Of a DNA stretch of 64,000 nucleotides, positions 1-64,000 are shown piece by piece. The DNA is from Ahrensia kielensis DSM 5890 (GTDB lineage Bacteria > Pseudomonadota > Alphaproteobacteria > Rhizobiales > Rhizobiaceae). Each line of letters opens with the position of its first letter. The stretch's first letter is position 1. The notes below the pieces were generated by a model. That model was not told the origin of the DNA. It did not search any database and saw only the letters and a list, made by a program, of their open reading frames with translations. The DNA lies in contig NZ_KB894529.1 of assembly GCF_000374465.1 (NCBI RefSeq), positions 62,001-126,000 of the forward strand, written 5' to 3'. Position numbers and translations under genes: made by a program.

Positions 1-376
1 CAACATGTTCGCCTGAAATCAGTTTAGGAAGATATTTAGCCTTTTGTTCAGGCGTGCCCCAACGGTTGATCTGATTGATGCAAAGATTGGAGTGCGCACC
101 ATAGCTAAGGCCAACAGACGCCGACGCACGACTTATCTCTTCGATAGCAACCGCGTGGGCAAGATAGCCCATATCCGAGCCGCCAAGTTCTTCTGGCACA
201 GTAATACCGTGCAAGCCGAGAGCACCCATCTTTTCCCACAAATCTGCTGGGAAATTATTCGAAGCATCTATTTCTGCTGCACGCGGTGCGATCTCATCCT
301 GTGCAAAGCGCCGTACCATATCGCGCAATGCATCGATTTCTTCACCAAGGCCAAAATCCATTGTTTGGTTAAACAT
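1..376 (-). CDS. ivd: Isovaleryl-CoA dehydrogenase, N-terminal part (cut by window edge)
   Basis: Acyl-CoA dehydrogenase that oxidises isovaleryl-CoA to 3-methylcrotonyl-CoA in leucine breakdown (FAD enzyme, cytoplasmic). Only the first 125 residues are present; the rest lies beyond position 1. The translated start MFNQTMDFGLGEEIDALRD is followed by segments typical of the isovaleryl branch: EIAPRAAEID, LGLHGITVPEE, EEISRASASVGLSYGAHSN and YLPKLISGEHV. The ATG at 376 lies 12 bases after the stop of the TetR gene, so the two probably share a transcript. The specificity call rests on resemblance to the isovaleryl branch; the catalytic glutamate is outside the window. Confidence 0.88.
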   Translation of the reverse strand, partial: MFNQTMDFGLGEEIDALRDMVRRFAQDEIAPRAAEIDASNNFPADLWEKMGALGLHGITVPEELGGSDMGYLAHAVAIEEISRASASVGLSYGAHSNLCINQINRWGTPEQKAKYLPKLISGEHV

Positions 377-388
377 TATTCTCTCCCA

Positions 389-994
389 TTATGCTTTTGT
401 AACGGCGGTTAATCCAACCGACCCCATAACCATGCCAACGTATAAATCTTCAATTTTCTGCTGAGACAGGCGTCCGCCCGAGCGATACCAAGTATTGACA
501 CCTGTCAGCATCGCTAGAATTGCCATCGCGGCCACATGGGGATCAGAAGCACTGAACGTGCCCTCATCGGCTCCATGCCTTAAAATTGTTTTGGCTATAT
601 TCTCGTAAGTGTGGCGCTTACGTTCGATAATTCGAAATCCCTGATCTTCCAGAGAGCGCAGTTCCATATAAGATAGGAAAACTTCGTCGGGCCTGCTGAT
701 ATGATAGCGGATGTGGAAGCGAACAAAACGTTCAAGCGCTGCCGCAGCATCTTCGTCGCGCACTTCATTATTCCAAGCTTCCAGCAACGAATCCATATGG
801 TTATTTAATAGGGCGACCAGAATTTCCTGCTTGTTGGGATAATGCTGATAAATCGCACTTGCTTGCACACCAACAGCCGCAGCTATCTGGCGCATTGAAA
901 CTGCCGCATACCCAAAACGTGCGAACAATTTGCACGCTTGTGTGAGTATTGCTTCTGCAGTGATACTTCCAACTGAACCGACTTTACGCGCCAT
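389..994 (-). CDS. TetR/AcrR family transcriptional regulator
   Basis: About 201 residues. The N-terminal helix-turn-helix is clear (EAILTQACKLFARFGYAAVS, then MRQIAAAVGVQASAIYQHYPNK), followed by a helical ligand-binding domain without a recognisable ligand signature. The ATG at 994 is preferred over an in-frame GTG at 1006. A palindrome centred on AACGTT lies just upstream (1008-1029) and looks like its own operator. The gene lies directly before isovaleryl-CoA dehydrogenase, so it may control leucine/acyl-CoA catabolism in response to an acyl-CoA. That role is inferred from context only. Confidence 0.85.
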   Translation of the reverse strand: MARKVGSVGSITAEAILTQACKLFARFGYAAVSMRQIAAAVGVQASAIYQHYPNKQEILVALLNNHMDSLLEAWNNEVRDEDAAAALERFVRFHIRYHISRPDEVFLSYMELRSLEDQGFRIIERKRHTYENIAKTILRHGADEGTFSASDPHVAAMAILAMLTGVNTWYRSGGRLSQQKIEDLYVGMVMGSVGLTAVTKA

Positions 995-1007
995 TGTAAA
1001 ATCCACA

Positions 1008-1029
1008 ATTAAATGAACGTTCGTTAAAT
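1008..1029. promoter_or_regulatory. Candidate TetR operator (palindrome on AACGTT)
   Basis: An interrupted dyad centred between 1018 and 1019, with core GAACGTTC flanked by AT-rich arms (TTAAAT / GTTAAAT). About 8 of 11 outward base pairs match. It sits immediately upstream of the TetR start and is the only strong dyad between that gene and the ligase gene ending at 1094. Autoregulation is inferred from position and symmetry. Confidence 0.5.
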
Positions 1030-1093
1030 TAATCTAACGCTATATGATTGTCAAGCAATCACACAGTGGACCTGACATCATATATTTTTTGAG

Positions 1094-2359
1094 CTAGCGC
1101 ATATCCACGATGACTTTGCCGTCATCAATCATTGTACCGCGATCAACCAAAGTCACTTTTGTTTTGACATGGCAAATTTCACGAAACAGGTTTGAAATCT
1201 TTTCAATCGCAGCCGCCTCACCGGTCGCTGTGAGCTGGTTTTCCATTTCACAAAACAACATGATGTCGTCTTTCTCATTGTCGCGATCAATCACCAGCCT
1301 CACACGTTGAAGCCCATCAATTGATTGGCACAAATGATTCAATTGTGTCGGGCGAACAAACATGCCTCTGACTTTCGATGTCTGGTCCGCGCGTCCAAGC
1401 CATCCAGCAAGCACCGGCCCTGTTCGCTCACCAATGGCAGCGCTTCGGTCTTCAGGTTGAATAAACGAAGAAAGATCGCCCGTACCAAAGCGGATGAGCG
1501 GATAATCTTCGCGCAATGTCGTGACAACAACCTCGCCCACAGCGCCAAATGGCATTGCTGCACCTGTTTCAGGATCAACGATTTCAACGATCACATCTTC
1601 ATCGACAATCAGCTGACCGCTTGTATCGACTTCATAACCAATCAAACCAAGCTCAGCCGTCGCATAGCACTGGCGCACATTTACATTCGACTTTTCAAAA
1701 AACTCGCGCAAACCCGGCGTTAAAGCACCGCCGCTCACAATCGCTTTTTTAATTGGAACTGGACCACGATCTGCAGCTTGGCAGGCTTCCAGTAATGTTT
1801 TCAGAAAGTCTGGCGTACCTGCGTAAGCGACAGCGCCATATTGGAAAATTGCAGTAATTTGTTGCTCTAACTGTGCATTGCCAGCTGGAATGACGGAACA
1901 ACCAATTGAGCGAGCGCCCGAATCAAAAATCCATGCACCGGGCGTCAAATGATAAGAAAAAGTATTGTGAACAATATCACCGGCCTCAAAGCCAGCAGCT
2001 ATCATTGCACGGGACGCACGCCAAAATTCAGGCTTCATAAAGCCCGGCTCATGAATGGGACCAGGCGAAACAAATAAATAATCAGCAATTGTGCCATCAG
2101 CAACGATGCCGCCAAATGGCGCCTCATTGCGCTGGATCGCAATCAAATCTTCTTTTCTTAAAATAGGAAGATTTTGCAAGTCGTCCCACGCAGCAACTGG
2201 CTTCTTGCCGCTATAAGCACGGGCGTAATATTTATTATCAGCCAATGTCGATAATTTTGACGTAAGTGCACTGAATTGAGAAGCGCGTCTTTCTTCTTGC
2301 GTTTGATACTCGCGCGGATCATCCACATCCATGGGCAGCACTTTTCTGAACGGTTCCAT
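1094..2359 (-). CDS. Phenylacetate-CoA ligase family protein (AMP-forming)
   Basis: 421 residues, the usual length of PaaK-like adenylate-forming ligases, which activate a carboxylic (often aromatic) acid to its CoA thioester. Recognisable segments are SPGPIHEPGF in the nucleotide-loop region, YAGTPDFL, IVSGGALTPGLREFFE, CYATAELGLIGYE (A5-like), and IRFGTGDLS near the C-terminal hinge. It is the last gene of the operon livG - acyl-CoA synthetase - livH - livM - livK - livF - ligase, 9 bases after livF. The substrate is unknown. Co-transcription with a LIV-type importer suggests that it activates the imported acid. Confidence 0.8.
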   Translation of the reverse strand: MEPFRKVLPMDVDDPREYQTQEERRASQFSALTSKLSTLADNKYYARAYSGKKPVAAWDDLQNLPILRKEDLIAIQRNEAPFGGIVADGTIADYLFVSPGPIHEPGFMKPEFWRASRAMIAAGFEAGDIVHNTFSYHLTPGAWIFDSGARSIGCSVIPAGNAQLEQQITAIFQYGAVAYAGTPDFLKTLLEACQAADRGPVPIKKAIVSGGALTPGLREFFEKSNVNVRQCYATAELGLIGYEVDTSGQLIVDEDVIVEIVDPETGAAMPFGAVGEVVVTTLREDYPLIRFGTGDLSSFIQPEDRSAAIGERTGPVLAGWLGRADQTSKVRGMFVRPTQLNHLCQSIDGLQRVRLVIDRDNEKDDIMLFCEMENQLTATGEAAAIEKISNLFREICHVKTKVTLVDRGTMIDDGKVIVDMR

Positions 2360-2368
2360 GATTTTTCC

Positions 2369-3205
2369 TTAAAGCCACCGCTTGCGACGCTTGAATGATT
2401 TTATGTTTTTGAAGCTTTTGCGTTCGCCGCTACCGCCGAGATAGAATTCTTTGATATCTTCGTTCTCGCGCAATTCAGCCGCCGTGCCATCAAGCACAAC
2501 CTTGCCGTTCTCCATGATATATCCATGGGATGCGCAGCTGAGTGCCATTGCCGCATTTTGTTCAACGAGCAAAATTGTTACGCCGAAATCACGATTAAGT
2601 TTCTTAATGATGCCAAAGACTTCTTTGACCAGAAGCGGCGACAAGCCCATCGATGGCTCGTCCATTAAAATAAGTTTCGGGCGGGCCATCATAGCGCGGC
2701 CAATGGCTAGCATTTGCTGCTCGCCGCCAGATAGATATCCGGCCAATCCAGTGCGCTCTTTCAAGCGTGGAAAATAAGAATAAACAAGATCAATATCGTC
2801 AGCAATATTGGCGCGATCTTTGCGTGTGAAAGCGCCCAATTTAAGATTTTCTAGCGCGGTCATATCCTGAATGATACGGCGGCCTTCCATAACCTGCGAA
2901 ACACCAGCGCGCACTGTTGTATCTGGCTCTTGATTGCTGATTATCTGGCCATCAAACTTGATATCGCCGCGCGTAATTTTACCATCTTCAGACTTTAACA
3001 AACCGCTGATTGCTTTTAGTGTGGTGGACTTTCCAGCGCCGTTAGCGCCGAGCAAGGCGGTAATTGAACCGCGCTGAACTTCTAAGCTCAAACCACGAAG
3101 CACGAGCACATATTCATTATAGACAACCTCAATGTTGTCGACTGCCAATAAGATATCATTTTCCATGGCTACTGCTTTCTTGGGCTCAGTGGCGACCTGT
3201 AGCAT
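2369..3205 (-). CDS. livF: LIV-type ABC transporter ATP-binding protein (LivF-like)
   Basis: 278-residue ATPase of the branched-chain amino-acid/organic-acid (HAAT) importer family. Walker A GANGAGKST is at about 53-61, the signature LSGGEQQMLAIGRAM at about 159, and Walker B LILMDEPSMGLSP follows. The basic C-terminal tail ends RRKRWL. The ATG at 3205 has a GGAG 9 bases upstream; a second ATG lies 13 codons in. It follows livK after a strong hairpin and precedes the ligase. It pairs with the LivG-like ATPase at the front of the operon. Confidence 0.88.
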   Translation of the reverse strand: MLQVATEPKKAVAMENDILLAVDNIEVVYNEYVLVLRGLSLEVQRGSITALLGANGAGKSTTLKAISGLLKSEDGKITRGDIKFDGQIISNQEPDTTVRAGVSQVMEGRRIIQDMTALENLKLGAFTRKDRANIADDIDLVYSYFPRLKERTGLAGYLSGGEQQMLAIGRAMMARPKLILMDEPSMGLSPLLVKEVFGIIKKLNRDFGVTILLVEQNAAMALSCASHGYIMENGKVVLDGTAAELRENEDIKEFYLGGSGERKSFKNIKSFKRRKRWL

Positions 3206-3234
3206 TTCGCTTGCTCCGGGTTGTAAGAAGGTAT

Positions 3235-3257
3235 TGCGGCCGGATGATCCGGCCGCA
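3235..3257 (-). terminator. Hairpin between livK and livF (attenuator or mRNA stabiliser)
   Basis: GC-rich perfect inverted repeat TGCGGCCGGAT-G-ATCCGGCCGCA, about 10 bases after the livK stop. There is no U-run behind it in the transcript sense, so it looks more like a 3'-end stabiliser that raises binding-protein expression than a full terminator. Confidence 0.6.
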
Positions 3258-3267
3258 GATCGATATT

Positions 3268-4515
3268 TTAGTAACCAATCCAGTCATCACGACGTGGAAG
3301 CTCAACCGTAGAAATTTTCTCGATTTGCACCTTGCCGTCGATCAAAGAACCTTTGTTCACAGATACAGTTGTTGTGCCGCGATGGTCTTTTTCAGTCCAT
3401 GTTGATGGCTCACATACGCCTTCCAAACCAACTGGAACCCAGTCCGTTTTTGCGTACATGCCGTTGCGAATATTTTCGCCCGTTAAACCACCATTGGCTT
3501 TCGCCCACTCCATTGCCTCTTTCATATAAAAGGCACTACAAACGCCGCGAATGTAATGGTGTGTTGGTTTTTGAGATTTATCGGAAGTACCTTCCTCATA
3601 CATCTTTCTGACCAAATCCATACCCGGTGCATCCGCTTCCCAGAATGGAGATGCTGTTGGGAAAATATAATCTACAGCACCAGATGCTTCGACGGTCAAA
3701 TAGTCACCGCCCCAAATATTGGCCATGTAAGTGACATCCGCACCAACGGTCTTACAAGACTTCAAAAGCGAGACAACAGAGCCGCCGAGGTTCGCCACGA
3801 AAGCATAGTTTGCACCAGAGTCTTTGATGGTTAGGCACTGCGCTTTAAAGTCACCGGGGGCCATAGGCACCACGATTGGGTTAAGCACTTCAAGTCCAAG
3901 CTCCGTAGCATATTCTGCACATGCTTCTTTGGGTGCATTTGGATAAGGGTGGTTATCACCTAGATGCACAAATTTAGGGTTTCCAAGGCCCTTTTCCTCA
4001 GCATCAGTCTTTGCCCACTGAACCATTGCACGGCATGCATCTGAATAGCTTGGGCCGTAGAAAAAGTTATACGGCGCAGGCTTTGTTGTTTTTGGGTTGA
4101 TGCCCGTCGGATCGGTCAGGTGCCCTGAATAAGAAGCGGACCAAGTTGGGATTTTGTCTTTCGCAACAAAAGAGATAAGGGCTTCGGTATCGCCTGTACC
4201 CCAACCTTGTAATCCGACCATCTTGCCATTGGATGTCCAGCGTTTGTATGTCGCAATCGCTTGCGGCACTTTATAAGCATAGTCGATTTGTTCTAGCTCA
4301 ATCGTCGTACCATCAATACCGCCATTTCGATTGATGTACTCAACTGCATCCTTGATGCCTGGGCCGTAAAACTTGCTAACGAAAGCCGTTGGTCCAGTAT
4401 AGTCAACCAAATTGCCGACAAAGATACTGTCTGGCTCGCTTTGCGCATAGGCAACAACACCGCCCAACATTGTAACTGATGCAAGACCAGCCATTATAAA
4501 TGAAAACTTTTTCAA
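3268..4515 (-). CDS. livK: LIV-type ABC transporter substrate-binding protein
   Basis: 415-residue periplasmic binding protein (Peripla_BP_6 class). Signal peptide at residues 1-24 (MKKFSFIMAGLASVTMLGG, cleavage after AYA). The mature part opens with IFVGNLVDYTGPTAFVSKFYGPGIKDAVEYIN, written here as IFVGNLVDYTGP and VSKFYGPGIKDAVEYIN, the normal start of this fold. The length and the adjacent acyl-CoA ligases resemble carboxylate-linked LIV operons rather than an amino-acid system; the ligand cannot be read from sequence. It lies between livM (66 bases upstream) and livF, with a hairpin directly downstream. Confidence 0.85.
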   Translation of the reverse strand: MKKFSFIMAGLASVTMLGGVVAYAQSEPDSIFVGNLVDYTGPTAFVSKFYGPGIKDAVEYINRNGGIDGTTIELEQIDYAYKVPQAIATYKRWTSNGKMVGLQGWGTGDTEALISFVAKDKIPTWSASYSGHLTDPTGINPKTTKPAPYNFFYGPSYSDACRAMVQWAKTDAEEKGLGNPKFVHLGDNHPYPNAPKEACAEYATELGLEVLNPIVVPMAPGDFKAQCLTIKDSGANYAFVANLGGSVVSLLKSCKTVGADVTYMANIWGGDYLTVEASGAVDYIFPTASPFWEADAPGMDLVRKMYEEGTSDKSQKPTHHYIRGVCSAFYMKEAMEWAKANGGLTGENIRNGMYAKTDWVPVGLEGVCEPSTWTEKDHRGTTTVSVNKGSLIDGKVQIEKISTVELPRRDDWIGY

Positions 4516-4580
4516 GATATCCTCCCATTATGCATTTAGGTGGCAACGACTCTCCCAAGCAGCCGCCGGTGAAATCCGTT

Positions 4581-5651
4581 TTAATAAGAGAACGGATATA
4601 GCTTTATCGATTTGCGGATTTGACCAATGCGATGCGCGATCCCCTCCGGTTCGAAAATCAAGAATAAAATAATGACGGTACCGACCGTGATCTGCTCGAC
4701 ATATGATTTGCCGTTTTCAATTATCCCAAAGACTGATGGTCCAACCGAGATCAGAAAACCGCTAATGATTTGAACAAGTTGCGGCAAGAGTTCGATAAAC
4801 ATCGCACCAAGGAATGCGCCTGGCACCGAGCCAAGCCCACCGATGATAATCATCGCCAAGAAGTTGATAGAAAGAGCAATTGAGAAAGTTTCAACCGACA
4901 CAAATTCGATGTAATGCGCATAAAGTGCGCCAGCCACGCCTGCAAAAAACGACGAGATACCAAAGGCCAAAATACGATATTTTGTAAGGTTGATGCCCAT
5001 GATTTCAGCAGAAAGATAATGATCGCGTACCGCAACAAGCGCGCGGCCATCACGCGAGCGTTTTAGGTTGGCAACCGTAATCATCGAAATGACCGCCCAA
5101 GCCAGCACAACATAGAAATATTTCTCATCCGTATCGAGCGGAATACCGAAGAAATCCGGCTTTGATGCATCGACACCATAACCATTGGTGAACCAAGTGG
5201 CGCGAGAAAAGAAATCGACCAGAATAAACTGTGATGCCAGCGTTGCAATGGCGAGATACAGCCCTTTAATACGCGCTGCCGGTAGGCCAAAAACCATACC
5301 CACGATTGCCGTCATGACACCCGCAAGTGGGATAGCAATCAGGACAGGAACACCATAATTATTGGCCAAATAGGCCGATGAGAATGCGCCAAAGCCATAG
5401 AACGCCGCATGGCCCAAACTAATCTGTCCGGTCATGCCGACAAGGACATTAAGGCCCAGTGCAGAAATACCAGAGATACCGACAAGAATAAGCAAGTTAA
5501 CAACGTAGCTGCTCATCAAAACAGGAGCCAAAATCATCACAACAAGCGCGACAGCGGCAGTCCAGCCGATCACCTTAGTCTGAAATAAATATTGGTCTGT
5601 TTTATATGTTGTTCGGAAGTCACCGCATGGGCGAAGTGCTGTCGATCCCAT
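4581..5651 (-). CDS. livM: LIV-type ABC transporter permease (LivM-like)
   Basis: 356-residue inner-membrane permease with about 9-10 hydrophobic segments. The family block GISALGLNVLVGMTGQISLGH is present as GISALGLNVLVG followed by MTGQISLGHAAFYGFGAF, and the coupling region contains GALYAHYIEFVSVETF and AMIIIGGLGSVPGAFLGA. The start codon lies 2 bases after the livH stop, so translation is tightly coupled. It forms the channel with LivH. Confidence 0.87.
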   Translation of the reverse strand: MGSTALRPCGDFRTTYKTDQYLFQTKVIGWTAAVALVVMILAPVLMSSYVVNLLILVGISGISALGLNVLVGMTGQISLGHAAFYGFGAFSSAYLANNYGVPVLIAIPLAGVMTAIVGMVFGLPAARIKGLYLAIATLASQFILVDFFSRATWFTNGYGVDASKPDFFGIPLDTDEKYFYVVLAWAVISMITVANLKRSRDGRALVAVRDHYLSAEIMGINLTKYRILAFGISSFFAGVAGALYAHYIEFVSVETFSIALSINFLAMIIIGGLGSVPGAFLGAMFIELLPQLVQIISGFLISVGPSVFGIIENGKSYVEQITVGTVIILFLIFEPEGIAHRIGQIRKSIKLYPFSY

Positions 5652-5653
5652 GA

Positions 5654-6547
5654 TCAGATCCTCTCAATGTCGCGGGTGCCAAACAGGCCGTAAGGCTTGA
5701 TGACCAAAATGATGATTAGGACGTAGAACGGCGCGATAGTGTAGAGATTGCCCCACTGCAGATATTGGCCATCTACAAACTCGGCAAAGTTTTCCAACAA
5801 GCCGATAATGACGCCGCCAACGATAGCGCCAACAATGGAATCCAGCCCGCCGACAATAACGGCTGGAAACACTTTGATACCAATCACGGCAAGCGATGAA
5901 GACACGCCGCTGACGATGCCAATAATGATGCCAGCAATGCCAGAGACAACCGCTGAGATTGCCCAGCTCATGGCAAACACCTGCCCAACAGAAACGCCAA
6001 GACTTTGGGCCGCTTGTTGATCATAGGCGGTCGCGCGCATCGCAAGGCCGTATTTTGAGTATTGGAAAAAAGCGTAGAATAGCGCCATCACGAAGAAGGA
6101 GAGAACCAAGCTCATGATGTAAGCTGTTTCGACTTGCAGCCCGAACAGAGATACGTTTTCAACGGGGAATATCTGCGGGAAGCTGGCGCTTGAATTTCCG
6201 AAAGTCCAATTCAAAACCGACTGCATGATAATCGACAGAGCGATTGTCACCATGATGATCGAAATGATCGGTTCGCCGATCAATGGCCTCAAAATTACCG
6301 TCTGTATAAGGATGCCGAAGATGGTCATAAAAACCAGCGTAAACGGAAAAGCGACATAGAATGGCAGTCCAGCTTTAACGACCATCGCTAGACAAACCCA
6401 TGCACCCAGAACCAAAAATTCGCCCTGTGCAAAGTTTACAACCTGCGTGGATTTGTAGATCAATACAAAACACATGGCGACAACGCCATAGAGCATGCCA
6501 ACGATCAATCCATTTGCCAGTAATTGTGTGAGAAGAAACCAGTTCAT
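5654..6547 (-). CDS. livH: LIV-type ABC transporter permease (LivH-like)
   Basis: 297-residue permease with eight or so membrane segments. The N-terminal LLANGLIVGMLYGVVAMCFV and FAQGEFLVLGAW, and the C-terminal AVIVGGLDSIVGAIVGG, are standard LivH blocks. It sits 9 bases downstream of the acyl-CoA synthetase stop and 2 bases upstream of livM. An acyl-CoA synthetase gene inserted between livG and livH shows that uptake and CoA activation are expressed together. Confidence 0.87.
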   Translation of the reverse strand: MNWFLLTQLLANGLIVGMLYGVVAMCFVLIYKSTQVVNFAQGEFLVLGAWVCLAMVVKAGLPFYVAFPFTLVFMTIFGILIQTVILRPLIGEPIISIIMVTIALSIIMQSVLNWTFGNSSASFPQIFPVENVSLFGLQVETAYIMSLVLSFFVMALFYAFFQYSKYGLAMRATAYDQQAAQSLGVSVGQVFAMSWAISAVVSGIAGIIIGIVSGVSSSLAVIGIKVFPAVIVGGLDSIVGAIVGGVIIGLLENFAEFVDGQYLQWGNLYTIAPFYVLIIILVIKPYGLFGTRDIERI

Positions 6548-6556
6548 GTTATTCTC

Positions 6557-8494
6557 CTATTCCGCGGCTACAGGCAGAACAGGCACATCCTGACCAGGCA
6601 AGTCGCGAACGGCTATAACGGTCTGGATGCGCTGCTGGGAGCCATCTTGGAAGGTGATCATCGTGTCGATATCGACATATCCTTTGTCCGAATAAATCGT
6701 ATCGATAATGTCAGCGTATTTTTCAGCAACGACAGAGCGTCGCACTTTGCGGGTTCGCGTAAGCTCACCGTCATCGGCATCAAGTTCTTTATAAAGCAGA
6801 ACAAATTTCTTGATCTGCTGCGCTTCGGGAAGCGTTTTGTTGATTTCGGTGATTTCCTTTTCAATCAATTCATACACTTCAGGTCGAGACGATAAGTCAG
6901 TGTATGTGGTAAAGGAAATACGTCGTTTCTCGGCCCATTTAGCCAAGATCGAATAGCGAATGCAGACGATTGCCGCCAAATGATCGCGCCCTGCCCCTAA
7001 GATTACAGCTTCGCCGATATAAGGACAGAATTTCAATTTGTTCTCGATGAATTGCGGCGAGAACCTCAAACCGCTTTTCATTTCGGCAAGATCCACGATG
7101 CGGTCAATCACGACGAGGTGGCCGTTTTCATTGAAGTAACCTGCATCACCCGTGAGCATCCAGCCGTCGACAATGTCCTTCTTGGATGCTTCTTCATTAT
7201 TGTAATATCCAAGGAACATATTGTTGTGACGGGTAATTATCTCACCGATGCCTTCAGCATCTGGGTCTTTGATTTCAACTTTGACTTCGTCGGTAAACGG
7301 CACGCCTACCGTGTCAAAATCAACATCGCCTTGCTTATGAATTGTATAAGCGCCCAAGAGTTCCGTCTGGCCGTAAAGCTGGCGCAGAGGAACGCCCATT
7401 GCGAGGAAGAACTTGAATGTATCAGGCCCAAGTGCTGCGCCGCCCGTCGCAGCCGATGTCACACGGCTGAGGCCAAGACGGTCTTTTAGCGCATTGAATA
7501 AACATAGTCTTGCGCTGGCAGACGTTCTGCCTGCCTCAAACGCATTGATGCCGCGTTTGGAAAAATAATCATACAGCACACGATTGATCCATGATGAATC
7601 CATCATCCGCGCGCGCACGGTAGCAACGATATCTTCCCAGACCCTTGGCGCGAAAAGCACGAAGGTTGGGCCGATCTCACGCATGTCCGACATTGATGTT
7701 TCTGGAGACTCAACAAAGTTGACCGTCATGCGCGAAATAAGCGACATGCCCACCGCATAAATTTGCTCCATGATCCAAGGCATAGGCAACGTGGACACAT
7801 ATTCGTCCATGTGAGTTTTCGGGTCGACGGTTAGATAATCATGACAGTGATCAATAACACTGCGCGCTGACAACATCGCAAGCTTCGGGTTGGATGTCGT
7901 GCCCGATGTGGCGCAAAGAATGGCGACATCATCACCGTTCGAGTTTGCGACGAGCGTATCATAGAGTGATTGATCTTTGGCATGAAGCGCATCGCCCATC
8001 TGGCGCAAATCTTCTAATTGCAGCAAACGCGGGTCTTCATATTTGCGCATACCGCGCGGGTCTTCAAAGATGATTTTTTCAATCGTCGGACATTCATCCG
8101 CAAGGTTCAAAAACTTGTCGACCTGCTCTTCATCTTCAGCGAACACAAAGCGTGTACCTGCATAATTAATCAGATAAGCAAGCTCCTGCTCCATCAGGTC
8201 ACGGTAAAGGCCAAGCGTGCAAGCACCGCATGCTTGCGCAGCAACTTCACCCGCAACCCAGTCAGGGCGGTTGTCGCCAATAATACCAACAACATCGCCT
8301 TTTTTAATGCCAAGCTTGGTAAGCCCCAGCGCAATGCGGCGCACATTATTGTTGTAGTCTGCCCATGTTTGAGAGACCCAAATACCGAAAGTCTTTTCTC
8401 TTAAAGCTGTCTCGCTTGGAAAATTCTTTGCATTATTAGCAAGCAATTTCGGCAACGTGTTGAGGCCATCCCCTTTGGTGGAAATTTTGCTCAT
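6557..8494 (-). CDS. Long-chain-type acyl-CoA synthetase (AMP-binding)
   Basis: 645-residue adenylate-forming enzyme of the FadD/bubblegum-like type. The P-loop reads ATSGTTSNPKLAML, where most relatives have a glycine and KGAM at the corresponding places. Other motifs are YGQTELLGAY (A5), TGDAGYFNENG (A7) and VVIDRIVD (A8). The C-terminal catalytic lysine region around LTRTRKVRR is present. Its start shares one base with the livG stop (TAATG), so it belongs to the transporter operon. The substrate is probably the imported carboxylate; chain length cannot be told. Confidence 0.82.
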   Translation of the reverse strand: MSKISTKGDGLNTLPKLLANNAKNFPSETALREKTFGIWVSQTWADYNNNVRRIALGLTKLGIKKGDVVGIIGDNRPDWVAGEVAAQACGACTLGLYRDLMEQELAYLINYAGTRFVFAEDEEQVDKFLNLADECPTIEKIIFEDPRGMRKYEDPRLLQLEDLRQMGDALHAKDQSLYDTLVANSNGDDVAILCATSGTTSNPKLAMLSARSVIDHCHDYLTVDPKTHMDEYVSTLPMPWIMEQIYAVGMSLISRMTVNFVESPETSMSDMREIGPTFVLFAPRVWEDIVATVRARMMDSSWINRVLYDYFSKRGINAFEAGRTSASARLCLFNALKDRLGLSRVTSAATGGAALGPDTFKFFLAMGVPLRQLYGQTELLGAYTIHKQGDVDFDTVGVPFTDEVKVEIKDPDAEGIGEIITRHNNMFLGYYNNEEASKKDIVDGWMLTGDAGYFNENGHLVVIDRIVDLAEMKSGLRFSPQFIENKLKFCPYIGEAVILGAGRDHLAAIVCIRYSILAKWAEKRRISFTTYTDLSSRPEVYELIEKEITEINKTLPEAQQIKKFVLLYKELDADDGELTRTRKVRRSVVAEKYADIIDTIYSDKGYVDIDTMITFQDGSQQRIQTVIAVRDLPGQDVPVLPVAAE

Positions 8495-9294
8495 TATGCC
8501 ACCTCTTTTTGCGAAGCGGTTTCAGGCTCATCGTCAAAGTCAGCACCGAGATAGGCCTTTTGAACATGATCATTCGCCATGACTTCTTCAGGCAAACCGT
8601 CACAAACTTTCGAACCAAAATCTAAAACCATCACACGGTCAGAGATATCCATAACAACACCCATGTCATGCTCAATCATGATAACAGTCATGCCGAGCTC
8701 CTGATTGAGATCGACAACGAAACGGGCCATGTCCTCTTTTTCTTCCATATTCATGCCAGCCATTGGCTCATCAAGAAGAACAAGTTTTGGGCCCAGAGCG
8801 ATTGCTCGCGCCAGCTCAACACGCTTACGCAAGCCGTATGACAAGGTGCCAGCCTGTGCATTGCGAATGTGCTGAATTTCAAGGAAGTCGATAATGTCTT
8901 CTACATGGCGGCGATGCTCTAGCTCTTCCTTTTGAGCGCCAAACCAATAGGCCATACCGGTTAGAAAATTGTTTTTCAAAAGGTGGTGACGACCAACCAT
9001 AATATTGTCGAGCACGGTCATATGATCGAAAAGCGCAAGGTTTTGAAATGTGCGCCCAATGCCTATTTCTGGTCGCTCACTTGTCTTGCGACCAAGCAGT
9101 TCTTCACCAGCAAATTTGATAGACCCTTTATCGGGCGAATAACGTCCTGATATGCAATTTAGCATAGACGTTTTACCTGCCCCATTGGGGCCAATTATGG
9201 AAAATAGTTCAGCTTCTTTGACAGAAAAACAAACATTCTGAAGTGCTTTAATACCGCCAAATGACAAACTGATATCGTCAACCTGCAAGAGCAT
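8494..9294 (-). CDS. livG: LIV-type ABC transporter ATP-binding protein (LivG-like)
   Basis: 266 residues from the ATG at 9294, chosen because GGGAGG lies 10 bases upstream; an in-frame start at 9345 lacks such support and would run into the promoter. Walker A IIGPNGAGKTS, the LivG-type signature LSYGLRKRVELARAI, Walker B LVLLDEPMAGM and switch histidine MIEHDMGVV are all intact. It is the first gene of the operon. Its upstream region contains the 76-nt segment repeated near mmsA. Confidence 0.88.
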   Translation of the reverse strand: MLLQVDDISLSFGGIKALQNVCFSVKEAELFSIIGPNGAGKTSMLNCISGRYSPDKGSIKFAGEELLGRKTSERPEIGIGRTFQNLALFDHMTVLDNIMVGRHHLLKNNFLTGMAYWFGAQKEELEHRRHVEDIIDFLEIQHIRNAQAGTLSYGLRKRVELARAIALGPKLVLLDEPMAGMNMEEKEDMARFVVDLNQELGMTVIMIEHDMGVVMDISDRVMVLDFGSKVCDGLPEEVMANDHVQKAYLGADFDDEPETASQKEVA

Positions 9295-9300
9295 ATGACC

Positions 9301-9376
9301 AAGTCCTCCCAAACTTTCATCTGTAATACTCAAGTAACATTGCACAAGAATTTCAGGAATATTGCGAAATGTTGCA
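9301..9376 (-). promoter_or_regulatory. livG promoter/operator segment, copy 1 of a duplicated element
   Basis: This 76-nt stretch aligns without gaps to 19621-19696, with about 57 identities. The best block (9346-9376) matches at 28 of 31 positions. In transcript sense it carries tandem 10-bp repeats TGCAACATTT and CGCAATATTC followed by TGAAATTCTT, then an AT-rich stretch and the livG ribosome binding site GGGAGGAC. It probably contains the promoter and a regulator site, but the regulator is not known. Confidence 0.6.
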
Positions 9377-9460
9377 GTTTAAAAAACTGCTCTACAAACG
9401 AGGTATTTTCCATGTAAGTGTGGCATCTTATGAATGGCATCTCAAAGGAGTTTCAAACAC

Positions 9461-11467
9461 GTGCGCGCTGAGGATTCAAAAAAAGCACGGGATTTGGCGG
9501 CTGAAAACCTTGTCGTTCAACAAGGCATACAACTCATTCAGCAAGCGCTTTCTATTTTTGACAGTGACATGAAATTGTTGGTTTATAATCAACGGTTTCT
9601 GGAAATGTTTGACCTTCCAGAAGAGTTGATTTTCCCTGGACTTTCGTTCTTGGATTTGACTTTATTTTTAGCACGTAGAGGTGAATTCGGTCCCGGCGAT
9701 CCTACCGAATTAGCGCATGACCGTGTGGAGCGCGCAAGCCGATTTGAAGCGCACTACTTCGAACGTTCGCGTCCCAATAATCGCAGAATTTCTGTTGAAG
9801 GACACCCGCTTGAAGATGGTGGCTGGGTTACAATCTATTCCGACATTACGGAGGCTTGGCGCAATGAACAGGTGCTGCGGGCGCGAAGCGACGAACTCTC
9901 CGATAAATTGCTTCGCCGTACAGGACAATTATCCGAGACAAACCGTACATTAGAAGCAACAAACCGTGCATTGTTGAAGGCAAAATCTGAGCTTGAAATT
10001 TCAGAGAATCGTATACGGGCCATAACGCGCGCTGTACCAGCGCATATTGCTTATATTGATACGACCTTCACCTATCAATTTTCCAACAATCGCTTCTCTA
10101 GCGTCATGGGCATTGATCGTCATGACCTTGTTGGCAAAACAATATCTGGGGTATTTCCAAAGCGAATTGCCAATTTAATCATACCGCAGTTGAAAGCCGC
10201 CTTTGCTGGCAAAACTGTGACTTTTAGTTATGAGGTTGAGAACGTAAAAGGCGAGATACAATCTGTGCGCACGACGTTCTCACCGGATTTTGGAAAGTCT
10301 GGCGTGGCACAAGGTGCGTTCGTTCAATCGCTTAATGTTTCCGCTGAAATGGCGGCTACTGAAATTCAATTACGCGCCAAACGACTGGAAACAACCAATC
10401 AGCTGACAAGCGGTATGGCCCATGATTTTTCGAATATTCTCACTGTTATTTTGGGTAATCTTGAACGCCTTGGCAAACATGTCGACGAACCACATAGAGA
10501 GCTTTTGCGTTCGACTGAACAGGCGGCACGGCGCGGAACGCGTATCATCGATAATTTGATGTCCTATGTGTTTAGTCAAAAACTGGATTCAAAAGCCACG
10601 AACATTTCGAGACTGCTTCGTGATCTTATCCGTCTATTTGCCTCTTCTTTGTCTAATTCGATTTCCATACAGCTCGACATTGAGACCGAAGATATAGTCT
10701 TGCAGTTAGATGAGGGTGCCTTCCAAGATGCCCTCCTCAATTTGCTGTTTAATGCGCGCGATGCAATTGAAACGCACGACGGCGAAGGCGTTATCACTGT
10801 CACAGCTAGATTAGAGAGTTCTGCAAATCAGCAAGCTGGTATTTTGATCTCTGTCAGCGATACAGGACAGGGCTTTTCTCAAGATGCTATTTTAAAAGGA
10901 ACCGAACCGTTTTTCACAACCAAACCTCAGGGCAAAGGCACAGGTTTAGGGCTTTCAATGGTTCATGGATTTCTTGAACAATCAGGCGGATGGCTTCAGC
11001 TAAAAAATGGCACAAATGGCGGTGGGCAAGTTGACTTATACATTCCCATAGAGCGCGCGGAGCAATCCAATACTGCGCTTGACCAGCCCCATTTTGAAAC
11101 CGAAGGACACCTCATTCTGATTGTTGATGATGATCCAGAAATGCGCACACTCATTCGTAATTATCTTGGTGATTTGGGATTGCCCTGTCTGGAGGCAGAC
11201 GGGGCAGAAGAAGCGCTGACGCTTGTTAAACAAGTTGCGGAAATTACCGGCGTTATTAGCGATATTATTATGCCGGGCACATTAACAGGTGTCGACTTAG
11301 CCGCTCAATGGAGGCAGTATCACCCAGAGCTGGCAGTCTTACTAATAAGTGGTTTGCCGCGCCAACATAAATTGCTGCAATCCGCACGCGAAAACCACAC
11401 AATACTGCGCAAGCCATTTGATAAAGATGTATTCAAACAAACCCTTATAAACGTTCTCACGAGTTAG
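9461..11467 (+). CDS. Soluble PAS hybrid sensor histidine kinase with receiver domain
   Basis: 668 residues. GTG at 9461 is taken as start because AAAGGAG lies 10 bases upstream; an ATG 27 bases earlier has no such site. No membrane segments are seen, so it should be cytoplasmic. Order of parts: PAS_7-like N-terminus (LLVYNQRFLEMFDLPEEL), coiled coil near 130-185, second PAS (AVPAHIAYIDTTFTYQFSN), HisKA with phospho-acceptor in GMAHDFSNILTVILGN, HATPase (LLNLLFNARDA, SVSDTGQGFS, GKGTGLGLSMVHG), and a C-terminal receiver with DDDPEM, VISDIIMPG and LRKPF. It pairs with the next gene and is divergent from the LIV operon. Confidence 0.87.
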   Translation: MRAEDSKKARDLAAENLVVQQGIQLIQQALSIFDSDMKLLVYNQRFLEMFDLPEELIFPGLSFLDLTLFLARRGEFGPGDPTELAHDRVERASRFEAHYFERSRPNNRRISVEGHPLEDGGWVTIYSDITEAWRNEQVLRARSDELSDKLLRRTGQLSETNRTLEATNRALLKAKSELEISENRIRAITRAVPAHIAYIDTTFTYQFSNNRFSSVMGIDRHDLVGKTISGVFPKRIANLIIPQLKAAFAGKTVTFSYEVENVKGEIQSVRTTFSPDFGKSGVAQGAFVQSLNVSAEMAATEIQLRAKRLETTNQLTSGMAHDFSNILTVILGNLERLGKHVDEPHRELLRSTEQAARRGTRIIDNLMSYVFSQKLDSKATNISRLLRDLIRLFASSLSNSISIQLDIETEDIVLQLDEGAFQDALLNLLFNARDAIETHDGEGVITVTARLESSANQQAGILISVSDTGQGFSQDAILKGTEPFFTTKPQGKGTGLGLSMVHGFLEQSGGWLQLKNGTNGGGQVDLYIPIERAEQSNTALDQPHFETEGHLILIVDDDPEMRTLIRNYLGDLGLPCLEADGAEEALTLVKQVAEITGVISDIIMPGTLTGVDLAAQWRQYHPELAVLLISGLPRQHKLLQSARENHTILRKPFDKDVFKQTLINVLTS

Positions 11468-11481
11468 TTGATGGTTCACGA

Positions 11482-12213
11482 ATGACAAATCCAGCCGAAG
11501 GCAAGATTGCAATCATAGAGGACGATCCAGATATTGCAGCGAACATACAAATCGCTTTGATGGACTATGGTTTCGACTGCAAAATCTTTTCAAGTGCCGC
11601 GCAATTTTATGCCAATATCAATGATATGAAACCGGATTTATGCTTGGTCGATCTTGGCCTGCCAGATCAGAACGGCCTTGATGTAATCAAGAAACTGAAT
11701 GAGAGTGGCAATATTGCGAGCATCATCATATCCGGAAGGCGTGCTTTAACGGATAAAATCGTGGGTCTGGAAATGGGCGCCGATGATTATATTTCCAAGC
11801 CATTTGAGACAGCTGAATTGGTCGCCCGTGTGAGAACTGTTATGCGGCGGGTCAGCAAAACCCGCCATACGAATGATAAGGCCCGCCAACCATCCAAAGC
11901 CAAATTCGATAATTGGACCCTCGATATGGTCAATTACACATTGGCTCATCAAGATGGGACCAGTACACAATTGAGCATGGCCGAAATGGACATTATGAAA
12001 ATGTTTCTTGAGGGAACGAACCGTCTTTTCTCGCGTGCCCAGATTTTAGATAATCTAAAACTTGATCCAGACCAGAATTTTGACCGCTCTATAGATGTGC
12101 GTATTTCGCGTTTGCGAACAAAGCTATGCGAAAGCACGCAAGCACCCAAATTTATTAAAACCGTTTATGGCGGCGGCTATATGTTTGTCGCCAATGTTGA
12201 ATGGGTGACGTGA
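11482..12213 (+). CDS. OmpR/PhoB-type response regulator
   Basis: 243 residues. The receiver domain spans about 8-120, with acidic pocket EDD (14-16), phospho-acceptor Asp57 in CLVDLGLPDQNG, switch serine in IIISGRR and lysine in ISKPFE. The C-terminal winged helix (about 145-238) contains LSMAEMDIMKMFLEG, FSRAQILDNL, RSIDVRISRLRTKL and IKTVYGGGYMFVA. It starts 14 bases after the hybrid kinase and is probably its partner. Its stop lies 2 bases from the stop of the convergent Nudix gene, leaving no room for a terminator between them. Confidence 0.88.
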   Translation: MTNPAEGKIAIIEDDPDIAANIQIALMDYGFDCKIFSSAAQFYANINDMKPDLCLVDLGLPDQNGLDVIKKLNESGNIASIIISGRRALTDKIVGLEMGADDYISKPFETAELVARVRTVMRRVSKTRHTNDKARQPSKAKFDNWTLDMVNYTLAHQDGTSTQLSMAEMDIMKMFLEGTNRLFSRAQILDNLKLDPDQNFDRSIDVRISRLRTKLCESTQAPKFIKTVYGGGYMFVANVEWVT

Positions 12214-12215
12214 TT

Positions 12216-12956
12216 TTAATGAGCGCTTCGGCCCGGCACTTCGATAGTGGTTTTTCCGTCTTTTTTGGTAATGACCGGTTCGACAGGCTCAACTGTTTCC
12301 CGCACCAGACCTCTTATGGCTTCATCAACTGAACCGTACTCAGCCAATTCTTTTAGCGTCCAATAAGTTGGTGGCAGTAACAGGCATTCGCTGCGTTCAC
12401 TCATCGACAGTGCTTGCTTTGGACTAAACCAACTTGCCGAAACTGCTTCATAATTATCGGGAGCAGGAACTTGATATTCTGGCATTCTAGCCAGAAAGAA
12501 ATAGGTATCAAAACGCTTTGGCATCACCCTTGGTGTTACCCACCGAGAGATCAAATGCAGAGCATCAAAATCAAATGTAAGCCCAGTTTCAATTCCGAAC
12601 TCATCAATATTAGCGGAATGCTCAACAAGCTGTTTGCGCCATACGGAAAGCTCTGCCACGTCCTGCGCGGTTAATTGCTGGCTATCGCGCTTGGCAAGCA
12701 GAACACCAACCTCTTCAAATGTTTCGCGTATTGCGGCTGTTTTGAATCTACCAAGCGGATCATTTGGTAGCAATGCCATATCACCGCTAGAAACCTTACC
12801 GCCTGGAAAGACCAAAGCGTTGGGCTGAAAGTCCATCGTCGCTGCGCGGACAGTCATATAGACTTCCACCCCATCGACACCATCTCGCAGCAACACAATT
12901 GTTGCCGCATCAATAGGCGTTACAATGTCTCTTACAGCTTCTGCTTTAACATCCAT
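12216..12956 (-). CDS. Nudix hydrolase with interrupted Nudix box (NUDT19-like)
   Basis: About 246 residues from the ATG at 12956, 4 bases after the thiolase stop; an upstream in-frame TTG at 13001 would overlap the thiolase. The Nudix helix is plain in AAIRETFEEVGVLLA, but the preceding glycines (FPGGKVSSGD) are separated from it by more residues than the standard GX5E spacing. Interrupted boxes of this kind occur in the NUDT19 group, which hydrolyses CoA and acyl-CoA diphosphates. Its place at the end of a CoA-thioester catabolic operon agrees. The substrate remains an inference. Confidence 0.75.
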   Translation of the reverse strand: MDVKAEAVRDIVTPIDAATIVLLRDGVDGVEVYMTVRAATMDFQPNALVFPGGKVSSGDMALLPNDPLGRFKTAAIRETFEEVGVLLAKRDSQQLTAQDVAELSVWRKQLVEHSANIDEFGIETGLTFDFDALHLISRWVTPRVMPKRFDTYFFLARMPEYQVPAPDNYEAVSASWFSPKQALSMSERSECLLLPPTYWTLKELAEYGSVDEAIRGLVRETVEPVEPVITKKDGKTTIEVPGRSAH

Positions 12957-12960
12957 TGAT

Positions 12961-14136
12961 TTAGCGTTCGATGGCGATGGACATTCCCTCACCGCCGCCA
13001 ATGCAAATGGATGCGATACCGCGCTTTAGACCTCGGTCTTCCAGCGCGTTCAAAAGTGTAACGATAATGCGTGCGCCCGATGCACCAATTGGATGTCCAA
13101 GTGCACAGGCACCACCGTTCACATTCATCTTTTCATGCGCGATAGAAAAGTGCTGCATGAACACCATAGGCACAACAGCAAAGGCTTCGTTAACCTCCCA
13201 CAGATCAACATCCTCAACAGACCATCCGATTTTTTTCAGCAAGTTTTCCGTTGCGCCAATAGGTGCCGTGGTAAACCATTGCGGTTCGCGTGCATGGGAA
13301 GCATGGCCGATAATTCGTGCGCGCGCAGTAAGGCCTTGCGTCTTTGCTTCTTCTGCGCTTGTTAAAACAATCGCAGCTGCCCCATCAGAAATTGACGATG
13401 CATTTGCTGCCGTAACCGTACCGTCTTTATCAAAAGCAGGTTTTAACTGACGAATTTTTTCTGGCCGTGCTTTTTGTGGTTGCTCGTCGTCAATATATTC
13501 TATTTCGCCACTGCGAGATTTAACAACAACCTTCGCGATCTCTCGCGTAAATTTACCTGAAGTCTGTGCCTCTTGCGCACGGCTTAAAGATGCCAGTGCA
13601 TAATCATCCTGTGCTTCACGCGTCAGTTGATATTTGGAGGCGCACATCTCGGCAAACTTGCCCATCAGCGCCCCTTTTTCATAGGCATCCTCCAACCCAT
13701 CAAAAAACATATGATCGATAAGCTGGGTATGACCGAGCCGCGCACCATTGCGACTGTTCAAGGATAGATATGGTGCTCTGGTCATGCTTTCCATACCGCC
13801 AGCCACGATAGTTTTCGCTGTGCCTGCAGCGATTTGATCGCAGCCCAAGGCAACAGCCTTCATGCCTGAACCACATACTTTGCTAATCGCTGTACATGGT
13901 ACATCAAGCGGAATATTTGCAGCGATGCTTGCTTGGCGTGCCGGTGCCTGACCGACGCCAGCAGGCAAAACAATGCCCATCAAAACCTCATCAATATGGC
14001 TGGCAGAAAGTTTGCTTTCTTCCAGTGCAGCAGCAATAGCAATGCCGCCAAGTTCAGGCGCGCTCACGGTTCCAAGAGCACCTTGAAATCCGCCCATTGG
14101 TGTGCGCTTTGCGCCCGCGATAACAACATCGGCCAT
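12961..14136 (-). CDS. Acetyl-CoA acetyltransferase (thiolase)
   Basis: 391 residues, standard biosynthetic/degradative thiolase length. The nucleophile is Cys88 in SKVCGSGMKAV. His348 lies in CALGHPIGASGAR and the second catalytic cysteine, Cys378, in SICIGGGEGMSIA. The enzyme interconverts two acetyl-CoA and acetoacetyl-CoA; here it probably ends leucine/ketone-body or fatty-acid breakdown. The enoyl-CoA hydratase stop is 9 bases upstream of its ATG, and the Nudix gene follows after 4 bases. Sequence does not separate an AtoB from a PhaA role. Confidence 0.9.
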   Translation of the reverse strand: MADVVIAGAKRTPMGGFQGALGTVSAPELGGIAIAAALEESKLSASHIDEVLMGIVLPAGVGQAPARQASIAANIPLDVPCTAISKVCGSGMKAVALGCDQIAAGTAKTIVAGGMESMTRAPYLSLNSRNGARLGHTQLIDHMFFDGLEDAYEKGALMGKFAEMCASKYQLTREAQDDYALASLSRAQEAQTSGKFTREIAKVVVKSRSGEIEYIDDEQPQKARPEKIRQLKPAFDKDGTVTAANASSISDGAAAIVLTSAEEAKTQGLTARARIIGHASHAREPQWFTTAPIGATENLLKKIGWSVEDVDLWEVNEAFAVVPMVFMQHFSIAHEKMNVNGGACALGHPIGASGARIIVTLLNALEDRGLKRGIASICIGGGEGMSIAIER

Positions 14137-14145
14137 TGTGATTTC

Positions 14146-14916
14146 CTATCGTCCTTTAAACGCAGCTTTACGCTTTTCAGTAAAAGCTACCATGCCTTCG
14201 GATTGATCTTCTGTTGCAAACAATGAATGGAACACGCGCCGTTCAAAGAGAATGCCTTCTTGCAGGGAGGTTTCCAGCGCACGCTCCACACTCTCACGCG
14301 CTAGCAATGTAGATGCCTTACCAAAACCTGCGATTGTTTCAGCTATTTTGAGCGTCTCAGATACAAGCGTGTCATCGGGGAAAATACGTGCCACAAGATT
14401 GGCTTCCAAGGCTTCGGCAGCGTTCATCATCTTGCCGGTCAAAATCATATCCATGGATTTGACCTTGCCAACCAGCTTGGTCAAACGTTGCGACCCACCC
14501 ATACCTGGAATGACGCCGAGTTTAATTTCAGGCTGACCAAATTTTGCGCTTTCACTGCAATAAATAATATCGCACATCATCGCCAATTCGCAGCCACCAC
14601 CAAGTGCAAAGCCGGAAACTGCGGCAATTTTAGGCGTACGCAGCTTTGCAAAAGCATCCCATCCGGCAAAGAAATCCTCATGGAATACATCCATGTAATC
14701 CTTGTCAGACATTTCTTTAATATCGGCACCAGCGGCAAATGCTTTTGGTGATCCCGTTATAACAAAGCATCCGACATTTGGATCGCGGTCATACGGTTTT
14801 AGCTCCGTTGAAAGCTCATTCATCACTTGGCTGTTCAAAGCATTGAGTGCTTCTGGCCGATTAAGCGTGACGAGAACAACACGTCCTGTTTGTTCAATTT
14901 TGATGAGTTCAGGCAT
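14146..14916 (-). CDS. Enoyl-CoA hydratase (crotonase family)
   Basis: 256 residues. The start at 14916 is chosen for its GAGGAGAT site and the family N-terminus [21 protein letters not shown]. The oxyanion region [11 protein letters not shown], the first catalytic glutamate in [11 protein letters not shown] and the second in [13 protein letters not shown] are present, so true hydratase activity is expected. It overlaps the end of mmsB by 8 bases. In this operon it would hydrate methacrylyl-CoA (valine) or other short enoyl-CoAs. Confidence 0.88.
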
Positions 14917-15790
14917 CGAAATCTCCTCGTCCAGCTGATTTGAAATGTTCGAGCGCTGCAGAGAAATCTCGCCCACGGCCGTTTGCATCAACAAATTTTT
15001 GATAAAAGCCAGCTGCCCGTGCGCCCATTGGCGTGTCCGCATTCACAAGCTCTGCAGCTGATTGAGACAGCAACAAATCTTTAAGCATCAGCTCGGCAGC
15101 AAAGCCCGGTTTGTAATCATTATCCGCAGGGCTTTGAGGCCCGACACCCGGCTCTGGACAATAAGTATTGACTGACCAACATGAGCCTGAAGATGTCGAT
15201 ACAACATCAAATAATTTTTGAGGGTCAAGCGATAGTTTTTCGCCAAGAGCAAACGCTTCACAAACACCGATCATCGAGATGCCAAGGATCATATTGTTAC
15301 ATATTTTTGCCGCTTGCCCTGCACCGCCCTCACCGCAATGGACAATTTTTCCGCCCATTATATCAAGCAGTGGTTTTGCCATATCAAATGCGTTCTGACT
15401 GCCACCAGCCATGAAGGTCAAACTGCCAGCTTGCGCACCACCGACACCGCCCGACACGGGCGCATCGACGCTCAATACGTTTTTAGAAGAACAAGCGACA
15501 TGCACAGCGCGCGCACTTTCAATATCAATTGTTGAACAATCAATCAGCACGCTCGATGCTGACATGAGCTCAAGCGCTTCGTTGCAAACATTTCTAACGA
15601 TCTGCCCATTTGGCAGCATCGTTATAACGCAATCCATATCGGTAACGGCCTCATTGATGGATTGAACCTGCTTTACACCTTCTGCCGTTGCACCTGCTGC
15701 ATCCAGACCAAAAACTTCATGTCCTGCCTTGGCGAGTTTGGTCGCCATGGGCGCGCCCATATTTCCAAGGCCAATAAAACCAATACGCAT
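14909..15790 (-). CDS. mmsB: 3-hydroxyisobutyrate dehydrogenase
   Basis: 293-residue NAD-dependent dehydrogenase that oxidises 3-hydroxyisobutyrate to methylmalonate semialdehyde in valine breakdown. The Rossmann motif is [13 protein letters not shown], the substrate loop [11 protein letters not shown], and the catalytic lysine lies in [13 protein letters not shown]. The ATG at 15790 is preferred to one at 15796 because of its spacing to GGAGGAA. It follows the hydrolase that makes its substrate by 14 bases. Confidence 0.9.
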
Positions 15791-15804
15791 AATCATTTCC
15801 TCCG

Positions 15805-16836
15805 TTAAAGCTTCAAAACGCCGCCTTCGGGCGCTCGAAGCATCGTGTGAACTTGTGCTATCGTGACGTCATTGATTGAAGCATGACGCCATTGTGGATT
15901 GCGGTCCTTGTCAATGACAGCGGCCCTAACTCCTTCGAGGAAATCACCGTACTGCATGGCGCGTGAGACAAAGCAGAACTCACGTTTAAGCGCTTCTTCA
16001 ATCCCCGGCGTGTCACGCGCTTGGCGCACAAGCTCAAATGTTACTTGGCACGATAAAGGTGAACCGCGTTCAATCTTTTCAACGGCATCTATTGCCCACT
16101 CAGATTGAGAAAGCTTTAGATCGCTCATCACATCTTCAATCCGCCCGCGTGAGAACACTTTACTGATTTCAGCTTGAATCGTTGATAATTCAGATTTTGA
16201 GGGCTTTTTGAACAGGCCTTCAATATCATCAAGATTACCGCTCTCGCAGAGCGTTCTTTTAATTTCGGCCAATGTATCGTTTGGTGCAAATTTATCTGCA
16301 AAACCACAGTAAATGGCATCTGCGCTATTCATGTGATAACCAGTTAGACCAAGATATTCACCAAGATAACCTGGCGCATGGGTCAATAGCGATGTTGTGC
16401 CCACATCCGGCACCAAGCCGATTGCACATTCTGGCAGTGCAATTTTTGTCTTTTCCGTCACGACACGGTTCGAGCAATGCGCAGATATGCCAACACCGCC
16501 GCCCATCACGATGCCATTCATAAATGCGATAATCGGTTTTGGATAACGGCTCATAAAGGCATTGAGACGGTATTCATCACGCCAGTATTTCTGGCCGCTG
16601 AAATAGTCCTGCTTCATACCTTGATTGTAAAGGTCAACGATATCGCCGCCCGCACAGAAAGCCGTTTCGCTTTCAGCGTCAATCATAACGCATTTTACTG
16701 TGTCGTCTTCGAGCCAGCTTTTCAAAGCAGTTTCGATTTTCAACACCATATCATGCGATAGTGCGTTGAGAGATTTTGGACGTGTTAGTGTAATATGACC
16801 AACTGGCCCTTTTTTGCGTATGGAAATATCGGACAC
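15805..16836 (-). CDS. 3-hydroxyisobutyryl-CoA hydrolase
   Basis: 343-residue crotonase-fold protein of the ECH_2/HIBCH type, longer than ordinary hydratases. Key blocks are LTRPKSLNALSHDMV, FCAGGDIVDLYNQG, GIVMGGGVGISAHC and LPECAIGLVPDVGTTSLL, the last carrying the catalytic acidic residues of the hydrolase. It releases 3-hydroxyisobutyrate from its CoA ester, the unusual hydrolytic step of valine breakdown. Its start is the base right after the dehydrogenase stop, and mmsB follows. Confidence 0.88.
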   Translation of the reverse strand: MSDISIRKKGPVGHITLTRPKSLNALSHDMVLKIETALKSWLEDDTVKCVMIDAESETAFCAGGDIVDLYNQGMKQDYFSGQKYWRDEYRLNAFMSRYPKPIIAFMNGIVMGGGVGISAHCSNRVVTEKTKIALPECAIGLVPDVGTTSLLTHAPGYLGEYLGLTGYHMNSADAIYCGFADKFAPNDTLAEIKRTLCESGNLDDIEGLFKKPSKSELSTIQAEISKVFSRGRIEDVMSDLKLSQSEWAIDAVEKIERGSPLSCQVTFELVRQARDTPGIEEALKREFCFVSRAMQYGDFLEGVRAAVIDKDRNPQWRHASINDVTIAQVHTMLRAPEGGVLKL

Positions 16837-17982
16837 TTATCTATTCTCTGCCATTAATGCGCGTGCAGTGATCATGGACATGATCTCATTGGTTCCCTCA
16901 AGGATTTTATGAACACGAAGATCACGCACGATTTTCTCAATGCCGTAATCTTCCAAATAACCGTAACCGCCATGGATTTGCAGCGCGTCATTGGCAACAT
17001 CAAAAGCAATGTCAGTAACAAAGCGTTTTGCCATAGCGCAAAATTTGGTTGCATCATGCGTTTTATTGTCTAGCTTCGATGCTGCTTTGAACAATAAAGC
17101 ACGCGCCGCCTGCATGCGCATTTCCATATCAGCCAAGCGGAATTGCAAAGATTGAAATTGATCAATCGTTTTGCCAAATGCTTTGCGTTCAGCTGCATAG
17201 GCTACAGATTTATCAAGCGCTGTTTGTGCACCGCCAAGCGCAGCAGCTGCAATATTCAAACGTCCGCCATCAAGACCAGACATCGCATAGCTGAAACCTT
17301 TGCCCTCATTGCCAAGTAAATTAGCGGCTGGAATGGCACAATCGTCAAATTGTACCTGCGTAGTGGGCTGCGCTTTCCAGCCCATCTTTTTCTCAAACGC
17401 TCCGAAGCTTAAACCTTCGGTCCCCGCTTCAACAAGCACCGTAGAAATGCCTTTGGGGCCATCTTCTCCCGTGCGGCACATAACAACATAAAGGTCTGAA
17501 TAGTTGCCGCCTGAAATGAACGCCTTTGTGCCGTTCAAAACATACTGCTCACCTTTTAGCTCAGCTTTTGTTCGAAGTGCTGCAGCATCCGAGCCTGATC
17601 CCGGTTCAGTGAGACAATAGGATGCAACCTTGTCAAAGCTACACAATTGCGGCAGCCAGTTTGTCTTCATTTCATCCGAACCATATTGGTCGATCATCCA
17701 TGCACACATATTGTGGATGGAAATGAATGCAGCAACGGCCGGGCAGGCCATCGAGAGTGCTTCAAAAACCAACACGGCATCTAGCCGCGTTAAGCCAGAA
17801 CCGCCATGTTCTTCAGACACGTAAATGCCAGCTAAACCCAACTCGCCAACCTGTTTTAACAGTGATCGAGGAATTGTGCCCTCATGCTCCCATTGAGACG
17901 CATAAGGCGCAATATGTTCTTCGCCAAAGGCTTTCGCCATGTCAAAAATTGCTTGTTGTTCTTCAGTGAACTCAAAGTTCAT
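16837..17982 (-). CDS. Isobutyryl-CoA dehydrogenase (acyl-CoA dehydrogenase)
   Basis: 381-residue flavin acyl-CoA dehydrogenase. Family signatures ASYCLTEPGSGSDAAALRT and QIHGGYGYLEDYGIEKIVRD are intact, and the C-terminal HKILEGTNEIMSMI holds the expected catalytic glutamate. Isobutyryl-CoA specificity is inferred from its position between mmsA and the HIBYL-CoA hydrolase, the usual valine-operon order. It begins 28 bases after the mmsA stop. Confidence 0.85.
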   Translation of the reverse strand: MNFEFTEEQQAIFDMAKAFGEEHIAPYASQWEHEGTIPRSLLKQVGELGLAGIYVSEEHGGSGLTRLDAVLVFEALSMACPAVAAFISIHNMCAWMIDQYGSDEMKTNWLPQLCSFDKVASYCLTEPGSGSDAAALRTKAELKGEQYVLNGTKAFISGGNYSDLYVVMCRTGEDGPKGISTVLVEAGTEGLSFGAFEKKMGWKAQPTTQVQFDDCAIPAANLLGNEGKGFSYAMSGLDGGRLNIAAAALGGAQTALDKSVAYAAERKAFGKTIDQFQSLQFRLADMEMRMQAARALLFKAASKLDNKTHDATKFCAMAKRFVTDIAFDVANDALQIHGGYGYLEDYGIEKIVRDLRVHKILEGTNEIMSMITARALMAENR

Positions 17983-18010
17983 GCCACAGCTCCAGCATTT
18001 GTTAGTCTGT

Positions 18011-19513
18011 TCAATTCATCGTTGGTATTGAGAACTCCGCCCCATCCTTGATACCAGAAGGCCAGCGGGATGTTACTGTTTTTGTGCGCGTATAAAACTT
18101 GAATGCGTCAGCGCCATGTTGATTTAGATCACCAAAGCCCGAACGCTTCCAGCCACCAAAGGTATAATATGCCAGCGGAACTGGGATAGGAACATTGATC
18201 CCTACCATGCCGATATTGATACGGGATGCAAAATCACGCGCAGCATCACCATCACGGGTATAGATTGAAACGCCGTTGCCATATTCATGGCTCATGGCTA
18301 AATCCAAGCCCTCTTCATAGGTTTTGGCGCGCACAACGGATAGCACAGGGCCAAAGACCTCCTCTTTATAGATCGACATGTCTTTGGTTACATTATCGAA
18401 GAGACACGCGCCCATAAAGAAGCCGTTTTCATAGCCTTGCATTGAAAACTCGCGGCCGTCTACAACAAGGTCTGCACCAGCTTCCACACCAGCATCGACG
18501 TAGCCTTTAACCCGTGCCAAGGCTTCCTTGGTGACAAGCGGGCCGAAATCCGCATCTGAACCAGCTGAATATGGAGCGATTTTCAACGCTTCAACGCGCG
18601 GCGTCAATTTTTCCATCAAGCGGTCTGCTGTTTCTTTTCCAACTGGAACGGCAACCGAAATCGCCATACAGCGCTCACCTGCTGCACCATAGCCTGCACC
18701 AATCAAAGCATCAGCAACTTGATCGAGATCGGCATCCGGCATGATAATCATGTGGTTTTTGGCACCGCCAAAACATTGAACACGTTTGCCGTTCGCACAG
18801 CCGCGCGTGTAAATATATTCTGCAATTGGTGTGGACCCTACGAAGCCAATTGCCTCAATATCTTGATGATCTAAAATACCATCGACGGCTTCTTTATCAC
18901 CGTTCACAACGTTCAGAATGCCGTTTGGCAAACCAGCTTCAACCATGAGTTCGGCCAGCATCATTGGTACGGATGGATCGCGCTCAGACGGTTTTAAAAT
19001 AAAAGAATTACCCGCCGCTATGGCAGGGCAAAACTTCCACATCGGTATCATTGCAGGAAAGTTAAACGGCGTAATTCCGGCAACAACGCCGAGCGCTTGC
19101 GGCATAGAATGCATATCAATGCCGGGGCCAGCGCCCTCAGAAAACTCGCCTTTCATCATATGCGGTGTGCCGATGCAAAATTCAGCAACTTCTAAGCCGC
19201 GGATTACATCGCCCTTAGCGTCAGGCAAAGTTTTTCCATGTTCGCGCGAAAGGGCTTCAGCGAGCTTATCCATATCTCGGTGCAGTAACTGAACGAAATT
19301 CATAAATACGCGTGCGCGTTTTTGAGGATTTATCGCAGCCCATTTAGGCTGGGCTGCTTTGGCATTTGCAATTGCATTATCAAGTTCAGACTGGCTGGCC
19401 AAGGCAACCTCAGCTTGAACCTCACCTGTCGCAGGGTTGTAGACATCTGCCGTGCGGCCCGATGTTCCAGCAACATGTTGTCCGTCAATAAAATGTCCGA
19501 TTTGCTTCGTCAT
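18011..19513 (-). CDS. mmsA: Methylmalonate-semialdehyde dehydrogenase (CoA-acylating)
   Basis: 500-residue aldehyde dehydrogenase that turns methylmalonate semialdehyde into propionyl-CoA, the last step of valine breakdown. The catalytic cysteine is in GAAGERCMAISVAV and the cofactor region is FVGSTPIAEYIY. IGHFIDGQHVAGTSGR and GMVGINVPIPVPLAYYTFGG are typical of MmsA. The ATG at 19513 has GGAG 6 bases upstream; a TTG four codons earlier is less likely. It heads the valine operon. The promoter-like repeat at 19621-19696 is about 110 bases further upstream. Confidence 0.92.
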   Translation of the reverse strand: MTKQIGHFIDGQHVAGTSGRTADVYNPATGEVQAEVALASQSELDNAIANAKAAQPKWAAINPQKRARVFMNFVQLLHRDMDKLAEALSREHGKTLPDAKGDVIRGLEVAEFCIGTPHMMKGEFSEGAGPGIDMHSMPQALGVVAGITPFNFPAMIPMWKFCPAIAAGNSFILKPSERDPSVPMMLAELMVEAGLPNGILNVVNGDKEAVDGILDHQDIEAIGFVGSTPIAEYIYTRGCANGKRVQCFGGAKNHMIIMPDADLDQVADALIGAGYGAAGERCMAISVAVPVGKETADRLMEKLTPRVEALKIAPYSAGSDADFGPLVTKEALARVKGYVDAGVEAGADLVVDGREFSMQGYENGFFMGACLFDNVTKDMSIYKEEVFGPVLSVVRAKTYEEGLDLAMSHEYGNGVSIYTRDGDAARDFASRINIGMVGINVPIPVPLAYYTFGGWKRSGFGDLNQHGADAFKFYTRTKTVTSRWPSGIKDGAEFSIPTMN

Positions 19514-19620
19514 ACGAGTCTCCAACCATAAAAATCTTTGATTGGGGAATGTGCGAGGGCAAGGATACCGCTTGTTTCGACAGACTATCTAGGTGATCTG
19601 TTATCGATATATATACCCGC

Positions 19621-19696
19621 ACGTCCTCCCAAACGTGCATATCGATTAGTAAATAAGTATTTCCAAAGAATTTCACGAATGTTGCGAAATATTGCA
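19621..19696 (-). promoter_or_regulatory. mmsA upstream segment, copy 2 of a duplicated promoter element
   Basis: Aligns without gaps to 9301-9376. In transcript sense it has TGCAATATTT and CGCAACATTC (10-bp tandem repeat) followed by TGAAATTCTT, and at the same offset a GGGAGGAC that resembles the livG ribosome binding site. Here no gene starts right after it; mmsA begins 108 bases downstream. An in-frame GTG sits only two bases after GGGAGG, too close for normal initiation. Confidence 0.6.
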
Positions 19697-19703
19697 TGGA
19701 CAT

Positions 19704-19729
19704 GAGAGCGCGAAGAAAATCACGCTCTC
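19704..19729. terminator. Hairpin after matB
   Basis: GAGAGCG and CGCTCTC (7-bp arms) enclose a 12-base loop just beyond the matB stop at 19741 in the transcript sense. There is no clear U-run on the minus strand, so it may be a weak terminator for the malonate operon or a stabiliser. Confidence 0.4.
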
Positions 19730-19740
19730 AAAGTTTAAAT

Positions 19741-21246
19741 CTATTTGTCTTTGTACTGATCTCTTAAGATGTTTTTTTGAACCTTACCCATCGTATTGCG
19801 TGGGAGTTCTACGACAATTTCATAGCGTTTTGGTTGCTTGAAGCGCGCCAATGACTTGCGCACATTTTCTTCAATCGCAGCGATATTAATTTGCATGCCC
19901 TTTTGCGGCACCAAAATTGCAAGAACGCTCTCACCAAAATCAGCATGTGGAACCCCCACAACAGCGCTTTCCAAAACATCAGGTTGATCGTCTAAGATCA
20001 ATTCAATTTCTTTAGGATAGATATTATAGCCGCCAGAAATGATGAGATCTTTGTTGCGGCCGACAATGGTTACATAGCCGTACTCATCGATTTTACCCAG
20101 ATCACCCGTAATGAAAAAACCATCGCTGCGAAGTTCTTCTTTGGTTTTTTCAGGCATCTGCCAATAGCCTTTGAATATGTTTGGGCCGCGCACCTCAATC
20201 ACACCAATATCGCCTGTTGTTACTTCAATTCCCGTTTCAGGATCGCAAACTTTTAGTTCAACACCGGGTAATGGAAATCCAACTGTGCCAGCTCGGCGCT
20301 CACCCTCATAGGGGTTTGACGTATTCATATTGGTTTCGGTCATCCCGTAGCGCTCTAGAATACGGTGTCCCGTGCGGTTTTCAAATTGAATATGCGTGTC
20401 AGCCAAAAGCGGCGCTGATCCCGATACGAAAAGGCGCATATGCGAAACGCGATCTTTCGTGAAACGCTCATCATCTAACAGGCGCGAATAGAAAGTCGGC
20501 ACACCCATCATTGAGGTTGAACGCGGAAGATTTTCAATAACTTGATCAATGTCAAACTTCGGCAAAAAGATCATTGATCCACCTGCTGCAAGCGTAATAT
20601 TGCAGGCGACAAACAGGCCGTGTGTGTGAAAGATCGGCAACGCATGCAGCAAAACATCTTTTGATGTGAACTGCCAGTAATCAACCAATGTGAGCGCATT
20701 TGATAAAAGGTTGTCCTGCGTCAGCATCGCGCCTTTGGAACGTCCCGTTGTTCCTGACGTATAAAGAAACGCTGCTAAATCATCACCGCTACGTTCAACA
20801 GTATCGAAATCATCAGACTGGTCTTGTGCTATATCGATGAAACTTCCGGTCCCATCGCCATCCAACGTTTCAAGCCGTGCGTTGTAAGTATCGGCAACAG
20901 CAACCAGACCCTGTCTATTCTTCGATGAACAGAGCACCAATTTCGCGCCGGAATTACCGACAAAATAGTCAACTTCATCGGCTGTATAACCGGTATTGAG
21001 TGGCAAAAAGACAATGCCAGATTGAACACATGCTGCATAAACGGCCAGTGCTTCGGGCGATTTGTCGATTTGCACGGCAAGCCGGTCCCCAGCCTCAAGA
21101 TTTAGGCTGCGGATTGCATTAGCAAAACGTGCTGTCATTTTCAGAAAAGCATCGTGCGAAAGCACCGTATCATCGCCAAGATATAAGAAAGGCGTGCTCT
21201 TGCCAGCGTGTTTTCCAAAGAGCTTATCAAAAAGAGGGTTGGTCAT
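19741..21246 (-). CDS. matB: Malonyl-CoA synthetase (malonate-CoA ligase)
   Basis: 501-residue adenylate-forming enzyme that makes malonyl-CoA from malonate, ATP and CoA. P-loop YTSGTTGRSKGAMLTQDN, A5 ERYGMTETNMNTSNPYEG, TGDLGKIDEYGY, and GRNKDLIISGGYNIYPKEIE are present, with the C-terminal lysine in PRNTMGKVQKN. The block TSMMGVPTFYSRLL and the TETNMNTSNPY region match MatB-type enzymes. It is the last gene of the mat operon, 11 bases after matA. Confidence 0.9.
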   Translation of the reverse strand: MTNPLFDKLFGKHAGKSTPFLYLGDDTVLSHDAFLKMTARFANAIRSLNLEAGDRLAVQIDKSPEALAVYAACVQSGIVFLPLNTGYTADEVDYFVGNSGAKLVLCSSKNRQGLVAVADTYNARLETLDGDGTGSFIDIAQDQSDDFDTVERSGDDLAAFLYTSGTTGRSKGAMLTQDNLLSNALTLVDYWQFTSKDVLLHALPIFHTHGLFVACNITLAAGGSMIFLPKFDIDQVIENLPRSTSMMGVPTFYSRLLDDERFTKDRVSHMRLFVSGSAPLLADTHIQFENRTGHRILERYGMTETNMNTSNPYEGERRAGTVGFPLPGVELKVCDPETGIEVTTGDIGVIEVRGPNIFKGYWQMPEKTKEELRSDGFFITGDLGKIDEYGYVTIVGRNKDLIISGGYNIYPKEIELILDDQPDVLESAVVGVPHADFGESVLAILVPQKGMQINIAAIEENVRKSLARFKQPKRYEIVVELPRNTMGKVQKNILRDQYKDK

Positions 21247-21257
21247 GAATAGCGCCT

Positions 21258-22526
21258 TCAGCTGTTTTCTTTTTCTATTGATGCAGTGCTTGTAAATTGC
21301 CGTGCTAATTGCTGCGCGCGCGGCGTCGCAACGACAGACTGTTGCGTGGCATAAGCTTCGTGATTTTCTGCAATTTTCTTCAAGTCGTAGAGATAATTGA
21401 CCATTGCACCGCCGGACTGTTCTTGCCCCTTTAATGACGGATCACCATTGGCGTGGATATCATGAACAAGAGCACCATTGTTTAAATGGAAGCGTGCAAC
21501 AGGGTCCTTAGCATGACCGTTGTTAGCCTTTGCCGTTAACAGATAATGGGCCGCCAGTTGGGCGCGCTTTTCATCGTCATCAAGCTGCGCTTCACAATCA
21601 TTATCTTTAGCGTAACGGCGCAAATTCGGAATTGGCGAAAGCGTAACAAAAGTCTTCAATTGCGGAAGCGTACGCGATAATTCTTCGACAACCTGTTTGA
21701 TCAATGAGTTGCCAAAAGAAATTCCTGCAAGCCCTTTTTGGCAATTTGAAATAGAATAAAATACTGCTGTATCAGCAGATGACGCTTCAATGGGTTCATG
21801 ATTAGCATCAAGCAATGTCGGTATTGATTGTGCGATGCCTTTGGTTAAGGCGACCTCGACGAAAATAAGAGGCTCATCTGGCATTGCAGGATGGAAAAAT
21901 CCAAAACAGCGACGGTCTTCAGGTTGTAGCCTGCTGCGAAGATCATCCCAACTTTCAATTGCATGAACCGCCTCATAAGCGATAATTTTTTCAAGAATAT
22001 GCGCTGGGCTTCGCCATGAAATTGGCCGCATGACGAGGAAGCCACGGTTAAACCATGACTGAAACAAATGGCGAAAATCGCTATCCACGCGTCCAAAAGA
22101 AGCGCCCTCTTTTACAAATCGCAGCAAGTCCGCACGCATATCCACCAGCCGTGCTGTACCGCTTGGAACTTGGTTTAAACGCCGCGCAAGTTCTTGCCTC
22201 AAAGGCTCAGCCTTCTCCATCAAGCTATTGTAAGAAGCCTTGTCGTTCGTTTCACGATAAGCCTCCAAAGCCGTACTCAAACCATCAGTATCGATATCCA
22301 TATCATCGGCAAGGAACTCAAAGAATTCGCGCTTACCCGCATCGTCCATATCGTCATAAAGATCGAGAATTCTGCACGCCATTGAAGAGCCTGAAATCTC
22401 ACCATGGCTGCCAAGCAGGTCACGGCACAGATCTTCAATGTCCTGCTCGCTTGCAAATCTTCGAATGGCAAAGGGCAAAGGGCGCCGCTCGAATATGCCT
22501 GCTAGAAGATCAGAAAGCAGCGTCAT
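21258..22526 (-). CDS. matA: Malonyl-CoA decarboxylase
   Basis: 422 residues, the usual bacterial MCD size, converting malonyl-CoA to acetyl-CoA and CO2. The N-terminal helical domain runs to about residue 170, followed by the acetyltransferase-like catalytic domain. Family blocks are FFHPAMPDEPLIFVEVALT, TAVFYSISNCQKGLAGISFG, FVTLSPIPNLRRYA and DPVARFHLNNGALVHDI; the histidine in the last and the serines of the central block are the expected active-site area. It overlaps matM by 4 bases (ATGA). Confidence 0.92.
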   Translation of the reverse strand: MTLLSDLLAGIFERRPLPFAIRRFASEQDIEDLCRDLLGSHGEISGSSMACRILDLYDDMDDAGKREFFEFLADDMDIDTDGLSTALEAYRETNDKASYNSLMEKAEPLRQELARRLNQVPSGTARLVDMRADLLRFVKEGASFGRVDSDFRHLFQSWFNRGFLVMRPISWRSPAHILEKIIAYEAVHAIESWDDLRSRLQPEDRRCFGFFHPAMPDEPLIFVEVALTKGIAQSIPTLLDANHEPIEASSADTAVFYSISNCQKGLAGISFGNSLIKQVVEELSRTLPQLKTFVTLSPIPNLRRYAKDNDCEAQLDDDEKRAQLAAHYLLTAKANNGHAKDPVARFHLNNGALVHDIHANGDPSLKGQEQSGGAMVNYLYDLKKIAENHEAYATQQSVVATPRAQQLARQFTSTASIEKENS

Positions 22527-23839
22527 GTGGCTACCCCCATCACAACATCAGGCAACCAAGTTGCAATGCCTGGGAAGATGCACAAAAGGATAATCGCGAA
22601 AATCATGCAGGCTACATAAGGCAGTGAACCGAGCAAGATGGTTTTCAAAGATATGTCCGGCGCAATGCCGTTGATCACATATAGATTAAGACCAACCGGC
22701 GGTGAAATAAGGCCGATTTCCATATTGATCGTTAAGATGACAGCGAACCAAATAGGGTCAAAACCTGCCGTTGTTATGATCGGCAACAAAATCGGTGCGG
22801 CCATTAAAATCACCGCGACAGGCGGCAGAAAGAAACCGGCGATCAATAAAAACACATTGACTGCACCCATCAATACCCAGCGGTTGACCTCCAATGTGCC
22901 AATCCACTCGGCGATCGATTGTGTGATAAACAAGCTTGAAAGCATATAGGAAAACACGCCTGCGGCAGCGACAATGAACAAGATCATGACGCTCTCTTTG
23001 GTGCTATCACGAAGGATAACCCAGAGGTCACGCGGGTTCCACAATTTGTAGATCACCATTGCGATAATCACACATAAAAGAGCGCCAACGGCGGCAGTCT
23101 CAGATGGTGTCGCCACGCCGCCATAAAGGGCATAAAGCACGCCAACGATGATTACCAGAAATGGAATGACGCGCGGCAGAATTTCAAAGCGTTCCTTCCA
23201 GCTATATGAACCAGCTGTGAGCACCGCAATATTGCCGGAACGCCATGTCGAATAAATCGACCACACCATAAACAAAGCGACAAGCAACAATCCAGGAAGA
23301 ACGCCCGCTAAGAACAAACGTCCAATCGATGTTTCAGTCGCAATGCCATAAACGATCATTGTCACGGATGGCGGGATTAAAATACCGAGTGTTCCACCTG
23401 CTGCAATTGAGCCAGCCGCCACGCCATCTGGATAACCGCGCTTGCGCATTTCCGGAATGCCCATTTTGCCAATTGCCGCGCATGTGGCAGGGCTAGAGCC
23501 TGACATGGCTGCAAAGAGTGCACAGGCGCCGAGATTGGAAATCACCAAGCCACCTGGAATGCGGGTTAGCCAGCGTTCAAGCGCTTCATAAAGGTCAGCA
23601 CCTGCGCGTGTGGAAGCGATGGATGCGCCCATAATGATAAACATCGGAATAGACAAAAGCGCAAAATTATCGAGTTTACCGAATAGAATTTCTGGAATTA
23701 ATTCCAACGAGCGCATTCCGTCAAATACCATCAAGAATGCTGCGGAAACCATTAACAAGCCGAGTGCGACTGACACGCCTGAGAATAAAATGATGATGGT
23801 TGTAATGGCAACGATCAGCCCAAGGAGAAGCGGGTCCAT
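22523..23839 (-). CDS. matM: TRAP transporter large permease for malonate (DctM-like)
   Basis: 438-residue, multi-helix DctM-type permease of a sodium-driven TRAP importer. Typical segments are LSIPMFIIMGASIASTRAGADLYEALERWL (split here as LSIPMFIIMGASIAS and ADLYEALERWL), MSGSSPATCAAIGKMGIPEM, AGGTLGILIPPSVTMIVYG and NMEIGLISPPVGLNLYVING. Its start shares one base with the matQ stop. The malonate assignment comes from co-transcription with matA and matB. Confidence 0.88.
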   Translation of the reverse strand: MDPLLLGLIVAITTIIILFSGVSVALGLLMVSAAFLMVFDGMRSLELIPEILFGKLDNFALLSIPMFIIMGASIASTRAGADLYEALERWLTRIPGGLVISNLGACALFAAMSGSSPATCAAIGKMGIPEMRKRGYPDGVAAGSIAAGGTLGILIPPSVTMIVYGIATETSIGRLFLAGVLPGLLLVALFMVWSIYSTWRSGNIAVLTAGSYSWKERFEILPRVIPFLVIIVGVLYALYGGVATPSETAAVGALLCVIIAMVIYKLWNPRDLWVILRDSTKESVMILFIVAAAGVFSYMLSSLFITQSIAEWIGTLEVNRWVLMGAVNVFLLIAGFFLPPVAVILMAAPILLPIITTAGFDPIWFAVILTINMEIGLISPPVGLNLYVINGIAPDISLKTILLGSLPYVACMIFAIILLCIFPGIATWLPDVVMGVAT

Positions 23840-24387
23840 TATTTGTCCTCCAAACCGAAAGGCTTATCTATTTTTAAAATGACGGCAACCAGATCGGCGA
23901 TCAGTTGTAGTAAGAACAATCCAAAACCAACAGGCAAAGCCAAATAAGGTATCCAAAGGCGAACACCCCAAATTGTATCTGACTTCCAATTTCGCTCATA
24001 CGTCAAATGCCAATGTTCAAAGCTGTACCAAAGAATAACCGCGACCATTAATGCCGAAAGACTAAGCGTGAAAATCGACATAATTAGGCGTGCTTTATTG
24101 GAAAGCGCTAATGGCACCAGATCAACATTCACATGACCGCGCAGACGCTGCACATAGGGTAGCCCAATAAGCGTCGAACCGATAGCAAGGTAAATAACAG
24201 CTTCCGTTTGCCATACGGTTGATCCGTTCAAGACAAAGCGGATAAAAATCATCTGACAGGTGATGACAACTGCCGACATAATCATTGCCGCCGAACACCA
24301 GCCAGCGAATGTGGATATTGCAGCAACCGCACGCAAAAACGGGTTGCCTCCCGTACTAGCGGTGGCAGCTGAGCTATGGCTCACCAT
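23839..24387 (-). CDS. matQ: TRAP transporter small permease for malonate (DctQ-like)
   Basis: 182 residues with four membrane segments (about 32-55, 65-85, 105-128, 148-172), the DctQ topology. RFVLNGSTVWQTEAVIYLAIGS and RLRGHVNVDLVPLALS are typical DctQ stretches. It sits 70 bases after matP, separated by a GC-rich hairpin, and is joined to matM by a one-base overlap. Confidence 0.87.
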   Translation of the reverse strand: MVSHSSAATASTGGNPFLRAVAAISTFAGWCSAAMIMSAVVITCQMIFIRFVLNGSTVWQTEAVIYLAIGSTLIGLPYVQRLRGHVNVDLVPLALSNKARLIMSIFTLSLSALMVAVILWYSFEHWHLTYERNWKSDTIWGVRLWIPYLALPVGFGLFLLQLIADLVAVILKIDKPFGLEDK

Positions 24388-24421
24388 ATGATATTTCCTT
24401 AAATTTATTCATGGCAAAAAC

Positions 24422-24450
24422 AGGCGGCAGCGGATAAAGCGCTGCCGCCT
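24422..24450 (-). terminator. Hairpin between matP and matQ (attenuator)
   Basis: Perfect 11-bp arms AGGCGGCAGCG / CGCTGCCGCCT around a 7-base loop, followed in transcript sense by GTTTTTG. This is a good candidate for partial termination that keeps the binding protein more abundant than the permeases. It begins 7 bases after the matP stop. Confidence 0.75.
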
Positions 24451-24457
24451 AGATGCG

Positions 24458-25441
24458 TTATTCTACTGAAAGCGCCATATCGAGCAGCTTCTGACCATCA
24501 GGCAATTCTTCAACAAAAGCCTTATAGGATGTTTCCTTGGCAAGCGCCTGCCATGCAGCAAAGTCTTCTGCTGTCATGGATGCGATTTCAACACCTGCAG
24601 CTTCGAAAGCCTCTGTTGATGCAGCATCTTCTTTCTTAGCTTCTTCAAGATAGTAAGCCTGTGCTTTTTCAGAACCAGCCTTCAATGCAGCTTGTTGCTC
24701 AGGTGTCAGGCCGTCAAAAGTAGTCTTGTTCATCAGCAATGGTTGATACATAAACCAAAGCGCATAATCGGCAGCAGGTGTATAACACTTTACTTGCTCA
24801 TATATGCGATAAGAAACAAACGATGATGATGATGTATTGGCCGCTGTTAAAACGCCAGTTTGAAGCGCGTTATAAAGTTCTGATGAGGCCATCGAAGCGA
24901 TAGAAGCACCAGCACCGGCTAACATTTGCTCAAAAGATTTACCCGCCGCACGAATTTGCGTTCCAGCAACATCTTCAGGCTTCGTGATACACTTATCTTT
25001 TCCAACAAAACCGCCCGCAAGATAACCGTGAACAAGAACGATCACATCATCTTCAGCCATTGTGGCTTCAAGCTCTTCCATGAACGGCGATGCGCTAAGG
25101 CGCGCAGCATGGTCGTGATTTTTCACAAGGCCAGGCATGAGCGTTAGATTATATGATGGCTGCTGACCACCAGCATAGCTGAGCGGCAAAACAGTCATAT
25201 CAAGCTGACCACGGCTTAGTGGACGATATTGTTCACGGGCTTTGAAAAGCGATTGTGATCCGAAAATTTTGATATCTAAATCGACATCGGCAGCAGCGAC
25301 TTCATCAGCAACAATCTGCGCTACTTTATGTCTGATATCATTATCTGACCATTGGTGAGACAAACGCAGCTCAGCAGCTGTGACTGTCGAAGCAGCTAAA
25401 ACAGCAATTGCTGCGACAGCAGAAAACAGTGAATTCTTCAT
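24458..25441 (-). CDS. matP: TRAP transporter substrate-binding protein for malonate (DctP-like)
   Basis: 327-residue periplasmic binding protein. The start at 25441 is fixed by GGGAGG upstream and by the signal peptide MKNSLFSAVAAIAVLAAST with cleavage near VTAA. DctP features: ELRLSHQWSDNDIRHKVAQ, DIKIFGSQSLFKAREQYRPL, GTQIRAAGKSFEQMLAGAGA with the carboxylate-binding arginine, and SELYNALQTGVLTAANT. It is the first gene of the malonate operon, opposite matR. Confidence 0.9.
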   Translation of the reverse strand: MKNSLFSAVAAIAVLAASTVTAAELRLSHQWSDNDIRHKVAQIVADEVAAADVDLDIKIFGSQSLFKAREQYRPLSRGQLDMTVLPLSYAGGQQPSYNLTLMPGLVKNHDHAARLSASPFMEELEATMAEDDVIVLVHGYLAGGFVGKDKCITKPEDVAGTQIRAAGKSFEQMLAGAGASIASMASSELYNALQTGVLTAANTSSSSFVSYRIYEQVKCYTPAADYALWFMYQPLLMNKTTFDGLTPEQQAALKAGSEKAQAYYLEEAKKEDAASTEAFEAAGVEIASMTAEDFAAWQALAKETSYKAFVEELPDGQKLLDMALSVE

Positions 25442-25519
25442 AATATATTCCTCCCAAATGGCGAAGTCTCCCACTCCGCACAGATGGCAACGATAACGCA
25501 ATCGCATACGGAGTCAATA

Positions 25520-25535
25520 TTATCGTATACAAGAA
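25520..25535. promoter_or_regulatory. Candidate MatR operator
   Basis: TTATCGTATACAAGAA, an imperfect dyad centred on GTATAC between matP and matR. On the other strand it contains TCTTGTATAC, which matches the half-site TCTTGTA/TACACGA that I recall as reported for MatR of Rhizobium leguminosarum. Related tracts (GCATACG at 25504, GCGTATTT at 25547) flank it. Confidence 0.6.
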
Positions 25536-25579
25536 TTAGATTATTGCGTATTTATAAAAATTATAGGATGCTTGTGATT

Positions 25580-26239
25580 ATGACGACACGCCGCGCAAAT
25601 ATCATTGCAGATGCCATTGAGCAGGAGATCCTGACGCGTAAACTCGCCGATGGTGACAGGCTTGACGAGCATCGTTTAGCCGAACGATTTGATGTGTCAC
25701 GCACGCCAATTCGGGAAGCTTTGCAATTGCTTCAAGCTTCTGGCTTGGTTGAGCACCACCCGCGCCGCGGCGTCTTTGTGCGCCAGCCCGGCCCTATTCA
25801 GCTACTTGAAATGTTTGAGGTTATGGCTGGCCTGGAATCCATGTGCGGACGCTTAGCCGCTTCACGCATTTCCGATGCTGGGATTGAGGAACTTCAAAAG
25901 CAAAATACGATTTGCCGCGAGGCTGTAGCAACGCAAGATGCCGACATGTATTTTGCAGCCAATGAGCGGTTTCACCACACGATCTATGCACATTGCGGAA
26001 ATAATTTTTTAGAACTTGAGACACTGCAGCTTTATCGCCGCCTCAAGCCATTTAGACGGCAGCAATTGCATTTGCGTGGCCGACTTCAACAATCATTAGA
26101 TGAACATGAAGGCATCGTGGAAGCGCTGTCAAAAGGCCAAACGGATAAGGCTGCCTCGGCTCTCTTGCAGCACGTTGCTGTACAAGGCGAAAAATTCCAT
26201 AGGCTTTTAGCACTGAGCGCAATCAAGGCAGCAGAATAA
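25580..26239 (+). CDS. matR: GntR/FadR-family regulator of malonate genes
   Basis: 219 residues from ATG 25580; an ATG at 25568 is also possible and the ribosome site is weak for both. The winged helix is at residues 1-70 (IADAIEQEILTRKLADGDRL, LAERFDVSRTPIREALQLLQ, LVEHHPRRGVFVRQPG). An all-helical FCD ligand domain follows, with HHTIYAHCGNNFLEL and LDEHEGIVEALSKGQ carrying the usual metal/ligand histidines. It is divergent from matPQMAB, as in rhizobia, where MatR governs malonate use. Confidence 0.85.
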   Translation: MTTRRANIIADAIEQEILTRKLADGDRLDEHRLAERFDVSRTPIREALQLLQASGLVEHHPRRGVFVRQPGPIQLLEMFEVMAGLESMCGRLAASRISDAGIEELQKQNTICREAVATQDADMYFAANERFHHTIYAHCGNNFLELETLQLYRRLKPFRRQQLHLRGRLQQSLDEHEGIVEALSKGQTDKAASALLQHVAVQGEKFHRLLALSAIKAAE

Positions 26240-26553
26240 GGCGCCTATACCCGCAAACTTGGTTCTCAAGCAGCTTTGCAGTCAGATATATCTACTTCAT
26301 ATCAGCAACATAGGAGACGACTAAACTTGTTCGTCTACACCTTAATGAGCTGCCTATATTGCTCTCTGTGCCAAAGCCTACAGCGCAAGAGGCCTTAACC
26401 TTAAAATAAGAAAATCCCATCGCACATGGAGTATTCCTTGATTTTTATGGTTTATATCTTCTTAACATGTAATTCAAAATTTCATCTCATCAAATAAAAT
26501 AGAAATACGATGACAACACTAACTTCAGACATATCTCAAAATAGTGAGTGGTA
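26240..26553. other. Non-coding region between matR and the omptin gene
   Basis: 314 bases, AT-rich towards its right end, with no convincing gene on either strand. It contains an inverted repeat AGACGA / TCGTCT (26315-26336, 10-base loop) of unknown meaning. No promoter could be assigned with confidence; it should carry the control region of the omptin gene. Confidence 0.5.
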
Positions 26554-27507
26554 ATGGGACATTTATTTAGCAAGTCATTAGCAATAGCTATTGCGGCGTT
26601 GGTATCGATAAGCACCCTTGCAAAAGCGGAAGATATGTCAGTTGGCCTTGCCTCACCGGATTTCGTTATTTCGGGTGGATTTGGCTACACATGGTTGAAG
26701 GGTAATGAACTCGTTTACGCCTCAGGCAATCGTATCAGCCATCTGACCTGGGAAACAAAAGCGCCGGTCGTGACTTTGAATGCCAACGGAGAGTTTTATA
26801 ACGACTGGACAATCTCAGGTAACGCCGTGTTTGGATTTAATGGCGATAGCCACATGGTGGATTATGACTGGTTGGCAGGTGATTATGCTTTTGATAATTG
26901 GACCGACAGGTCCATTCACCCAGACACCCGACTCGACAAATACATCAATCTGGATGTTGCGCTGGGTAGAAATTTTACACTGAACGATGCAGTAATCGTG
27001 AACCTGCACGGTGGCCTCAAATACACCAATGTTAAAAGCACCGCGTACGGAGGTTCCTTCGTTTATAGTGACCATGATTTTCGTGATGACATAGGAAATT
27101 TTGCGGCTGACCAGAAAGGCATCTCTTTTGAGCAACGTTATCCTGGCATCTTTATCGGTACAGAAGCCAAAATTAAACATGCTCAATGGACTTTAACAGG
27201 TCTTGCGCGTGCAGGCGTAACGATCGGCGCGACGAATACGGACCACCACTGGGTAACGGGCCGTCGTTACGAAGATAAATATGGACCGATTCCCTTCTTG
27301 AGCTTGGGTGCTGAAGCTGCTTATCAGGTTACTGACAACGCTCAGTTCACCTTTGGCGCTAATTTCGAGCAGTTCTTTCGCAACAAAGGTGACACTTTAG
27401 AGTACATCATAGCGTCGGGAAGGCAGGAGGGCGGTTCTTTTAAAGATGGAGCAGGCATGGACTTTCGATCCATCACACTCTCTGCCGGTTTAAAACTCGC
27501 ATTTTAA
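26554..27507 (+). CDS. Omptin-family outer-membrane protease
   Basis: 317 residues from ATG 26554, the same length as the OmpT precursor. Signal peptide MGHLFSKSLAIAIAALVSIS with cleavage after AKA. A ten-strand barrel with long outer loops is expected. Conserved blocks include SHMVDYDWL, NWTDRSIHPDTRLDKY, AYGGSFVY, DFRDDIGNF, ISFEQRYPG and DGAGMDFRSITLSAGLKL. The catalytic residues of OmpT are all present: Asp103 and Asp105 (MVDYDW) and Asp230 with His232 (NTDHHW), at the same precursor numbers as in OmpT. Cleavage preference is unknown. It is a stand-alone gene followed by a terminator. Omptins are best known in enterobacteria. Confidence 0.9.
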   Translation: MGHLFSKSLAIAIAALVSISTLAKAEDMSVGLASPDFVISGGFGYTWLKGNELVYASGNRISHLTWETKAPVVTLNANGEFYNDWTISGNAVFGFNGDSHMVDYDWLAGDYAFDNWTDRSIHPDTRLDKYINLDVALGRNFTLNDAVIVNLHGGLKYTNVKSTAYGGSFVYSDHDFRDDIGNFAADQKGISFEQRYPGIFIGTEAKIKHAQWTLTGLARAGVTIGATNTDHHWVTGRRYEDKYGPIPFLSLGAEAAYQVTDNAQFTFGANFEQFFRNKGDTLEYIIASGRQEGGSFKDGAGMDFRSITLSAGLKLAF

Positions 27508-27534
27508 AACTAGCGATCAACTCACGAACAAAAA

Positions 27535-27558
27535 TCAGGTAGCGACCTGAATTTTTTG
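27535..27558 (+). terminator. Rho-independent terminator of the omptin gene
   Basis: TCAGGT-AGCG-ACCTGA perfect 6-bp stem with tetraloop, followed by ATTTTTTG and preceded by a run of A, so it could work from both sides. It starts 27 bases after the stop codon. Confidence 0.8.
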
Positions 27559-27775
27559 TTTCGCATCTGGATTTATCTACAAAAACGGCGAGATACATTC
27601 GGCTCGCTGTCCTATCATGAAATTGTTTCAATATTCAGCAACAACATAAAGATGACAGATATTTAACTGATTTCCAAAACCCGTTAACATTCTGATAGTG
27701 CTCACTATTCCTACAAACATCTATTTGTGGTTTGTTCTATGTCTGTCAAAGACCATAATTATTACTTGAATTACT

Positions 27776-27815
27776 GGCGAGAGGCACGGCTAGCAAGCTA
27801 GACAGGCATCTCGCC
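27776..27815 (-). terminator. Hairpin downstream of the heme oxygenase gene
   Basis: Outer arms GGCGAGA / TCTCGCC with an inner CTAG-CAAG-CTAG hairpin, 21 bases after the stop at 27837 in transcript sense. No clear U-run follows; it may mark the 3' end of the hmuR-tonB operon or protect its mRNA. Confidence 0.45.
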
Positions 27816-27836
27816 ATAACTAGTTCCTGCAAACGT

Positions 27837-28151
27837 TTATTCGCTTAGTACAGCGTCAAACCCTTCAAAGTTTGGATGCCCGCCATACATGCCTTTGTTA
27901 GAGCCTGCCTTTTTGTGTGCATTTTTAAATTGCTCAGAATTAATCCAGCTTACAAAATGCTCGTGATCTTCCCAAACTGTATGGGAAGCATAAAGCGTCT
28001 GTTTTGTTTCTTCGTTACGAGCGCCTTTCAGTAAATGAAAGGTCTGAAATCCGGGCATTTCCTTGAGGGTAGAATCGCGATTGCGCCATATGTTTTCAAA
28101 ATCGTCCTCATGACCTTCATTAATGATGAAGCGGTTCATTGCGATATACAT
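27837..28151 (-). CDS. hmuQ: IsdG-family heme-degrading monooxygenase
   Basis: 104-residue ferredoxin-like fold (ABM) protein. The IsdG catalytic triad can be placed: Asn6 (IAMNRF), Trp69 (FVSWIN) and His79 (NAHKKAG). The ten-residue Trp-His spacing is that of IsdG. It would open imported heme to release iron in the cytoplasm, as HmuQ/HmuD do in Bradyrhizobium. It is the last gene of the operon led by the heme receptor, 15 bases after a small CxxC protein. The symbol follows rhizobial usage and is less sure than the family. Confidence 0.82.
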   Translation of the reverse strand: MYIAMNRFIINEGHEDDFENIWRNRDSTLKEMPGFQTFHLLKGARNEETKQTLYASHTVWEDHEHFVSWINSEQFKNAHKKAGSNKGMYGGHPNFEGFDAVLSE

Positions 28152-28166
28152 GCTATGTCTCCGTGT

Positions 28167-28370
28167 TTATTTTTCACTTAGTTTCGGGTTGAGTTTTGCT
28201 GTTGATCGGTATTGCTCAGCACGGAACGCCGTTTTTGTTTCCAAGTTATTGGGCACCTCAGCACCGCATTGAAAAGCATCCATCAAAGCGGGTAGCGGAC
28301 CATTATTGGCGCCATGCTGTGCGGCCAAACTGTGTAATTCAATCATGCAAAATGTGCATTTATCGTTCAT
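28167..28370 (-). CDS. Small CxxC protein in the heme operon, function unknown
   Basis: 67 residues from ATG 28370, which has AGGAGA 7-8 bases upstream. The N-terminus MNDKCTFCMIELHSLAAQHG has a CxxC pair followed by histidines, and a third cysteine is in DAFQCGAEV. No membrane segment or signal peptide is seen. I do not recognise the family. It lies between tonB (4 bases) and the heme oxygenase (15 bases), so a cytoplasmic role in heme or iron handling is possible. Its own ribosome site and conserved gene spacing support it being real. Confidence 0.65.
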   Translation of the reverse strand: MNDKCTFCMIELHSLAAQHGANNGPLPALMDAFQCGAEVPNNLETKTAFRAEQYRSTAKLNPKLSEK

Positions 28371-28374
28371 GTCG

Positions 28375-29301
28375 TTATCTCCTAAATTCAAGCGGAATAA
28401 CAAATTGGCGCTGCGCACCGGCAGGTGGTTTTGGAAATGGAGACGCGCGCTTTATGTGCGCTATAGCAGCGCGATCAACCTTTGAGTTGCCTGAACTGTT
28501 TGCAATCACAATACCGGTTGCGCTCCCCGAAGAATTCACATTGAAACGAACTCTTGCGACACCTTTTCCGCCCGCATTTTTTTGCCGCGTGCGCGAAATT
28601 TTAGACCTAACTTTACCAGGATAGTTTGAAGCCGCAGCGTTGCCAGCTTTCGAAGAATTCTTCGATTTCTTTTTCCCCGCCTGCGTATTCTTTTTCCCTT
28701 TATTGCCCGTTGCTGTGCCAGCCTTCGCGTTCGATTTCGCTTTGGATTTGACATTTCCTGATGCCGTTTTTTTCTTTTTTACGGGCTGCGCTTTCTTTGT
28801 GGTTTTTTCCCGCTTCACCTTTGGCTTAGGCTTGTCCTTCTCAAGACTAGCTTTTTCCAAACGATCCTTATCAATCTGACGAAAAGGCCGCGTGTTTGGA
28901 ACAGGTATGATAGGTTCATCTGGCTGTGCTTCAATGGTTTGAGCTGGTTCGGTTGGCGCAAGCATCGCCATATCCGTAAGTGGCGCAGGCGTAATAGGCA
29001 CTGTTGCAGCAGCCATTGTAGGCGGTGTTGGTGCTGAAATCACTTCTGGTTCAAGCGGCGCATCCACCGCTTCTGGTTCAACAGGTTCAAGCGTTTCAGC
29101 ATCTATAGGCGACAATTCATCGCCAGCCTTTACGAGGTCCTCAAAATTATTCCCAAGCGCTGCTGCGACAGTTTCTTCCCCGCCGATAATTTGCACCTCT
29201 TCATCAAACTGCGGTGCTATCGCCATCGCAACGACATGCAATGTCAACGAGGCAAGAATAGCGGCGCAAGCGACGATTTTAAAAGCTGACTTTACGGGCA
29301 T
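28375..29301 (-). CDS. tonB: TonB-family energy transducer
   Basis: 308 residues. One N-terminal membrane anchor (about 8-29) is followed by an acidic, proline-containing linker (about 35-140), then a very lysine-rich stretch (about 150-225). The C-terminal TonB domain (about 230-308) has GVARVRFNVNSSGSATGIVI and KVDRAAIAHIKRASPFPKPP. It should span the periplasm and transfer energy from ExbB/ExbD to the heme receptor. Its start shares one base with the stop of the second exbD. Confidence 0.87.
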   Translation of the reverse strand: MPVKSAFKIVACAAILASLTLHVVAMAIAPQFDEEVQIIGGEETVAAALGNNFEDLVKAGDELSPIDAETLEPVEPEAVDAPLEPEVISAPTPPTMAAATVPITPAPLTDMAMLAPTEPAQTIEAQPDEPIIPVPNTRPFRQIDKDRLEKASLEKDKPKPKVKREKTTKKAQPVKKKKTASGNVKSKAKSNAKAGTATGNKGKKNTQAGKKKSKNSSKAGNAAASNYPGKVRSKISRTRQKNAGGKGVARVRFNVNSSGSATGIVIANSSGNSKVDRAAIAHIKRASPFPKPPAGAQRQFVIPLEFRR

Positions 29302-29711
29302 TATTCAGAAATCCCTCGCTCAGTTACGACAAGGATTTTTTTAGCGCCCAAGATTTTAAGCTCATTGCCAATGTCAATCAGCTTAACAGCAGACAACGCC
29401 CTATCTGGAACCAGTCTAATTGTTTCTAAATTGCCATCATGGCTTTCCTGCTGAATGGTGAAATATTGCGATGGCGTAATAGACGCACCGCGATAGGTCA
29501 TTAAACCATCGGGTAATACAACGAGCGCATCTGGTGGATCGCGGCTTTCAAGATCTTGCGTCGATACAAGTTTAATATCCCCATCGAGCGGCGGCGCGAT
29601 CTGTGCTGCAACAAGAAAGAAAATCAACATCAGAAATACGATATTGATCAAAGCAATTGTTGGCTCTGCCTTCTCGCGCTTAACGGTAAAATGATCCAAT
29701 CGCATGGCCAT
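29301..29711 (-). CDS. exbD: ExbD/TolR-family protein (second copy)
   Basis: About 136 residues with a single N-terminal membrane helix (IALINIVFLMLIFFLVAAQI) and a periplasmic domain ending GAKKILVVTERGISE. Its helix lacks the membrane aspartate seen in the neighbouring ExbD (SLIDVIFL), having ALINIVFL instead, so it may play a structural role. An alternative ATG at 29705 has the better AAGG spacing. It lies between the first exbD and tonB. Confidence 0.78.
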   Translation of the reverse strand: MAMRLDHFTVKREKAEPTIALINIVFLMLIFFLVAAQIAPPLDGDIKLVSTQDLESRDPPDALVVLPDGLMTYRGASITPSQYFTIQQESHDGNLETIRLVPDRALSAVKLIDIGNELKILGAKKILVVTERGISE

Positions 29712-29714
29712 GCC

Positions 29715-30098
29715 TTACTTCACAACTTGAAGGCTGATGCCGGAAAGTCGCCGTGACGCTGTCAGCACATCGACAAATTGTTGTGCGCTTGCTGTTTCAT
29801 CTACGGATAAAATAAGCCCATTGATGTTCGCGCTCACTTGAAGTGTTGCGACTTCTTTACCCAACATTTCCAATTTTATCGAACGCCCGTTCAACGTCAG
29901 GCCGTTATCTGTCAGCTTAAGAAAAGCCGGCGCGATGTCTTGCGAAGAACCACGCCCTGCGCCTGAATTAAGTTCAACATCAGAGAACCGTGAAAAAGTG
30001 GAGCTAAGCATAAAAAACAACAACAGCAAAAAGATAACATCAATCAATGAAGTCATCGAAATCTTGCGGCGCTTAAATGGGGTTGCTTCAATGCGCAT
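29715..30098 (-). CDS. exbD: Biopolymer transport protein ExbD
   Basis: 127 residues from ATG 30098, inside the end of exbB (11-base overlap). N-terminal MRIEATPFKRRKISMTSLID is followed by a helix with the proton-path aspartate (TSLIDVIFLLLLFFML), then a periplasmic domain. It forms the proton-driven motor with ExbB and TonB. Confidence 0.86.
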   Translation of the reverse strand: MRIEATPFKRRKISMTSLIDVIFLLLLFFMLSSTFSRFSDVELNSGAGRGSSQDIAPAFLKLTDNGLTLNGRSIKLEMLGKEVATLQVSANINGLILSVDETASAQQFVDVLTASRRLSGISLQVVK

Positions 30099-30801
30099 GT
30101 ATGGCTGCCTGATGCTGCGTCGCCTGAATGGCGTTTGACGTGCGTTTAGAGCCATCGGAAACGGGGCTGAGCACCGCTGCAATGATTTGCTCCAAGGCTA
30201 AGCGGTGATCTTCTACACGGCTTTCAAAATACGTAAGCGCTATGCTGGTTGGCATTGCCACAGCCAGTCCGACTGCCGTTGTCAGCAGCGCCACCCAAAT
30301 ACCGCCCGCCAATATGGAAGGATCAACGCTGTTGCCAGATTGTTGCAAAGCTTGGAACGCCGTTATCATGCCAAGAACCGTTCCAAACAAACCAATAAGC
30401 GGTGCAATTTGCGCAATTGAGTCAAGCGCTCTGAAGCCAGATTGCAGAGACTTGATTTGTATGGCTGCGGCCAACGCGAGTGCTTCTTCGGTATCTCTGC
30501 GTTTATATGATTGAGATGCCTCAGCTTGCTTCAAGCCAATGGCATAGGATGCTATTTGCGCCGAGTATCCCGACATAGAACCTAGCTGTAGGAGAGCTTG
30601 ACCAAACGCAGTTTCTGATTTGCTATTAAGAACAGCAAGTGTGCGTTGCCCCTTGCCCACGCGTAGCACTGAGAATTGCCATGCTTTGAAAAGAATTACA
30701 GCCAAAGCGATGACTGAAAGACATAGGAGAAGCGCAACAACTGGCCCTCCAACGTCAATGAATTCTTTGATCCGCAGAATTGGGTTTTCAAGCAGGTTCA
30801 T
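30088..30801 (-). CDS. exbB: ExbB/TolQ-family proton channel protein
   Basis: 237 residues with three membrane helices (about 14-34, 125-147, 160-183). The MotA/TolQ/ExbB block is IAQIAPLIGLFGTVLGMITAFQALQ, written here as IAQIAPLIGLFGTVLG and MITAFQALQ, followed by AGGIWVALLTTAVGLAVAMP. It overlaps the upstream periplasmic protein gene by 4 bases and exbD by 11 bases, so the motor genes are translationally coupled. Confidence 0.88.
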   Translation of the reverse strand: MNLLENPILRIKEFIDVGGPVVALLLCLSVIALAVILFKAWQFSVLRVGKGQRTLAVLNSKSETAFGQALLQLGSMSGYSAQIASYAIGLKQAEASQSYKRRDTEEALALAAAIQIKSLQSGFRALDSIAQIAPLIGLFGTVLGMITAFQALQQSGNSVDPSILAGGIWVALLTTAVGLAVAMPTSIALTYFESRVEDHRLALEQIIAAVLSPVSDGSKRTSNAIQATQHQAAIHAH

Positions 30802-31238
30802 CCTGAAATCTCCGTGCTGGTTGAGCTTTTGAGTTGCATTGCATCGCTACATTCAGCCCCTGTGAAAGCTGCGCCTTTGCAGGCTGCAACGCCATTGATC
30901 AAAACTTTGGATACAGAGCTGCACTGCGTATCGGGCAATTCGAATTGACGAACACGCGTTTTATCAGCAGGCAAATTTTTGAAATCGAAGAGCGCAAAGC
31001 GGCTGACTTTGCCTGCTGCATCAAACAACACCGTTTCCAGTGCCAAACTATCCAGTTCGTTACCCATTTTATTTTCGGCGACAAACACTAGGCGGCATTT
31101 GTTATCGGCTTGTTCAACCGCATTGAGTTCTATCGAAAGCGCTGGCGGCACAGGCTCTTGAGCCCGTGCCGCAGGCACAATTAAAAAGCCCGCAATGAGT
31201 ATATATAATAGGAGATTATTGGGGTAATTAATTGCCAT
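30798..31238 (-). CDS. Periplasmic protein of unknown function in the tonB operon
   Basis: 146 residues with a signal peptide (YILIAGFLIVPAARA, cleavage before QEPVPP). The mature part has four cysteines (CRLVF, DTQCSS, AACKG, AECSD) and looks like a small beta-rich domain, possibly disulfide-bonded. It is encoded between the heme receptor (15 bases) and exbB (4-base overlap). I recall similar unnamed proteins next to exbB in marine alphaproteobacteria. A role in the receptor/TonB system is inferred from context only. Confidence 0.7.
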   Translation of the reverse strand: MAINYPNNLLLYILIAGFLIVPAARAQEPVPPALSIELNAVEQADNKCRLVFVAENKMGNELDSLALETVLFDAAGKVSRFALFDFKNLPADKTRVRQFELPDTQCSSVSKVLINGVAACKGAAFTGAECSDAMQLKSSTSTEISG

Positions 31239-31253
31239 TAAATGATCTTCGAC

Positions 31254-33392
31254 TTACCAGCCGAACTCCTTTGCTAGGGTGAGTTTAAAGGTACGGCCTT
31301 TGCCATTATCGTTGGCTAAGAAGTCGCGATATTGTGTGTTGAAAATGTTCTCAACACGAAACGCCCCTTCCCATCCTTTGAACTGACTTTCATCATCAGG
31401 ACGCCAAGACACATATAAATCTTGAGTGTTGAAACCGGCTCGGCGCAAATTCTCTGCATCAAAATCAACGGGCGCACGGGGAGTAGAAACAGGGTATGGC
31501 ACACGGCTTTCATCAAAGACAAAGCGTCCCTCCCAGCCAAATGTTAGGCCGCGATCAGGTATTCTAAACCCTGCCCCCACAGTTACCTCAGGCGGCGCTA
31601 CAGTCGTCAGCGCTGTGCCAGCAGTAAGATCTTGACCGATGGTTAAGCCAAAGCCCGCATTGGCAAAGAAGCGTTCAGTGTCATATGCAGCTTCAACTTC
31701 AACACCGTAAATCTCTGCCTCACCAATATTTACATATTGCGGATATTGGCTCATCTGCCGCACGATAAGATCGTCAATCTTGTTGTAAAAAGCGGTAGTT
31801 TTTAAATCGAAGCTATCGCCTTCAACAGCAAGATCAGTTGTCGATACAACGAAACCTAATTCAAAGTTATTAGACTTCTCTTTGGACAGACCTAGGCTAT
31901 AATTTGGCGGTGTGGGTGCGCTAAAATCATTGGAATAAATTTCATCCAATGAGGGAAAGCGCTGCGTATGAGCATAGGAACCAAAGATCGAGAAATTATC
32001 GTTGAATTCATAGAGCGCAGCAATTTTAGGCGAAATCGCTATATCTGAATTGTCTTCAGGTAGTACGCCGCCTGTTAAACCGCCAAGCGTGTCAGCCGCT
32101 GACAACATCTGATAATCGAAACGAATTCCTGGAATTAACGTTAGCCGCTCGTTCCAAATAAATTCATTTTGAGCAAAAAATCCGACCTGTGTGTCTGTAC
32201 CTTCTGGATGGAAACCAAGTGGATCTTTCGTACCTGTTGTTCTGTTTTGGCGAATTATCTGACCGCCAATCGTCAAAAAGTTTTCAAAATTTTCGCCACC
32301 CCATTCAAATGTGTTTTCCGCTAAAAGCTGATAGCTCTCATAACCATAGAGTGAATCTTGACCAAGCGATCCCAAATCTGGCGAACTGACATTCGTCTGT
32401 TCATTCGTAATATTGTTGTAAGAGAGTGAGACCTTTAGATCGAGCCAAGGGTTGTCGCTCGCAGCATTTTCATAGGAAATTTGCGCTTGCCTATTGTTTA
32501 CAACGCGGTCCACATTTCCAAAAAAGCTTGTTGGCTGCAACTGCGAGTAAGCTTGATCATCTTGGTCGCTCGTGAACTGGCTATAGCTTAAGCGAACAAT
32601 TTGCTCTTGCTCATCGTCAAGGTAGAAAGTTCCCTTTGCAATGCCATTTGGCGTCACAAATTCAGAGCCCTCGATCTTATCGCCATTACCGTCTTTAAAT
32701 TCCTGAGCTGCGCGATAATTACCAGCGAACAAGAATTCTGCATTTTCGCTCATCCGCAGAGCAAGAATACCGCTAAGCAAATATCCGTTTGGATTCGAAT
32801 CGTAACTCGATTTGAGTTTTAAAGAACCGCTCTCGCCGTCCTCAAGAAAATCAGAAGCATCCTTGGTTGTAAAGTTTACAACACCGCCAAGTGCGCCTGA
32901 TCCATAGAGTGTGGATGATGCAGGGCCGCGCAATATTTCAACGCGCTTGAACAGTTCAGGATCATTGAAAAAACCACCCATGCGATATTGTTCATAAAAC
33001 TGCGGCACACCATCGACATTAACGATGATACGACCCTCGTCAGCAGCAGCTTCACCCTTGCCGATACCTCGGATATTGAATGACTGCCCAAGGGCACGGT
33101 TTGCACCGCCAGCGATGCTTACATTCGGCACAGCTTTAACAATATCACTCGCAGTTGTTGCTTGTTTATCGTCTAGTTCTTCTTGTTCTAGCGCTGTCAC
33201 AGCCTGCGGTGTATCGATCGCGACCTTTTCTTTACCGGCGCCTAAAATAAGACGTTGGAGCAAAGTAGCTCCGCGCTCTGATGCGTCCTGTGCATTTGCT
33301 AGTGTGATTGACGTCATTGATGTGGTCGCACAAAGCGCCATAACAAGACCTGCCCGGATTGATATCCCCATAGAATTAGCCATTGCCCTCAT
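31254..33392 (-). CDS. hmuR: TonB-dependent heme/hemoprotein receptor
   Basis: 712-residue outer-membrane receptor. A signal peptide (about 1-35, ending LANAQ) is followed by a plug domain (DTPQAVTALEQEEL, FNIRGIGKG, VEILRGPASSTLYGSGALGG) and a 22-strand barrel ending in an aromatic residue (TLAKEFGW). Heme-receptor-like QRFPSLDEIY occurs where related receptors have FRAPSLxELY. It is the first gene of the operon with the motor genes and heme oxygenase, divergent from hemP-hmuSTUV. The exact start (33392 or 33383) is uncertain. Confidence 0.87.
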   Translation of the reverse strand: MRAMANSMGISIRAGLVMALCATTSMTSITLANAQDASERGATLLQRLILGAGKEKVAIDTPQAVTALEQEELDDKQATTASDIVKAVPNVSIAGGANRALGQSFNIRGIGKGEAAADEGRIIVNVDGVPQFYEQYRMGGFFNDPELFKRVEILRGPASSTLYGSGALGGVVNFTTKDASDFLEDGESGSLKLKSSYDSNPNGYLLSGILALRMSENAEFLFAGNYRAAQEFKDGNGDKIEGSEFVTPNGIAKGTFYLDDEQEQIVRLSYSQFTSDQDDQAYSQLQPTSFFGNVDRVVNNRQAQISYENAASDNPWLDLKVSLSYNNITNEQTNVSSPDLGSLGQDSLYGYESYQLLAENTFEWGGENFENFLTIGGQIIRQNRTTGTKDPLGFHPEGTDTQVGFFAQNEFIWNERLTLIPGIRFDYQMLSAADTLGGLTGGVLPEDNSDIAISPKIAALYEFNDNFSIFGSYAHTQRFPSLDEIYSNDFSAPTPPNYSLGLSKEKSNNFELGFVVSTTDLAVEGDSFDLKTTAFYNKIDDLIVRQMSQYPQYVNIGEAEIYGVEVEAAYDTERFFANAGFGLTIGQDLTAGTALTTVAPPEVTVGAGFRIPDRGLTFGWEGRFVFDESRVPYPVSTPRAPVDFDAENLRRAGFNTQDLYVSWRPDDESQFKGWEGAFRVENIFNTQYRDFLANDNGKGRTFKLTLAKEFGW

Positions 33393-33417
33393 TCCAATTA
33401 TGTTTGTTTGGATTTTT

Positions 33418-33446
33418 TGCTGGCTGGCAAATGCTGGCTGGCGCGC
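33418..33446 (-). repeat. Tandem GCCAGCCAGCA motif in the hmuR leader
   Basis: Two direct copies of TGCTGGCTGGC (33418-33428 and 33432-33442, period 14), read in the hmuR transcript as GCCAGCCAGCA twice. They lie 26-50 bases before the hmuR start. The same motif, in the opposite orientation, precedes hemP at a similar distance. Confidence 0.7.
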
Positions 33447-33455
33447 TTTTCATTT

Positions 33456-33488
33456 TGTCATTGTTAAAGAGATTCTTTAAACTTGACA
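33456..33488. promoter_or_regulatory. 33-bp dyad operator between hmuR and hemP
   Basis: Inverted repeat with arms TGTCATTGTTAAAGA and TCTTTAAACTTGACA around GAT; 12 of 15 positions pair, and the inner 7-3-7 part (TTAAAGA-GAT-TCTTTAA) is perfect. The right end contains TTGACA (33483-33488), a good -35 box for hemP. The 7-3-7 layout is like the rhizobial Irr box, but the bases differ. An iron/heme regulator site is likely. Confidence 0.6.
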
Positions 33489-33560
33489 AAAAAGATCAGC
33501 TTATGTGATGGACCTCCTACAGAAACTGGATATTATGAGTCAAGTTAAAAAATCCAGTAA

Positions 33561-33577
33561 CGCCAGCCCAGCCAGCA
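33561..33577 (+). repeat. GCCAGCC/CCAGCCAGCA motif in the hemP leader
   Basis: CGCCAGCCCAGCCAGCA, 25 bases before the first hemP start. In transcript sense it matches the motif repeated in the divergent hmuR leader. Confidence 0.6.
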
Positions 33578-33601
33578 TACTGCAAGCCAGGCCAACAACG
33601 G

Positions 33602-33799
33602 ATGTTGTCCATGGAACGAAATAATATAGAGGGCCGTCGTGATGATGAGGTTCGCTTACACAGCGGCGTCGATCAAACACTGCCAGTTATCAAATCTGAG
33701 AGCCTTTTCGAAAACGGTCGCGAAGTGGGGATTGAACATGAAGGTTCGATCTACCGCCTTAAGATTACGAAACAAGGCAAGTTAATCCTCAACAAGTAA
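33602..33799 (+). CDS. hemP: Hemin uptake protein HemP/HmuP
   Basis: 65 residues (62 if the ATG at 33611 is used). The C-terminal half ESLFENGREVGIEHEGSIYR followed by LKITKQGKLILNK is the HemP family signature. In rhizobia HmuP is needed to express the heme uptake genes and acts as a coactivator at the hmuR promoter. It is the first plus-strand gene of hemP-hmuSTUV, divergent from hmuR, with hmuS 13 bases downstream. Confidence 0.9.
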   Translation: MLSMERNNIEGRRDDEVRLHSGVDQTLPVIKSESLFENGREVGIEHEGSIYRLKITKQGKLILNK

Positions 33800-33812
33800 G
33801 CTGGAGTTAATG

Positions 33813-34880
33813 ATGGGCGCTCAAACGCAAATCAGTGCGGCCGCAATACGCGACGCAAAAAAAGAAAATGCAAAAGTGCGCGAGCGTGATCTCGCCGTTC
33901 AACTCGGTATCTCTGAAGCCCAGTATTTAGAAGCATGGATAGACCATGGTGTAGAACGTCTGAATGTCGACCTCAGCACCTTCTTTTCCATGTTGAAAGA
34001 TGCCGGTGAAGTAATGGCGCTATCGCGTAATGAAAGCGCTGTTCATGAAAAAATTGGCGTGTATGAAGGTTTCAGCAGCAATAAACACGCTTCCATCGTC
34101 CTTGGATCACAAATTGATCTGCGTATATTTGGAAAACATTGGGCGCATGTCTACCATGTAACAAAGCAGATGGATGAAGGCGTTACGCAAAGAAGTTTTC
34201 AGTTTTTTGATGCGACGGGCACTGCGGTTCATAAAGTATTTGCACGGCCAAATACCAAGCTTGAGCAGTGGGATAATATTCGCAAAACATTGGCGACAAA
34301 TCCTCCTTCAAAGCAACCGTTTAAATCTGTGGAGAAAAAAGAAAGCCAGCCCGCCTCACCGACCAATGAAGCAATTGCAAGCTTGCAATCAGACTGGGCA
34401 GCGCTGCAAGACACACACTCGTTTCAAGCGATGCTGCGAAGGCATAAATTGCCACGCCTTGATGCCATCCGTCTCGTAGGCGAAAAATTCAGCACACAAC
34501 TTTCAGATGATACTGTCGAACTTTTGTTCAATCGGCTACCGGCCGATTCATTGCCGATTATGGTTTTCGTTCGCAACTTGGGCATTCTTCAAATTCATAG
34601 CGGCCCCATTATGAACATTAAACGCATGGGCCCATGGCTCAATGTGCTTGATGAAGGCTTCCACCTTCACCTCAGAACAGATCACATCGCCAGCACATGG
34701 CTTGTGCGCAAACCAACCAAACGCGGCGATATTTTCTCCATCGAAGCATTTGATGCGGCAGGAAACCAAATCATCCTGATTAACGGATACCGCAGGGACG
34801 GCGATGATACCGACCTACTTTCCACGTGGAACCAAGTTGTAAATTCCTTACCAAAAAAATCAGAAGCAAATGAGAATTGA
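33813..34880 (+). CDS. hmuS: Hemin-degrading/heme-trafficking factor HmuS
   Basis: 355 residues from ATG 33813 (GGAG 6 bases upstream; an ATG just before it at 33810 is too close). Two repeated HemS/ChuX domains: the first around residues 15-175 and the second from about 200 to 345, with VFVRNLGILQIHSGPI in the second. It accepts heme in the cytoplasm and passes it on or degrades it. Its end overlaps the possible hmuT start by 11 bases. Confidence 0.88.
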   Translation: MGAQTQISAAAIRDAKKENAKVRERDLAVQLGISEAQYLEAWIDHGVERLNVDLSTFFSMLKDAGEVMALSRNESAVHEKIGVYEGFSSNKHASIVLGSQIDLRIFGKHWAHVYHVTKQMDEGVTQRSFQFFDATGTAVHKVFARPNTKLEQWDNIRKTLATNPPSKQPFKSVEKKESQPASPTNEAIASLQSDWAALQDTHSFQAMLRRHKLPRLDAIRLVGEKFSTQLSDDTVELLFNRLPADSLPIMVFVRNLGILQIHSGPIMNIKRMGPWLNVLDEGFHLHLRTDHIASTWLVRKPTKRGDIFSIEAFDAAGNQIILINGYRRDGDDTDLLSTWNQVVNSLPKKSEANEN

Positions 34881-35787
34881 GATGCCTTATTTTCGTATTT
34901 TTGCGCTTCTGCGCACACCAAAAACTTTTAGTATTGCCTGCTCCTCAATAACGTTAGTGCTTTTTGCTATTACGATACTAAGCGGGCAAGCCCGCGCCAC
35001 AGACACTGAAGCCAAACGTGTTTTGGCAATTGGTGGTGCGGTGACAGAAATCATCTATGCGCTTGGCCAAGAAGACAGACTTGTCGGTCGCGATTCGACA
35101 TCCCTTTATCCGCAAGAAGCCACAGCGCTACCGGATGTTGGATATATTCGTGCATTATCACCAGAGGGCGTTTTGTCTGTTCGGCCTGACCTGATTTTGG
35201 CACGCGAAAACAATGGGCCAAAAGAAGCCGTCGACGTGATCAAAAGCACAGGCATGAAATGGGTGGATGTGCCGGATAACTTCACGATTGAAGGCATTGA
35301 CGATAACATCCGCATCATCGCTGAAGAACTCGGTGTCTCCGATAAGGGTGATGCTCTGCGTGCTAAAGTTGCCTCAGAGATCGCTGAAGCGCGCAAAAAA
35401 TCCGACAACAAAGATAAACCAAAAGTTATGTTTATTCTTTCGGTGCAAGATGGAAAAATCAATGCATCTGGCACCAAAACCGCTGCGCATGGAATCATTG
35501 AACTTGCTGGCGGCGAGAATGTTATCAGCGCTTACGAAGGCTACAAACAATTAAGCGATGAAGCGGTTATTGATGCTGCCCCTGAAGTGATTGTGATGAT
35601 GAATGGGCGCGGCGACCACAGTTCTGGCAATTCGATGCTGGAGCAACATGCGGCTTTATCAACGACACCAGCGGTTAAAAACGGCGCAATCATTCGTATG
35701 GATGGTTTGTTGATGCTTGGTTTTGGTCCGCGCACAGGTGAAGCAATTTCAAAACTTTCGACAGCGATTCATAATCATGAGTTCTGA
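34870..35787 (+). CDS. hmuT: Heme ABC transporter substrate-binding protein HmuT
   Basis: 305 residues (301 if the ATG at 34882 is used). The signal peptide includes ITLVLFAITILSGQARA. The mature part has VLAIGGAVTEIIYALGQEDR and DVGYIRALSPEGVLSVRPDL; the tyrosine in VGY is the expected heme ligand of this family. It carries heme through the periplasm to HmuUV. It overlaps hmuS and hmuU by 11 bases each. Confidence 0.9.
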   Translation: MRIEMPYFRIFALLRTPKTFSIACSSITLVLFAITILSGQARATDTEAKRVLAIGGAVTEIIYALGQEDRLVGRDSTSLYPQEATALPDVGYIRALSPEGVLSVRPDLILARENNGPKEAVDVIKSTGMKWVDVPDNFTIEGIDDNIRIIAEELGVSDKGDALRAKVASEIAEARKKSDNKDKPKVMFILSVQDGKINASGTKTAAHGIIELAGGENVISAYEGYKQLSDEAVIDAAPEVIVMMNGRGDHSSGNSMLEQHAALSTTPAVKNGAIIRMDGLLMLGFGPRTGEAISKLSTAIHNHEF

Positions 35788-36865
35788 TGTCGCAACACCG
35801 CACACCATAGCAACGATTGAAGGCGGCGACCGCACAGCGTTCGCTCGTCTTTCGCTCATCGTTCTGGCCTTGGCATTACTGGCAACGGCAATATTTAGCC
35901 TTGCATCGGGCGCAACCAACTCGTCAGCGCTTGCCGTTGCTTGGGCGCTATTGAGCGGCGATGATAGCGCGATCGATATTGTTGAACGTATTGTAATTTT
36001 AGATATCCGCATGCCGCGCACATTGCTTGGCATGATGATCGGCGCATCCCTTGCCGTATCTGGCGCAATTATGCAGGGCCTGTTTCGCAATCCCTTGGCT
36101 GATCCCGGCATTGTTGGTGTATCAGCTGGTGCTGGTTTGGGCGCGGTTACGGCGATTGTTCTCGGCGGTACGGTCTTGGCACCGCTAAGCGCTTTGTTTG
36201 GTATTTATCAAATTCCACTCGCTGCTTTTCTTGGCGGACTTGCATCGACATTTATACTGTATCGCGTATCAACCAGTAACGGGCGTACATCTGTTGCAAC
36301 GATGCTGCTAACGGGCATCGCTCTTGGTGCGATGGCCGGAGCCTTCACAGGCCTTTTGGTGTTTTGGGCTGATGATCAGCAATTACGTGATCTAACATTT
36401 TGGGGACTTGGTTCCGTCGCAGGCGCTACATGGATCAAAGTAGCTGCCGTTGCTCCCATCATTTTACCAATTATTATTCTAGCGCCAATTATGGCGCGTG
36501 GATTGAACGCAATGACGCTTGGCGAAGCAACGGCCCAGCATCTTGGCATCAATGTCCAACTGTTTAAGCGCGTTGCCATTGTTGCAGTTGCTGGCGCTAC
36601 GGGCGCTTCTGTGGCTGTTTCTGGCGGCATTGGATTTGTGGGCATTGTTGTCCCGCATTTGCTGCGTTTATTCATTGGTCCTGATCACAAATATCTATTG
36701 CCTGCCTGCGCTCTGCTGGGGGCAATCATGCTTTTGCTTGCCGATGCAATTGCACGCCAAATTGTAGCGCCTGCCGAACTGCCCATTGGCATCGTTACCG
36801 CAACAATTGGTGCACCTTTCTTCCTCTGGATATTGCTGCGTAAGCGCGGCCTGTTGGATATGTAA
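35777..36865 (+). CDS. hmuU: Heme ABC transporter permease HmuU
   Basis: 362 residues from ATG 35777, inside the hmuT stop region. FecCD-type permease with about ten membrane helices. Blocks: RMPRTLLGMMIGASLAVSGA, MQGLFRNPLADPGIVGVSAG, FWGLGSVAGATW, GGIGFVGIVVPHLLRLFIG and ELPIGIVTATIGAPFFLWIL. hmuV follows after one base. Confidence 0.9.
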   Translation: MSSDVATPHTIATIEGGDRTAFARLSLIVLALALLATAIFSLASGATNSSALAVAWALLSGDDSAIDIVERIVILDIRMPRTLLGMMIGASLAVSGAIMQGLFRNPLADPGIVGVSAGAGLGAVTAIVLGGTVLAPLSALFGIYQIPLAAFLGGLASTFILYRVSTSNGRTSVATMLLTGIALGAMAGAFTGLLVFWADDQQLRDLTFWGLGSVAGATWIKVAAVAPIILPIIILAPIMARGLNAMTLGEATAQHLGINVQLFKRVAIVAVAGATGASVAVSGGIGFVGIVVPHLLRLFIGPDHKYLLPACALLGAIMLLLADAIARQIVAPAELPIGIVTATIGAPFFLWILLRKRGLLDM

Positions 36866-36866
36866 T

Positions 36867-37661
36867 ATGCTTGAAGCAAATAATATTAGCGTCGACTTGG
36901 GCGGCAAAAAAATCTTGAGCGATATCAGCATGACGGCTGCTCAAGGACAATTGACCGCAATCATTGGGCCAAACGGATCGGGCAAAACAACCTTGATGCG
37001 CGCACTCACAGGTGAAATTCCATTTGATGGAAACGCTCATTTGAACGGGTTCAACATCTCCACCACGAAATCTCTTAAACTTGCGAGCATGCGCGGTGTT
37101 CTTCCGCAATCAGCAAATTTGTCGTTCCCATTTACGGTATATGAGGTCGTGCGATTGGGACTAACACTCGGCGTTCAGGCCAATATAGACGTGCCTTTAC
37201 GTATTAGTGAGGCACTGACCAAGGTTGGACTGTCAGGCTTTGGCAAACGCTACTATCAGGAACTTTCAGGCGGTGAACAACAGCGAGTTCAGCTCGCGCG
37301 TGTTTTGGCACAGGTTTGGGAGCCAACGTTTCAAAAGAAACCGCGTTGCCTTTTCCTAGATGAACCTATTTCCAGCCTCGACATAAAGCACCAAATTCAG
37401 ATCATGAACATTGCATGCGGTTATGCCAAAAGCGGCGGTGGTGTTGTCGCCATTTTGCATGATCTCAACCTTACAGCGCATTATGCAGATCATGTGATAC
37501 TCATAAACAAAGGGCGTATTCATGCTTATGGCGCCCCTAAAAAGGTTCTGACCGCAGAAAATTTGGAGTTTGTTTATGGCTGTCCAATGTCAGTCGGACA
37601 GGTGCCAAAGGGAATGAATTTCTTCGTTCTGCCAGAAATTGGCTATGTCGCACATATTTAA
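36867..37661 (+). CDS. hmuV: Heme ABC transporter ATP-binding protein HmuV
   Basis: 264 residues from ATG 36867. Walker A IIGPNGSGKTTLMRALTG, Q-loop VLPQSANLSFPFTVYEVVRLG, signature [19 protein letters not shown], Walker B CLFLDEPISSLD and switch histidine ILHDLNLTAHYAD. The QVWEPTFQKKPRCLFLDEP insertion between signature and Walker B is typical of HmuV. Its stop overlaps the stop of the convergent cueR gene by 4 bases. Confidence 0.92.
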   Translation: MLEANNISVDLGGKKILSDISMTAAQGQLTAIIGPNGSGKTTLMRALTGEIPFDGNAHLNGFNISTTKSLKLASMRGVLPQSANLSFPFTVYEVVRLGLTLGVQANIDVPLRISEALTKVGLSGFGKRYYQELSGGEQQRVQLARVLAQVWEPTFQKKPRCLFLDEPISSLDIKHQIQIMNIACGYAKSGGGVVAILHDLNLTAHYADHVILINKGRIHAYGAPKKVLTAENLEFVYGCPMSVGQVPKGMNFFVLPEIGYVAHI

Positions 37662-38059
37662 CGTTTAACGGCCAACTCTGCGGCAAGATCATCAATGATC
37701 GGGCAGTCGGGCCGATCATCGCCATGGCAATGATCGGCTAATGATTTCAACGTTGATTTTAGCGACTTTAGCTCTTTGAGCTTGCGATCAATCTCATCGA
37801 CTTTCTCTAGTGCCAACGCCTTCACATCAGCGCTGGCACGATCTTTATCTTGATAAAGAGATAAAAGAACACGGCATTCCTCAATCGTGAATCCAAGGCT
37901 GCGAGAACGCTGAAGAAATGCCAAGCGATGAATATCTTCGTCAGCATAATCGCGATACCCGTTGGATGCTCGCGATGGTTTAACAAGCTTGATATCTTCG
38001 TAATAGCGGATCGTTTTTGCAGGAAGCCCTGTCTTTTCAGAAGCGTCACCAATATTCAT
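37658..38059 (-). CDS. cueR: MerR-family copper-responsive regulator CueR
   Basis: 133 residues. N-terminal MNIGDASEKTGLPAKTIRYY is followed by the long dimer helix and the C-terminal metal loop with two cysteines seven residues apart (DHCHGDDRPDCPI), the Cu(I) pair of CueR. It lies 10 bases after copA in the same operon, and a classical CueR-type promoter precedes copA, so it should activate its own operon in response to Cu(I). Confidence 0.9.
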   Translation of the reverse strand: MNIGDASEKTGLPAKTIRYYEDIKLVKPSRASNGYRDYADEDIHRLAFLQRSRSLGFTIEECRVLLSLYQDKDRASADVKALALEKVDEIDRKLKELKSLKSTLKSLADHCHGDDRPDCPIIDDLAAELAVKR

Positions 38060-38069
38060 TTTTAGCTCC

Positions 38070-40511
38070 TCAATCCAATTTCAAAGCACGCAATCGTAGC
38101 GCATTGCTTATCACGGAAACAGATGAAAGGCTCATCGCTGCCGCGGCAAGCATTGGGGATAGTAATGTGCCGGTTAGCGGGTATAACAAGCCCGCAGCAA
38201 TTGGCACGCCGACGCTATTGTAAGCAAAAGCAAAGAACAAGTTCTGCTTAATGTTTCGCAGCGTTGCCACTGACAGTGTCCTAGCGCGAACAATGCCGAT
38301 CAAATCGCCTTTAAGCAGTGTTATGCTTGCACTTTCAACGGCAACATCTGCACCTGTTCCCATTGCAATACCAACTTCAGCAGCGGCAAGCGCTGGCGCA
38401 TCGTTTACACCGTCACCAGCCATTGCAACCTTGTGACCTTTCTTGTGTAGCTCATCCACCAGTGCCTTTTTATCTTCTGGCAAAACACCGGCACGCACAT
38501 CATCTATTCCGAGCTGATCAGCGACAGCACGCGCTGTCTTTTCATTGTCACCAGTTGCCATGATGATTTTAAGTCCTGCTGCATGCAGAGCTACAATTGC
38601 ATCGCGCGTTGTCGTTTTGATCGGATCAGTAACTGCTATCAGACCCGCAAGGTTGCCATCGATTGCGACATACATTGCGGTTTTACCTTGGGTGCGCAAT
38701 TTGTCTGCTTGCTCGTCAGCTGCGCTAGGATCAACATCAATCAGTTTCATCATTGCAGCATTGCCAAGCGCAACAGTGTGCCTGTCCGATTTACCGCGAA
38801 CACCTTTGCCCGTGACAGCATCGAAATCGCTTATTTTGGTTGCTGCAATGTCTTTCATTGTTATCCCGTCAACAATCGCTTCTGCCAACGGATGCTCAGA
38901 TCCTGCTTCTAACCCGCGCACCATTGCGAGCATATCACGCTCGGCGACATCGCCAAAAGAGACAACATCCGTCAACGTGGGCTTACCCTCTGTCAGTGTG
39001 CCCGTTTTATCGACCACCAAAACATCCACACGCGCCATGCGTTCTAATGCTTCAGCATCTTTAATCAAAACACCAGCCTGCGCGCCCCTGCCCGTTGCTG
39101 TCATGATCGACATCGGTGTTGCCAAGCCAAGTGCGCAAGGACAGGCAATAATTAAAACAGACACAGCCGAAATAATCGCAAACACAAATGCCGGATCGGG
39201 GCCAATCAACATCCAAATAACAAATGCTAAGACTGCAACCAGAACAACTGTCGGCACGAAATATGATGCTACTCTATCTGCAAGCCCTTGAATTGGCGCG
39301 CGTGATCTTTGAGCCGAAGACACCATTGCAACGATACCAGCGAGCATCGTCTCATCGCCAACATGGGTAGCTTCGATAATCAAAGAACCATTTTTGTTGA
39401 GCGTGCCGCCGGTTACTTTATCGCCTTCAGTTTTTTCAACAGGCAACGGTTCGCCAGTTAGCATGCTTTCATCGATGGTTGTTCGACCTTCTATAACGAT
39501 AGAATCCACGGGAATTGCTTCGCCGGGGCGAACCCGCATACGATCGCCTTTGATGATGTTTTCAAGCGGCGCATCATATTCATCGCCATCGGGCGTAATG
39601 CGCCGTGCTGTTTTAGGTGCCAAGTCCAGCAGTGCGCGAATAGCATCGCCCGTGCGTTCACGTGCGCGCAATTCCAATACTTGGCCCACAAAAACCAACG
39701 CAACAATGACGACAGCTGCCTCGAAATAAACAGGCATATGGCCACCTGCCATTTGCAAACCAGATGGAAATAAATTTGGCAAAAATGTTGCAATGGTTGA
39801 GTATAGATATGCAACACCGACACCGATCATGATCAGTGTCCACATGTTCAAGTTCCATGTTTTAACCGACGTCCAGCCGCGCTGGAAAAATGGTAATGCA
39901 GCCCAAATGACCACAGGTGTTGCAAGCGCAAATTCAATATAGAGGCTCACCTTCTCGCCAAGCCACTCGCGAACGGGCAAGCCAATCATTGGTCCCATCG
40001 TCAAAATCAACAATGGTATTGCTGCGCCAACACTTAGCCAGAGGCGTCTAGTGAAATCTATTAATTCATGGTTTGGGCCTTCTGCGATACCATCCATAGG
40101 TTCCAGAGCCATACCGCAAATAGGACATGTGCCCGGTCCGTCTTGAACTATTTCCGGATCCATCGGGCAGGTATATTTTGCATCTTTTGGCGCAGCGTCT
40201 TTCTTCTTCGCCTTATTTCCTGACAGGTAAAAGTAAGGATCATTTTCAAATTTGTCATGGCAGCCTTGGCTGCAAAAATGGAAATCATTGCCTTTGTAAG
40301 AAAAATTTGGTTTGCCAGCATCTAGCTTTACACTCATGCCGCACACAGGATCTTTAACGACACCATCAACCGGAATTGTCGCCGCTTCTAAAATATCAGT
40401 GCTCGTTAACGATGCAGTTGTTTTCGCGCCATGGTCGTGGTGCTCAGCGTGGTTTCCGCCACAACAACTGTGATTGCCTGTTTTGCTCAACGTATTTTCT
40501 TTCTTGTCCAT
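38070..40511 (-). CDS. copA: Cu(I)-exporting P1B-type ATPase
   Basis: 813 residues. The N-terminus has a Cys/His-rich tract ([14 protein letters not shown]), a YHS domain ([13 protein letters not shown] ... [18 protein letters not shown]) and a heavy-metal ribbon ([24 protein letters not shown]), but no GMxCxxC HMA domain. Core motifs are [42 protein letters not shown] and, in the last helices, YNSVGVP and MSLSSVSV; the CPC/YN/MxxSS set indicates Cu(I). It pumps copper from the cytoplasm. A CueR promoter precedes it and cueR follows. Confidence 0.92.
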
Positions 40512-40534
40512 GATGTCAGCTCCTTACATAAGCT

Positions 40535-40565
40535 TTTGTAAGGCTTCCAGCAGCAGGAAGGTCAA
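40535..40565 (-). promoter_or_regulatory. CueR-type promoter of copA
   Basis: In transcript sense TTGACC, a 19-base spacer holding the dyad CTTCC-N7-GGAAG, then TACAAA. The long 19-bp spacer and the CCTTCC/GGAAG operator inside it are hallmarks of MerR/CueR promoters. The copA ATG lies about 24 bases after the -10 box, with AAGGAG upstream of it. Confidence 0.88.
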
Positions 40566-40772
40566 CAGTTAATATACCGCGCCAAACAATACAGATAATG
40601 GATACTTTAAGAGCACAAAAAGAGGGCCAGCAAGCTACCTGCCTCAAGCTAAACAGGGCGTAAAACATAGAATTTACAGCGCAAACGGCCTTTTTCGTTA
40701 AGCACTTTACAACCTCATTCATGTAAATTTTGTCAGGATGGCCATGTATCTTCAATGATTTAGGGAGCATAA

Positions 40773-43199
40773 ATGCCAATGACGATCCGCATTCGATCAG
40801 CTTTTCTGCTTGCTTTTTTGGCAATTGGACTGCTTCCTGTCATCACATTCACTTGGATGACGTATCAGCGCACGGCTGCATATGAGTTAAAGGAAGTGAA
40901 AGAGCGCAACTTACTTTTAGCCGAAAGTGTTGCCGATAGCTTACATCACTATGAAGAAGATGTTCGAACAGTAGTGAATGCAACGGCAGCATCGTTACAA
41001 CAAAATGTTGATACAAAATATATTCAAAGACTTATGGAAAACTTGAATATTGACGATGTTTCTATTGTATCTCCGGATTATGGCAAAATTCTTTTTTCCA
41101 CCAATAGTAAGCGGACGACAAACTTAGAGTTTATTGATCCAAAATTACTCGAAAAAATTAAAAACACGCCGAAGAGTTCCAAGCTTCAGTTTCTACCAGT
41201 TCAAAAATCGAGAACAGGTTCTCCGACAATTCACGTCATCCGCAACAGCGGTGATAACTTCGTTATAGGGTGCATTAGTACAGAATATTTCGTTGATATG
41301 GCGAAAAAAGTATCCTTTGGAAGAAACGGTCACGCAGCGATTGTTGATCAAGCTGGCAATGTATTGGCACACCCGAACCAAGCTTGGGCTAATGATATAA
41401 AAAACATTTCCGAAGTTTCAGCAGTCAAACGCATGATGAATGGCGAGGCTGGGATTGAAAACTTTTACTCGCCTGCCACGCAATCGGACATGATTGCTGG
41501 CATTTCTTCGGTTGAACATTCTGGTTGGGGCGTGATGGTTCCCCAAGAGCTTAGTGAAGTTCGGGCAAGAATATTTGAAAATTTAACCCCTTTATTCATC
41601 GGCCTTATCGGCTCCGTAATCGCAGCTATTCTACTGTTGTATTTTTCCATCCGATGGTTGGCTAAACCGCTGGAAAATCTTGCTGTAACTTTAAAAAAGC
41701 AATCCACTACTGGTCGTCCAATGGCTGTTTCGCCAAGTCAGGCTGAAACGAGCATTCACGAACTCACACATATTGTGGATGCATATAACGAACTGACTGC
41801 AACGGTGCTGCAGAATTCAGAACAGCTCGCCAAACAGATTTTTGAAGACGCGCTAACCGGTATTGGCAACCGCGCTTATTTTGAATCCGAAAGCAAAAAG
41901 CAGATCGAAACACGTGTTTCGCAAGGTAGAAAAGGTATTCTGATTTTCTTCGATCTCGATGGATTTAAAGAGATCAATGACATTCGCGGACATGGTATCG
42001 GCGATGAAGTACTAAAATCGTTTGCAAAAAGCCTTTACCCAACAACAAAAAAATTCATGGACGTCAATTTCCGTGGTTTGCCATCGGCCCACCCAGTCAT
42101 TGCGCGTATTGGCGGCGATGAATTTGCAATTCTTCTGCCATTACCTGATTCAACAACGAACATATCTGAAGTCTGCGAAAACTTGCGCAAATCATTTCCT
42201 AAACAAATCAATGTTGCTGGTGTTGAGATCGCATGTGATCAATCAGCAGGCGGTGCGCTTTACCCAGATCATGGCACAAATATCGAAGATCTGCTTAGAC
42301 GCTCTGATGTGGCTTTGTATAAAGCTAAAGCAGATGGCAAAAATCGCTTCCAATTATACAGCACACAAGGCGCTCTTGGGGGAAAGAGCGAGATACTTGC
42401 AGCTGTATTGAATGCAATAGAGAACGACGAACTTTACCTAGAGTATCAACCAAAATTTTGTCTTACCAAACAACAAGTTACATCAGCTGAAGCTTTGGTT
42501 CGTTGGCAACACCCAATACATGGCATTATACAGCCAAATCTATTTTTACCTGCTGTCCAACAAACTCATGTGATGAAACATTTGGGCGAATGGGTTATTG
42601 GCCGCGCATTGCGCGACATCAAATATTTTGACGAACAAGGCTTCAACCTCAACATTGCTATAAATATCGGAACAGAGCATTTCTCCGCTGATAGTTTTAT
42701 ACCCAATCTGATTGAGCAAACTTCTTCTGCAAAAATTAATCCAAGCCGCATGCAGATTGAAATTACCGAAAATGTTATGGATGCTTCACGCGGTGTGTTC
42801 AACGAGACTGTAAATGCACTTCAGGAAAAGGGCTTTACTGTTGCAATCGATGATTTTGGTAGAGGTTTTTCAAATCTAACACGGCTGGCATCTATTCCTG
42901 TTGACTTGATTAAGCTTGACGGCTCGCTCATCAGAGGCGCCATCAACGATCCCCGTGTGAAAGTCATAATGCAAACCGCCATTGAAATGGCGCATTCTCT
43001 TGGCTCTCAAGTTGCCGTTGAAGGCGTTGAAACACTGGAGCAGGTTTTATTGGCTGAAAAGTCAGGTGCAGATATTCTTCAAGGCTTCTATTATTCAAGA
43101 AGCATGACACCTGAGAACTTTACGTCTTGGGTCAAAAAGCGTTCGGAAAATTCTCAACATTCGCAGATTGAGAAAATTCGCAAATCGTTTGAAGCTTAA
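40773..43199 (+). CDS. Membrane sensor with GGDEF and EAL domains
   Basis: 808 residues. N-terminal membrane helix (about 9-30), a periplasmic dCACHE-like sensor (about 31-270, with GRNGHAAIVDQAGNVLAHP), a second helix (about 272-293) and a HAMP-like linker. The GGDEF domain (about 357-530) has intact GGDEF at 447-451 and LTGIGNR. The EAL domain (about 540-795) has intact EALVRW (573-578), EITENV, DDFGRGFSNL, IKLDGSLI and EGVET. Both c-di-GMP synthesis and breakdown are therefore possible. The ATG has AGGGAG 5 bases upstream. It stands alone, between copA and a terminator. Confidence 0.88.
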   Translation: MPMTIRIRSAFLLAFLAIGLLPVITFTWMTYQRTAAYELKEVKERNLLLAESVADSLHHYEEDVRTVVNATAASLQQNVDTKYIQRLMENLNIDDVSIVSPDYGKILFSTNSKRTTNLEFIDPKLLEKIKNTPKSSKLQFLPVQKSRTGSPTIHVIRNSGDNFVIGCISTEYFVDMAKKVSFGRNGHAAIVDQAGNVLAHPNQAWANDIKNISEVSAVKRMMNGEAGIENFYSPATQSDMIAGISSVEHSGWGVMVPQELSEVRARIFENLTPLFIGLIGSVIAAILLLYFSIRWLAKPLENLAVTLKKQSTTGRPMAVSPSQAETSIHELTHIVDAYNELTATVLQNSEQLAKQIFEDALTGIGNRAYFESESKKQIETRVSQGRKGILIFFDLDGFKEINDIRGHGIGDEVLKSFAKSLYPTTKKFMDVNFRGLPSAHPVIARIGGDEFAILLPLPDSTTNISEVCENLRKSFPKQINVAGVEIACDQSAGGALYPDHGTNIEDLLRRSDVALYKAKADGKNRFQLYSTQGALGGKSEILAAVLNAIENDELYLEYQPKFCLTKQQVTSAEALVRWQHPIHGIIQPNLFLPAVQQTHVMKHLGEWVIGRALRDIKYFDEQGFNLNIAINIGTEHFSADSFIPNLIEQTSSAKINPSRMQIEITENVMDASRGVFNETVNALQEKGFTVAIDDFGRGFSNLTRLASIPVDLIKLDGSLIRGAINDPRVKVIMQTAIEMAHSLGSQVAVEGVETLEQVLLAEKSGADILQGFYYSRSMTPENFTSWVKKRSENSQHSQIEKIRKSFEA

Positions 43200-43223
43200 G
43201 AGCCTTATGTGCTCTTAAGCTTC
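43191..43223. terminator. Bidirectional terminator between the GGDEF-EAL and TRAP permease genes
   Basis: Perfect 13-bp arms GAAGCTTAAGAGC / GCTCTTAAGCTTC with a 7-base loop, followed by TTGTTTC. The left arm contains the TAA stop of the GGDEF-EAL gene. It ends 10 bases before the stop of the convergent TRAP permease. Confidence 0.8.
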
Positions 43224-43232
43224 TTGTTTCAC

Positions 43233-45473
43233 TCAATCACTGCCTGAAACAGAGATTTGCGCATCTGCATCAGGTTTGAATGTACGCTGTATAAAGTACA
43301 GTCCTACCGCTGCTCCAATGCCGACGAGATCGCTGATTAAGCCACCTGCAATCATACACAGAGCTGCCAGAATAAGCCCCAGACGCATGAACCATGCGAC
43401 ACGGCCACCAACGAACCAGCCCTGAACACCAGCAGACAATAAGAATACGCCGAAAATTGCCGTTATAGCTGCGCGGATGATCTCGGGCCATGTCCCATCC
43501 ATCAAAATCGCGCCGTTGTAGAAGAACATGAACGGTACAATGAACGCTGAAATACCAAACTTGAACGAGGCGACACTGGTTTCCATGGGGTTGGCACCGC
43601 TAATTCCCGCTGCAGCATAAGATGCAAGTGCAACGGGCGGCGTAATTGCGGAAACAACAGCAAAATAGAACACGAAGAAATGCGCCGTCAAAAGCGGGAT
43701 ACCAAGCTGTACCAAGCCCGGCGCAACAACCGAAGCGGCCACCGCATAGGCCGCAGTTGTCGGCATGCCCATACCAAGCACAATTGCAATGCACATAGCA
43801 AAGAACATGGCCAAGAGCTGCGAGGTTTCAGCTAAGCCGAGCAAAAGGTTCGAGAACCGTGCGCCCACGCCTGTCAGTGAAATCACACCAACGATGATGC
43901 CTGCACACGCACACACAGCGATAATCTGAATGGACATTAAGCCTGATAGTTCAAACGCTTTGGCAATTGATTTTATGCCCATCCGGTACGGTGTCAGCCA
44001 GCTAACCATCGCAGCGGCCGCAGTCGCAAGCGTTCCAGCGCGTATTACCGAATAGCCCATAAATAGTGCGACAATCAAAATGATAATCGGAATGAAAAGA
44101 TATATCTGCTTGATCAGCTCACCAAAAATAGGCAGTTCTTCTTTCTTCATACCCTTCATGCCGAGCTTAGCAGCCTCAAAATCGACCATGAAATAAATAG
44201 ATACGTAATAAAGGATAGCCGGAATAATAGCGGCAATCGCGATATCTTGATACGCAATCCCCGTCACCTCAGCCATGATGAACGCACCAGCGCCCATAAT
44301 CGGCGGCATAATTTGACCGCCCGTTGAAGCTGCAGCTTCTACAGCACCCGCCACTTTTGACGAATATCCAACACGCTTCATCAGCGGAATTGTGAGCGAT
44401 CCCGTAGCAACCACATTACCGGCAGATGTGCCATTGATCATCCCCATCAAGCCCGAGGCAAAAATCGCAACTTTTGCAGGCCCGCCGCGCGAACGCCCAG
44501 CGGCAGCAAAAGCGAAGTTCACAAAATAATCACCAACTTTAGACGCCTGTAGAAAACCAGCAAAAATAATGAACAGAATAATATAGGTTGAAGAAACCGC
44601 TGTGGTCGGCCCTAAAATGCCCGCATCTGTATAAACCTGACTGAAAAAGCGCTGCCACGATATCGCAGGCGAATTAAGAACACCTGGTAAATACTGCCCG
44701 ATGAAAACATAGGCTAAGAAAATTGCAGAGATAATAACCAAGGCAAGTCCGGCCACACGCCGCGTCATTTCCAAAATGAGTGCAGTGCCTGCAACCGCAG
44801 CAATGGACATTCCAATTGGCGCAAATGGTGTGCCCGTTGAGTTGCGCATCTGCGTGCTAAAAATGATGATGAGATAAGCTGCAACCGAAACGCCGCAAAT
44901 AAGCAAAGTGACATCAAGGCCGGAGATTGATCCGCGTTGACGACTATCAAACCATGACAGAACGATTGCCCCGATAGTTGCCACTAAAAGCGGCACGCCA
45001 TAAAGCCATATCTCGTTAAATTTAATAGTCGGGTCAATGCCGTTCCACATGGCACCGTTGCTGATTTCCACAGCGAACGAAAGCGCCGTACCAAAACTGA
45101 AAAGCGCTAAAAGGCCAAGGCCGATAGCGGCGATGTTAAACATGGGCGCAGGCTTTTGTCCGTCATCGGCAAAATTGCGACCAGAGAAGAGTAGAAAACC
45201 AAGTCCCAAAGCACCTGCGACATGGATAATTCGAAAATTCCAAGTTTCCATCGGAAAATTTGGCAAAAACGGGATATTCACACCCGTCAGATTTGATATT
45301 GAAACACCGTTAAGCGCGAGCATGTGAAACAAGGCATAAATAGCCGCATAGGCCGCCATGAAAACCCCAAGTTTTCCTTGGAATAGTCGGCGGTTACTCT
45401 CCACCGGCTCTTCATCAACGCCTTCTGCTTTGATTGGCTTTACAGCTTCGTCATCGAGAGTGGTGTCGCTCAT
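43233..45473 (-). CDS. TRAP transporter fused permease (TAXI type)
   Basis: 746 residues, a DctQ-like part (about 30-240) fused to a DctM-like part (about 280-690), the normal form in TAXI TRAP systems. Blocks: AGRSRGGPAKVAIFASGLMG, MINGTSAGNVVATGSLTIPL, AAASTGGQIMPPIMGAGAFI and ALASYAAAGISGANPMETS. Imports an unidentified organic solute with sodium or protons. It lies 157 bases after the binding-protein gene, with a terminator-like hairpin between them. Confidence 0.9.
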   Translation of the reverse strand: MSDTTLDDEAVKPIKAEGVDEEPVESNRRLFQGKLGVFMAAYAAIYALFHMLALNGVSISNLTGVNIPFLPNFPMETWNFRIIHVAGALGLGFLLFSGRNFADDGQKPAPMFNIAAIGLGLLALFSFGTALSFAVEISNGAMWNGIDPTIKFNEIWLYGVPLLVATIGAIVLSWFDSRQRGSISGLDVTLLICGVSVAAYLIIIFSTQMRNSTGTPFAPIGMSIAAVAGTALILEMTRRVAGLALVIISAIFLAYVFIGQYLPGVLNSPAISWQRFFSQVYTDAGILGPTTAVSSTYIILFIIFAGFLQASKVGDYFVNFAFAAAGRSRGGPAKVAIFASGLMGMINGTSAGNVVATGSLTIPLMKRVGYSSKVAGAVEAAASTGGQIMPPIMGAGAFIMAEVTGIAYQDIAIAAIIPAILYYVSIYFMVDFEAAKLGMKGMKKEELPIFGELIKQIYLFIPIIILIVALFMGYSVIRAGTLATAAAAMVSWLTPYRMGIKSIAKAFELSGLMSIQIIAVCACAGIIVGVISLTGVGARFSNLLLGLAETSQLLAMFFAMCIAIVLGMGMPTTAAYAVAASVVAPGLVQLGIPLLTAHFFVFYFAVVSAITPPVALASYAAAGISGANPMETSVASFKFGISAFIVPFMFFYNGAILMDGTWPEIIRAAITAIFGVFLLSAGVQGWFVGGRVAWFMRLGLILAALCMIAGGLISDLVGIGAAVGLYFIQRTFKPDADAQISVSGSD

Positions 45474-45586
45474 AATCTTCTTCCCCCAGAAAGCATTCGG
45501 ATTTTATTTTTTGTTTTCCGATTAATTAGCTTGGTCGCACAAGCAGCCAGCAAGTTAGCAAACAAACAAAATAATCGATGGCTAAA

Positions 45587-45610
45587 AAGGGCTGTCGCAA
45601 GACAGCCCTT
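45587..45610 (-). terminator. Terminator/attenuator between TAXI binding-protein and permease genes
   Basis: Perfect 10-bp stem AAGGGCTGTC / GACAGCCCTT with a 4-base loop, followed in transcript sense by TTTTTAG. It lies 20 bases after the binding-protein stop and should end most transcripts there, with read-through into the permease gene. Confidence 0.85.
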
Positions 45611-45630
45611 CGATTTAGTGGGCGCTAGTA

Positions 45631-46614
45631 TTAGCCGCCGTAGGTCATGTCAGCTGGAATAGATGCACCATTTTCGTTCATCCATTTTGCTGCACCTGAA
45701 TGCCACTTAAGAACTTTATTCTTGTCCCAGTTTTCAATAAGCGTTTCGCTTGCTGCTTTATGAACACCCATCATGCGGTCATGGTCAGCCATGACTGCCT
45801 TGGTTGCTTCGTAAACAAAGCTTTCCGGCAGATCACAGTTAGCAACAGCGAAGTTCCACATTGAAACTGATTTCAAATCGCGGTCCAATGTCGAATATGT
45901 GCCTGATGAAATTGTGAAATCCGCAACAGGGAATTCAGCGATAATTTTCGCCTGCTCTTCGTCCGTAAAATCGACAAAGTTAACTGTGGACTGCGCTTCG
46001 AGCTGGCTTACTGCCGGTGTCGGAATACCAACTGCAAACGCAACAACGTCCAAAAGGCCGTCCTGCAATTGCGAACCAAGGTCGTCCCATGAACCGTTAC
46101 GACGTTCAAACTTTACGCCGAGCGTTTCCAGCATTGCTGGGAAGTAAGTGTCGGATGTTGATCCTGCAGGGCCAAAACCGATTTTTGCGCCTTCAGGAAT
46201 ATCGGCAACTGAGCTGATGCCTGTTGAAGACAATGTCGTGATGCCAAATGGAGTTTTGTACATCGGGAACATCGCACAAGCTTTATCCATGTTAAGTCCA
46301 GGCGCAATTGGGTTTGTGCCTTTGAGTGACTCATTTGCTGGGCCCATGGTTGTCATACCGAATGCCGCTTCACCTGTGTGAACGAGCGCCATGTTCTGCA
46401 TTGGACCGCCAGTGACTTCACCGCCGCCTGGAACACCCAGATCTTCTGAGATGATTTTCGCAAAGCCGGAACCATAGACGAAATATGTGCCGCCTTGTGA
46501 CGCTGTACCAACTGTGAAGCTGGCAGGCCAATCGGATTTGTCGACTTCTGACTGAGCAAAAGCGGTGCCGACTGATAGAATTGTGCAAGATGCAAGGATT
46601 GCAAGGAATTTCAT
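45631..46614 (-). CDS. TAXI-family TRAP substrate-binding protein
   Basis: 327 residues from ATG 46614 (GGGAGAG upstream). Signal peptide MKFLAILASCTILSVGTAFA, cleavage before QSEVDK. TAXI-family features: FTVGTASQGGTYFVYGSGFA, SDTYFPAMLETLGVKFE and DVVAFAVGIPTPAVSQLEAQ. The ligand is unknown; characterised TAXI proteins bind glutamate/glutamine-like or dicarboxylate ligands. The gene lies 240 bases downstream of dctD, so it has its own control region. Confidence 0.88.
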   Translation of the reverse strand: MKFLAILASCTILSVGTAFAQSEVDKSDWPASFTVGTASQGGTYFVYGSGFAKIISEDLGVPGGGEVTGGPMQNMALVHTGEAAFGMTTMGPANESLKGTNPIAPGLNMDKACAMFPMYKTPFGITTLSSTGISSVADIPEGAKIGFGPAGSTSDTYFPAMLETLGVKFERRNGSWDDLGSQLQDGLLDVVAFAVGIPTPAVSQLEAQSTVNFVDFTDEEQAKIIAEFPVADFTISSGTYSTLDRDLKSVSMWNFAVANCDLPESFVYEATKAVMADHDRMMGVHKAASETLIENWDKNKVLKWHSGAAKWMNENGASIPADMTYGG

Positions 46615-46854
46615 AATATCTCTCCCATATGTTTCTTTGGGCATACGCCCGTTCCACCGACGATACGGCAGCGCCGTCTCGTTCCTCTTGGTTTTGGAAC
46701 TTGGCGAGAAAACAAAAGCAGCGCCCCTTATACAAGACCACAGCTTGGCTGGAAAAGCTAATTCCCAGTTTAGATTTAAGCTTTGGGTCGATTTCGGGAC
46801 ATCAGGGCTAATTGCATGGGTAGAATGTGTTACAAATCCTCGCAACAAAAAGGA

Positions 46855-48180
46855 TTAAGAAAAATTCTCGCGGTCTAATCCGTGCTTTTGCATCTTCTCA
46901 TAAAGTGCTTTGCGGCTAACACCCAGCGTTTCATAGGTTGGTTTGAGCGCCCCACCATGTGCTGCCAATGTTGCAGAAATTATGGCGCGTTCATGGGTGT
47001 TCATACGTTCGGCCAAGCTCTGATCACCGATGATTTGATCATCGTCATCGACGCTTAAACCTAACACATAACGGTCTGCGGCATTGCGCAGTTCACGCAC
47101 ATTGCCTAGCCATGTCCCTGTTGCCATTTTAGACAATGTTTGGCTGTCCACTTCTGGCATCGGGCATCGGTAGCGTGTCGCAGCTTCAGCAACGAGATGC
47201 ATAAAGAGCTGCGGAATGTCATCGCGGCGCGCCGATAATGGCGGCGCATATAATGTCACAACATTCAAACGGTAGAACAGATCATCACGAAAACGCTCTT
47301 CGGCTACAGCTTTATCAAGCGGCTCTTTAGAGGCTGCTATAAAACGAACGTCCAGATCTATGATCTCGTTCGAGCCTAAAGGCGTTATTTGGCGACTTTG
47401 GATCGCTTGTAGAAACTTCGCTTGAACGTTCATTTCCAGACAATCAATCGCATCAAGGAAAATTGTGCCGCCGCGGCCATGTTCCAACTTTCCAAAGCGG
47501 CTTTTTACGGCGCCCGCAAATGCACCTGAAACATGGCCAAACAGTTCGCTTTCCACCAGATCTTTGGGTAGTGCTGCGCAGTTGATATGAACAAATGGTT
47601 TGGTTTGACGCGCAGATGCGCGATGGATTGCACGGGCGATAACTTCCTTACCTGTTCCCGTTTCTCCTTGAACAAGGATATCGGCATCTGTTGCAGCAAC
47701 AGCGCGAACCTGCTCGCGCAACCGCACCATAACGCTGGAGCGCCCAATCAAGCGCGCTTCAATAGCATCCCTGCTGCCAACCTGATTACGCAAAAGGCGG
47801 TTCTCAAGTGTTAAGCGTCGTTTATCGAGGGCACGGCGAACAACTTCGATCAGATGCGCAGGATTATAAGGCTTTTCCAGAAAATCATAGGCACCAGCTC
47901 GCATGGCTTCAACTGCAAGCTCTACATCGCCATTTCCTGTGATTAGGATAACGGGTAAAGCTGGATCAATCTCCAAAGCTCTGCGCAGAAGCGTCATTCC
48001 GTCCATGTTTGGCATTCTGATATCACTAACAACGATACCAGGAAAATCTCGCGCAACCTTATTCAAGGCCAATTCAGCTTCTGAAAATGTTGTGACGGGC
48101 AAATCAGCCAGTTTGAGCGTCTGGCTGGCTGCAATAAGCAGTTCTTCTTCGTCATCTACAAATAAGATTGTTTCAGTCAT
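46855..48180 (-). CDS. DctD-like response regulator with altered sigma-54 AAA+ domain
   Basis: 441 residues. Receiver domain 1-120 with Asp53 in [14 protein letters not shown]+ domain about 143-370 with Walker A GETGTGKE (172-179); C-terminal Fis helix-turn-helix ([17 protein letters not shown]). Two functional motifs are changed. The GAFTGA loop reads GAFAGA (219-224), and the Walker B FLDE reads FLDA (241-244), losing the glutamate needed for ATP hydrolysis. Classical sigma-54 activation is therefore doubtful. It overlaps dctB by 4 bases and precedes the TAXI genes, its likely targets. Confidence 0.85.
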
Positions 48181-50009
48181 TCGGCAGCCTTAATCGAAAG
48201 ATGGTCAGCAGCAACGAGATCAACACCAAACTCTGCACCACCTTCGCTGTGATTTTTGCCCCAAAGATTACCGCCAAAATCACGTACAATATTGTAAGAA
48301 ATTGACAGCCCTAAACCCAAGCCCTTGCCCATTTCTTTTGTCGTAAAAAATGGGTCAAACATTTGTGCAATGGCATCAGGCGATATGCCAACACCATGAT
48401 CGCGCATATTAATTTGCCAGCCGTTTTGTGTTGATATGACTTTAAGCTCTAGCAGGCCTTCACCATTCATTGCATCGATCCCATTTGAGATAAGATTTAC
48501 AATGACCTGTTGCAATCGCACATGACCGCCGATGACGAATGGCTCTTGTTCAGGACGCTCATATTTGAGCACAACCTTGCTGGTTTTAAGACGTGGCTCG
48601 CTGACAGCCAGAGCGTCATCAATAACGGTTAAAAGAGAAACCGGTCCGACAGCTTCTTGAGGTCGGCGCGCAAAGTTTCTCAAATGCTTTGAAATTGCCG
48701 CCATTCTGTCGGCCATTTTGGATATTCTACCAATATTGTCGCGCACCTCGTCCACCTGCCCCCGATCAAGAAATGCACGCGCATTTTCAGCATAGGACTT
48801 TACAGCTGCAAGCGGTTGATTGAACTCATGGCTAAGGGCTGCAGACATTTGGCCCAGCGCCGACAATTTTCCGGCCTGAATTAAGGTTGCCTGTGTGCGT
48901 CGCAGTTCTTCTTCGGTGTTTCGGCGTTCTTCAATCTCATGGCTCAAGGCAGCCGTGCGTTCTTTCACGCGGCGCTCAAGTAGCTTTTGTGTTCGTATTT
49001 GCTGTGCGGTTCTATGCCTTAAAAAGGCAATTCCCAAAATAGAAATCAAAGCCAGAAGCGAAAAGACAATGAGCGCGAGTAAAGCTTGAAATTGAGCAGG
49101 CTTGATCGGCACAAGTGACGTGACAGTCCAATGAGGCGCCTTGCTCATTTCGTCAGATGAACCAACAAAACTGGTGCCTTCGATTGTCAAAATATCAGTC
49201 GCAGAACTAAGAAAGGTATGTGTCACTTCAAGGTTTGTAACGCGCTCTAGTGGATATTGTTGATTTTCTTCAATTGATTTCAACACGTTAGGAGAAAGCT
49301 CTTTCGTCGCGCGCATCAACCACTCAGGATTGCTTGCCATAAAAATAATATCATTATGGTCGGTCACAATGATATTGGAAGCGGCGCTGCGCCAAGCATC
49401 TTCAAAAGCATCCACGGTAAACTTAACGGCAACAACACCTAATATTTTTGCACCTTCACGCACAGGAGCGGCAAAGAAGTATCCCCGCTCTCCCGATGTA
49501 GTACCCAGTGCAAAATAGCGACCGAGCTCTCCCTCCATTGCCTGCTTGAAATATGGTCTGAAATTAAAGTTGCGCCCCACAAATGAGCGCGTTTTATGAT
49601 AAGAACTGGCGGCAATTGTCGTTCCCGCTGTATTCATAAGGTAAACGTCTGACGCCGAAACGGAGAGCGCAGTATTGAGCAAAATGCTATTGGTTATGTC
49701 GATTAAATCTGAGCGTGAAGGTTCTTGTAAAAGCATGCCAAGCTCTGGGCGCTCTGCGATCAAATGCGGCAATGGTGCATAGCGATCAAGCGCGGCGCGT
49801 ATGCTGTCTCCAACCAAGCGCAAGGTGACTTCATTTTGTTCGGCTGCTTGCAGTAAAAAATGACGCTCTAGCCTTGGCCAAACAAGAAACCACAATGCCG
49901 CTACAAGTGCAGCAATTTGCAAAAAGATGAGCATTTTACCGCTCAACTTCCGTTCACGTTTAGCGCGTGCACTCATCTCAGATGCTGCCTCTAAAGAACT
50001 TTCAGACAT
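48177..50009 (-). CDS. DctB-like membrane sensor histidine kinase
   Basis: About 610 residues from ATG 50009; the frame stays open further up to 50198, but the upstream part is unlike DctB. N-terminal helix (LIFLQIAALVAALWFLVWP), periplasmic double-PAS (dCACHE) sensor with DVYLMNTAGTTIAASSYH and GRNFNFRPYF, a second helix (ALLALIVFSLLALISILGIA), a coiled coil, HisKA (GQMSAALSHEFNQPLAAVKSY) and HATPase (NLISNGIDAM, GKGLGLGLSISYNIV). It should sense the TAXI substrate or a related acid and phosphorylate the next gene product. Confidence 0.86.
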   Translation of the reverse strand: MSESSLEAASEMSARAKRERKLSGKMLIFLQIAALVAALWFLVWPRLERHFLLQAAEQNEVTLRLVGDSIRAALDRYAPLPHLIAERPELGMLLQEPSRSDLIDITNSILLNTALSVSASDVYLMNTAGTTIAASSYHKTRSFVGRNFNFRPYFKQAMEGELGRYFALGTTSGERGYFFAAPVREGAKILGVVAVKFTVDAFEDAWRSAASNIIVTDHNDIIFMASNPEWLMRATKELSPNVLKSIEENQQYPLERVTNLEVTHTFLSSATDILTIEGTSFVGSSDEMSKAPHWTVTSLVPIKPAQFQALLALIVFSLLALISILGIAFLRHRTAQQIRTQKLLERRVKERTAALSHEIEERRNTEEELRRTQATLIQAGKLSALGQMSAALSHEFNQPLAAVKSYAENARAFLDRGQVDEVRDNIGRISKMADRMAAISKHLRNFARRPQEAVGPVSLLTVIDDALAVSEPRLKTSKVVLKYERPEQEPFVIGGHVRLQQVIVNLISNGIDAMNGEGLLELKVISTQNGWQINMRDHGVGISPDAIAQMFDPFFTTKEMGKGLGLGLSISYNIVRDFGGNLWGKNHSEGGAEFGVDLVAADHLSIKAAE

Positions 50010-50219
50010 CTGTTGCACCGTAAAACTATCTCCTGATTTAAACCTGCGCTTAAAATTAGCACACATCAACACAATTGATTGCCGAGAGGCAATAGCAAAG
50101 GAAATAGCTAAAATAACAGGAAAAGTTTTAGTGGCACCCAAAAAAGCACCAAGACAAACAATCATGGCGCTTATGAAATTGGGCTTAGTTTGACCCATTA
50201 TGTGCAGATTACCCAGTCA
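50010..50219. other. Intergenic region between phnN and the dctB-like gene
   Basis: About 210 bases separating the end of the phn operon from the kinase gene, probably holding the kinase promoter. It contains a small hairpin ATTGCC-GAGA-GGCAAT (50078-50093). No terminator with a U-run was seen after phnN. Confidence 0.45.
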
Positions 50220-50816
50220 TTATGTAGCTGGCACATGCTCCAAATCAGATAAAAGCTCGATGAACGATCTTCCTGCTTTTTCAATCGGACCGGAGTTTTC
50301 GATATTAAAAACAGTCAAATCGCCCGCTAATGGTATGTCCATACGATCAAGCCGCTTTTTGATCTGTTCGGCATCTTCGCGGCCTCTACCCGCAAGCCTG
50401 CCAGCCAACACAGCACGATCAACGCGAAGATTTACAACAACCATATGCGGAAACTGCTTGTGCATTTCGGCCAAAGCCCTTCTTGAGCCATTTGCAATCG
50501 CGATGCCGCCAGCATGCACATGGGCCAATACACCAATGGGAATACCATAGCTTAAGCCATGTGCGTCCCATGTTACCGCGAACTTGCCTTTTTGTTTAGC
50601 TAGCTCAAATTGTTCCTTCGTCAACGTGTCGTGATCTTCGGTTTGGCCGTCAGGAGAACGTGTTACGCTGCGGCGAACGAACATGTATTTTTGTTCGTCC
50701 GTTAGCTTCTCCCGCAGCCAATTGATCAACGTATCCTTGCCAGAACCACTCGGCCCCACAACGACAAAAATCCGGCCTGAAATTGGCTGACTATCAGACA
50801 ATGCGCTGCCCTTCAC
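50220..50816 (-). CDS. phnN: Ribose 1,5-bisphosphate phosphokinase PhnN
   Basis: 198-residue guanylate-kinase-like enzyme that phosphorylates ribose 1,5-bisphosphate to PRPP at the end of C-P lyase metabolism. P-loop VVGPSGSGKDTLINWL; VRRSVTRSPDGQTEDHDTLT is the nucleotide/substrate region; KFAVTWDAHGLSYGIP matches PhnN. It overlaps phnM by 23 bases and is the last gene of the phn operon. Confidence 0.9.
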   Translation of the reverse strand: MKGSALSDSQPISGRIFVVVGPSGSGKDTLINWLREKLTDEQKYMFVRRSVTRSPDGQTEDHDTLTKEQFELAKQKGKFAVTWDAHGLSYGIPIGVLAHVHAGGIAIANGSRRALAEMHKQFPHMVVVNLRVDRAVLAGRLAGRGREDAEQIKKRLDRMDIPLAGDLTVFNIENSGPIEKAGRSFIELLSDLEHVPAT

Positions 50817-51936
50817 GCCATACAGATTTCACAACAGGAATACTTCCTGCTTCACGGCGCACACGTGAAAAATCTGCACGTAGACCCTTTTCTAACCGGC
50901 CGCGATCTTGGAGCCCTACTTGTTTTGCCGGATTGGCTGACACCATAGCGACCGCATTTGAGATCGAAATTTCTTCAACTTCGTCAGCAAGCACGAAAGG
51001 TGCATATATAAGGCTGAACGGCACATAATCGGATGAAAGGATGTCTAATACCTTTTCCCGCGCCAGATCACGTGCAGCAATGTTGCCGCTGTGAGATTTG
51101 CCGCGCACAACATTCGGTGCGCCCATTAGAACACCCATACTGGCATTATGCGATGCTGTTGCCGCCTCTAAGCTGGTCGGAAATTCCGCTACAGAAACAC
51201 CTAAATTTTTCGATTCTTCAACATGATCAACCGTTGCATCATCATGGCTCGCAATAGCGATGTTTCGCTCATGACATGCATTGGCGAGAAACTGTCGATG
51301 CTTGTCTGAATACTTTGATGATTGCATTTTACGGCGCGCGACGAACGCATTGAATTGCTCATCTGTTAGCCCACGTTTCGTTTTATAATACAAAGTGTAC
51401 TGTTCCATCGTCTGGAACTGACGTTGGCCCGGCGCATGGTCCATAAGAGAAACAAGGCCAACATTGCGGTCGTCTACAAACTCTTCATAATGTTCCAAAA
51501 CATTTGGCGCTGATACTTCGCAGCGCAAATGGATGCGGTGTTCAGCACGCAAACGACCTTGGCTTTGCGCTGCGGCTATTGCCGATGACATTGCACTCAT
51601 TTCACCGTTTTCAAAGCCGCCATCTTCGTCTGCCCCAAGTCTAAGACAATCAAAAACTGTGGTGATACCAGAAGCTGCGACTTGAACATCATGCGCTTGT
51701 ATCGCCGCCGTCAGGTTCCAAGTAACCCCAGGGCGCGGTGAATAATGCTGTTCAAGGTGATCGGTGTGCAACTCGATCAAACCTGGCAATATATAATCGC
51801 CATCAATGTCTTCACCAATCGTGCTTGCACCTTCGGATATGTCGGCAATCTTGCCGTCCTTGATGACGATGGAGCCATGTACGACTTCATTTTCCAGCAC
51901 GATTTTTGCATTTCGGAATATTGTTTCAGTGGTCAT
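50794..51936 (-). CDS. phnM: Ribose 1-methylphosphonate 5-triphosphate diphosphatase PhnM
   Basis: 380-residue amidohydrolase-fold enzyme that cleaves pyrophosphate from the phosphonate-ribose triphosphate. Metal-site motifs are GLIELHTDHLEQHY, SLMDHAPGQRQF, ERNIAIASHDDATVDHV and MGAPNVVRGKSHSGNIAARD. E. coli PhnM has 378 residues. It follows the 2H-phosphoesterase-like gene by 11 bases. Confidence 0.92.
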   Translation of the reverse strand: MTTETIFRNAKIVLENEVVHGSIVIKDGKIADISEGASTIGEDIDGDYILPGLIELHTDHLEQHYSPRPGVTWNLTAAIQAHDVQVAASGITTVFDCLRLGADEDGGFENGEMSAMSSAIAAAQSQGRLRAEHRIHLRCEVSAPNVLEHYEEFVDDRNVGLVSLMDHAPGQRQFQTMEQYTLYYKTKRGLTDEQFNAFVARRKMQSSKYSDKHRQFLANACHERNIAIASHDDATVDHVEESKNLGVSVAEFPTSLEAATASHNASMGVLMGAPNVVRGKSHSGNIAARDLAREKVLDILSSDYVPFSLIYAPFVLADEVEEISISNAVAMVSANPAKQVGLQDRGRLEKGLRADFSRVRREAGSIPVVKSVWREGQRIV

Positions 51937-51947
51937 TTTCTTCTCAT

Positions 51948-52610
51948 TTATAAAAGAGATGCAACGCGCAAAACCGAAAACGGTGCGCCGCGTTCAGGCT
52001 CGACGAAAAGGCCGAGTGTTTCTATTGGCAAAGGCTTATCGAGGAATATGCTAAAATGCTTTCGAAGAGCCTCTTCGACACGCTCACTATTAGCTTCATC
52101 GACAGGACCAGTTAGTGTTAGATGAAAACGGAACTCAGCCATTACATAGGGATAGCCCCAACGCTCAAGGTAGATACGTTGTTGCTCTGAAAGCTTGGCA
52201 GGATTGCGGCGTTCTATATCTGCTTGGCTAAGCGGTGCACGCATGGGCTCGAATGTTCGCACAGCAGCGCTGCCGAGCGCTTCAAGCTGTCCATTTGGTT
52301 CAGAAGGCGTCAACGCAAAAAACGGCCCAAGTTTGGACAGTTGAATTTGGGGAACAGTGAAAGCTTCGCTGCCTGCGGCGAATGTTTCAAACAGCTCCAC
52401 AAGCTCGTCTTCGCGCACCCCATTGGCTAAATGGAAAGGAGCCTTCAGCGTGCCGTGAAAACCATATTTGCGCGGCGAAGCAAGCAAAGCATCAAGCCCG
52501 TGCTTTGTTTCAATTGTCTCGCCAGTAAAAGCATTGCGGCCCAACCATTGCGCAACATGATGCGACAAGGCACTTTCTTGCGGCGGCGTATAATAAATTC
52601 CATATCGCAT
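51948..52610 (-). CDS. DUF1045 protein (2H phosphoesterase-like), phn operon
   Basis: 220 residues. Two HxT motifs, H52-G-T54 (YGFHGTLKAPF) and H163-L-T165 (FRFHLTLTGPV), are the catalytic pairs of 2H phosphoesterases, which act on cyclic phosphates. The family is regularly found in phn operons of alphaproteobacteria, but its reaction is, to my knowledge, not settled. Since no phnP gene is present in this operon, it might open the cyclic ribose phosphate made by C-P lyase. It lies between phnE2 (5 bases) and phnM (11 bases). Confidence 0.82.
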   Translation of the reverse strand: MRYGIYYTPPQESALSHHVAQWLGRNAFTGETIETKHGLDALLASPRKYGFHGTLKAPFHLANGVREDELVELFETFAAGSEAFTVPQIQLSKLGPFFALTPSEPNGQLEALGSAAVRTFEPMRAPLSQADIERRNPAKLSEQQRIYLERWGYPYVMAEFRFHLTLTGPVDEANSERVEEALRKHFSIFLDKPLPIETLGLFVEPERGAPFSVLRVASLL

Positions 52611-52615
52611 AGTGT

Positions 52616-54199
52616 TTAGCTTTGCTGCTTTCCTATCAATCGACTACGTAGGGCATTAGATGCTGAATCGAACACGAAGATGACAATCAATATCAGTATC
52701 ACCATGTAAAATACATTTTCCCAATCCTGATTGGTACGCATTGCTTCCCAAAGTTTCAAACCAATTCCGCCCGCCCCAACCGCGCCAATGATTGTTGCCG
52801 ACCGTGTGTTTGATTCCCAAAAGTAAAGGGCTTGGCTGGCAAAGACAGGTAAAACTTGGGGCACCACACCAAAGCGCTGTACTGCGGCAGGCGAAGCGCC
52901 AACTGAACGCACACCTTCGCGTTGTTTATCATCGATATTCTCAAGCGCTTCTGAATAAAGTTTTCCGAACGTTCCTGTATCTGTGAAGAATATAGCGCTG
53001 ATGCCTGCCAATGGCCCCGGTCCAAAGGCGCGTGTAAAGAACAATGCCCAAATTAACATGTCCACGGAGCGCAAGAAATCGAAGAAGCGCTTGAATATCT
53101 GATTGAGAAAGCGATTAGGTGTAATGTTGCGTGCAGCGACAAAGGATAATGGGAATGCAATCACGACTGCGAATAAAGTGCCAACGAAAGCCATGACTAT
53201 GGTTTGCAGCAGCTTGATATAGACATCGCCATGTTGCCATTCCGCGTTATTGAGAAAATTATCCAACATGAGTGAGACATTTGATCGGCCTTCGAAAATG
53301 CGCTCTCCGCTAATAGCAAGTGATGCGACTTCACTGAAAGGCTTACCCCAATAGTGTGAGTTCGTATCAAAAAAGAAATTTTCCCAACCAAAGAAGCGGC
53401 GCATGATTTTCACTTCTTTTGCACGTACTTCTGCGCGACCGGCAAAACCATAATTGACAAAGATTTTTTCACCTTCACGTTTTTGAAGCGCCCATTCAGG
53501 CAGAGCACCACGTGCCTCTACGGTTTCATCTAATGGATCAACGTCAAGCACGACGCTTTCAGCACCATTGACCAAGGTCACGACGCTTGGTGTTACAATG
53601 ATTTGAGCCGTCTTCGAAAAAACTATCTCCGCCTGATTAATCCCTTCTTTCTGCGTACTAACGAGATTGCTATCACGGGCCTTAGAAGAGGCTTCATTAC
53701 TACCCATATTCGTCGCGGTTGAACTAGGTGCCATGAAACTAAGTTCAGCACCGCCAGACGATGCGTCAGGGGCCATGAACGAGCCAGATGATACTGGCTT
53801 TGATTGCGTCATATCATCGTTTGATTTTTCTTTGACAGTAACTGTGCCACTCTTAGTGGTAATCCATTCGGGATCAGGGTTTGAACCGAGCGGAGAAAAT
53901 TTGGGAAATTCAACCACAATTTCACCGGTTCGAAAATCAATGTCTGGCCTTACTTCATAGGACACCCAATCGGCGAGATAAGTGCCTGCAATGTCCCAAT
54001 TGCCTTCACTGACGACTTTACCGATTGCGAAAAACCAGCTCACATAGACGGCATAAAGAGCAACAACAGCAACGCAAAGAACAACACTAAATCGCTTCAC
54101 TAAAGAGCGCTCAAATGCTGCTGGATGGCGTTCTTTAATTGCTAGTACATCTGCTGGACTAAGCATCTTGGCACTCAAATTCATAGCGGACGCGTTCAT
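52616..54199 (-). CDS. phnE: Phosphonate ABC transporter permease PhnE, long form
   Basis: 527 residues against about 260-290 for usual PhnE. One helix at about 35-58 is followed by a roughly 220-residue periplasmic insertion with a Ser/Ala-rich, low-complexity part (KPVSSGSFMAPDASSGGAEL, SSTATNMGSNEASSKARDSN) and a beta-rich part. The permease core then starts near residue 300, with EAA loop EALENIDDKQREGVRSVGAS, GVVPQVLPVFASQAL and IIGAVGAGGIGLKLW. It forms the channel with the next-upstream PhnE. The insertion could contact the binding protein; that is a guess. Confidence 0.87.
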   Translation of the reverse strand: MNASAMNLSAKMLSPADVLAIKERHPAAFERSLVKRFSVVLCVAVVALYAVYVSWFFAIGKVVSEGNWDIAGTYLADWVSYEVRPDIDFRTGEIVVEFPKFSPLGSNPDPEWITTKSGTVTVKEKSNDDMTQSKPVSSGSFMAPDASSGGAELSFMAPSSTATNMGSNEASSKARDSNLVSTQKEGINQAEIVFSKTAQIIVTPSVVTLVNGAESVVLDVDPLDETVEARGALPEWALQKREGEKIFVNYGFAGRAEVRAKEVKIMRRFFGWENFFFDTNSHYWGKPFSEVASLAISGERIFEGRSNVSLMLDNFLNNAEWQHGDVYIKLLQTIVMAFVGTLFAVVIAFPLSFVAARNITPNRFLNQIFKRFFDFLRSVDMLIWALFFTRAFGPGPLAGISAIFFTDTGTFGKLYSEALENIDDKQREGVRSVGASPAAVQRFGVVPQVLPVFASQALYFWESNTRSATIIGAVGAGGIGLKLWEAMRTNQDWENVFYMVILILIVIFVFDSASNALRSRLIGKQQS

Positions 54200-54201
54200 G
54201 G

Positions 54202-55176
54202 CTATGCTCCAAATTCAAAGGCTTGATTTCCAACGATGCGTTTGCGCAAATAGGCTGACAGCTGGTCCACGCAGACAATGGTTGAAAATAAAATGAGGAT
54301 AATGGCGAGTGTTTTGGCTTCATGGCCACGGCTAATTGAAAGGCGCAAGACTTCGCCAATGCCGCCAGCACCAACAGCACCCAAGATTGTAGAAGCGCGC
54401 ACATTTATTTCTAATCGCAACAACGCATAGCTTAAAAAGTTTGGCAGGATTTGCGGCACAATACCAAACCAAACACGCTCTATCCAATTGCCACCAGCTG
54501 CACGCAATCCTTCGTCCGGTTTCATGTCAGCGTTCTCGACAACTTCGAAGAACATTTTCCCCAAAGCACCAATCGTGTGAATTGAAACGGCGATGATCGC
54601 CGGAATTGGTCCCAATGAGAAAATCGCAAGGAAAAAACCTGCTATCACGATCTCTGGGAATGCGCGCAAAACTTCTAGAATGCGCCGAACTGTAAAGCGC
54701 AACCAACGTTTGGTTGTTAAATTTGAGGCCGCTAAGAAACAAAGAAGAAAGCCGAAAATGAAGCCAATCAATGTTGAGAGTATCGCAATATTGAGCGTCT
54801 CAACCATTTTATAAATGTACTCAGGCACATAAATATTCTGCGTTATATAAACGCGGCCCTCAGGGTAATTATATTGTAACGACCCATCGAAATAAGGGCT
54901 TGGCAAATCAAAAAGCGCCCGCCAAACTTCCCATCCATCGCGTGGAACCATGTCACCTACGAAATCGAACAGATGCGGCAATCGATCTAGAAATTTTCCA
55001 GAATTGGTCTCATTGGCGAACCAAAGAGAAAAGAACAGCGCAGCGCCAAGCACAGCCAAACCGATGAATGTGTAAAGGCGCTTTTGGCTTCGTAATTGCT
55101 TGAAATGCGAGTCGAGGTCGTAATTACCCTCAGCATCAATATGCAAAGCCGGATTGTTAGGTTGAGTAGTCAACAT
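54202..55176 (-). CDS. phnE: Phosphonate ABC transporter permease PhnE
   Basis: 324 residues with one N-terminal helix (about 35-55), a short periplasmic segment and five core helices. EAA loop EVVENADMKPDEGLRAAGGN, WFGIVPQILPNFLSYALLR and STILGAVGAGGIGEVLRLS identify the family. It lies 71 bases after phnD, past a strong hairpin, and 2 bases before the long phnE. Confidence 0.9.
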   Translation of the reverse strand: MLTTQPNNPALHIDAEGNYDLDSHFKQLRSQKRLYTFIGLAVLGAALFFSLWFANETNSGKFLDRLPHLFDFVGDMVPRDGWEVWRALFDLPSPYFDGSLQYNYPEGRVYITQNIYVPEYIYKMVETLNIAILSTLIGFIFGFLLCFLAASNLTTKRWLRFTVRRILEVLRAFPEIVIAGFFLAIFSLGPIPAIIAVSIHTIGALGKMFFEVVENADMKPDEGLRAAGGNWIERVWFGIVPQILPNFLSYALLRLEINVRASTILGAVGAGGIGEVLRLSISRGHEAKTLAIILILFSTIVCVDQLSAYLRKRIVGNQAFEFGA

Positions 55177-55193
55177 GTGTTTCTCACGAAAAA

Positions 55194-55231
55194 GACACCA
55201 CGCCCGTGAAATCTCAAAAGAGCGTGGTGTC
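55194..55231 (-). terminator. Hairpin/terminator between phnD and phnE
   Basis: Perfect 10-bp arms GACACCACGC / GCGTGGTGTC with an 18-base loop that can form an inner CTC-TTTT-GAG hairpin, followed in transcript sense by TTTTTCG. A likely attenuator giving more PhnD than PhnE. Confidence 0.82.
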
Positions 55232-55247
55232 GTATCAGTTCTAAAAA

Positions 55248-56156
55248 TTATGAACCGATTTTTGCTTTACGGGCTGCAACGATCGTCTCGTAAAAAGAGT
55301 GATCAACTTCTGTGAATCCTTTGAAGTCGCCGCCCTGAATAGCTGCGAAACATTCGCCATCATTTTCAGGAAGTGCTTTCATAAACTCGACAAACTTCGC
55401 GCGAACGTCGCCATCAAGCTTATTGGAAACAACAACAGGACCATTCGGGATAAGAGGCGAACGCCAGATTTCATTTACATCGGCCATATCAAGCAAGCCT
55501 TTGTCGACCATTTTGCGGATGTTGCCTGATGTGTAACCATCTTCATATTCACCAACACCAGATGACCAAGTAACCTGTCCATCAAAATTGCCCTTAAGCA
55601 TTTCTAGAACACCGTTTTCGTGGCCGCCGCCAAATCCAGTTTCAGAAAAATACTCATTGAGCGGCATACCAAGCTGAGCTGGCAAAGCGACCGCAGGAAC
55701 AAGATAACCGGATGTTGAATCAGGGTCAGCAAAGCCAAGCTTTTTACCCTTCATGTCTTCAATGTTTTCAATGCCGGAGTCTTTGCGAGAAAGCATCACT
55801 GAATAATAACCAGTGGCACCATCTGTCTGAACAGTTGTTAAAACCGGATCAACAGCTTTTGCGTCTGTCAGATAGATCTTTGCATATCCAGAAGCGCCAA
55901 GCTCTGCATAATCCAATGTGCCACCAAGCAAACCTTGGATAACGCCATCATAATCGGCAGCAGGAAATAGCTTAACTTCTTTAACGCCAATGGCTTCTGG
56001 CAGAGTATCTACCATGCACTGAAAGTTACGTAGGCGGTCAGCTTCGTTTTCACCGCCAAGGATGCCGATGCGGAACACATCCTGCGCCTGTGCAGAAAAA
56101 GTTGTAGCGAAAATTGTGGCAACAGCAGCCGTTGCCAAAAGTGCTTTCTTGAGCAT
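55248..56156 (-). CDS. phnD: Phosphonate ABC transporter substrate-binding protein PhnD
   Basis: 302 residues from ATG 56156 (GGAG 6 bases upstream). Signal peptide MLKKALLATAAVATIFATTF, cleavage after AQA. Family features: FRIGILGGENEADRLRNFQC, YAELGASGYAKIYLTD, KKLGFADPDSTSGYLVP and TWSSGVGEYEDGY. Binds phosphonates in the periplasm. It follows phnC by 90 bases. Confidence 0.92.
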   Translation of the reverse strand: MLKKALLATAAVATIFATTFSAQAQDVFRIGILGGENEADRLRNFQCMVDTLPEAIGVKEVKLFPAADYDGVIQGLLGGTLDYAELGASGYAKIYLTDAKAVDPVLTTVQTDGATGYYSVMLSRKDSGIENIEDMKGKKLGFADPDSTSGYLVPAVALPAQLGMPLNEYFSETGFGGGHENGVLEMLKGNFDGQVTWSSGVGEYEDGYTSGNIRKMVDKGLLDMADVNEIWRSPLIPNGPVVVSNKLDGDVRAKFVEFMKALPENDGECFAAIQGGDFKGFTEVDHSFYETIVAARKAKIGS

Positions 56157-56246
56157 TTTAGTCTCCATAAAAGGTATGCCCTTTTAATAATTTAATTGTA
56201 CAACCACAGCACTGGGCAAACGTGATGCGGCAAACTGGAAATCAGG

Positions 56247-57107
56247 TCACGCGTATGCAGGATTTTGTTCTGCTGCCGGGCGTATTACTGGCGGCATTTG
56301 ACCAATTGGCGATTTTTCACGCGGCCCGCTTAAACTCGTTGACGTTACAGCTTCGGAAAAAGCATCCTCCAAGCCTTCAGCGCCGTATATTTTACGCGCT
56401 GCTTCTTCGGTCAGATCGTCAGGACCACCATCAAAGACAACACGCCCCGCCTGCATGCCGATGATGCGCTCGCAAAAAGTACGCGCAGTATCAAGCGTAT
56501 GAAGATTGGTAATAACTGTGATGCCATCGGTTTGATTGATGTCTTTTAAAGACTGCATCACGATTTGCGCATTGCGCGGATCAAGCGATGCAATTGGCTC
56601 ATCAGCCAGAATGACTTTCGGTTGCTGCATTAACGCACGGGCGATTGCCACGCGTTGTTGCTGCCCACCTGACAGAGTGCCTGCACGCTGCAGCGCAACT
56701 TTTTCGATACCTAAACGCTCCAGCGCAGCAATGGCCATAGCGCGTTCTTCGTCAGAAAAAATATTTAACAAGCTTGCAACAGTAGAACGATGGTTGAGAC
56801 GCCCGAGCATGACATTTGTTAAAACATCTATGCGGGGCACCAGATTAAATTGTTGAAAAATCATAGCGCAATCACGTTGCCAATCGCGCAGTTTTTGCCC
56901 TTTGAGCTCGGAAGTTTTCACACCTGAAAAATTGATTTCACCCTCAGACGTATCGATCAACCGGTTAATCATTCGCAGCAGTGTCGATTTACCCGCTCCC
57001 GATGCACCGATCACACCCACCATTTGGCCTTCGGGGATTACAAAATCCACATTATCGACAGCAATATTGGGGCCAAACCGACGCGTTACGTTTTTGAGTT
57101 CGAGCAT
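56247..57107 (-). CDS. phnC: Phosphonate ABC transporter ATP-binding protein PhnC
   Basis: 286 residues from ATG 57107 (AAGGAA 8 bases upstream). Walker [20 protein letters not shown]-loop [20 protein letters not shown], signature [19 protein letters not shown], Walker [14 protein letters not shown] and [17 protein letters not shown], a PhnC-type end. It begins a second segment of the phn operon, 118 bases after the acetyltransferase gene, with Pho-box-like repeats in the gap. Confidence 0.92.
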
Positions 57108-57128
57108 AGGGCATTCCTTGCCGTTAGT

Positions 57129-57146
57129 TCTTACAGTGTTGTAAGA
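57129..57146. promoter_or_regulatory. Palindrome in the phnC leader
   Basis: TCTTACA-GTGT-TGTAAGA, a perfect 7-bp inverted repeat 22 bases upstream of the phnC start and downstream of the Pho-box-like repeats. It could be an operator or an mRNA hairpin near the ribosome site; no regulator can be named. Confidence 0.4.
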
Positions 57147-57174
57147 CTGGATATGGCTCTTGTGTGAACGCAGC

Positions 57175-57202
57175 ATGTCAGTTTTTTGTAAGTTTTGTGA
57201 CG
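57175..57202 (-). promoter_or_regulatory. Candidate Pho box upstream of phnC
   Basis: In transcript sense three hexamers CGTCAC, TTACAA and TGACAT start exactly 11 bases apart, the PhoB repeat spacing. The outer two resemble the TGTCAT/C unit; the middle one is poor. It would give phnCDE an extra promoter inside the long phn operon. Confidence 0.42.
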
Positions 57203-57225
57203 TTCCACAATCAAATTTTATTAAA

Positions 57226-57843
57226 TTATTTCTGATACTTAGATATAAAATCTACGGCTGATAATGTACGAAAATCACGCAGCGCTTCATACAATGTGTC
57301 GTGTGACCAATCCCACCAAGCAAGAGCATTCATTTTCTGCCCAAGCCCCGTTTCAAAACGCTCCCGAATGAGCTTTGCAGGCACGCCGCCGACGATTGAA
57401 TAGGAAGAAACGTCTTTCGTTACGACCGCTCCTGACCCAATAACAGCGCCATTGCCAACCGTGACACCTGGCAAAATTGTCGCGCCATGACCGATCCAAA
57501 CATCATGTCCAATGGTGATACGGTTATCGCGGCGCCATTTGAAAAAATCCGTATCGTTATCGGCGCCATCAAAATAATCAGCCGCGCGATAGGTGAAATG
57601 GTGCTGGGTCGCCCTCCAAGTTGGATGGTTGGTCGCGTTGATACGAACATGACTTGCTATGTTGGCAAATTTTCCAATTGTTGCGCACCATGCTTCAGTC
57701 TGGCGGATGAGATAAGAGTAATCTCCAATTTCACATTCGGCGACAACGCAACCTTCATCAATTTCAGTATAACGTCCCAGCACCGTGTCAGTTACGCGTG
57801 CCGTTGGGTGAATAAAGGCTTCTTCAGATAGTTTCTTTGCCAT
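57226..57843 (-). CDS. Phosphonate-operon acetyltransferase-like protein (hexapeptide repeats)
   Basis: 205 residues of the left-handed beta-helix (LbetaH) class, family known from phn operons (transferase hexapeptide repeat, phn_thr-fam). The repeats run through about residues 10-165, with the active-site-like [19 protein letters not shown] and [17 protein letters not shown] resembling xenobiotic/chloramphenicol acetyltransferases. It may acetylate an aminophosphonate, taking the role of PhnO, or modify an intermediate; this is not shown. It lies 2 bases after phnL. Confidence 0.83.
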
Positions 57844-57845
57844 GA

Positions 57846-58550
57846 TTATGCAGCTTTCGCGCCAGCAAAGCTCGTCACATCTATGATGCGATCAGCTACT
57901 TTTGTGCGAACATCCTCATCATGAAATATACCCAGCAGCGCAACGCCAGCGGCTTTTTTTTGAGTGATTAAGTCAACAACTACAGCGCGGTTTTTAGCAT
58001 CAAGCGACGCTGTTGGTTCATCCAAAAGCAAAACCGGATGATCTGTAATAAAACCGCGCGCAATGTTTACGCGCTGCTGTTCACCGCCAGAAAATGTAGC
58101 AGGCGGCAAGTCCCATAAACGCTCCGGCAAATTTAATTGCGAGAATAAATCCGCTGCTTTCTTTCGTGCAATCTCATGGTCTTCGCCGCGCTGTGTTAGC
58201 GGTTCCGCAGCAACATCGAGTGCCGAAACGCGCGGTACTGTTCGCAAAAACTGGCTGACATAACCAATCGTGTCGCGGCGCAGTTCAATAATTTTACGTG
58301 GTTCTGCTTTCGATAAATCAACTTGTTCACCATAATGCGTGAGCAATATCTGCCCCTGATCAGTCGAATAGTTGCCATATAGCATTTTCAAAATAGAACT
58401 TTTGCCTGCGCCTGACGGACCACCGAGTACGGCACACTCCCCCGCCTTAACGACAAAATTTACGCCGGTAACAACGGGGATTTGTATGCCGTCACGCAGA
58501 TGCATGGTGAAGGTTTTTGATATTTCGCAAACTGTAATTGCTGCAGTCAT
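57846..58550 (-). CDS. phnL: C-P lyase complex ABC-type protein PhnL
   Basis: 234-residue ABC ATPase of the C-P lyase system (E. coli PhnL has 226). Walker [20 protein letters not shown]-loop [20 protein letters not shown], signature [16 protein letters not shown], Walker [14 protein letters not shown]. It is not a transport ATPase; it works with PhnK on the PhnGHIJ core. It begins 15 bases after phnK. Confidence 0.9.
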
Positions 58551-58565
58551 AATCGCGTGCCTGTT

Positions 58566-59342
58566 TTAAACTTGTAAAATGGAAGATACGAGAAGCTGTG
58601 TGTAAGGCTCATGCGGATCATCAAGGACACGGTCCGTCAAACCGCTCTCAATGACATGACCATCCTTCATCACAATCATTCGGTGCGACAAAAGACGTGC
58701 AACCGCCAGATCGTGTGTGACAACAATGGCCGCCAACCCAAGATCACGCACAAGACCGCGTATCAAATCGAGCAGACGCGCCTGCACAGACACATCAAGA
58801 CCGCCGGTAGGCTCATCCATGAACATCAAGCGTGGGCCAGTAACAAGGTTACGCGCAATTTGTAATCGCTGACGCATACCGCCTGAAAAAGCGCGAGGCT
58901 GGTCATCAACACGGTCTTCGTTGATTTCCACGCGGCCAAGCCAGTCAATCGCAGTTTCGCGAATATTGCCATAATGACGATCACCAACAGCCATTAAGCG
59001 TTCGCCAACATTGGCGCCTGCTGAAACAGCCATACGCAGACCATCAGCTGGATTTTGGTGCACAAAACCCCAATCGGTACGCATTAAGAAGCGCCGTTCC
59101 GCTTCACTCATTTGGTAAAGGTCGCGCTTTGTTTCATCGCGCATACGATACATCACTGAACCGCTTGTTGGCTCTAGGCGCGTTGAAATACAGTTCAAAA
59201 GTGTTGTCTTACCAGACCCACTTTCGCCGACCACTGCCAAGACTTCCCCTGGATAAAGATCAAATGATACATCGCGGCACCCAATACGTGCGCCATAAAA
59301 TTTGGAGACTTCATTGACCGATAAAAGTGGCTGATTGTTCAT
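58566..59342 (-). CDS. phnK: C-P lyase complex ABC-type protein PhnK
   Basis: 258 residues (E. coli PhnK 252). LSVNEVSKFYGARIGCRDVS, Walker A VVGESGSGKTTLLNCIS, FVHQNPADGLRMAVSAGANV, signature FSGGMRQRLQIARNLVTGP and Walker B LMFMDEPTGGLDVS. PhnK docks on PhnJ in the core complex. It overlaps phnJ by 4 bases. Confidence 0.92.
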   Translation of the reverse strand: MNNQPLLSVNEVSKFYGARIGCRDVSFDLYPGEVLAVVGESGSGKTTLLNCISTRLEPTSGSVMYRMRDETKRDLYQMSEAERRFLMRTDWGFVHQNPADGLRMAVSAGANVGERLMAVGDRHYGNIRETAIDWLGRVEINEDRVDDQPRAFSGGMRQRLQIARNLVTGPRLMFMDEPTGGLDVSVQARLLDLIRGLVRDLGLAAIVVTHDLAVARLLSHRMIVMKDGHVIESGLTDRVLDDPHEPYTQLLVSSILQV

Positions 59343-60214
59343 TGTGCTGCCTCCATTCCAGAAAGTTCGCCGCGGTGACCAGCCGCTTGCCTGCTTTCAC
59401 AATTGTCAGTGTCCGAGCAAACAAACATTCTGCTGCCTTGATCATCGAGAATGACTTCGTCCAAATAAACGCCTTCCGCTGCACAGATCGCACAGGGTTT
59501 ATCGAATTTTTGAACTTCAAATGGGTGATCATCAAAATCGAGACTGACCACATTTGTGTAAGGCGGGATTGCATAAATGCGTTTTTCGCGCCCTGCACCG
59601 AACAGCTGCAACGCTTCAGACATATGCATTTTTGGATTATCAAATTTTGGTGTCGGTGAAGGGTCCATGACATAACGCCCTTCAACCTTCACCGGATATG
59701 CATAGGTCGTGGCGATATGGCCATGCGTTGCAATATCCTCATAAAGCTTCACATGCATGAGGCCATATTCTTCCAGTGCATGCATCTTGCGCGTTTCAGT
59801 TTCGCGCGGCTCTAGGAAGCGCAGTGGCTCAGGAATAGGCACTTGGTAGACAAGTATCTGGCCATCCCGCAACTGCTCTTCCGGAATACGGTGACGCGTC
59901 TGTATAATCGTGGCTTCGCTCGTATGTGTTGTTGTTTTCACACGCGCGACTTTGGCAAAGAAAGCGCGAATGGATACGGCATTCGTCGTGTCGTCCGCCC
60001 CTTGGTCAATCACTTTTAGGACATCGTCAGGTCCAATGATTGATGCGGTGACCTGCACGCCGCCTGTACCCCATCCATAAGGCATTGGCATTTCACGGCT
60101 TGAGAACGGAACTTGATAGCCCGGTATCGCAATTGCTTTTAGTATCGCGCGGCGGATCATTCGTTTGGTTTGTTCGTCGAGATAAGCGAAGTTATAATCA
60201 GCTTGAATGTTCAT
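59339..60214 (-). CDS. phnJ: Carbon-phosphorus lyase radical SAM subunit PhnJ
   Basis: 291 residues. Four cysteines, Cys241, Cys244, Cys266 and Cys272 (KPCAICAAEG ... RMFVCSDTDNCESR), coincide with the E. coli PhnJ numbers for the iron-sulfur cluster and the thiyl radical. MPYGWGTGGVQVTASIIGP and MHVKLYEDIATHGHIATTYA are typical. It breaks the C-P bond of 5-phosphoribosyl 1-phosphonates, releasing the hydrocarbon and the cyclic ribose phosphate. It overlaps phnI and phnK by 4 bases each. Confidence 0.95.
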   Translation of the reverse strand: MNIQADYNFAYLDEQTKRMIRRAILKAIAIPGYQVPFSSREMPMPYGWGTGGVQVTASIIGPDDVLKVIDQGADDTTNAVSIRAFFAKVARVKTTTHTSEATIIQTRHRIPEEQLRDGQILVYQVPIPEPLRFLEPRETETRKMHALEEYGLMHVKLYEDIATHGHIATTYAYPVKVEGRYVMDPSPTPKFDNPKMHMSEALQLFGAGREKRIYAIPPYTNVVSLDFDDHPFEVQKFDKPCAICAAEGVYLDEVILDDQGSRMFVCSDTDNCESRQAAGHRGELSGMEAAQ

Positions 60215-61323
60215 TCTGCTGCCTCCTTGATCATGCTGGAAACAGCATCATTCGTCTCAGCATATTCACGGCGCATCTGGCGCACGATGCCAAGTTCAGC
60301 TTGGAAATCCACGTAATGAGGCAGTTTCAAATGTTCCACGAAGCCCGTTGCCTGCACATTATCTGAATGAGCGATCACGAACTCTTCGTCTTGCGCTGGT
60401 GCAACGATATCTTCTCCCAATTCACGCGCGCGCAGCGCTCGATCGCACAGCGACATTGCCATTGCTTTGCGCTCCAACTGCCCAAACACAAGACCATAGC
60501 CGCGGGTAAATTGAGGAGGTACTTTTGCCGAGCCTTGGAATTGATTGACCATTTGACATTCGGTGACTTGAACGCGGCCAATTAGAACAGAGACCCCTAA
60601 TTCCGGCACCTCAATTTCAACGTCGACTTCGCCTATACGAATTTCGCCGACAAAGGGGTGCGAGCGGGCATAACCACGTTGTGTTGAATAAGCGAGAGAC
60701 AGTAAGAACCCCTCATCGCCGCGCGACAATGATTGTAAACGCTCATCACGGCTCATCGGAAATTCTGTCGGCGTTCGGGTAATATCGCCCGGCTCTTCTG
60801 CGCCATGGCCGTTTTTCCCATCATCTTCGATAAGCCCCTCATTCGCCAAAATTTCTGACACACGTTGCGTGCGACCGACATCTGGCTTGCGCGTGACAGG
60901 CTCATCTGTGGCTTCATCTTGTGCTAAATCAGGATCAAGCAGACGATGCGTATAATCAAAAGTTGGCCCAAGCATTTGGCCGCCGGGCAGATCTTTATAT
61001 GTCGCAGAGATGCGGCGTTCGATCTTCATTTCACCGGTATTTATTGGCTGCGAATAACCAAAGCGCGGCAAGGTGGTGCGGTAAGCGCGAAGCAAAAATA
61101 TCGCTTCAATCATATCACCGCGCGATTGCTTTATTGAAAGCGCAGCAAGATCGCGGTCATATAATGAGCCTTCTGCCATGACACGGTCTACCGCAAGAGC
61201 AAGCTGTTCTTTGATTTGAGCCAGCGACAATGCGTCAATATCGCGGTCGCCGCGACGCCTATCTGCAAGCAGTTTATGCGCGTTATTAATAGCGGTCTCG
61301 CCGCCTTTTACAGCAACATACAT
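60211..61323 (-). CDS. phnI: C-P lyase core subunit PhnI
   Basis: 370 residues (E. coli PhnI 354). MYVAVKGGETAINNAHKLLA at the start, GYSQPINTGEMKIERRISAT, and DYTHRLLDPDLAQDE. With PhnG and PhnH it attaches the phosphonate to ribose triphosphate from ATP. It shares one base with phnH and overlaps phnJ by 4. Confidence 0.93.
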   Translation of the reverse strand: MYVAVKGGETAINNAHKLLADRRRGDRDIDALSLAQIKEQLALAVDRVMAEGSLYDRDLAALSIKQSRGDMIEAIFLLRAYRTTLPRFGYSQPINTGEMKIERRISATYKDLPGGQMLGPTFDYTHRLLDPDLAQDEATDEPVTRKPDVGRTQRVSEILANEGLIEDDGKNGHGAEEPGDITRTPTEFPMSRDERLQSLSRGDEGFLLSLAYSTQRGYARSHPFVGEIRIGEVDVEIEVPELGVSVLIGRVQVTECQMVNQFQGSAKVPPQFTRGYGLVFGQLERKAMAMSLCDRALRARELGEDIVAPAQDEEFVIAHSDNVQATGFVEHLKLPHYVDFQAELGIVRQMRREYAETNDAVSSMIKEAAE

Positions 61324-61952
61324 CAGATAACTCCCTGTGAGATATTTGTCGTGCGCGGCAAACAGACAAGCGATGAAGCGCTGACCAAAATGACATCAAC
61401 ACCGCATGGAAAACGTGATTTGTTTTGTTGCCATTGTTCCAGAAACAACTCCGGCAAACCTTGCACATGAAGATCAGCGGTATCTTTGATACCGGGACCG
61501 GAGAGGCTTAATCCTGCGGCTTTTGAAATATCGTCAACCTGAATGATGAGCGTGCAAGAGCGGTCAGGATATTCTTGTGAGCCTTGTGCAAATTGCGCTA
61601 TATCCAACGGCATTTTTGTATCAGTCAAAAGCGCGAATTGCGCATCGGCTTTTTGCGTCGTTATCGGCGCAGCTGTCTGAAATGTAATCCAGTCTCGAAG
61701 AGCGCTGCTTTGTGATGAGACTTCATCCAACCATAAAAGCGTATCAGCATCGCAGAGCGCCGCAATAATCGCCGCTGCAGTATCAAAAACCGGCTCCGGC
61801 GCACTGGCCAGTGCTGGCAGCGAAGTTACCGTCCCTGGACGGGCCATCGCATTCATCACGGCATTAAAAACATTCTGCGCGTCGAAAACCGGATCAGCAA
61901 AGCCACCTTCCAGCGCGCGCGCCGCCATTGCTTTTTCATTTATCTGCATCAA
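61323..61952 (-). CDS. phnH: C-P lyase core subunit PhnH
   Basis: 209 residues (E. coli 194). Typical blocks: GGFADPVFDAQNVFNAVMNA, MARPGTVTSLP, LCDADTLLWLD and LSGPGIKDTADLHVQGLPE. Structural subunit of the PhnGHIJ core. It overlaps phnG by 4 bases. Confidence 0.92.
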   Translation of the reverse strand: MMQINEKAMAARALEGGFADPVFDAQNVFNAVMNAMARPGTVTSLPALASAPEPVFDTAAAIIAALCDADTLLWLDEVSSQSSALRDWITFQTAAPITTQKADAQFALLTDTKMPLDIAQFAQGSQEYPDRSCTLIIQVDDISKAAGLSLSGPGIKDTADLHVQGLPELFLEQWQQNKSRFPCGVDVILVSASSLVCLPRTTNISQGVI

Positions 61953-62398
61953 TCTTCTCCGCGAACCATAGTAAAGAAATCAACTTTTGTAGCCGCTGTT
62001 TCACCTGCGCGTTTTTGATCGCGGGCCTTAATTCGATTTTGCAACGGGGTAATGATTTCGTTTTCAATGCGTGCAGACCAAGTTTCGTCCAGTGCAAGCG
62101 CATCGATTATTGCTGATAGTTTTGCTTTGGTGTGATCGCGGCCAAGCGCATAAGCATGCCCAACAAAACCGGATGCCAGTTTAACTGTTGCCCGCGTAAC
62201 CGTCGCTTCACCAAAATTGAAGGCATCGCCGCCGCCGCCAATACGACCACGCACGCCGATAATGCCCGTTTGTGGAGAACGCGGCATCGTAAACTCAGGA
62301 TCAACGCCCAGCGTTTTCCAAAATTCCACCAATGTGGCCGTGTCAGACATTGCCAAAACCGCCATACGATTGCGTCGACTGTCTTTTGTATCACTCAT
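61949..62398 (-). CDS. phnG: C-P lyase core subunit PhnG
   Basis: 149 residues from ATG 62398 (GAGG 6 bases upstream), matching E. coli PhnG (150). RRNRMAVLAMSDTATLVEFW, RTGIIGVRGRIGGGGDAFNFGE (cited in two parts: QTGIIGVRGRIGGGGDAFN, FGEATVTRATVKL) and GRDHTKAKLSAIIDAL are family blocks. It is the first gene of the operon. Confidence 0.92.
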   Translation of the reverse strand: MSDTKDSRRNRMAVLAMSDTATLVEFWKTLGVDPEFTMPRSPQTGIIGVRGRIGGGGDAFNFGEATVTRATVKLASGFVGHAYALGRDHTKAKLSAIIDALALDETWSARIENEIITPLQNRIKARDQKRAGETAATKVDFFTMVRGED

Positions 62399-62416
62399 AA
62401 ATTGCCTCATTTAAAT

Positions 62417-62436
62417 TTGTCTATTGTTATAGACAA
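62417..62436. promoter_or_regulatory. PhnF operator
   Basis: TTGTCTAT-TGTT-ATAGACAA, a perfect 8-bp inverted repeat with a 4-base centre, between phnG and phnF. The GTCTAT/ATAGAC arms are of the type bound by GntR/HutC-family PhnF proteins. It lies downstream of the expected phn start point, where a repressor would block transcription. Confidence 0.75.
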
Positions 62437-62469
62437 CTAAACATGTGACAAGTGATTTATCGGGACTAC

Positions 62470-62487
62470 ATGACGACCATATGACAC
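62470..62487 (-). promoter_or_regulatory. Pho box of the phnG operon
   Basis: In transcript sense GTGTCATATGGTCGTCAT: TGTCAT and CGTCAT start 11 bases apart, as in the PhoB consensus. An AT-rich -10-like ATAAAT follows about 9 bases downstream, the normal arrangement of PhoB-activated promoters. The phnG start is about 72 bases away. Confidence 0.72.
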
Positions 62488-62522
62488 CATGATGAAATTG
62501 CGCTGATGTTGAGGCAACGATT

Positions 62523-63263
62523 ATGAATGTAAAAGCACTCGAACGCCGCTCGGGTATTGCGATATGGCGGCAGATTGCTGATGAGCTGCGCAATGAGATT
62601 GCGACAAATCTAGCTCTGAAAGATAACCGCCTGCCCTCAGAATTAACACTGGCAAAACGTTTTGATGTCAATCGTCATACGGTACGAGCTGCTTTAAATG
62701 CACTGGCAAAAGAAGGCATCGTTGAAAGCCGCCAAGGGCAAGGCACTTTTGTGCGCCGCCAAAAGCGTATCAGTTATCCAATTGGCAAAAGAACACGGTT
62801 TTCAGATGGCATTGGTAAGCAGGCACAGACAACACGCGGAAAGCTGCTGAACCTTTCGACTGAAATCGCAACGCCGGAAATCGCATCTGCACTCCAAATT
62901 ACAGCAGGTTCAAATGTGATCTGTTTGGATGCTTTAAGCGAAGCTGATGGGATGCCCGTTTCCCGTTCAACCTCGTGGTTTTGTGCGCAGCGCTTTCCTG
63001 ATATTGGCGCAGCATATCAAACCACCGGCTCGATAACGAAGGCTCTGGCGCATTGCGGTGTTGATGACTATTTGCGCCAATCGACTGAAATTGAAGCCCA
63101 TCACGCCACGATGAAAGACACTGAATACTTGCAGCTTTCGCCGGGTGCTATTGTGCTTGTAACGCAAGCCATCAATTCAGATACAGATGGCAATCCTATT
63201 CAATACTCAAAAACACGCTTTGCAGCTGACCGCGTATCACTCATGATTGCCAATGAATTATAA
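62523..63263 (+). CDS. phnF: GntR-family phosphonate regulator PhnF
   Basis: 246 residues. HTH at about 8-72 (IWRQIADELRNEIATNLALK, LAKRFDVNRHTVRAALNALA, GIVESRQGQGTFVRR), then a UTRA ligand domain (about 95-240). ATG 62523 has GAGG 8 bases upstream. It is divergent from phnG with a perfect operator between them, so it likely represses the phn operon until its ligand is present. Confidence 0.9.
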   Translation: MNVKALERRSGIAIWRQIADELRNEIATNLALKDNRLPSELTLAKRFDVNRHTVRAALNALAKEGIVESRQGQGTFVRRQKRISYPIGKRTRFSDGIGKQAQTTRGKLLNLSTEIATPEIASALQITAGSNVICLDALSEADGMPVSRSTSWFCAQRFPDIGAAYQTTGSITKALAHCGVDDYLRQSTEIEAHHATMKDTEYLQLSPGAIVLVTQAINSDTDGNPIQYSKTRFAADRVSLMIANEL

Positions 63264-63268
63264 AGCAG

Positions 63269-63300
63269 AACGCCCGCACCGGATAACCAGTACGGGCGTT
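63269..63300. terminator. Bidirectional terminator between phnF and the chemotaxis receptor
   Basis: Arms AACGCCCG / CGGGCGTT with an inner ACCGG-ATAA-CCAGT stem, followed by AAATTT. It lies 5 bases after phnF and 21 bases after the convergent receptor gene. Confidence 0.8.
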
Positions 63301-63321
63301 AAATTTCAAAGTGAAACTTGT

Positions 63322-64000
63322 TTAAGCGGCGCGTTGATGTGTTCCGAGCGCGCCGTTTTCAACAAGCTTGAACTGCGCGATCAGATCAGCCAGTTTTTCT
63401 GATCCCGATGCAAGGGTGTGCATCACGGCAGTTGCTTCCTCTACCATTGCGGCATTCTGCTGGGTCACGCTATCCATTTGCGTCATCGCGGTGTTGATCT
63501 CACCCAAACCAATGGTTTGCTCGCGTGATGATGATGCAATGGAATGCATCTGATCATTGATATTATGAACATGATCGGAGATGCCTTTGAGCGCTTCGCC
63601 AGTCTCATTCACAAGACGAACGCCACCTTCAACTTCTTCACCTGATTTTGTGATCAGTGCTTTAATGTCTTTGGCAGCTGTTGCTGAACGTTGTGCAAGT
63701 TCTCGAACTTCCTGCGCAACAACGGCAAAGCCTTTGCCCGCCTCTCCTGCACGCGCAGCTTCGACGCCAGCGTTAAGCGCAAGAAGATTGGTCTGGAAGG
63801 CAATCTCATCGATAACATTGATGATTTTTGAAATTTCGCCGGAAGCCGTTTTAATCCGCGACATAGCATCGACAGCATTGGCGACAACTTTACGTGAATT
63901 GATCGTACTGCCTTCGGCCTCAGTCGCCATTTTGGACGCTTCTTCCGCACGCTCAGACGCATTGCGCACTGTTGCTGTAATTTCTTCCAGCGCAGCTGAT
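63322..64000 (-). CDS. Methyl-accepting chemotaxis protein, C-terminal part (cut by window edge)
   Basis: The last 225 residues or so of a chemotaxis receptor; the sensor part lies beyond 64000. The reading frame is open to the window edge ([20 protein letters not shown]). The signalling hairpin tip [20 protein letters not shown] (here NAGVEA, where most have NAAVEA) and [20 protein letters not shown] are present, with methylation-helix residues after them and a tail ending [10 protein letters not shown]. It signals to CheA/CheW. Confidence 0.9.

Follow-up and report, generated by a model that had tools for sequence, protein, structure and literature searches.

The window analysed here, a stretch of 64,000 nucleotides of the Ahrensia kielensis DSM 5890 genome, contains a 76-nt segment in two copies, each upstream of a minus-strand operon. 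Copy A lies between livG and a histidine kinase gene, at the head of a LIV-type transporter operon that also encodes acyl-CoA ligases, and copy B lies between mmsA and a malonyl-CoA synthase gene, at the head of a valine catabolic operon; the initial annotation had likewise placed both copies before minus-strand acyl-CoA catabolic operons. Across the LIV region the order on the minus strand is TetR, PaaK-like ligase, LivF-, LivK-, LivM-, and LivH-like proteins, FadD11-like ligase, and LivG, with livK giving the weakest model score of the operon (20.4 bits). The features needed below are as follows.

389-1006, minus strand: TetR gene, preceding the PaaK-like ligase
1094-6547, minus strand: rest of the LIV operon, with livH-, livM-, livK-, and livF-like genes and the PaaK-like ligase (models below curated cut-offs); the solute-binding protein is encoded at 3268-4515
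6557-8494, minus strand: FadD11-like acyl-CoA ligase (230.3 bits, curated cut-off of 950 not reached)
8494-9294, minus strand: livG-type ATPase, gene 1 of the LIV operon (LivG model, 253.4 bits, curated cut-off of 362 not reached)
9305-9310, minus strand: GGGAGG, likely ribosome-binding site of livG, 10 nt before the ATG at 9294
9323-9328, minus strand: proposed -10 element of copy A, TATTAC, at site positions 49 to 54 (putative function)
9336-9343, minus strand: box 4 of copy A, with the conserved G at site position 34 and T at 41 (column conservation, 28 promoters)
9346-9376, minus strand: operator boxes 1 to 3 of copy A, LIV promoter (30.1 bits, rank 2 in the window; E = 3.7e-4 with model R1, see below)
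9434-11467, plus strand: hybrid histidine kinase, PAS_7-PAS_4-HisKA-HATPase-REC (domain models)
11482-12213, plus strand: OmpR-family response regulator, REC and Trans_reg_C (domain models), proposed binder of both operators
12961-17982, minus strand: rest of the valine operon, with acyl-CoA dehydrogenase, 3-hydroxyisobutyryl-CoA hydrolase, 3-hydroxyisobutyrate dehydrogenase, enoyl-CoA hydratase, and thiolase following mmsA
18011-19513, minus strand: mmsA, methylmalonate-semialdehyde dehydrogenase, gene 1 of the valine operon (TIGR01722, 623.3 bits, above cut-off)
19625-19630, minus strand: GGGAGG, proposed relic of a duplicated leader, 111 nt before mmsA and conserved in A. marina
19643-19648, minus strand: proposed -10 element of copy B, TAATCG, sharing the TA of copy A at site positions 49 and 50 (promoter alignment)
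19656-19663, minus strand: box 4 of copy B (promoter alignment)
19666-19696, minus strand: operator boxes 1 to 3 of copy B, before the valine operon (top-ranked in the window at 30.1 bits; R1 E = 5.2e-4)

Copies A (9301-9376) and B (19621-19696) form a gap-free alignment with 57 of 76 identical bases, and with 28 of 31 in the core block, as first reported. Among ungapped same-strand pairs in the window (scored +1/-1.5), theirs is the strongest, at 29.5 versus 18.0 for the runner-up, while the best same-strand pair in each of eight random 64-kb sequences (order-1) reached only 16 to 18. Beyond the edges of the segment, identity drops to background (14/60 and 18/60 flank bases). Outside the boxes the copies agree at 29 of 45 bases, partly through a common ribosome-binding-site motif. 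A whole-genome search for the 31-bp block, allowing up to three mismatches, found copy A and copy B only. The short core TTGCGAAATRTTGCA, allowed two mismatches, has 37 matches compared with 13 for the reversed control, and two matches are perfect.

Alignment of 28 promoters resolves the operator into four tandem boxes of 10 to 11 bp, with strongly conserved G at positions 2, 12, 23, and 34, an A behind each, and T at positions 30 and 41. The tandem form of the 10-bp units noted initially is thus upheld, and their description as two units plus a tail gives way to four boxes across related promoters. Self-identity of the operator peaks at lags of 10 (0.458) and 11 (0.438), compared with 0.27 after shuffling. 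In eight of the 28 promoters, the direct-repeat score was matched by only 1 of 200 column shuffles, and inverted symmetry (0.52) was reached by 46 of 200, which is chance level. Read by eye, the repeat preceding the LIV operon in the promoters examined is of the type TGTTACAATTCGTAAGGATTG or TGCAACATTTCGCAATATTC, doubtful in one locus (L111). Farther downstream, the A at site position 50 is strongly conserved (1.60 bits, versus 0.35 for the T at 49) and is probably part of a -10 element spanning positions 49 to 54, as its second base. No sigma-70 consensus promoter was found at copy A (shuffles average 0.4) or at copy B (shuffles average 0.7), and since shuffles yield so few, this absence is weak evidence, fitting loosely with an activator-dependent promoter.

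We built a matrix from 23 promoter sites, none from Ahrensia, which were picked by eye before the leave-one-out test; left out were a near-duplicate of L049 (L050), a locus without LIV neighbors (L056), the Ahrensia locus L045, and two loci (L047 and L055) from the same genomes as L101 and L102. With this matrix, copies B and A rank first and second in the window at 30.1 bits each, the next score being 9.6, and the top score in 60 random 64-kb sequences is 23.3. When each locus was left out in turn, the promoter site came out on top in all 23 loci, with the lowest score at L111 (3.9 bits). A more distant matrix of 11 sites, drawn from five “same class” genomes, four records of Rhodobacterales genera, and two unplaced bins, still places the copies first and second, narrowly (15.7 and 13.8 versus 12.0 for the next).

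A sequence-only model of 22 sites (R1), from which L111 was dropped for its doubtful site, was then searched against 19 genomes, 18 carrying the kinase/regulator pair and one (G002) without it. At E ≤ 0.002, a site is found at the LIV promoter in 17 of the 18 pair-bearing genomes, 15 of which had supplied training sites. The exception is G126 (source of L111), in which the pair is present and R1 has no match at the LIV promoter. A second strong site was recovered in three genomes: G000 and G001, at mmsA (5.2e-4 and 9.5e-4), and G122 (6.3e-6). The last of these (L146:5014-5043, minus strand) lies about 4 kb beyond the valine operon and upstream of an open reading frame (L146:3617-4930) that we read by eye as an outer-membrane porin and for which Pfam, NCBIfam, and PDB returned no family. 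The wider regulon that had been anticipated, with sites at further valine, propionate, or leucine promoters, does not emerge, as the genome of the window holds only two sites at E ≤ 0.01. Five weaker matches (E, 0.108 to 0.74) are partial; the best of them (C7:25614-25631) was dismissed, lying inside a TRAP-permease-like gene (named by eye) on the opposite strand.

The two-component pair beside copy A consists of the kinase, which is without a strongly hydrophobic stretch (highest 19-residue hydropathy, 1.31), and the response regulator, whose receiver (PF00072, 82.7 bits) and DNA-binding (PF00486, 65.6 bits) domains both score over cut-off. A scan with the first 322 residues of the kinase returned 12 loci, and in 11 of them the kinase adjoins a LIV/FadD operon, with the regulator also present in 10 of the 11; the remaining locus (L054) ends too early to show it. 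These loci come from records of Ahrensia, Oricola, Thalassobius, Paenihalocynthiibacter, Albidovulum, Ruegeria, and Halocynthiibacter, from two alphaproteobacterial bins, and from one record labelled Granulosicoccus; in A. marina, the operon adjoining the pair has the same gene set as that of the window. Likewise, the pair adjoins the LIV operon in all 16 loci from the genome search, two of which (L101 and L102) come from Oricola genomes already covered by the 12-locus scan. In L099 to L102, the operon sits behind the regulator and is not divergent from the kinase, and the repeat still precedes the operon. The recognition helix of the window's regulator, DRSIDVRISRLR, varies very little among the linked regulators; that of L111 (DVHVMNLR), where the operator is also doubtful, diverges most, a single case. 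The helix is not diagnostic, since two regulators unlinked to the operator (L040 and L041) carry nearly the same one.

We queried 297 genomes of the family, with equal denominators, for kinase, operator, ScfR, and FadD. The kinase (E ≤ 1e-85) is present in 11 of 297 and the operator (E ≤ 0.002) in exactly the same 11, under stricter filters that lose weak matches; nine of these genomes had supplied training sites, so that G000 and G001 are the only independent positives. Two further partial operator matches (0.004 to 0.006) are compatible with chance at E ≤ 0.01 over 297 genomes. FadD homologues (E ≤ 1e-100) occur in 141 of 297 genomes, the 11 included, and ScfR in 277. Because the operator is found in 11 genomes and FadD in 141, the operator follows the regulator pair and not the transporter, and we reject the view that it simply belongs to the LIV operon. 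A comparison of 20 FadD loci, each spanning only 1.5 kb per side, agrees: sites score 29.6 to 41.3 bits in the seven loci with the kinase (E ≤ 1e-85), five of these being training sites, and at most 4.1 bits in the 13 without it at that threshold. In nine of the 13 site-less loci, FadD is 56 to 58% identical to that of the window, versus 37 to 40% in some site-bearing loci.

Nine relatives (L160 to L168) have the LIV/FadD operon, with FadD at 56 to 58% identity, and are without the operator. In at least six of them, the corresponding position is occupied by a more distant kinase (38 to 42% identity over the part seen). These distant kinases may have a different operator of their own.

Judged from sequence, it is highly likely that both copies are operators of the adjacent OmpR-family regulator (11482-12213). 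The proposal that the LIV/ligase and valine operons share a regulator and a promoter layout is well supported by the matrix, the distribution, and the mmsA loci, and of the candidates named at the outset the adjacent kinase/regulator pair is the most likely. Granted the operator, the regulator probably activates both promoters, an expectation taken from promoter layout alone. The 76-nt segment would then be an activator-dependent promoter in which the regulator, once phosphorylated through the soluble hybrid kinase, would bind the four tandem boxes head-to-tail. The last box ends 7 to 8 bp upstream of the putative -10 element, so that the regulator would replace a good -35 hexamer. PhoB-type activators stand in for the -35 hexamer in this way, from boxes just upstream of the -10. 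The signal may be an intracellular compound derived from branched-acyl uptake.

The same operator could instead serve repression, with the regulator obstructing RNA polymerase at the two promoters; a repressor could also sit on boxes 3 and 4, which would span the region from -35 to about -20. We consider this unlikely, as the tandem boxes immediately before the -10 resemble the PhoB layout and the absence of a sigma-70 consensus at either copy, weak evidence as it is, would be expected if an activator were needed.

The second copy has a narrower distribution than the first. In 17 of the 19 genomes searched with R1 (G371 and G266 were left out), the operator occurs within 600 bases upstream of mmsA in 2 of 28 loci, both of Ahrensia (30.1 and 29.4 bits; the next is 9.1). 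Among 15 orthologous mmsA genes (at least 71% identity), a LysR-type gene lies within 1.5 kb in 11; the four loci without a nearby LysR are the two from Ahrensia, L070, and L081. The nearest remaining LysR is 38% identical in A. kielensis and 37% identical in A. marina, beside another mmsA paralogue. In five relatives (L097, L098, and L113 to L115), a LysR-type gene is divergent from mmsA, with TTGTGCA/TGCACAA-like half-sites between them (by eye). This divergent gene is likely the valine-operon regulator in those relatives. A third genome marked Ahrensia (G002, 81% complete) yielded neither the kinase nor this mmsA orthologue.

In both Ahrensia species, copy B retains all 19 site positions of at least 1.29 bits and deviates at position 6 (1.18 bits). 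The leader GTTTGGGAGGAC is equally spaced in copies A and B and lies 4 nt farther away in L096, the closest non-Ahrensia relative. The common spacing to GGGAGG noted initially holds for both copies, with a likely role as ribosome-binding site confined to copy A; in copy B the motif is not the ribosome-binding site of mmsA, being 111 nt from its ATG (19513). It is conserved in both Ahrensia species despite this distance. A leader peptide behind it is unsupported, as the reading frames differ between the two species (by eye).

Given the operator, copy B very probably arose in the Ahrensia lineage when the LIV promoter was duplicated in front of the valine operon. Copy A would be the ancestral LIV-operon promoter, from which promoter and leader would have been duplicated in this lineage, bringing the valine operon under the same switch, and the LysR gene typical of orthologous mmsA operons would have been lost. 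It is also conceivable, though improbable, that the boxes of copy B evolved in place by convergence: OmpR-type sites can appear through point mutation, and GGGAGG leaders are common among these promoters. Such an origin would have to account for 76 gapless bases that include the leader at equal spacing without a ribosome-binding role in copy B, and for similarity that stops abruptly at both edges of the segment.

The readings in which an ScfR-family regulator or the TetR protein (389-1006) binds both copies can draw on both being encoded in the genome and on both operons handling acyl-CoA. Members of the ScfR family (PccR, RamB, and PrpR) control short-chain acyl-CoA metabolism, and both this family and TetR recognize palindromic sites. 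We regard these readings as barely tenable, since the operator is a direct repeat with inverted symmetry at chance level; in addition, ScfR, a candidate from the initial annotation, is rejected by its distribution, which does not follow the operator (277 versus 11 genomes), and TetR is disfavored by a motif-bearing locus (L046) with no TetR match in the interval from the PaaK-like gene to the gene next to it.

In other genomes, too, valine genes are found close to this module. The distance between mmsA and the kinase is about 2 kb in G589 and about 4 kb in G060; in L102, mmsA immediately follows the PaaK-like gene; and in L103 an acyl-CoA dehydrogenase operon is directly behind the regulator gene. 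These neighborhoods are not all independent, because G589, G060, and G705 are assigned to a single genus, and in most other genomes searched mmsA is elsewhere, away from the two-component/LIV module. They lend support, short of proof, to the idea that what the transporter takes up is converted to isobutyryl-CoA or a related acyl-CoA. We give an even chance to the fuller scenario, in which a cassette of four-box operator, -10 element, and leader was copied about 10 kb, replacing LysR control, while relatives have joined valine genes to the same module by other means (L102 and L103). If true, this would mean that selection has repeatedly favored placing isobutyryl-CoA breakdown under the control of a single uptake signal.

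The operators of TorR and RstA consist of 10-bp tandem boxes, those of RstA containing GTTACA, a sequence that the Rhodobacterales form of the present operator shares. The window's regulator, an OmpR-family protein of unassigned subfamily, is an equivalog of neither, scoring 164.9 bits with the TorR model (cut-off, 275) and 121.7 bits with the RstA model (cut-off, 330). Its operator resembles the pho box in having direct repeats of about 11 nt and in the last box lying near the putative -10. It differs from the PhoB system in box sequence, in having four boxes, in the soluble hybrid PAS kinase, and in targets belonging to acyl-CoA and valine metabolism and not to phosphate. One report states that all known OmpR/PhoB-family sites are direct repeats (PMC4832192), and another describes pho boxes as two direct repeats of about 11 nt bound by tandem response-regulator DNA-binding domains (PMC4415409). 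Where relatives have a LysR gene beside mmsA, by position the probable valine-operon regulator, Ahrensia has a two-component operator instead. The regulator is of a known kind, while this particular switch, together with its operator and the rewiring, seems not to have been described in the literature searched: the matches listed, from a search with most subscription journals outside it, hold no description of the switch or operator in the text they display, and those on promoter capture display nothing on this system. A conserved two-component system thereby gains a likely operator and target operons, an unassigned LIV transporter with two acyl-CoA ligases is tied to branched-chain acyl-CoA breakdown, and the two Ahrensia species offer a probable case of regulatory rewiring by promoter duplication.

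Just beyond the window start (L148, G000:C2:50001-62100), a leucine-type catabolic operon with acyl-CoA dehydrogenase, carboxylase subunits, HMG-CoA lyase, and enoyl-CoA hydratase adjoins the TetR and LIV genes. On the far side of copy B, a minus-strand malonate cluster (19741-25507) encodes malonyl-CoA synthase, malonyl-CoA decarboxylase, and a DctMQP TRAP transporter; a GntR-type regulator is encoded on the opposite strand (25484-26239). The cluster is followed on the plus strand by an omptin-family outer-membrane protease (26548-27507; PF01278, 133.2 bits).
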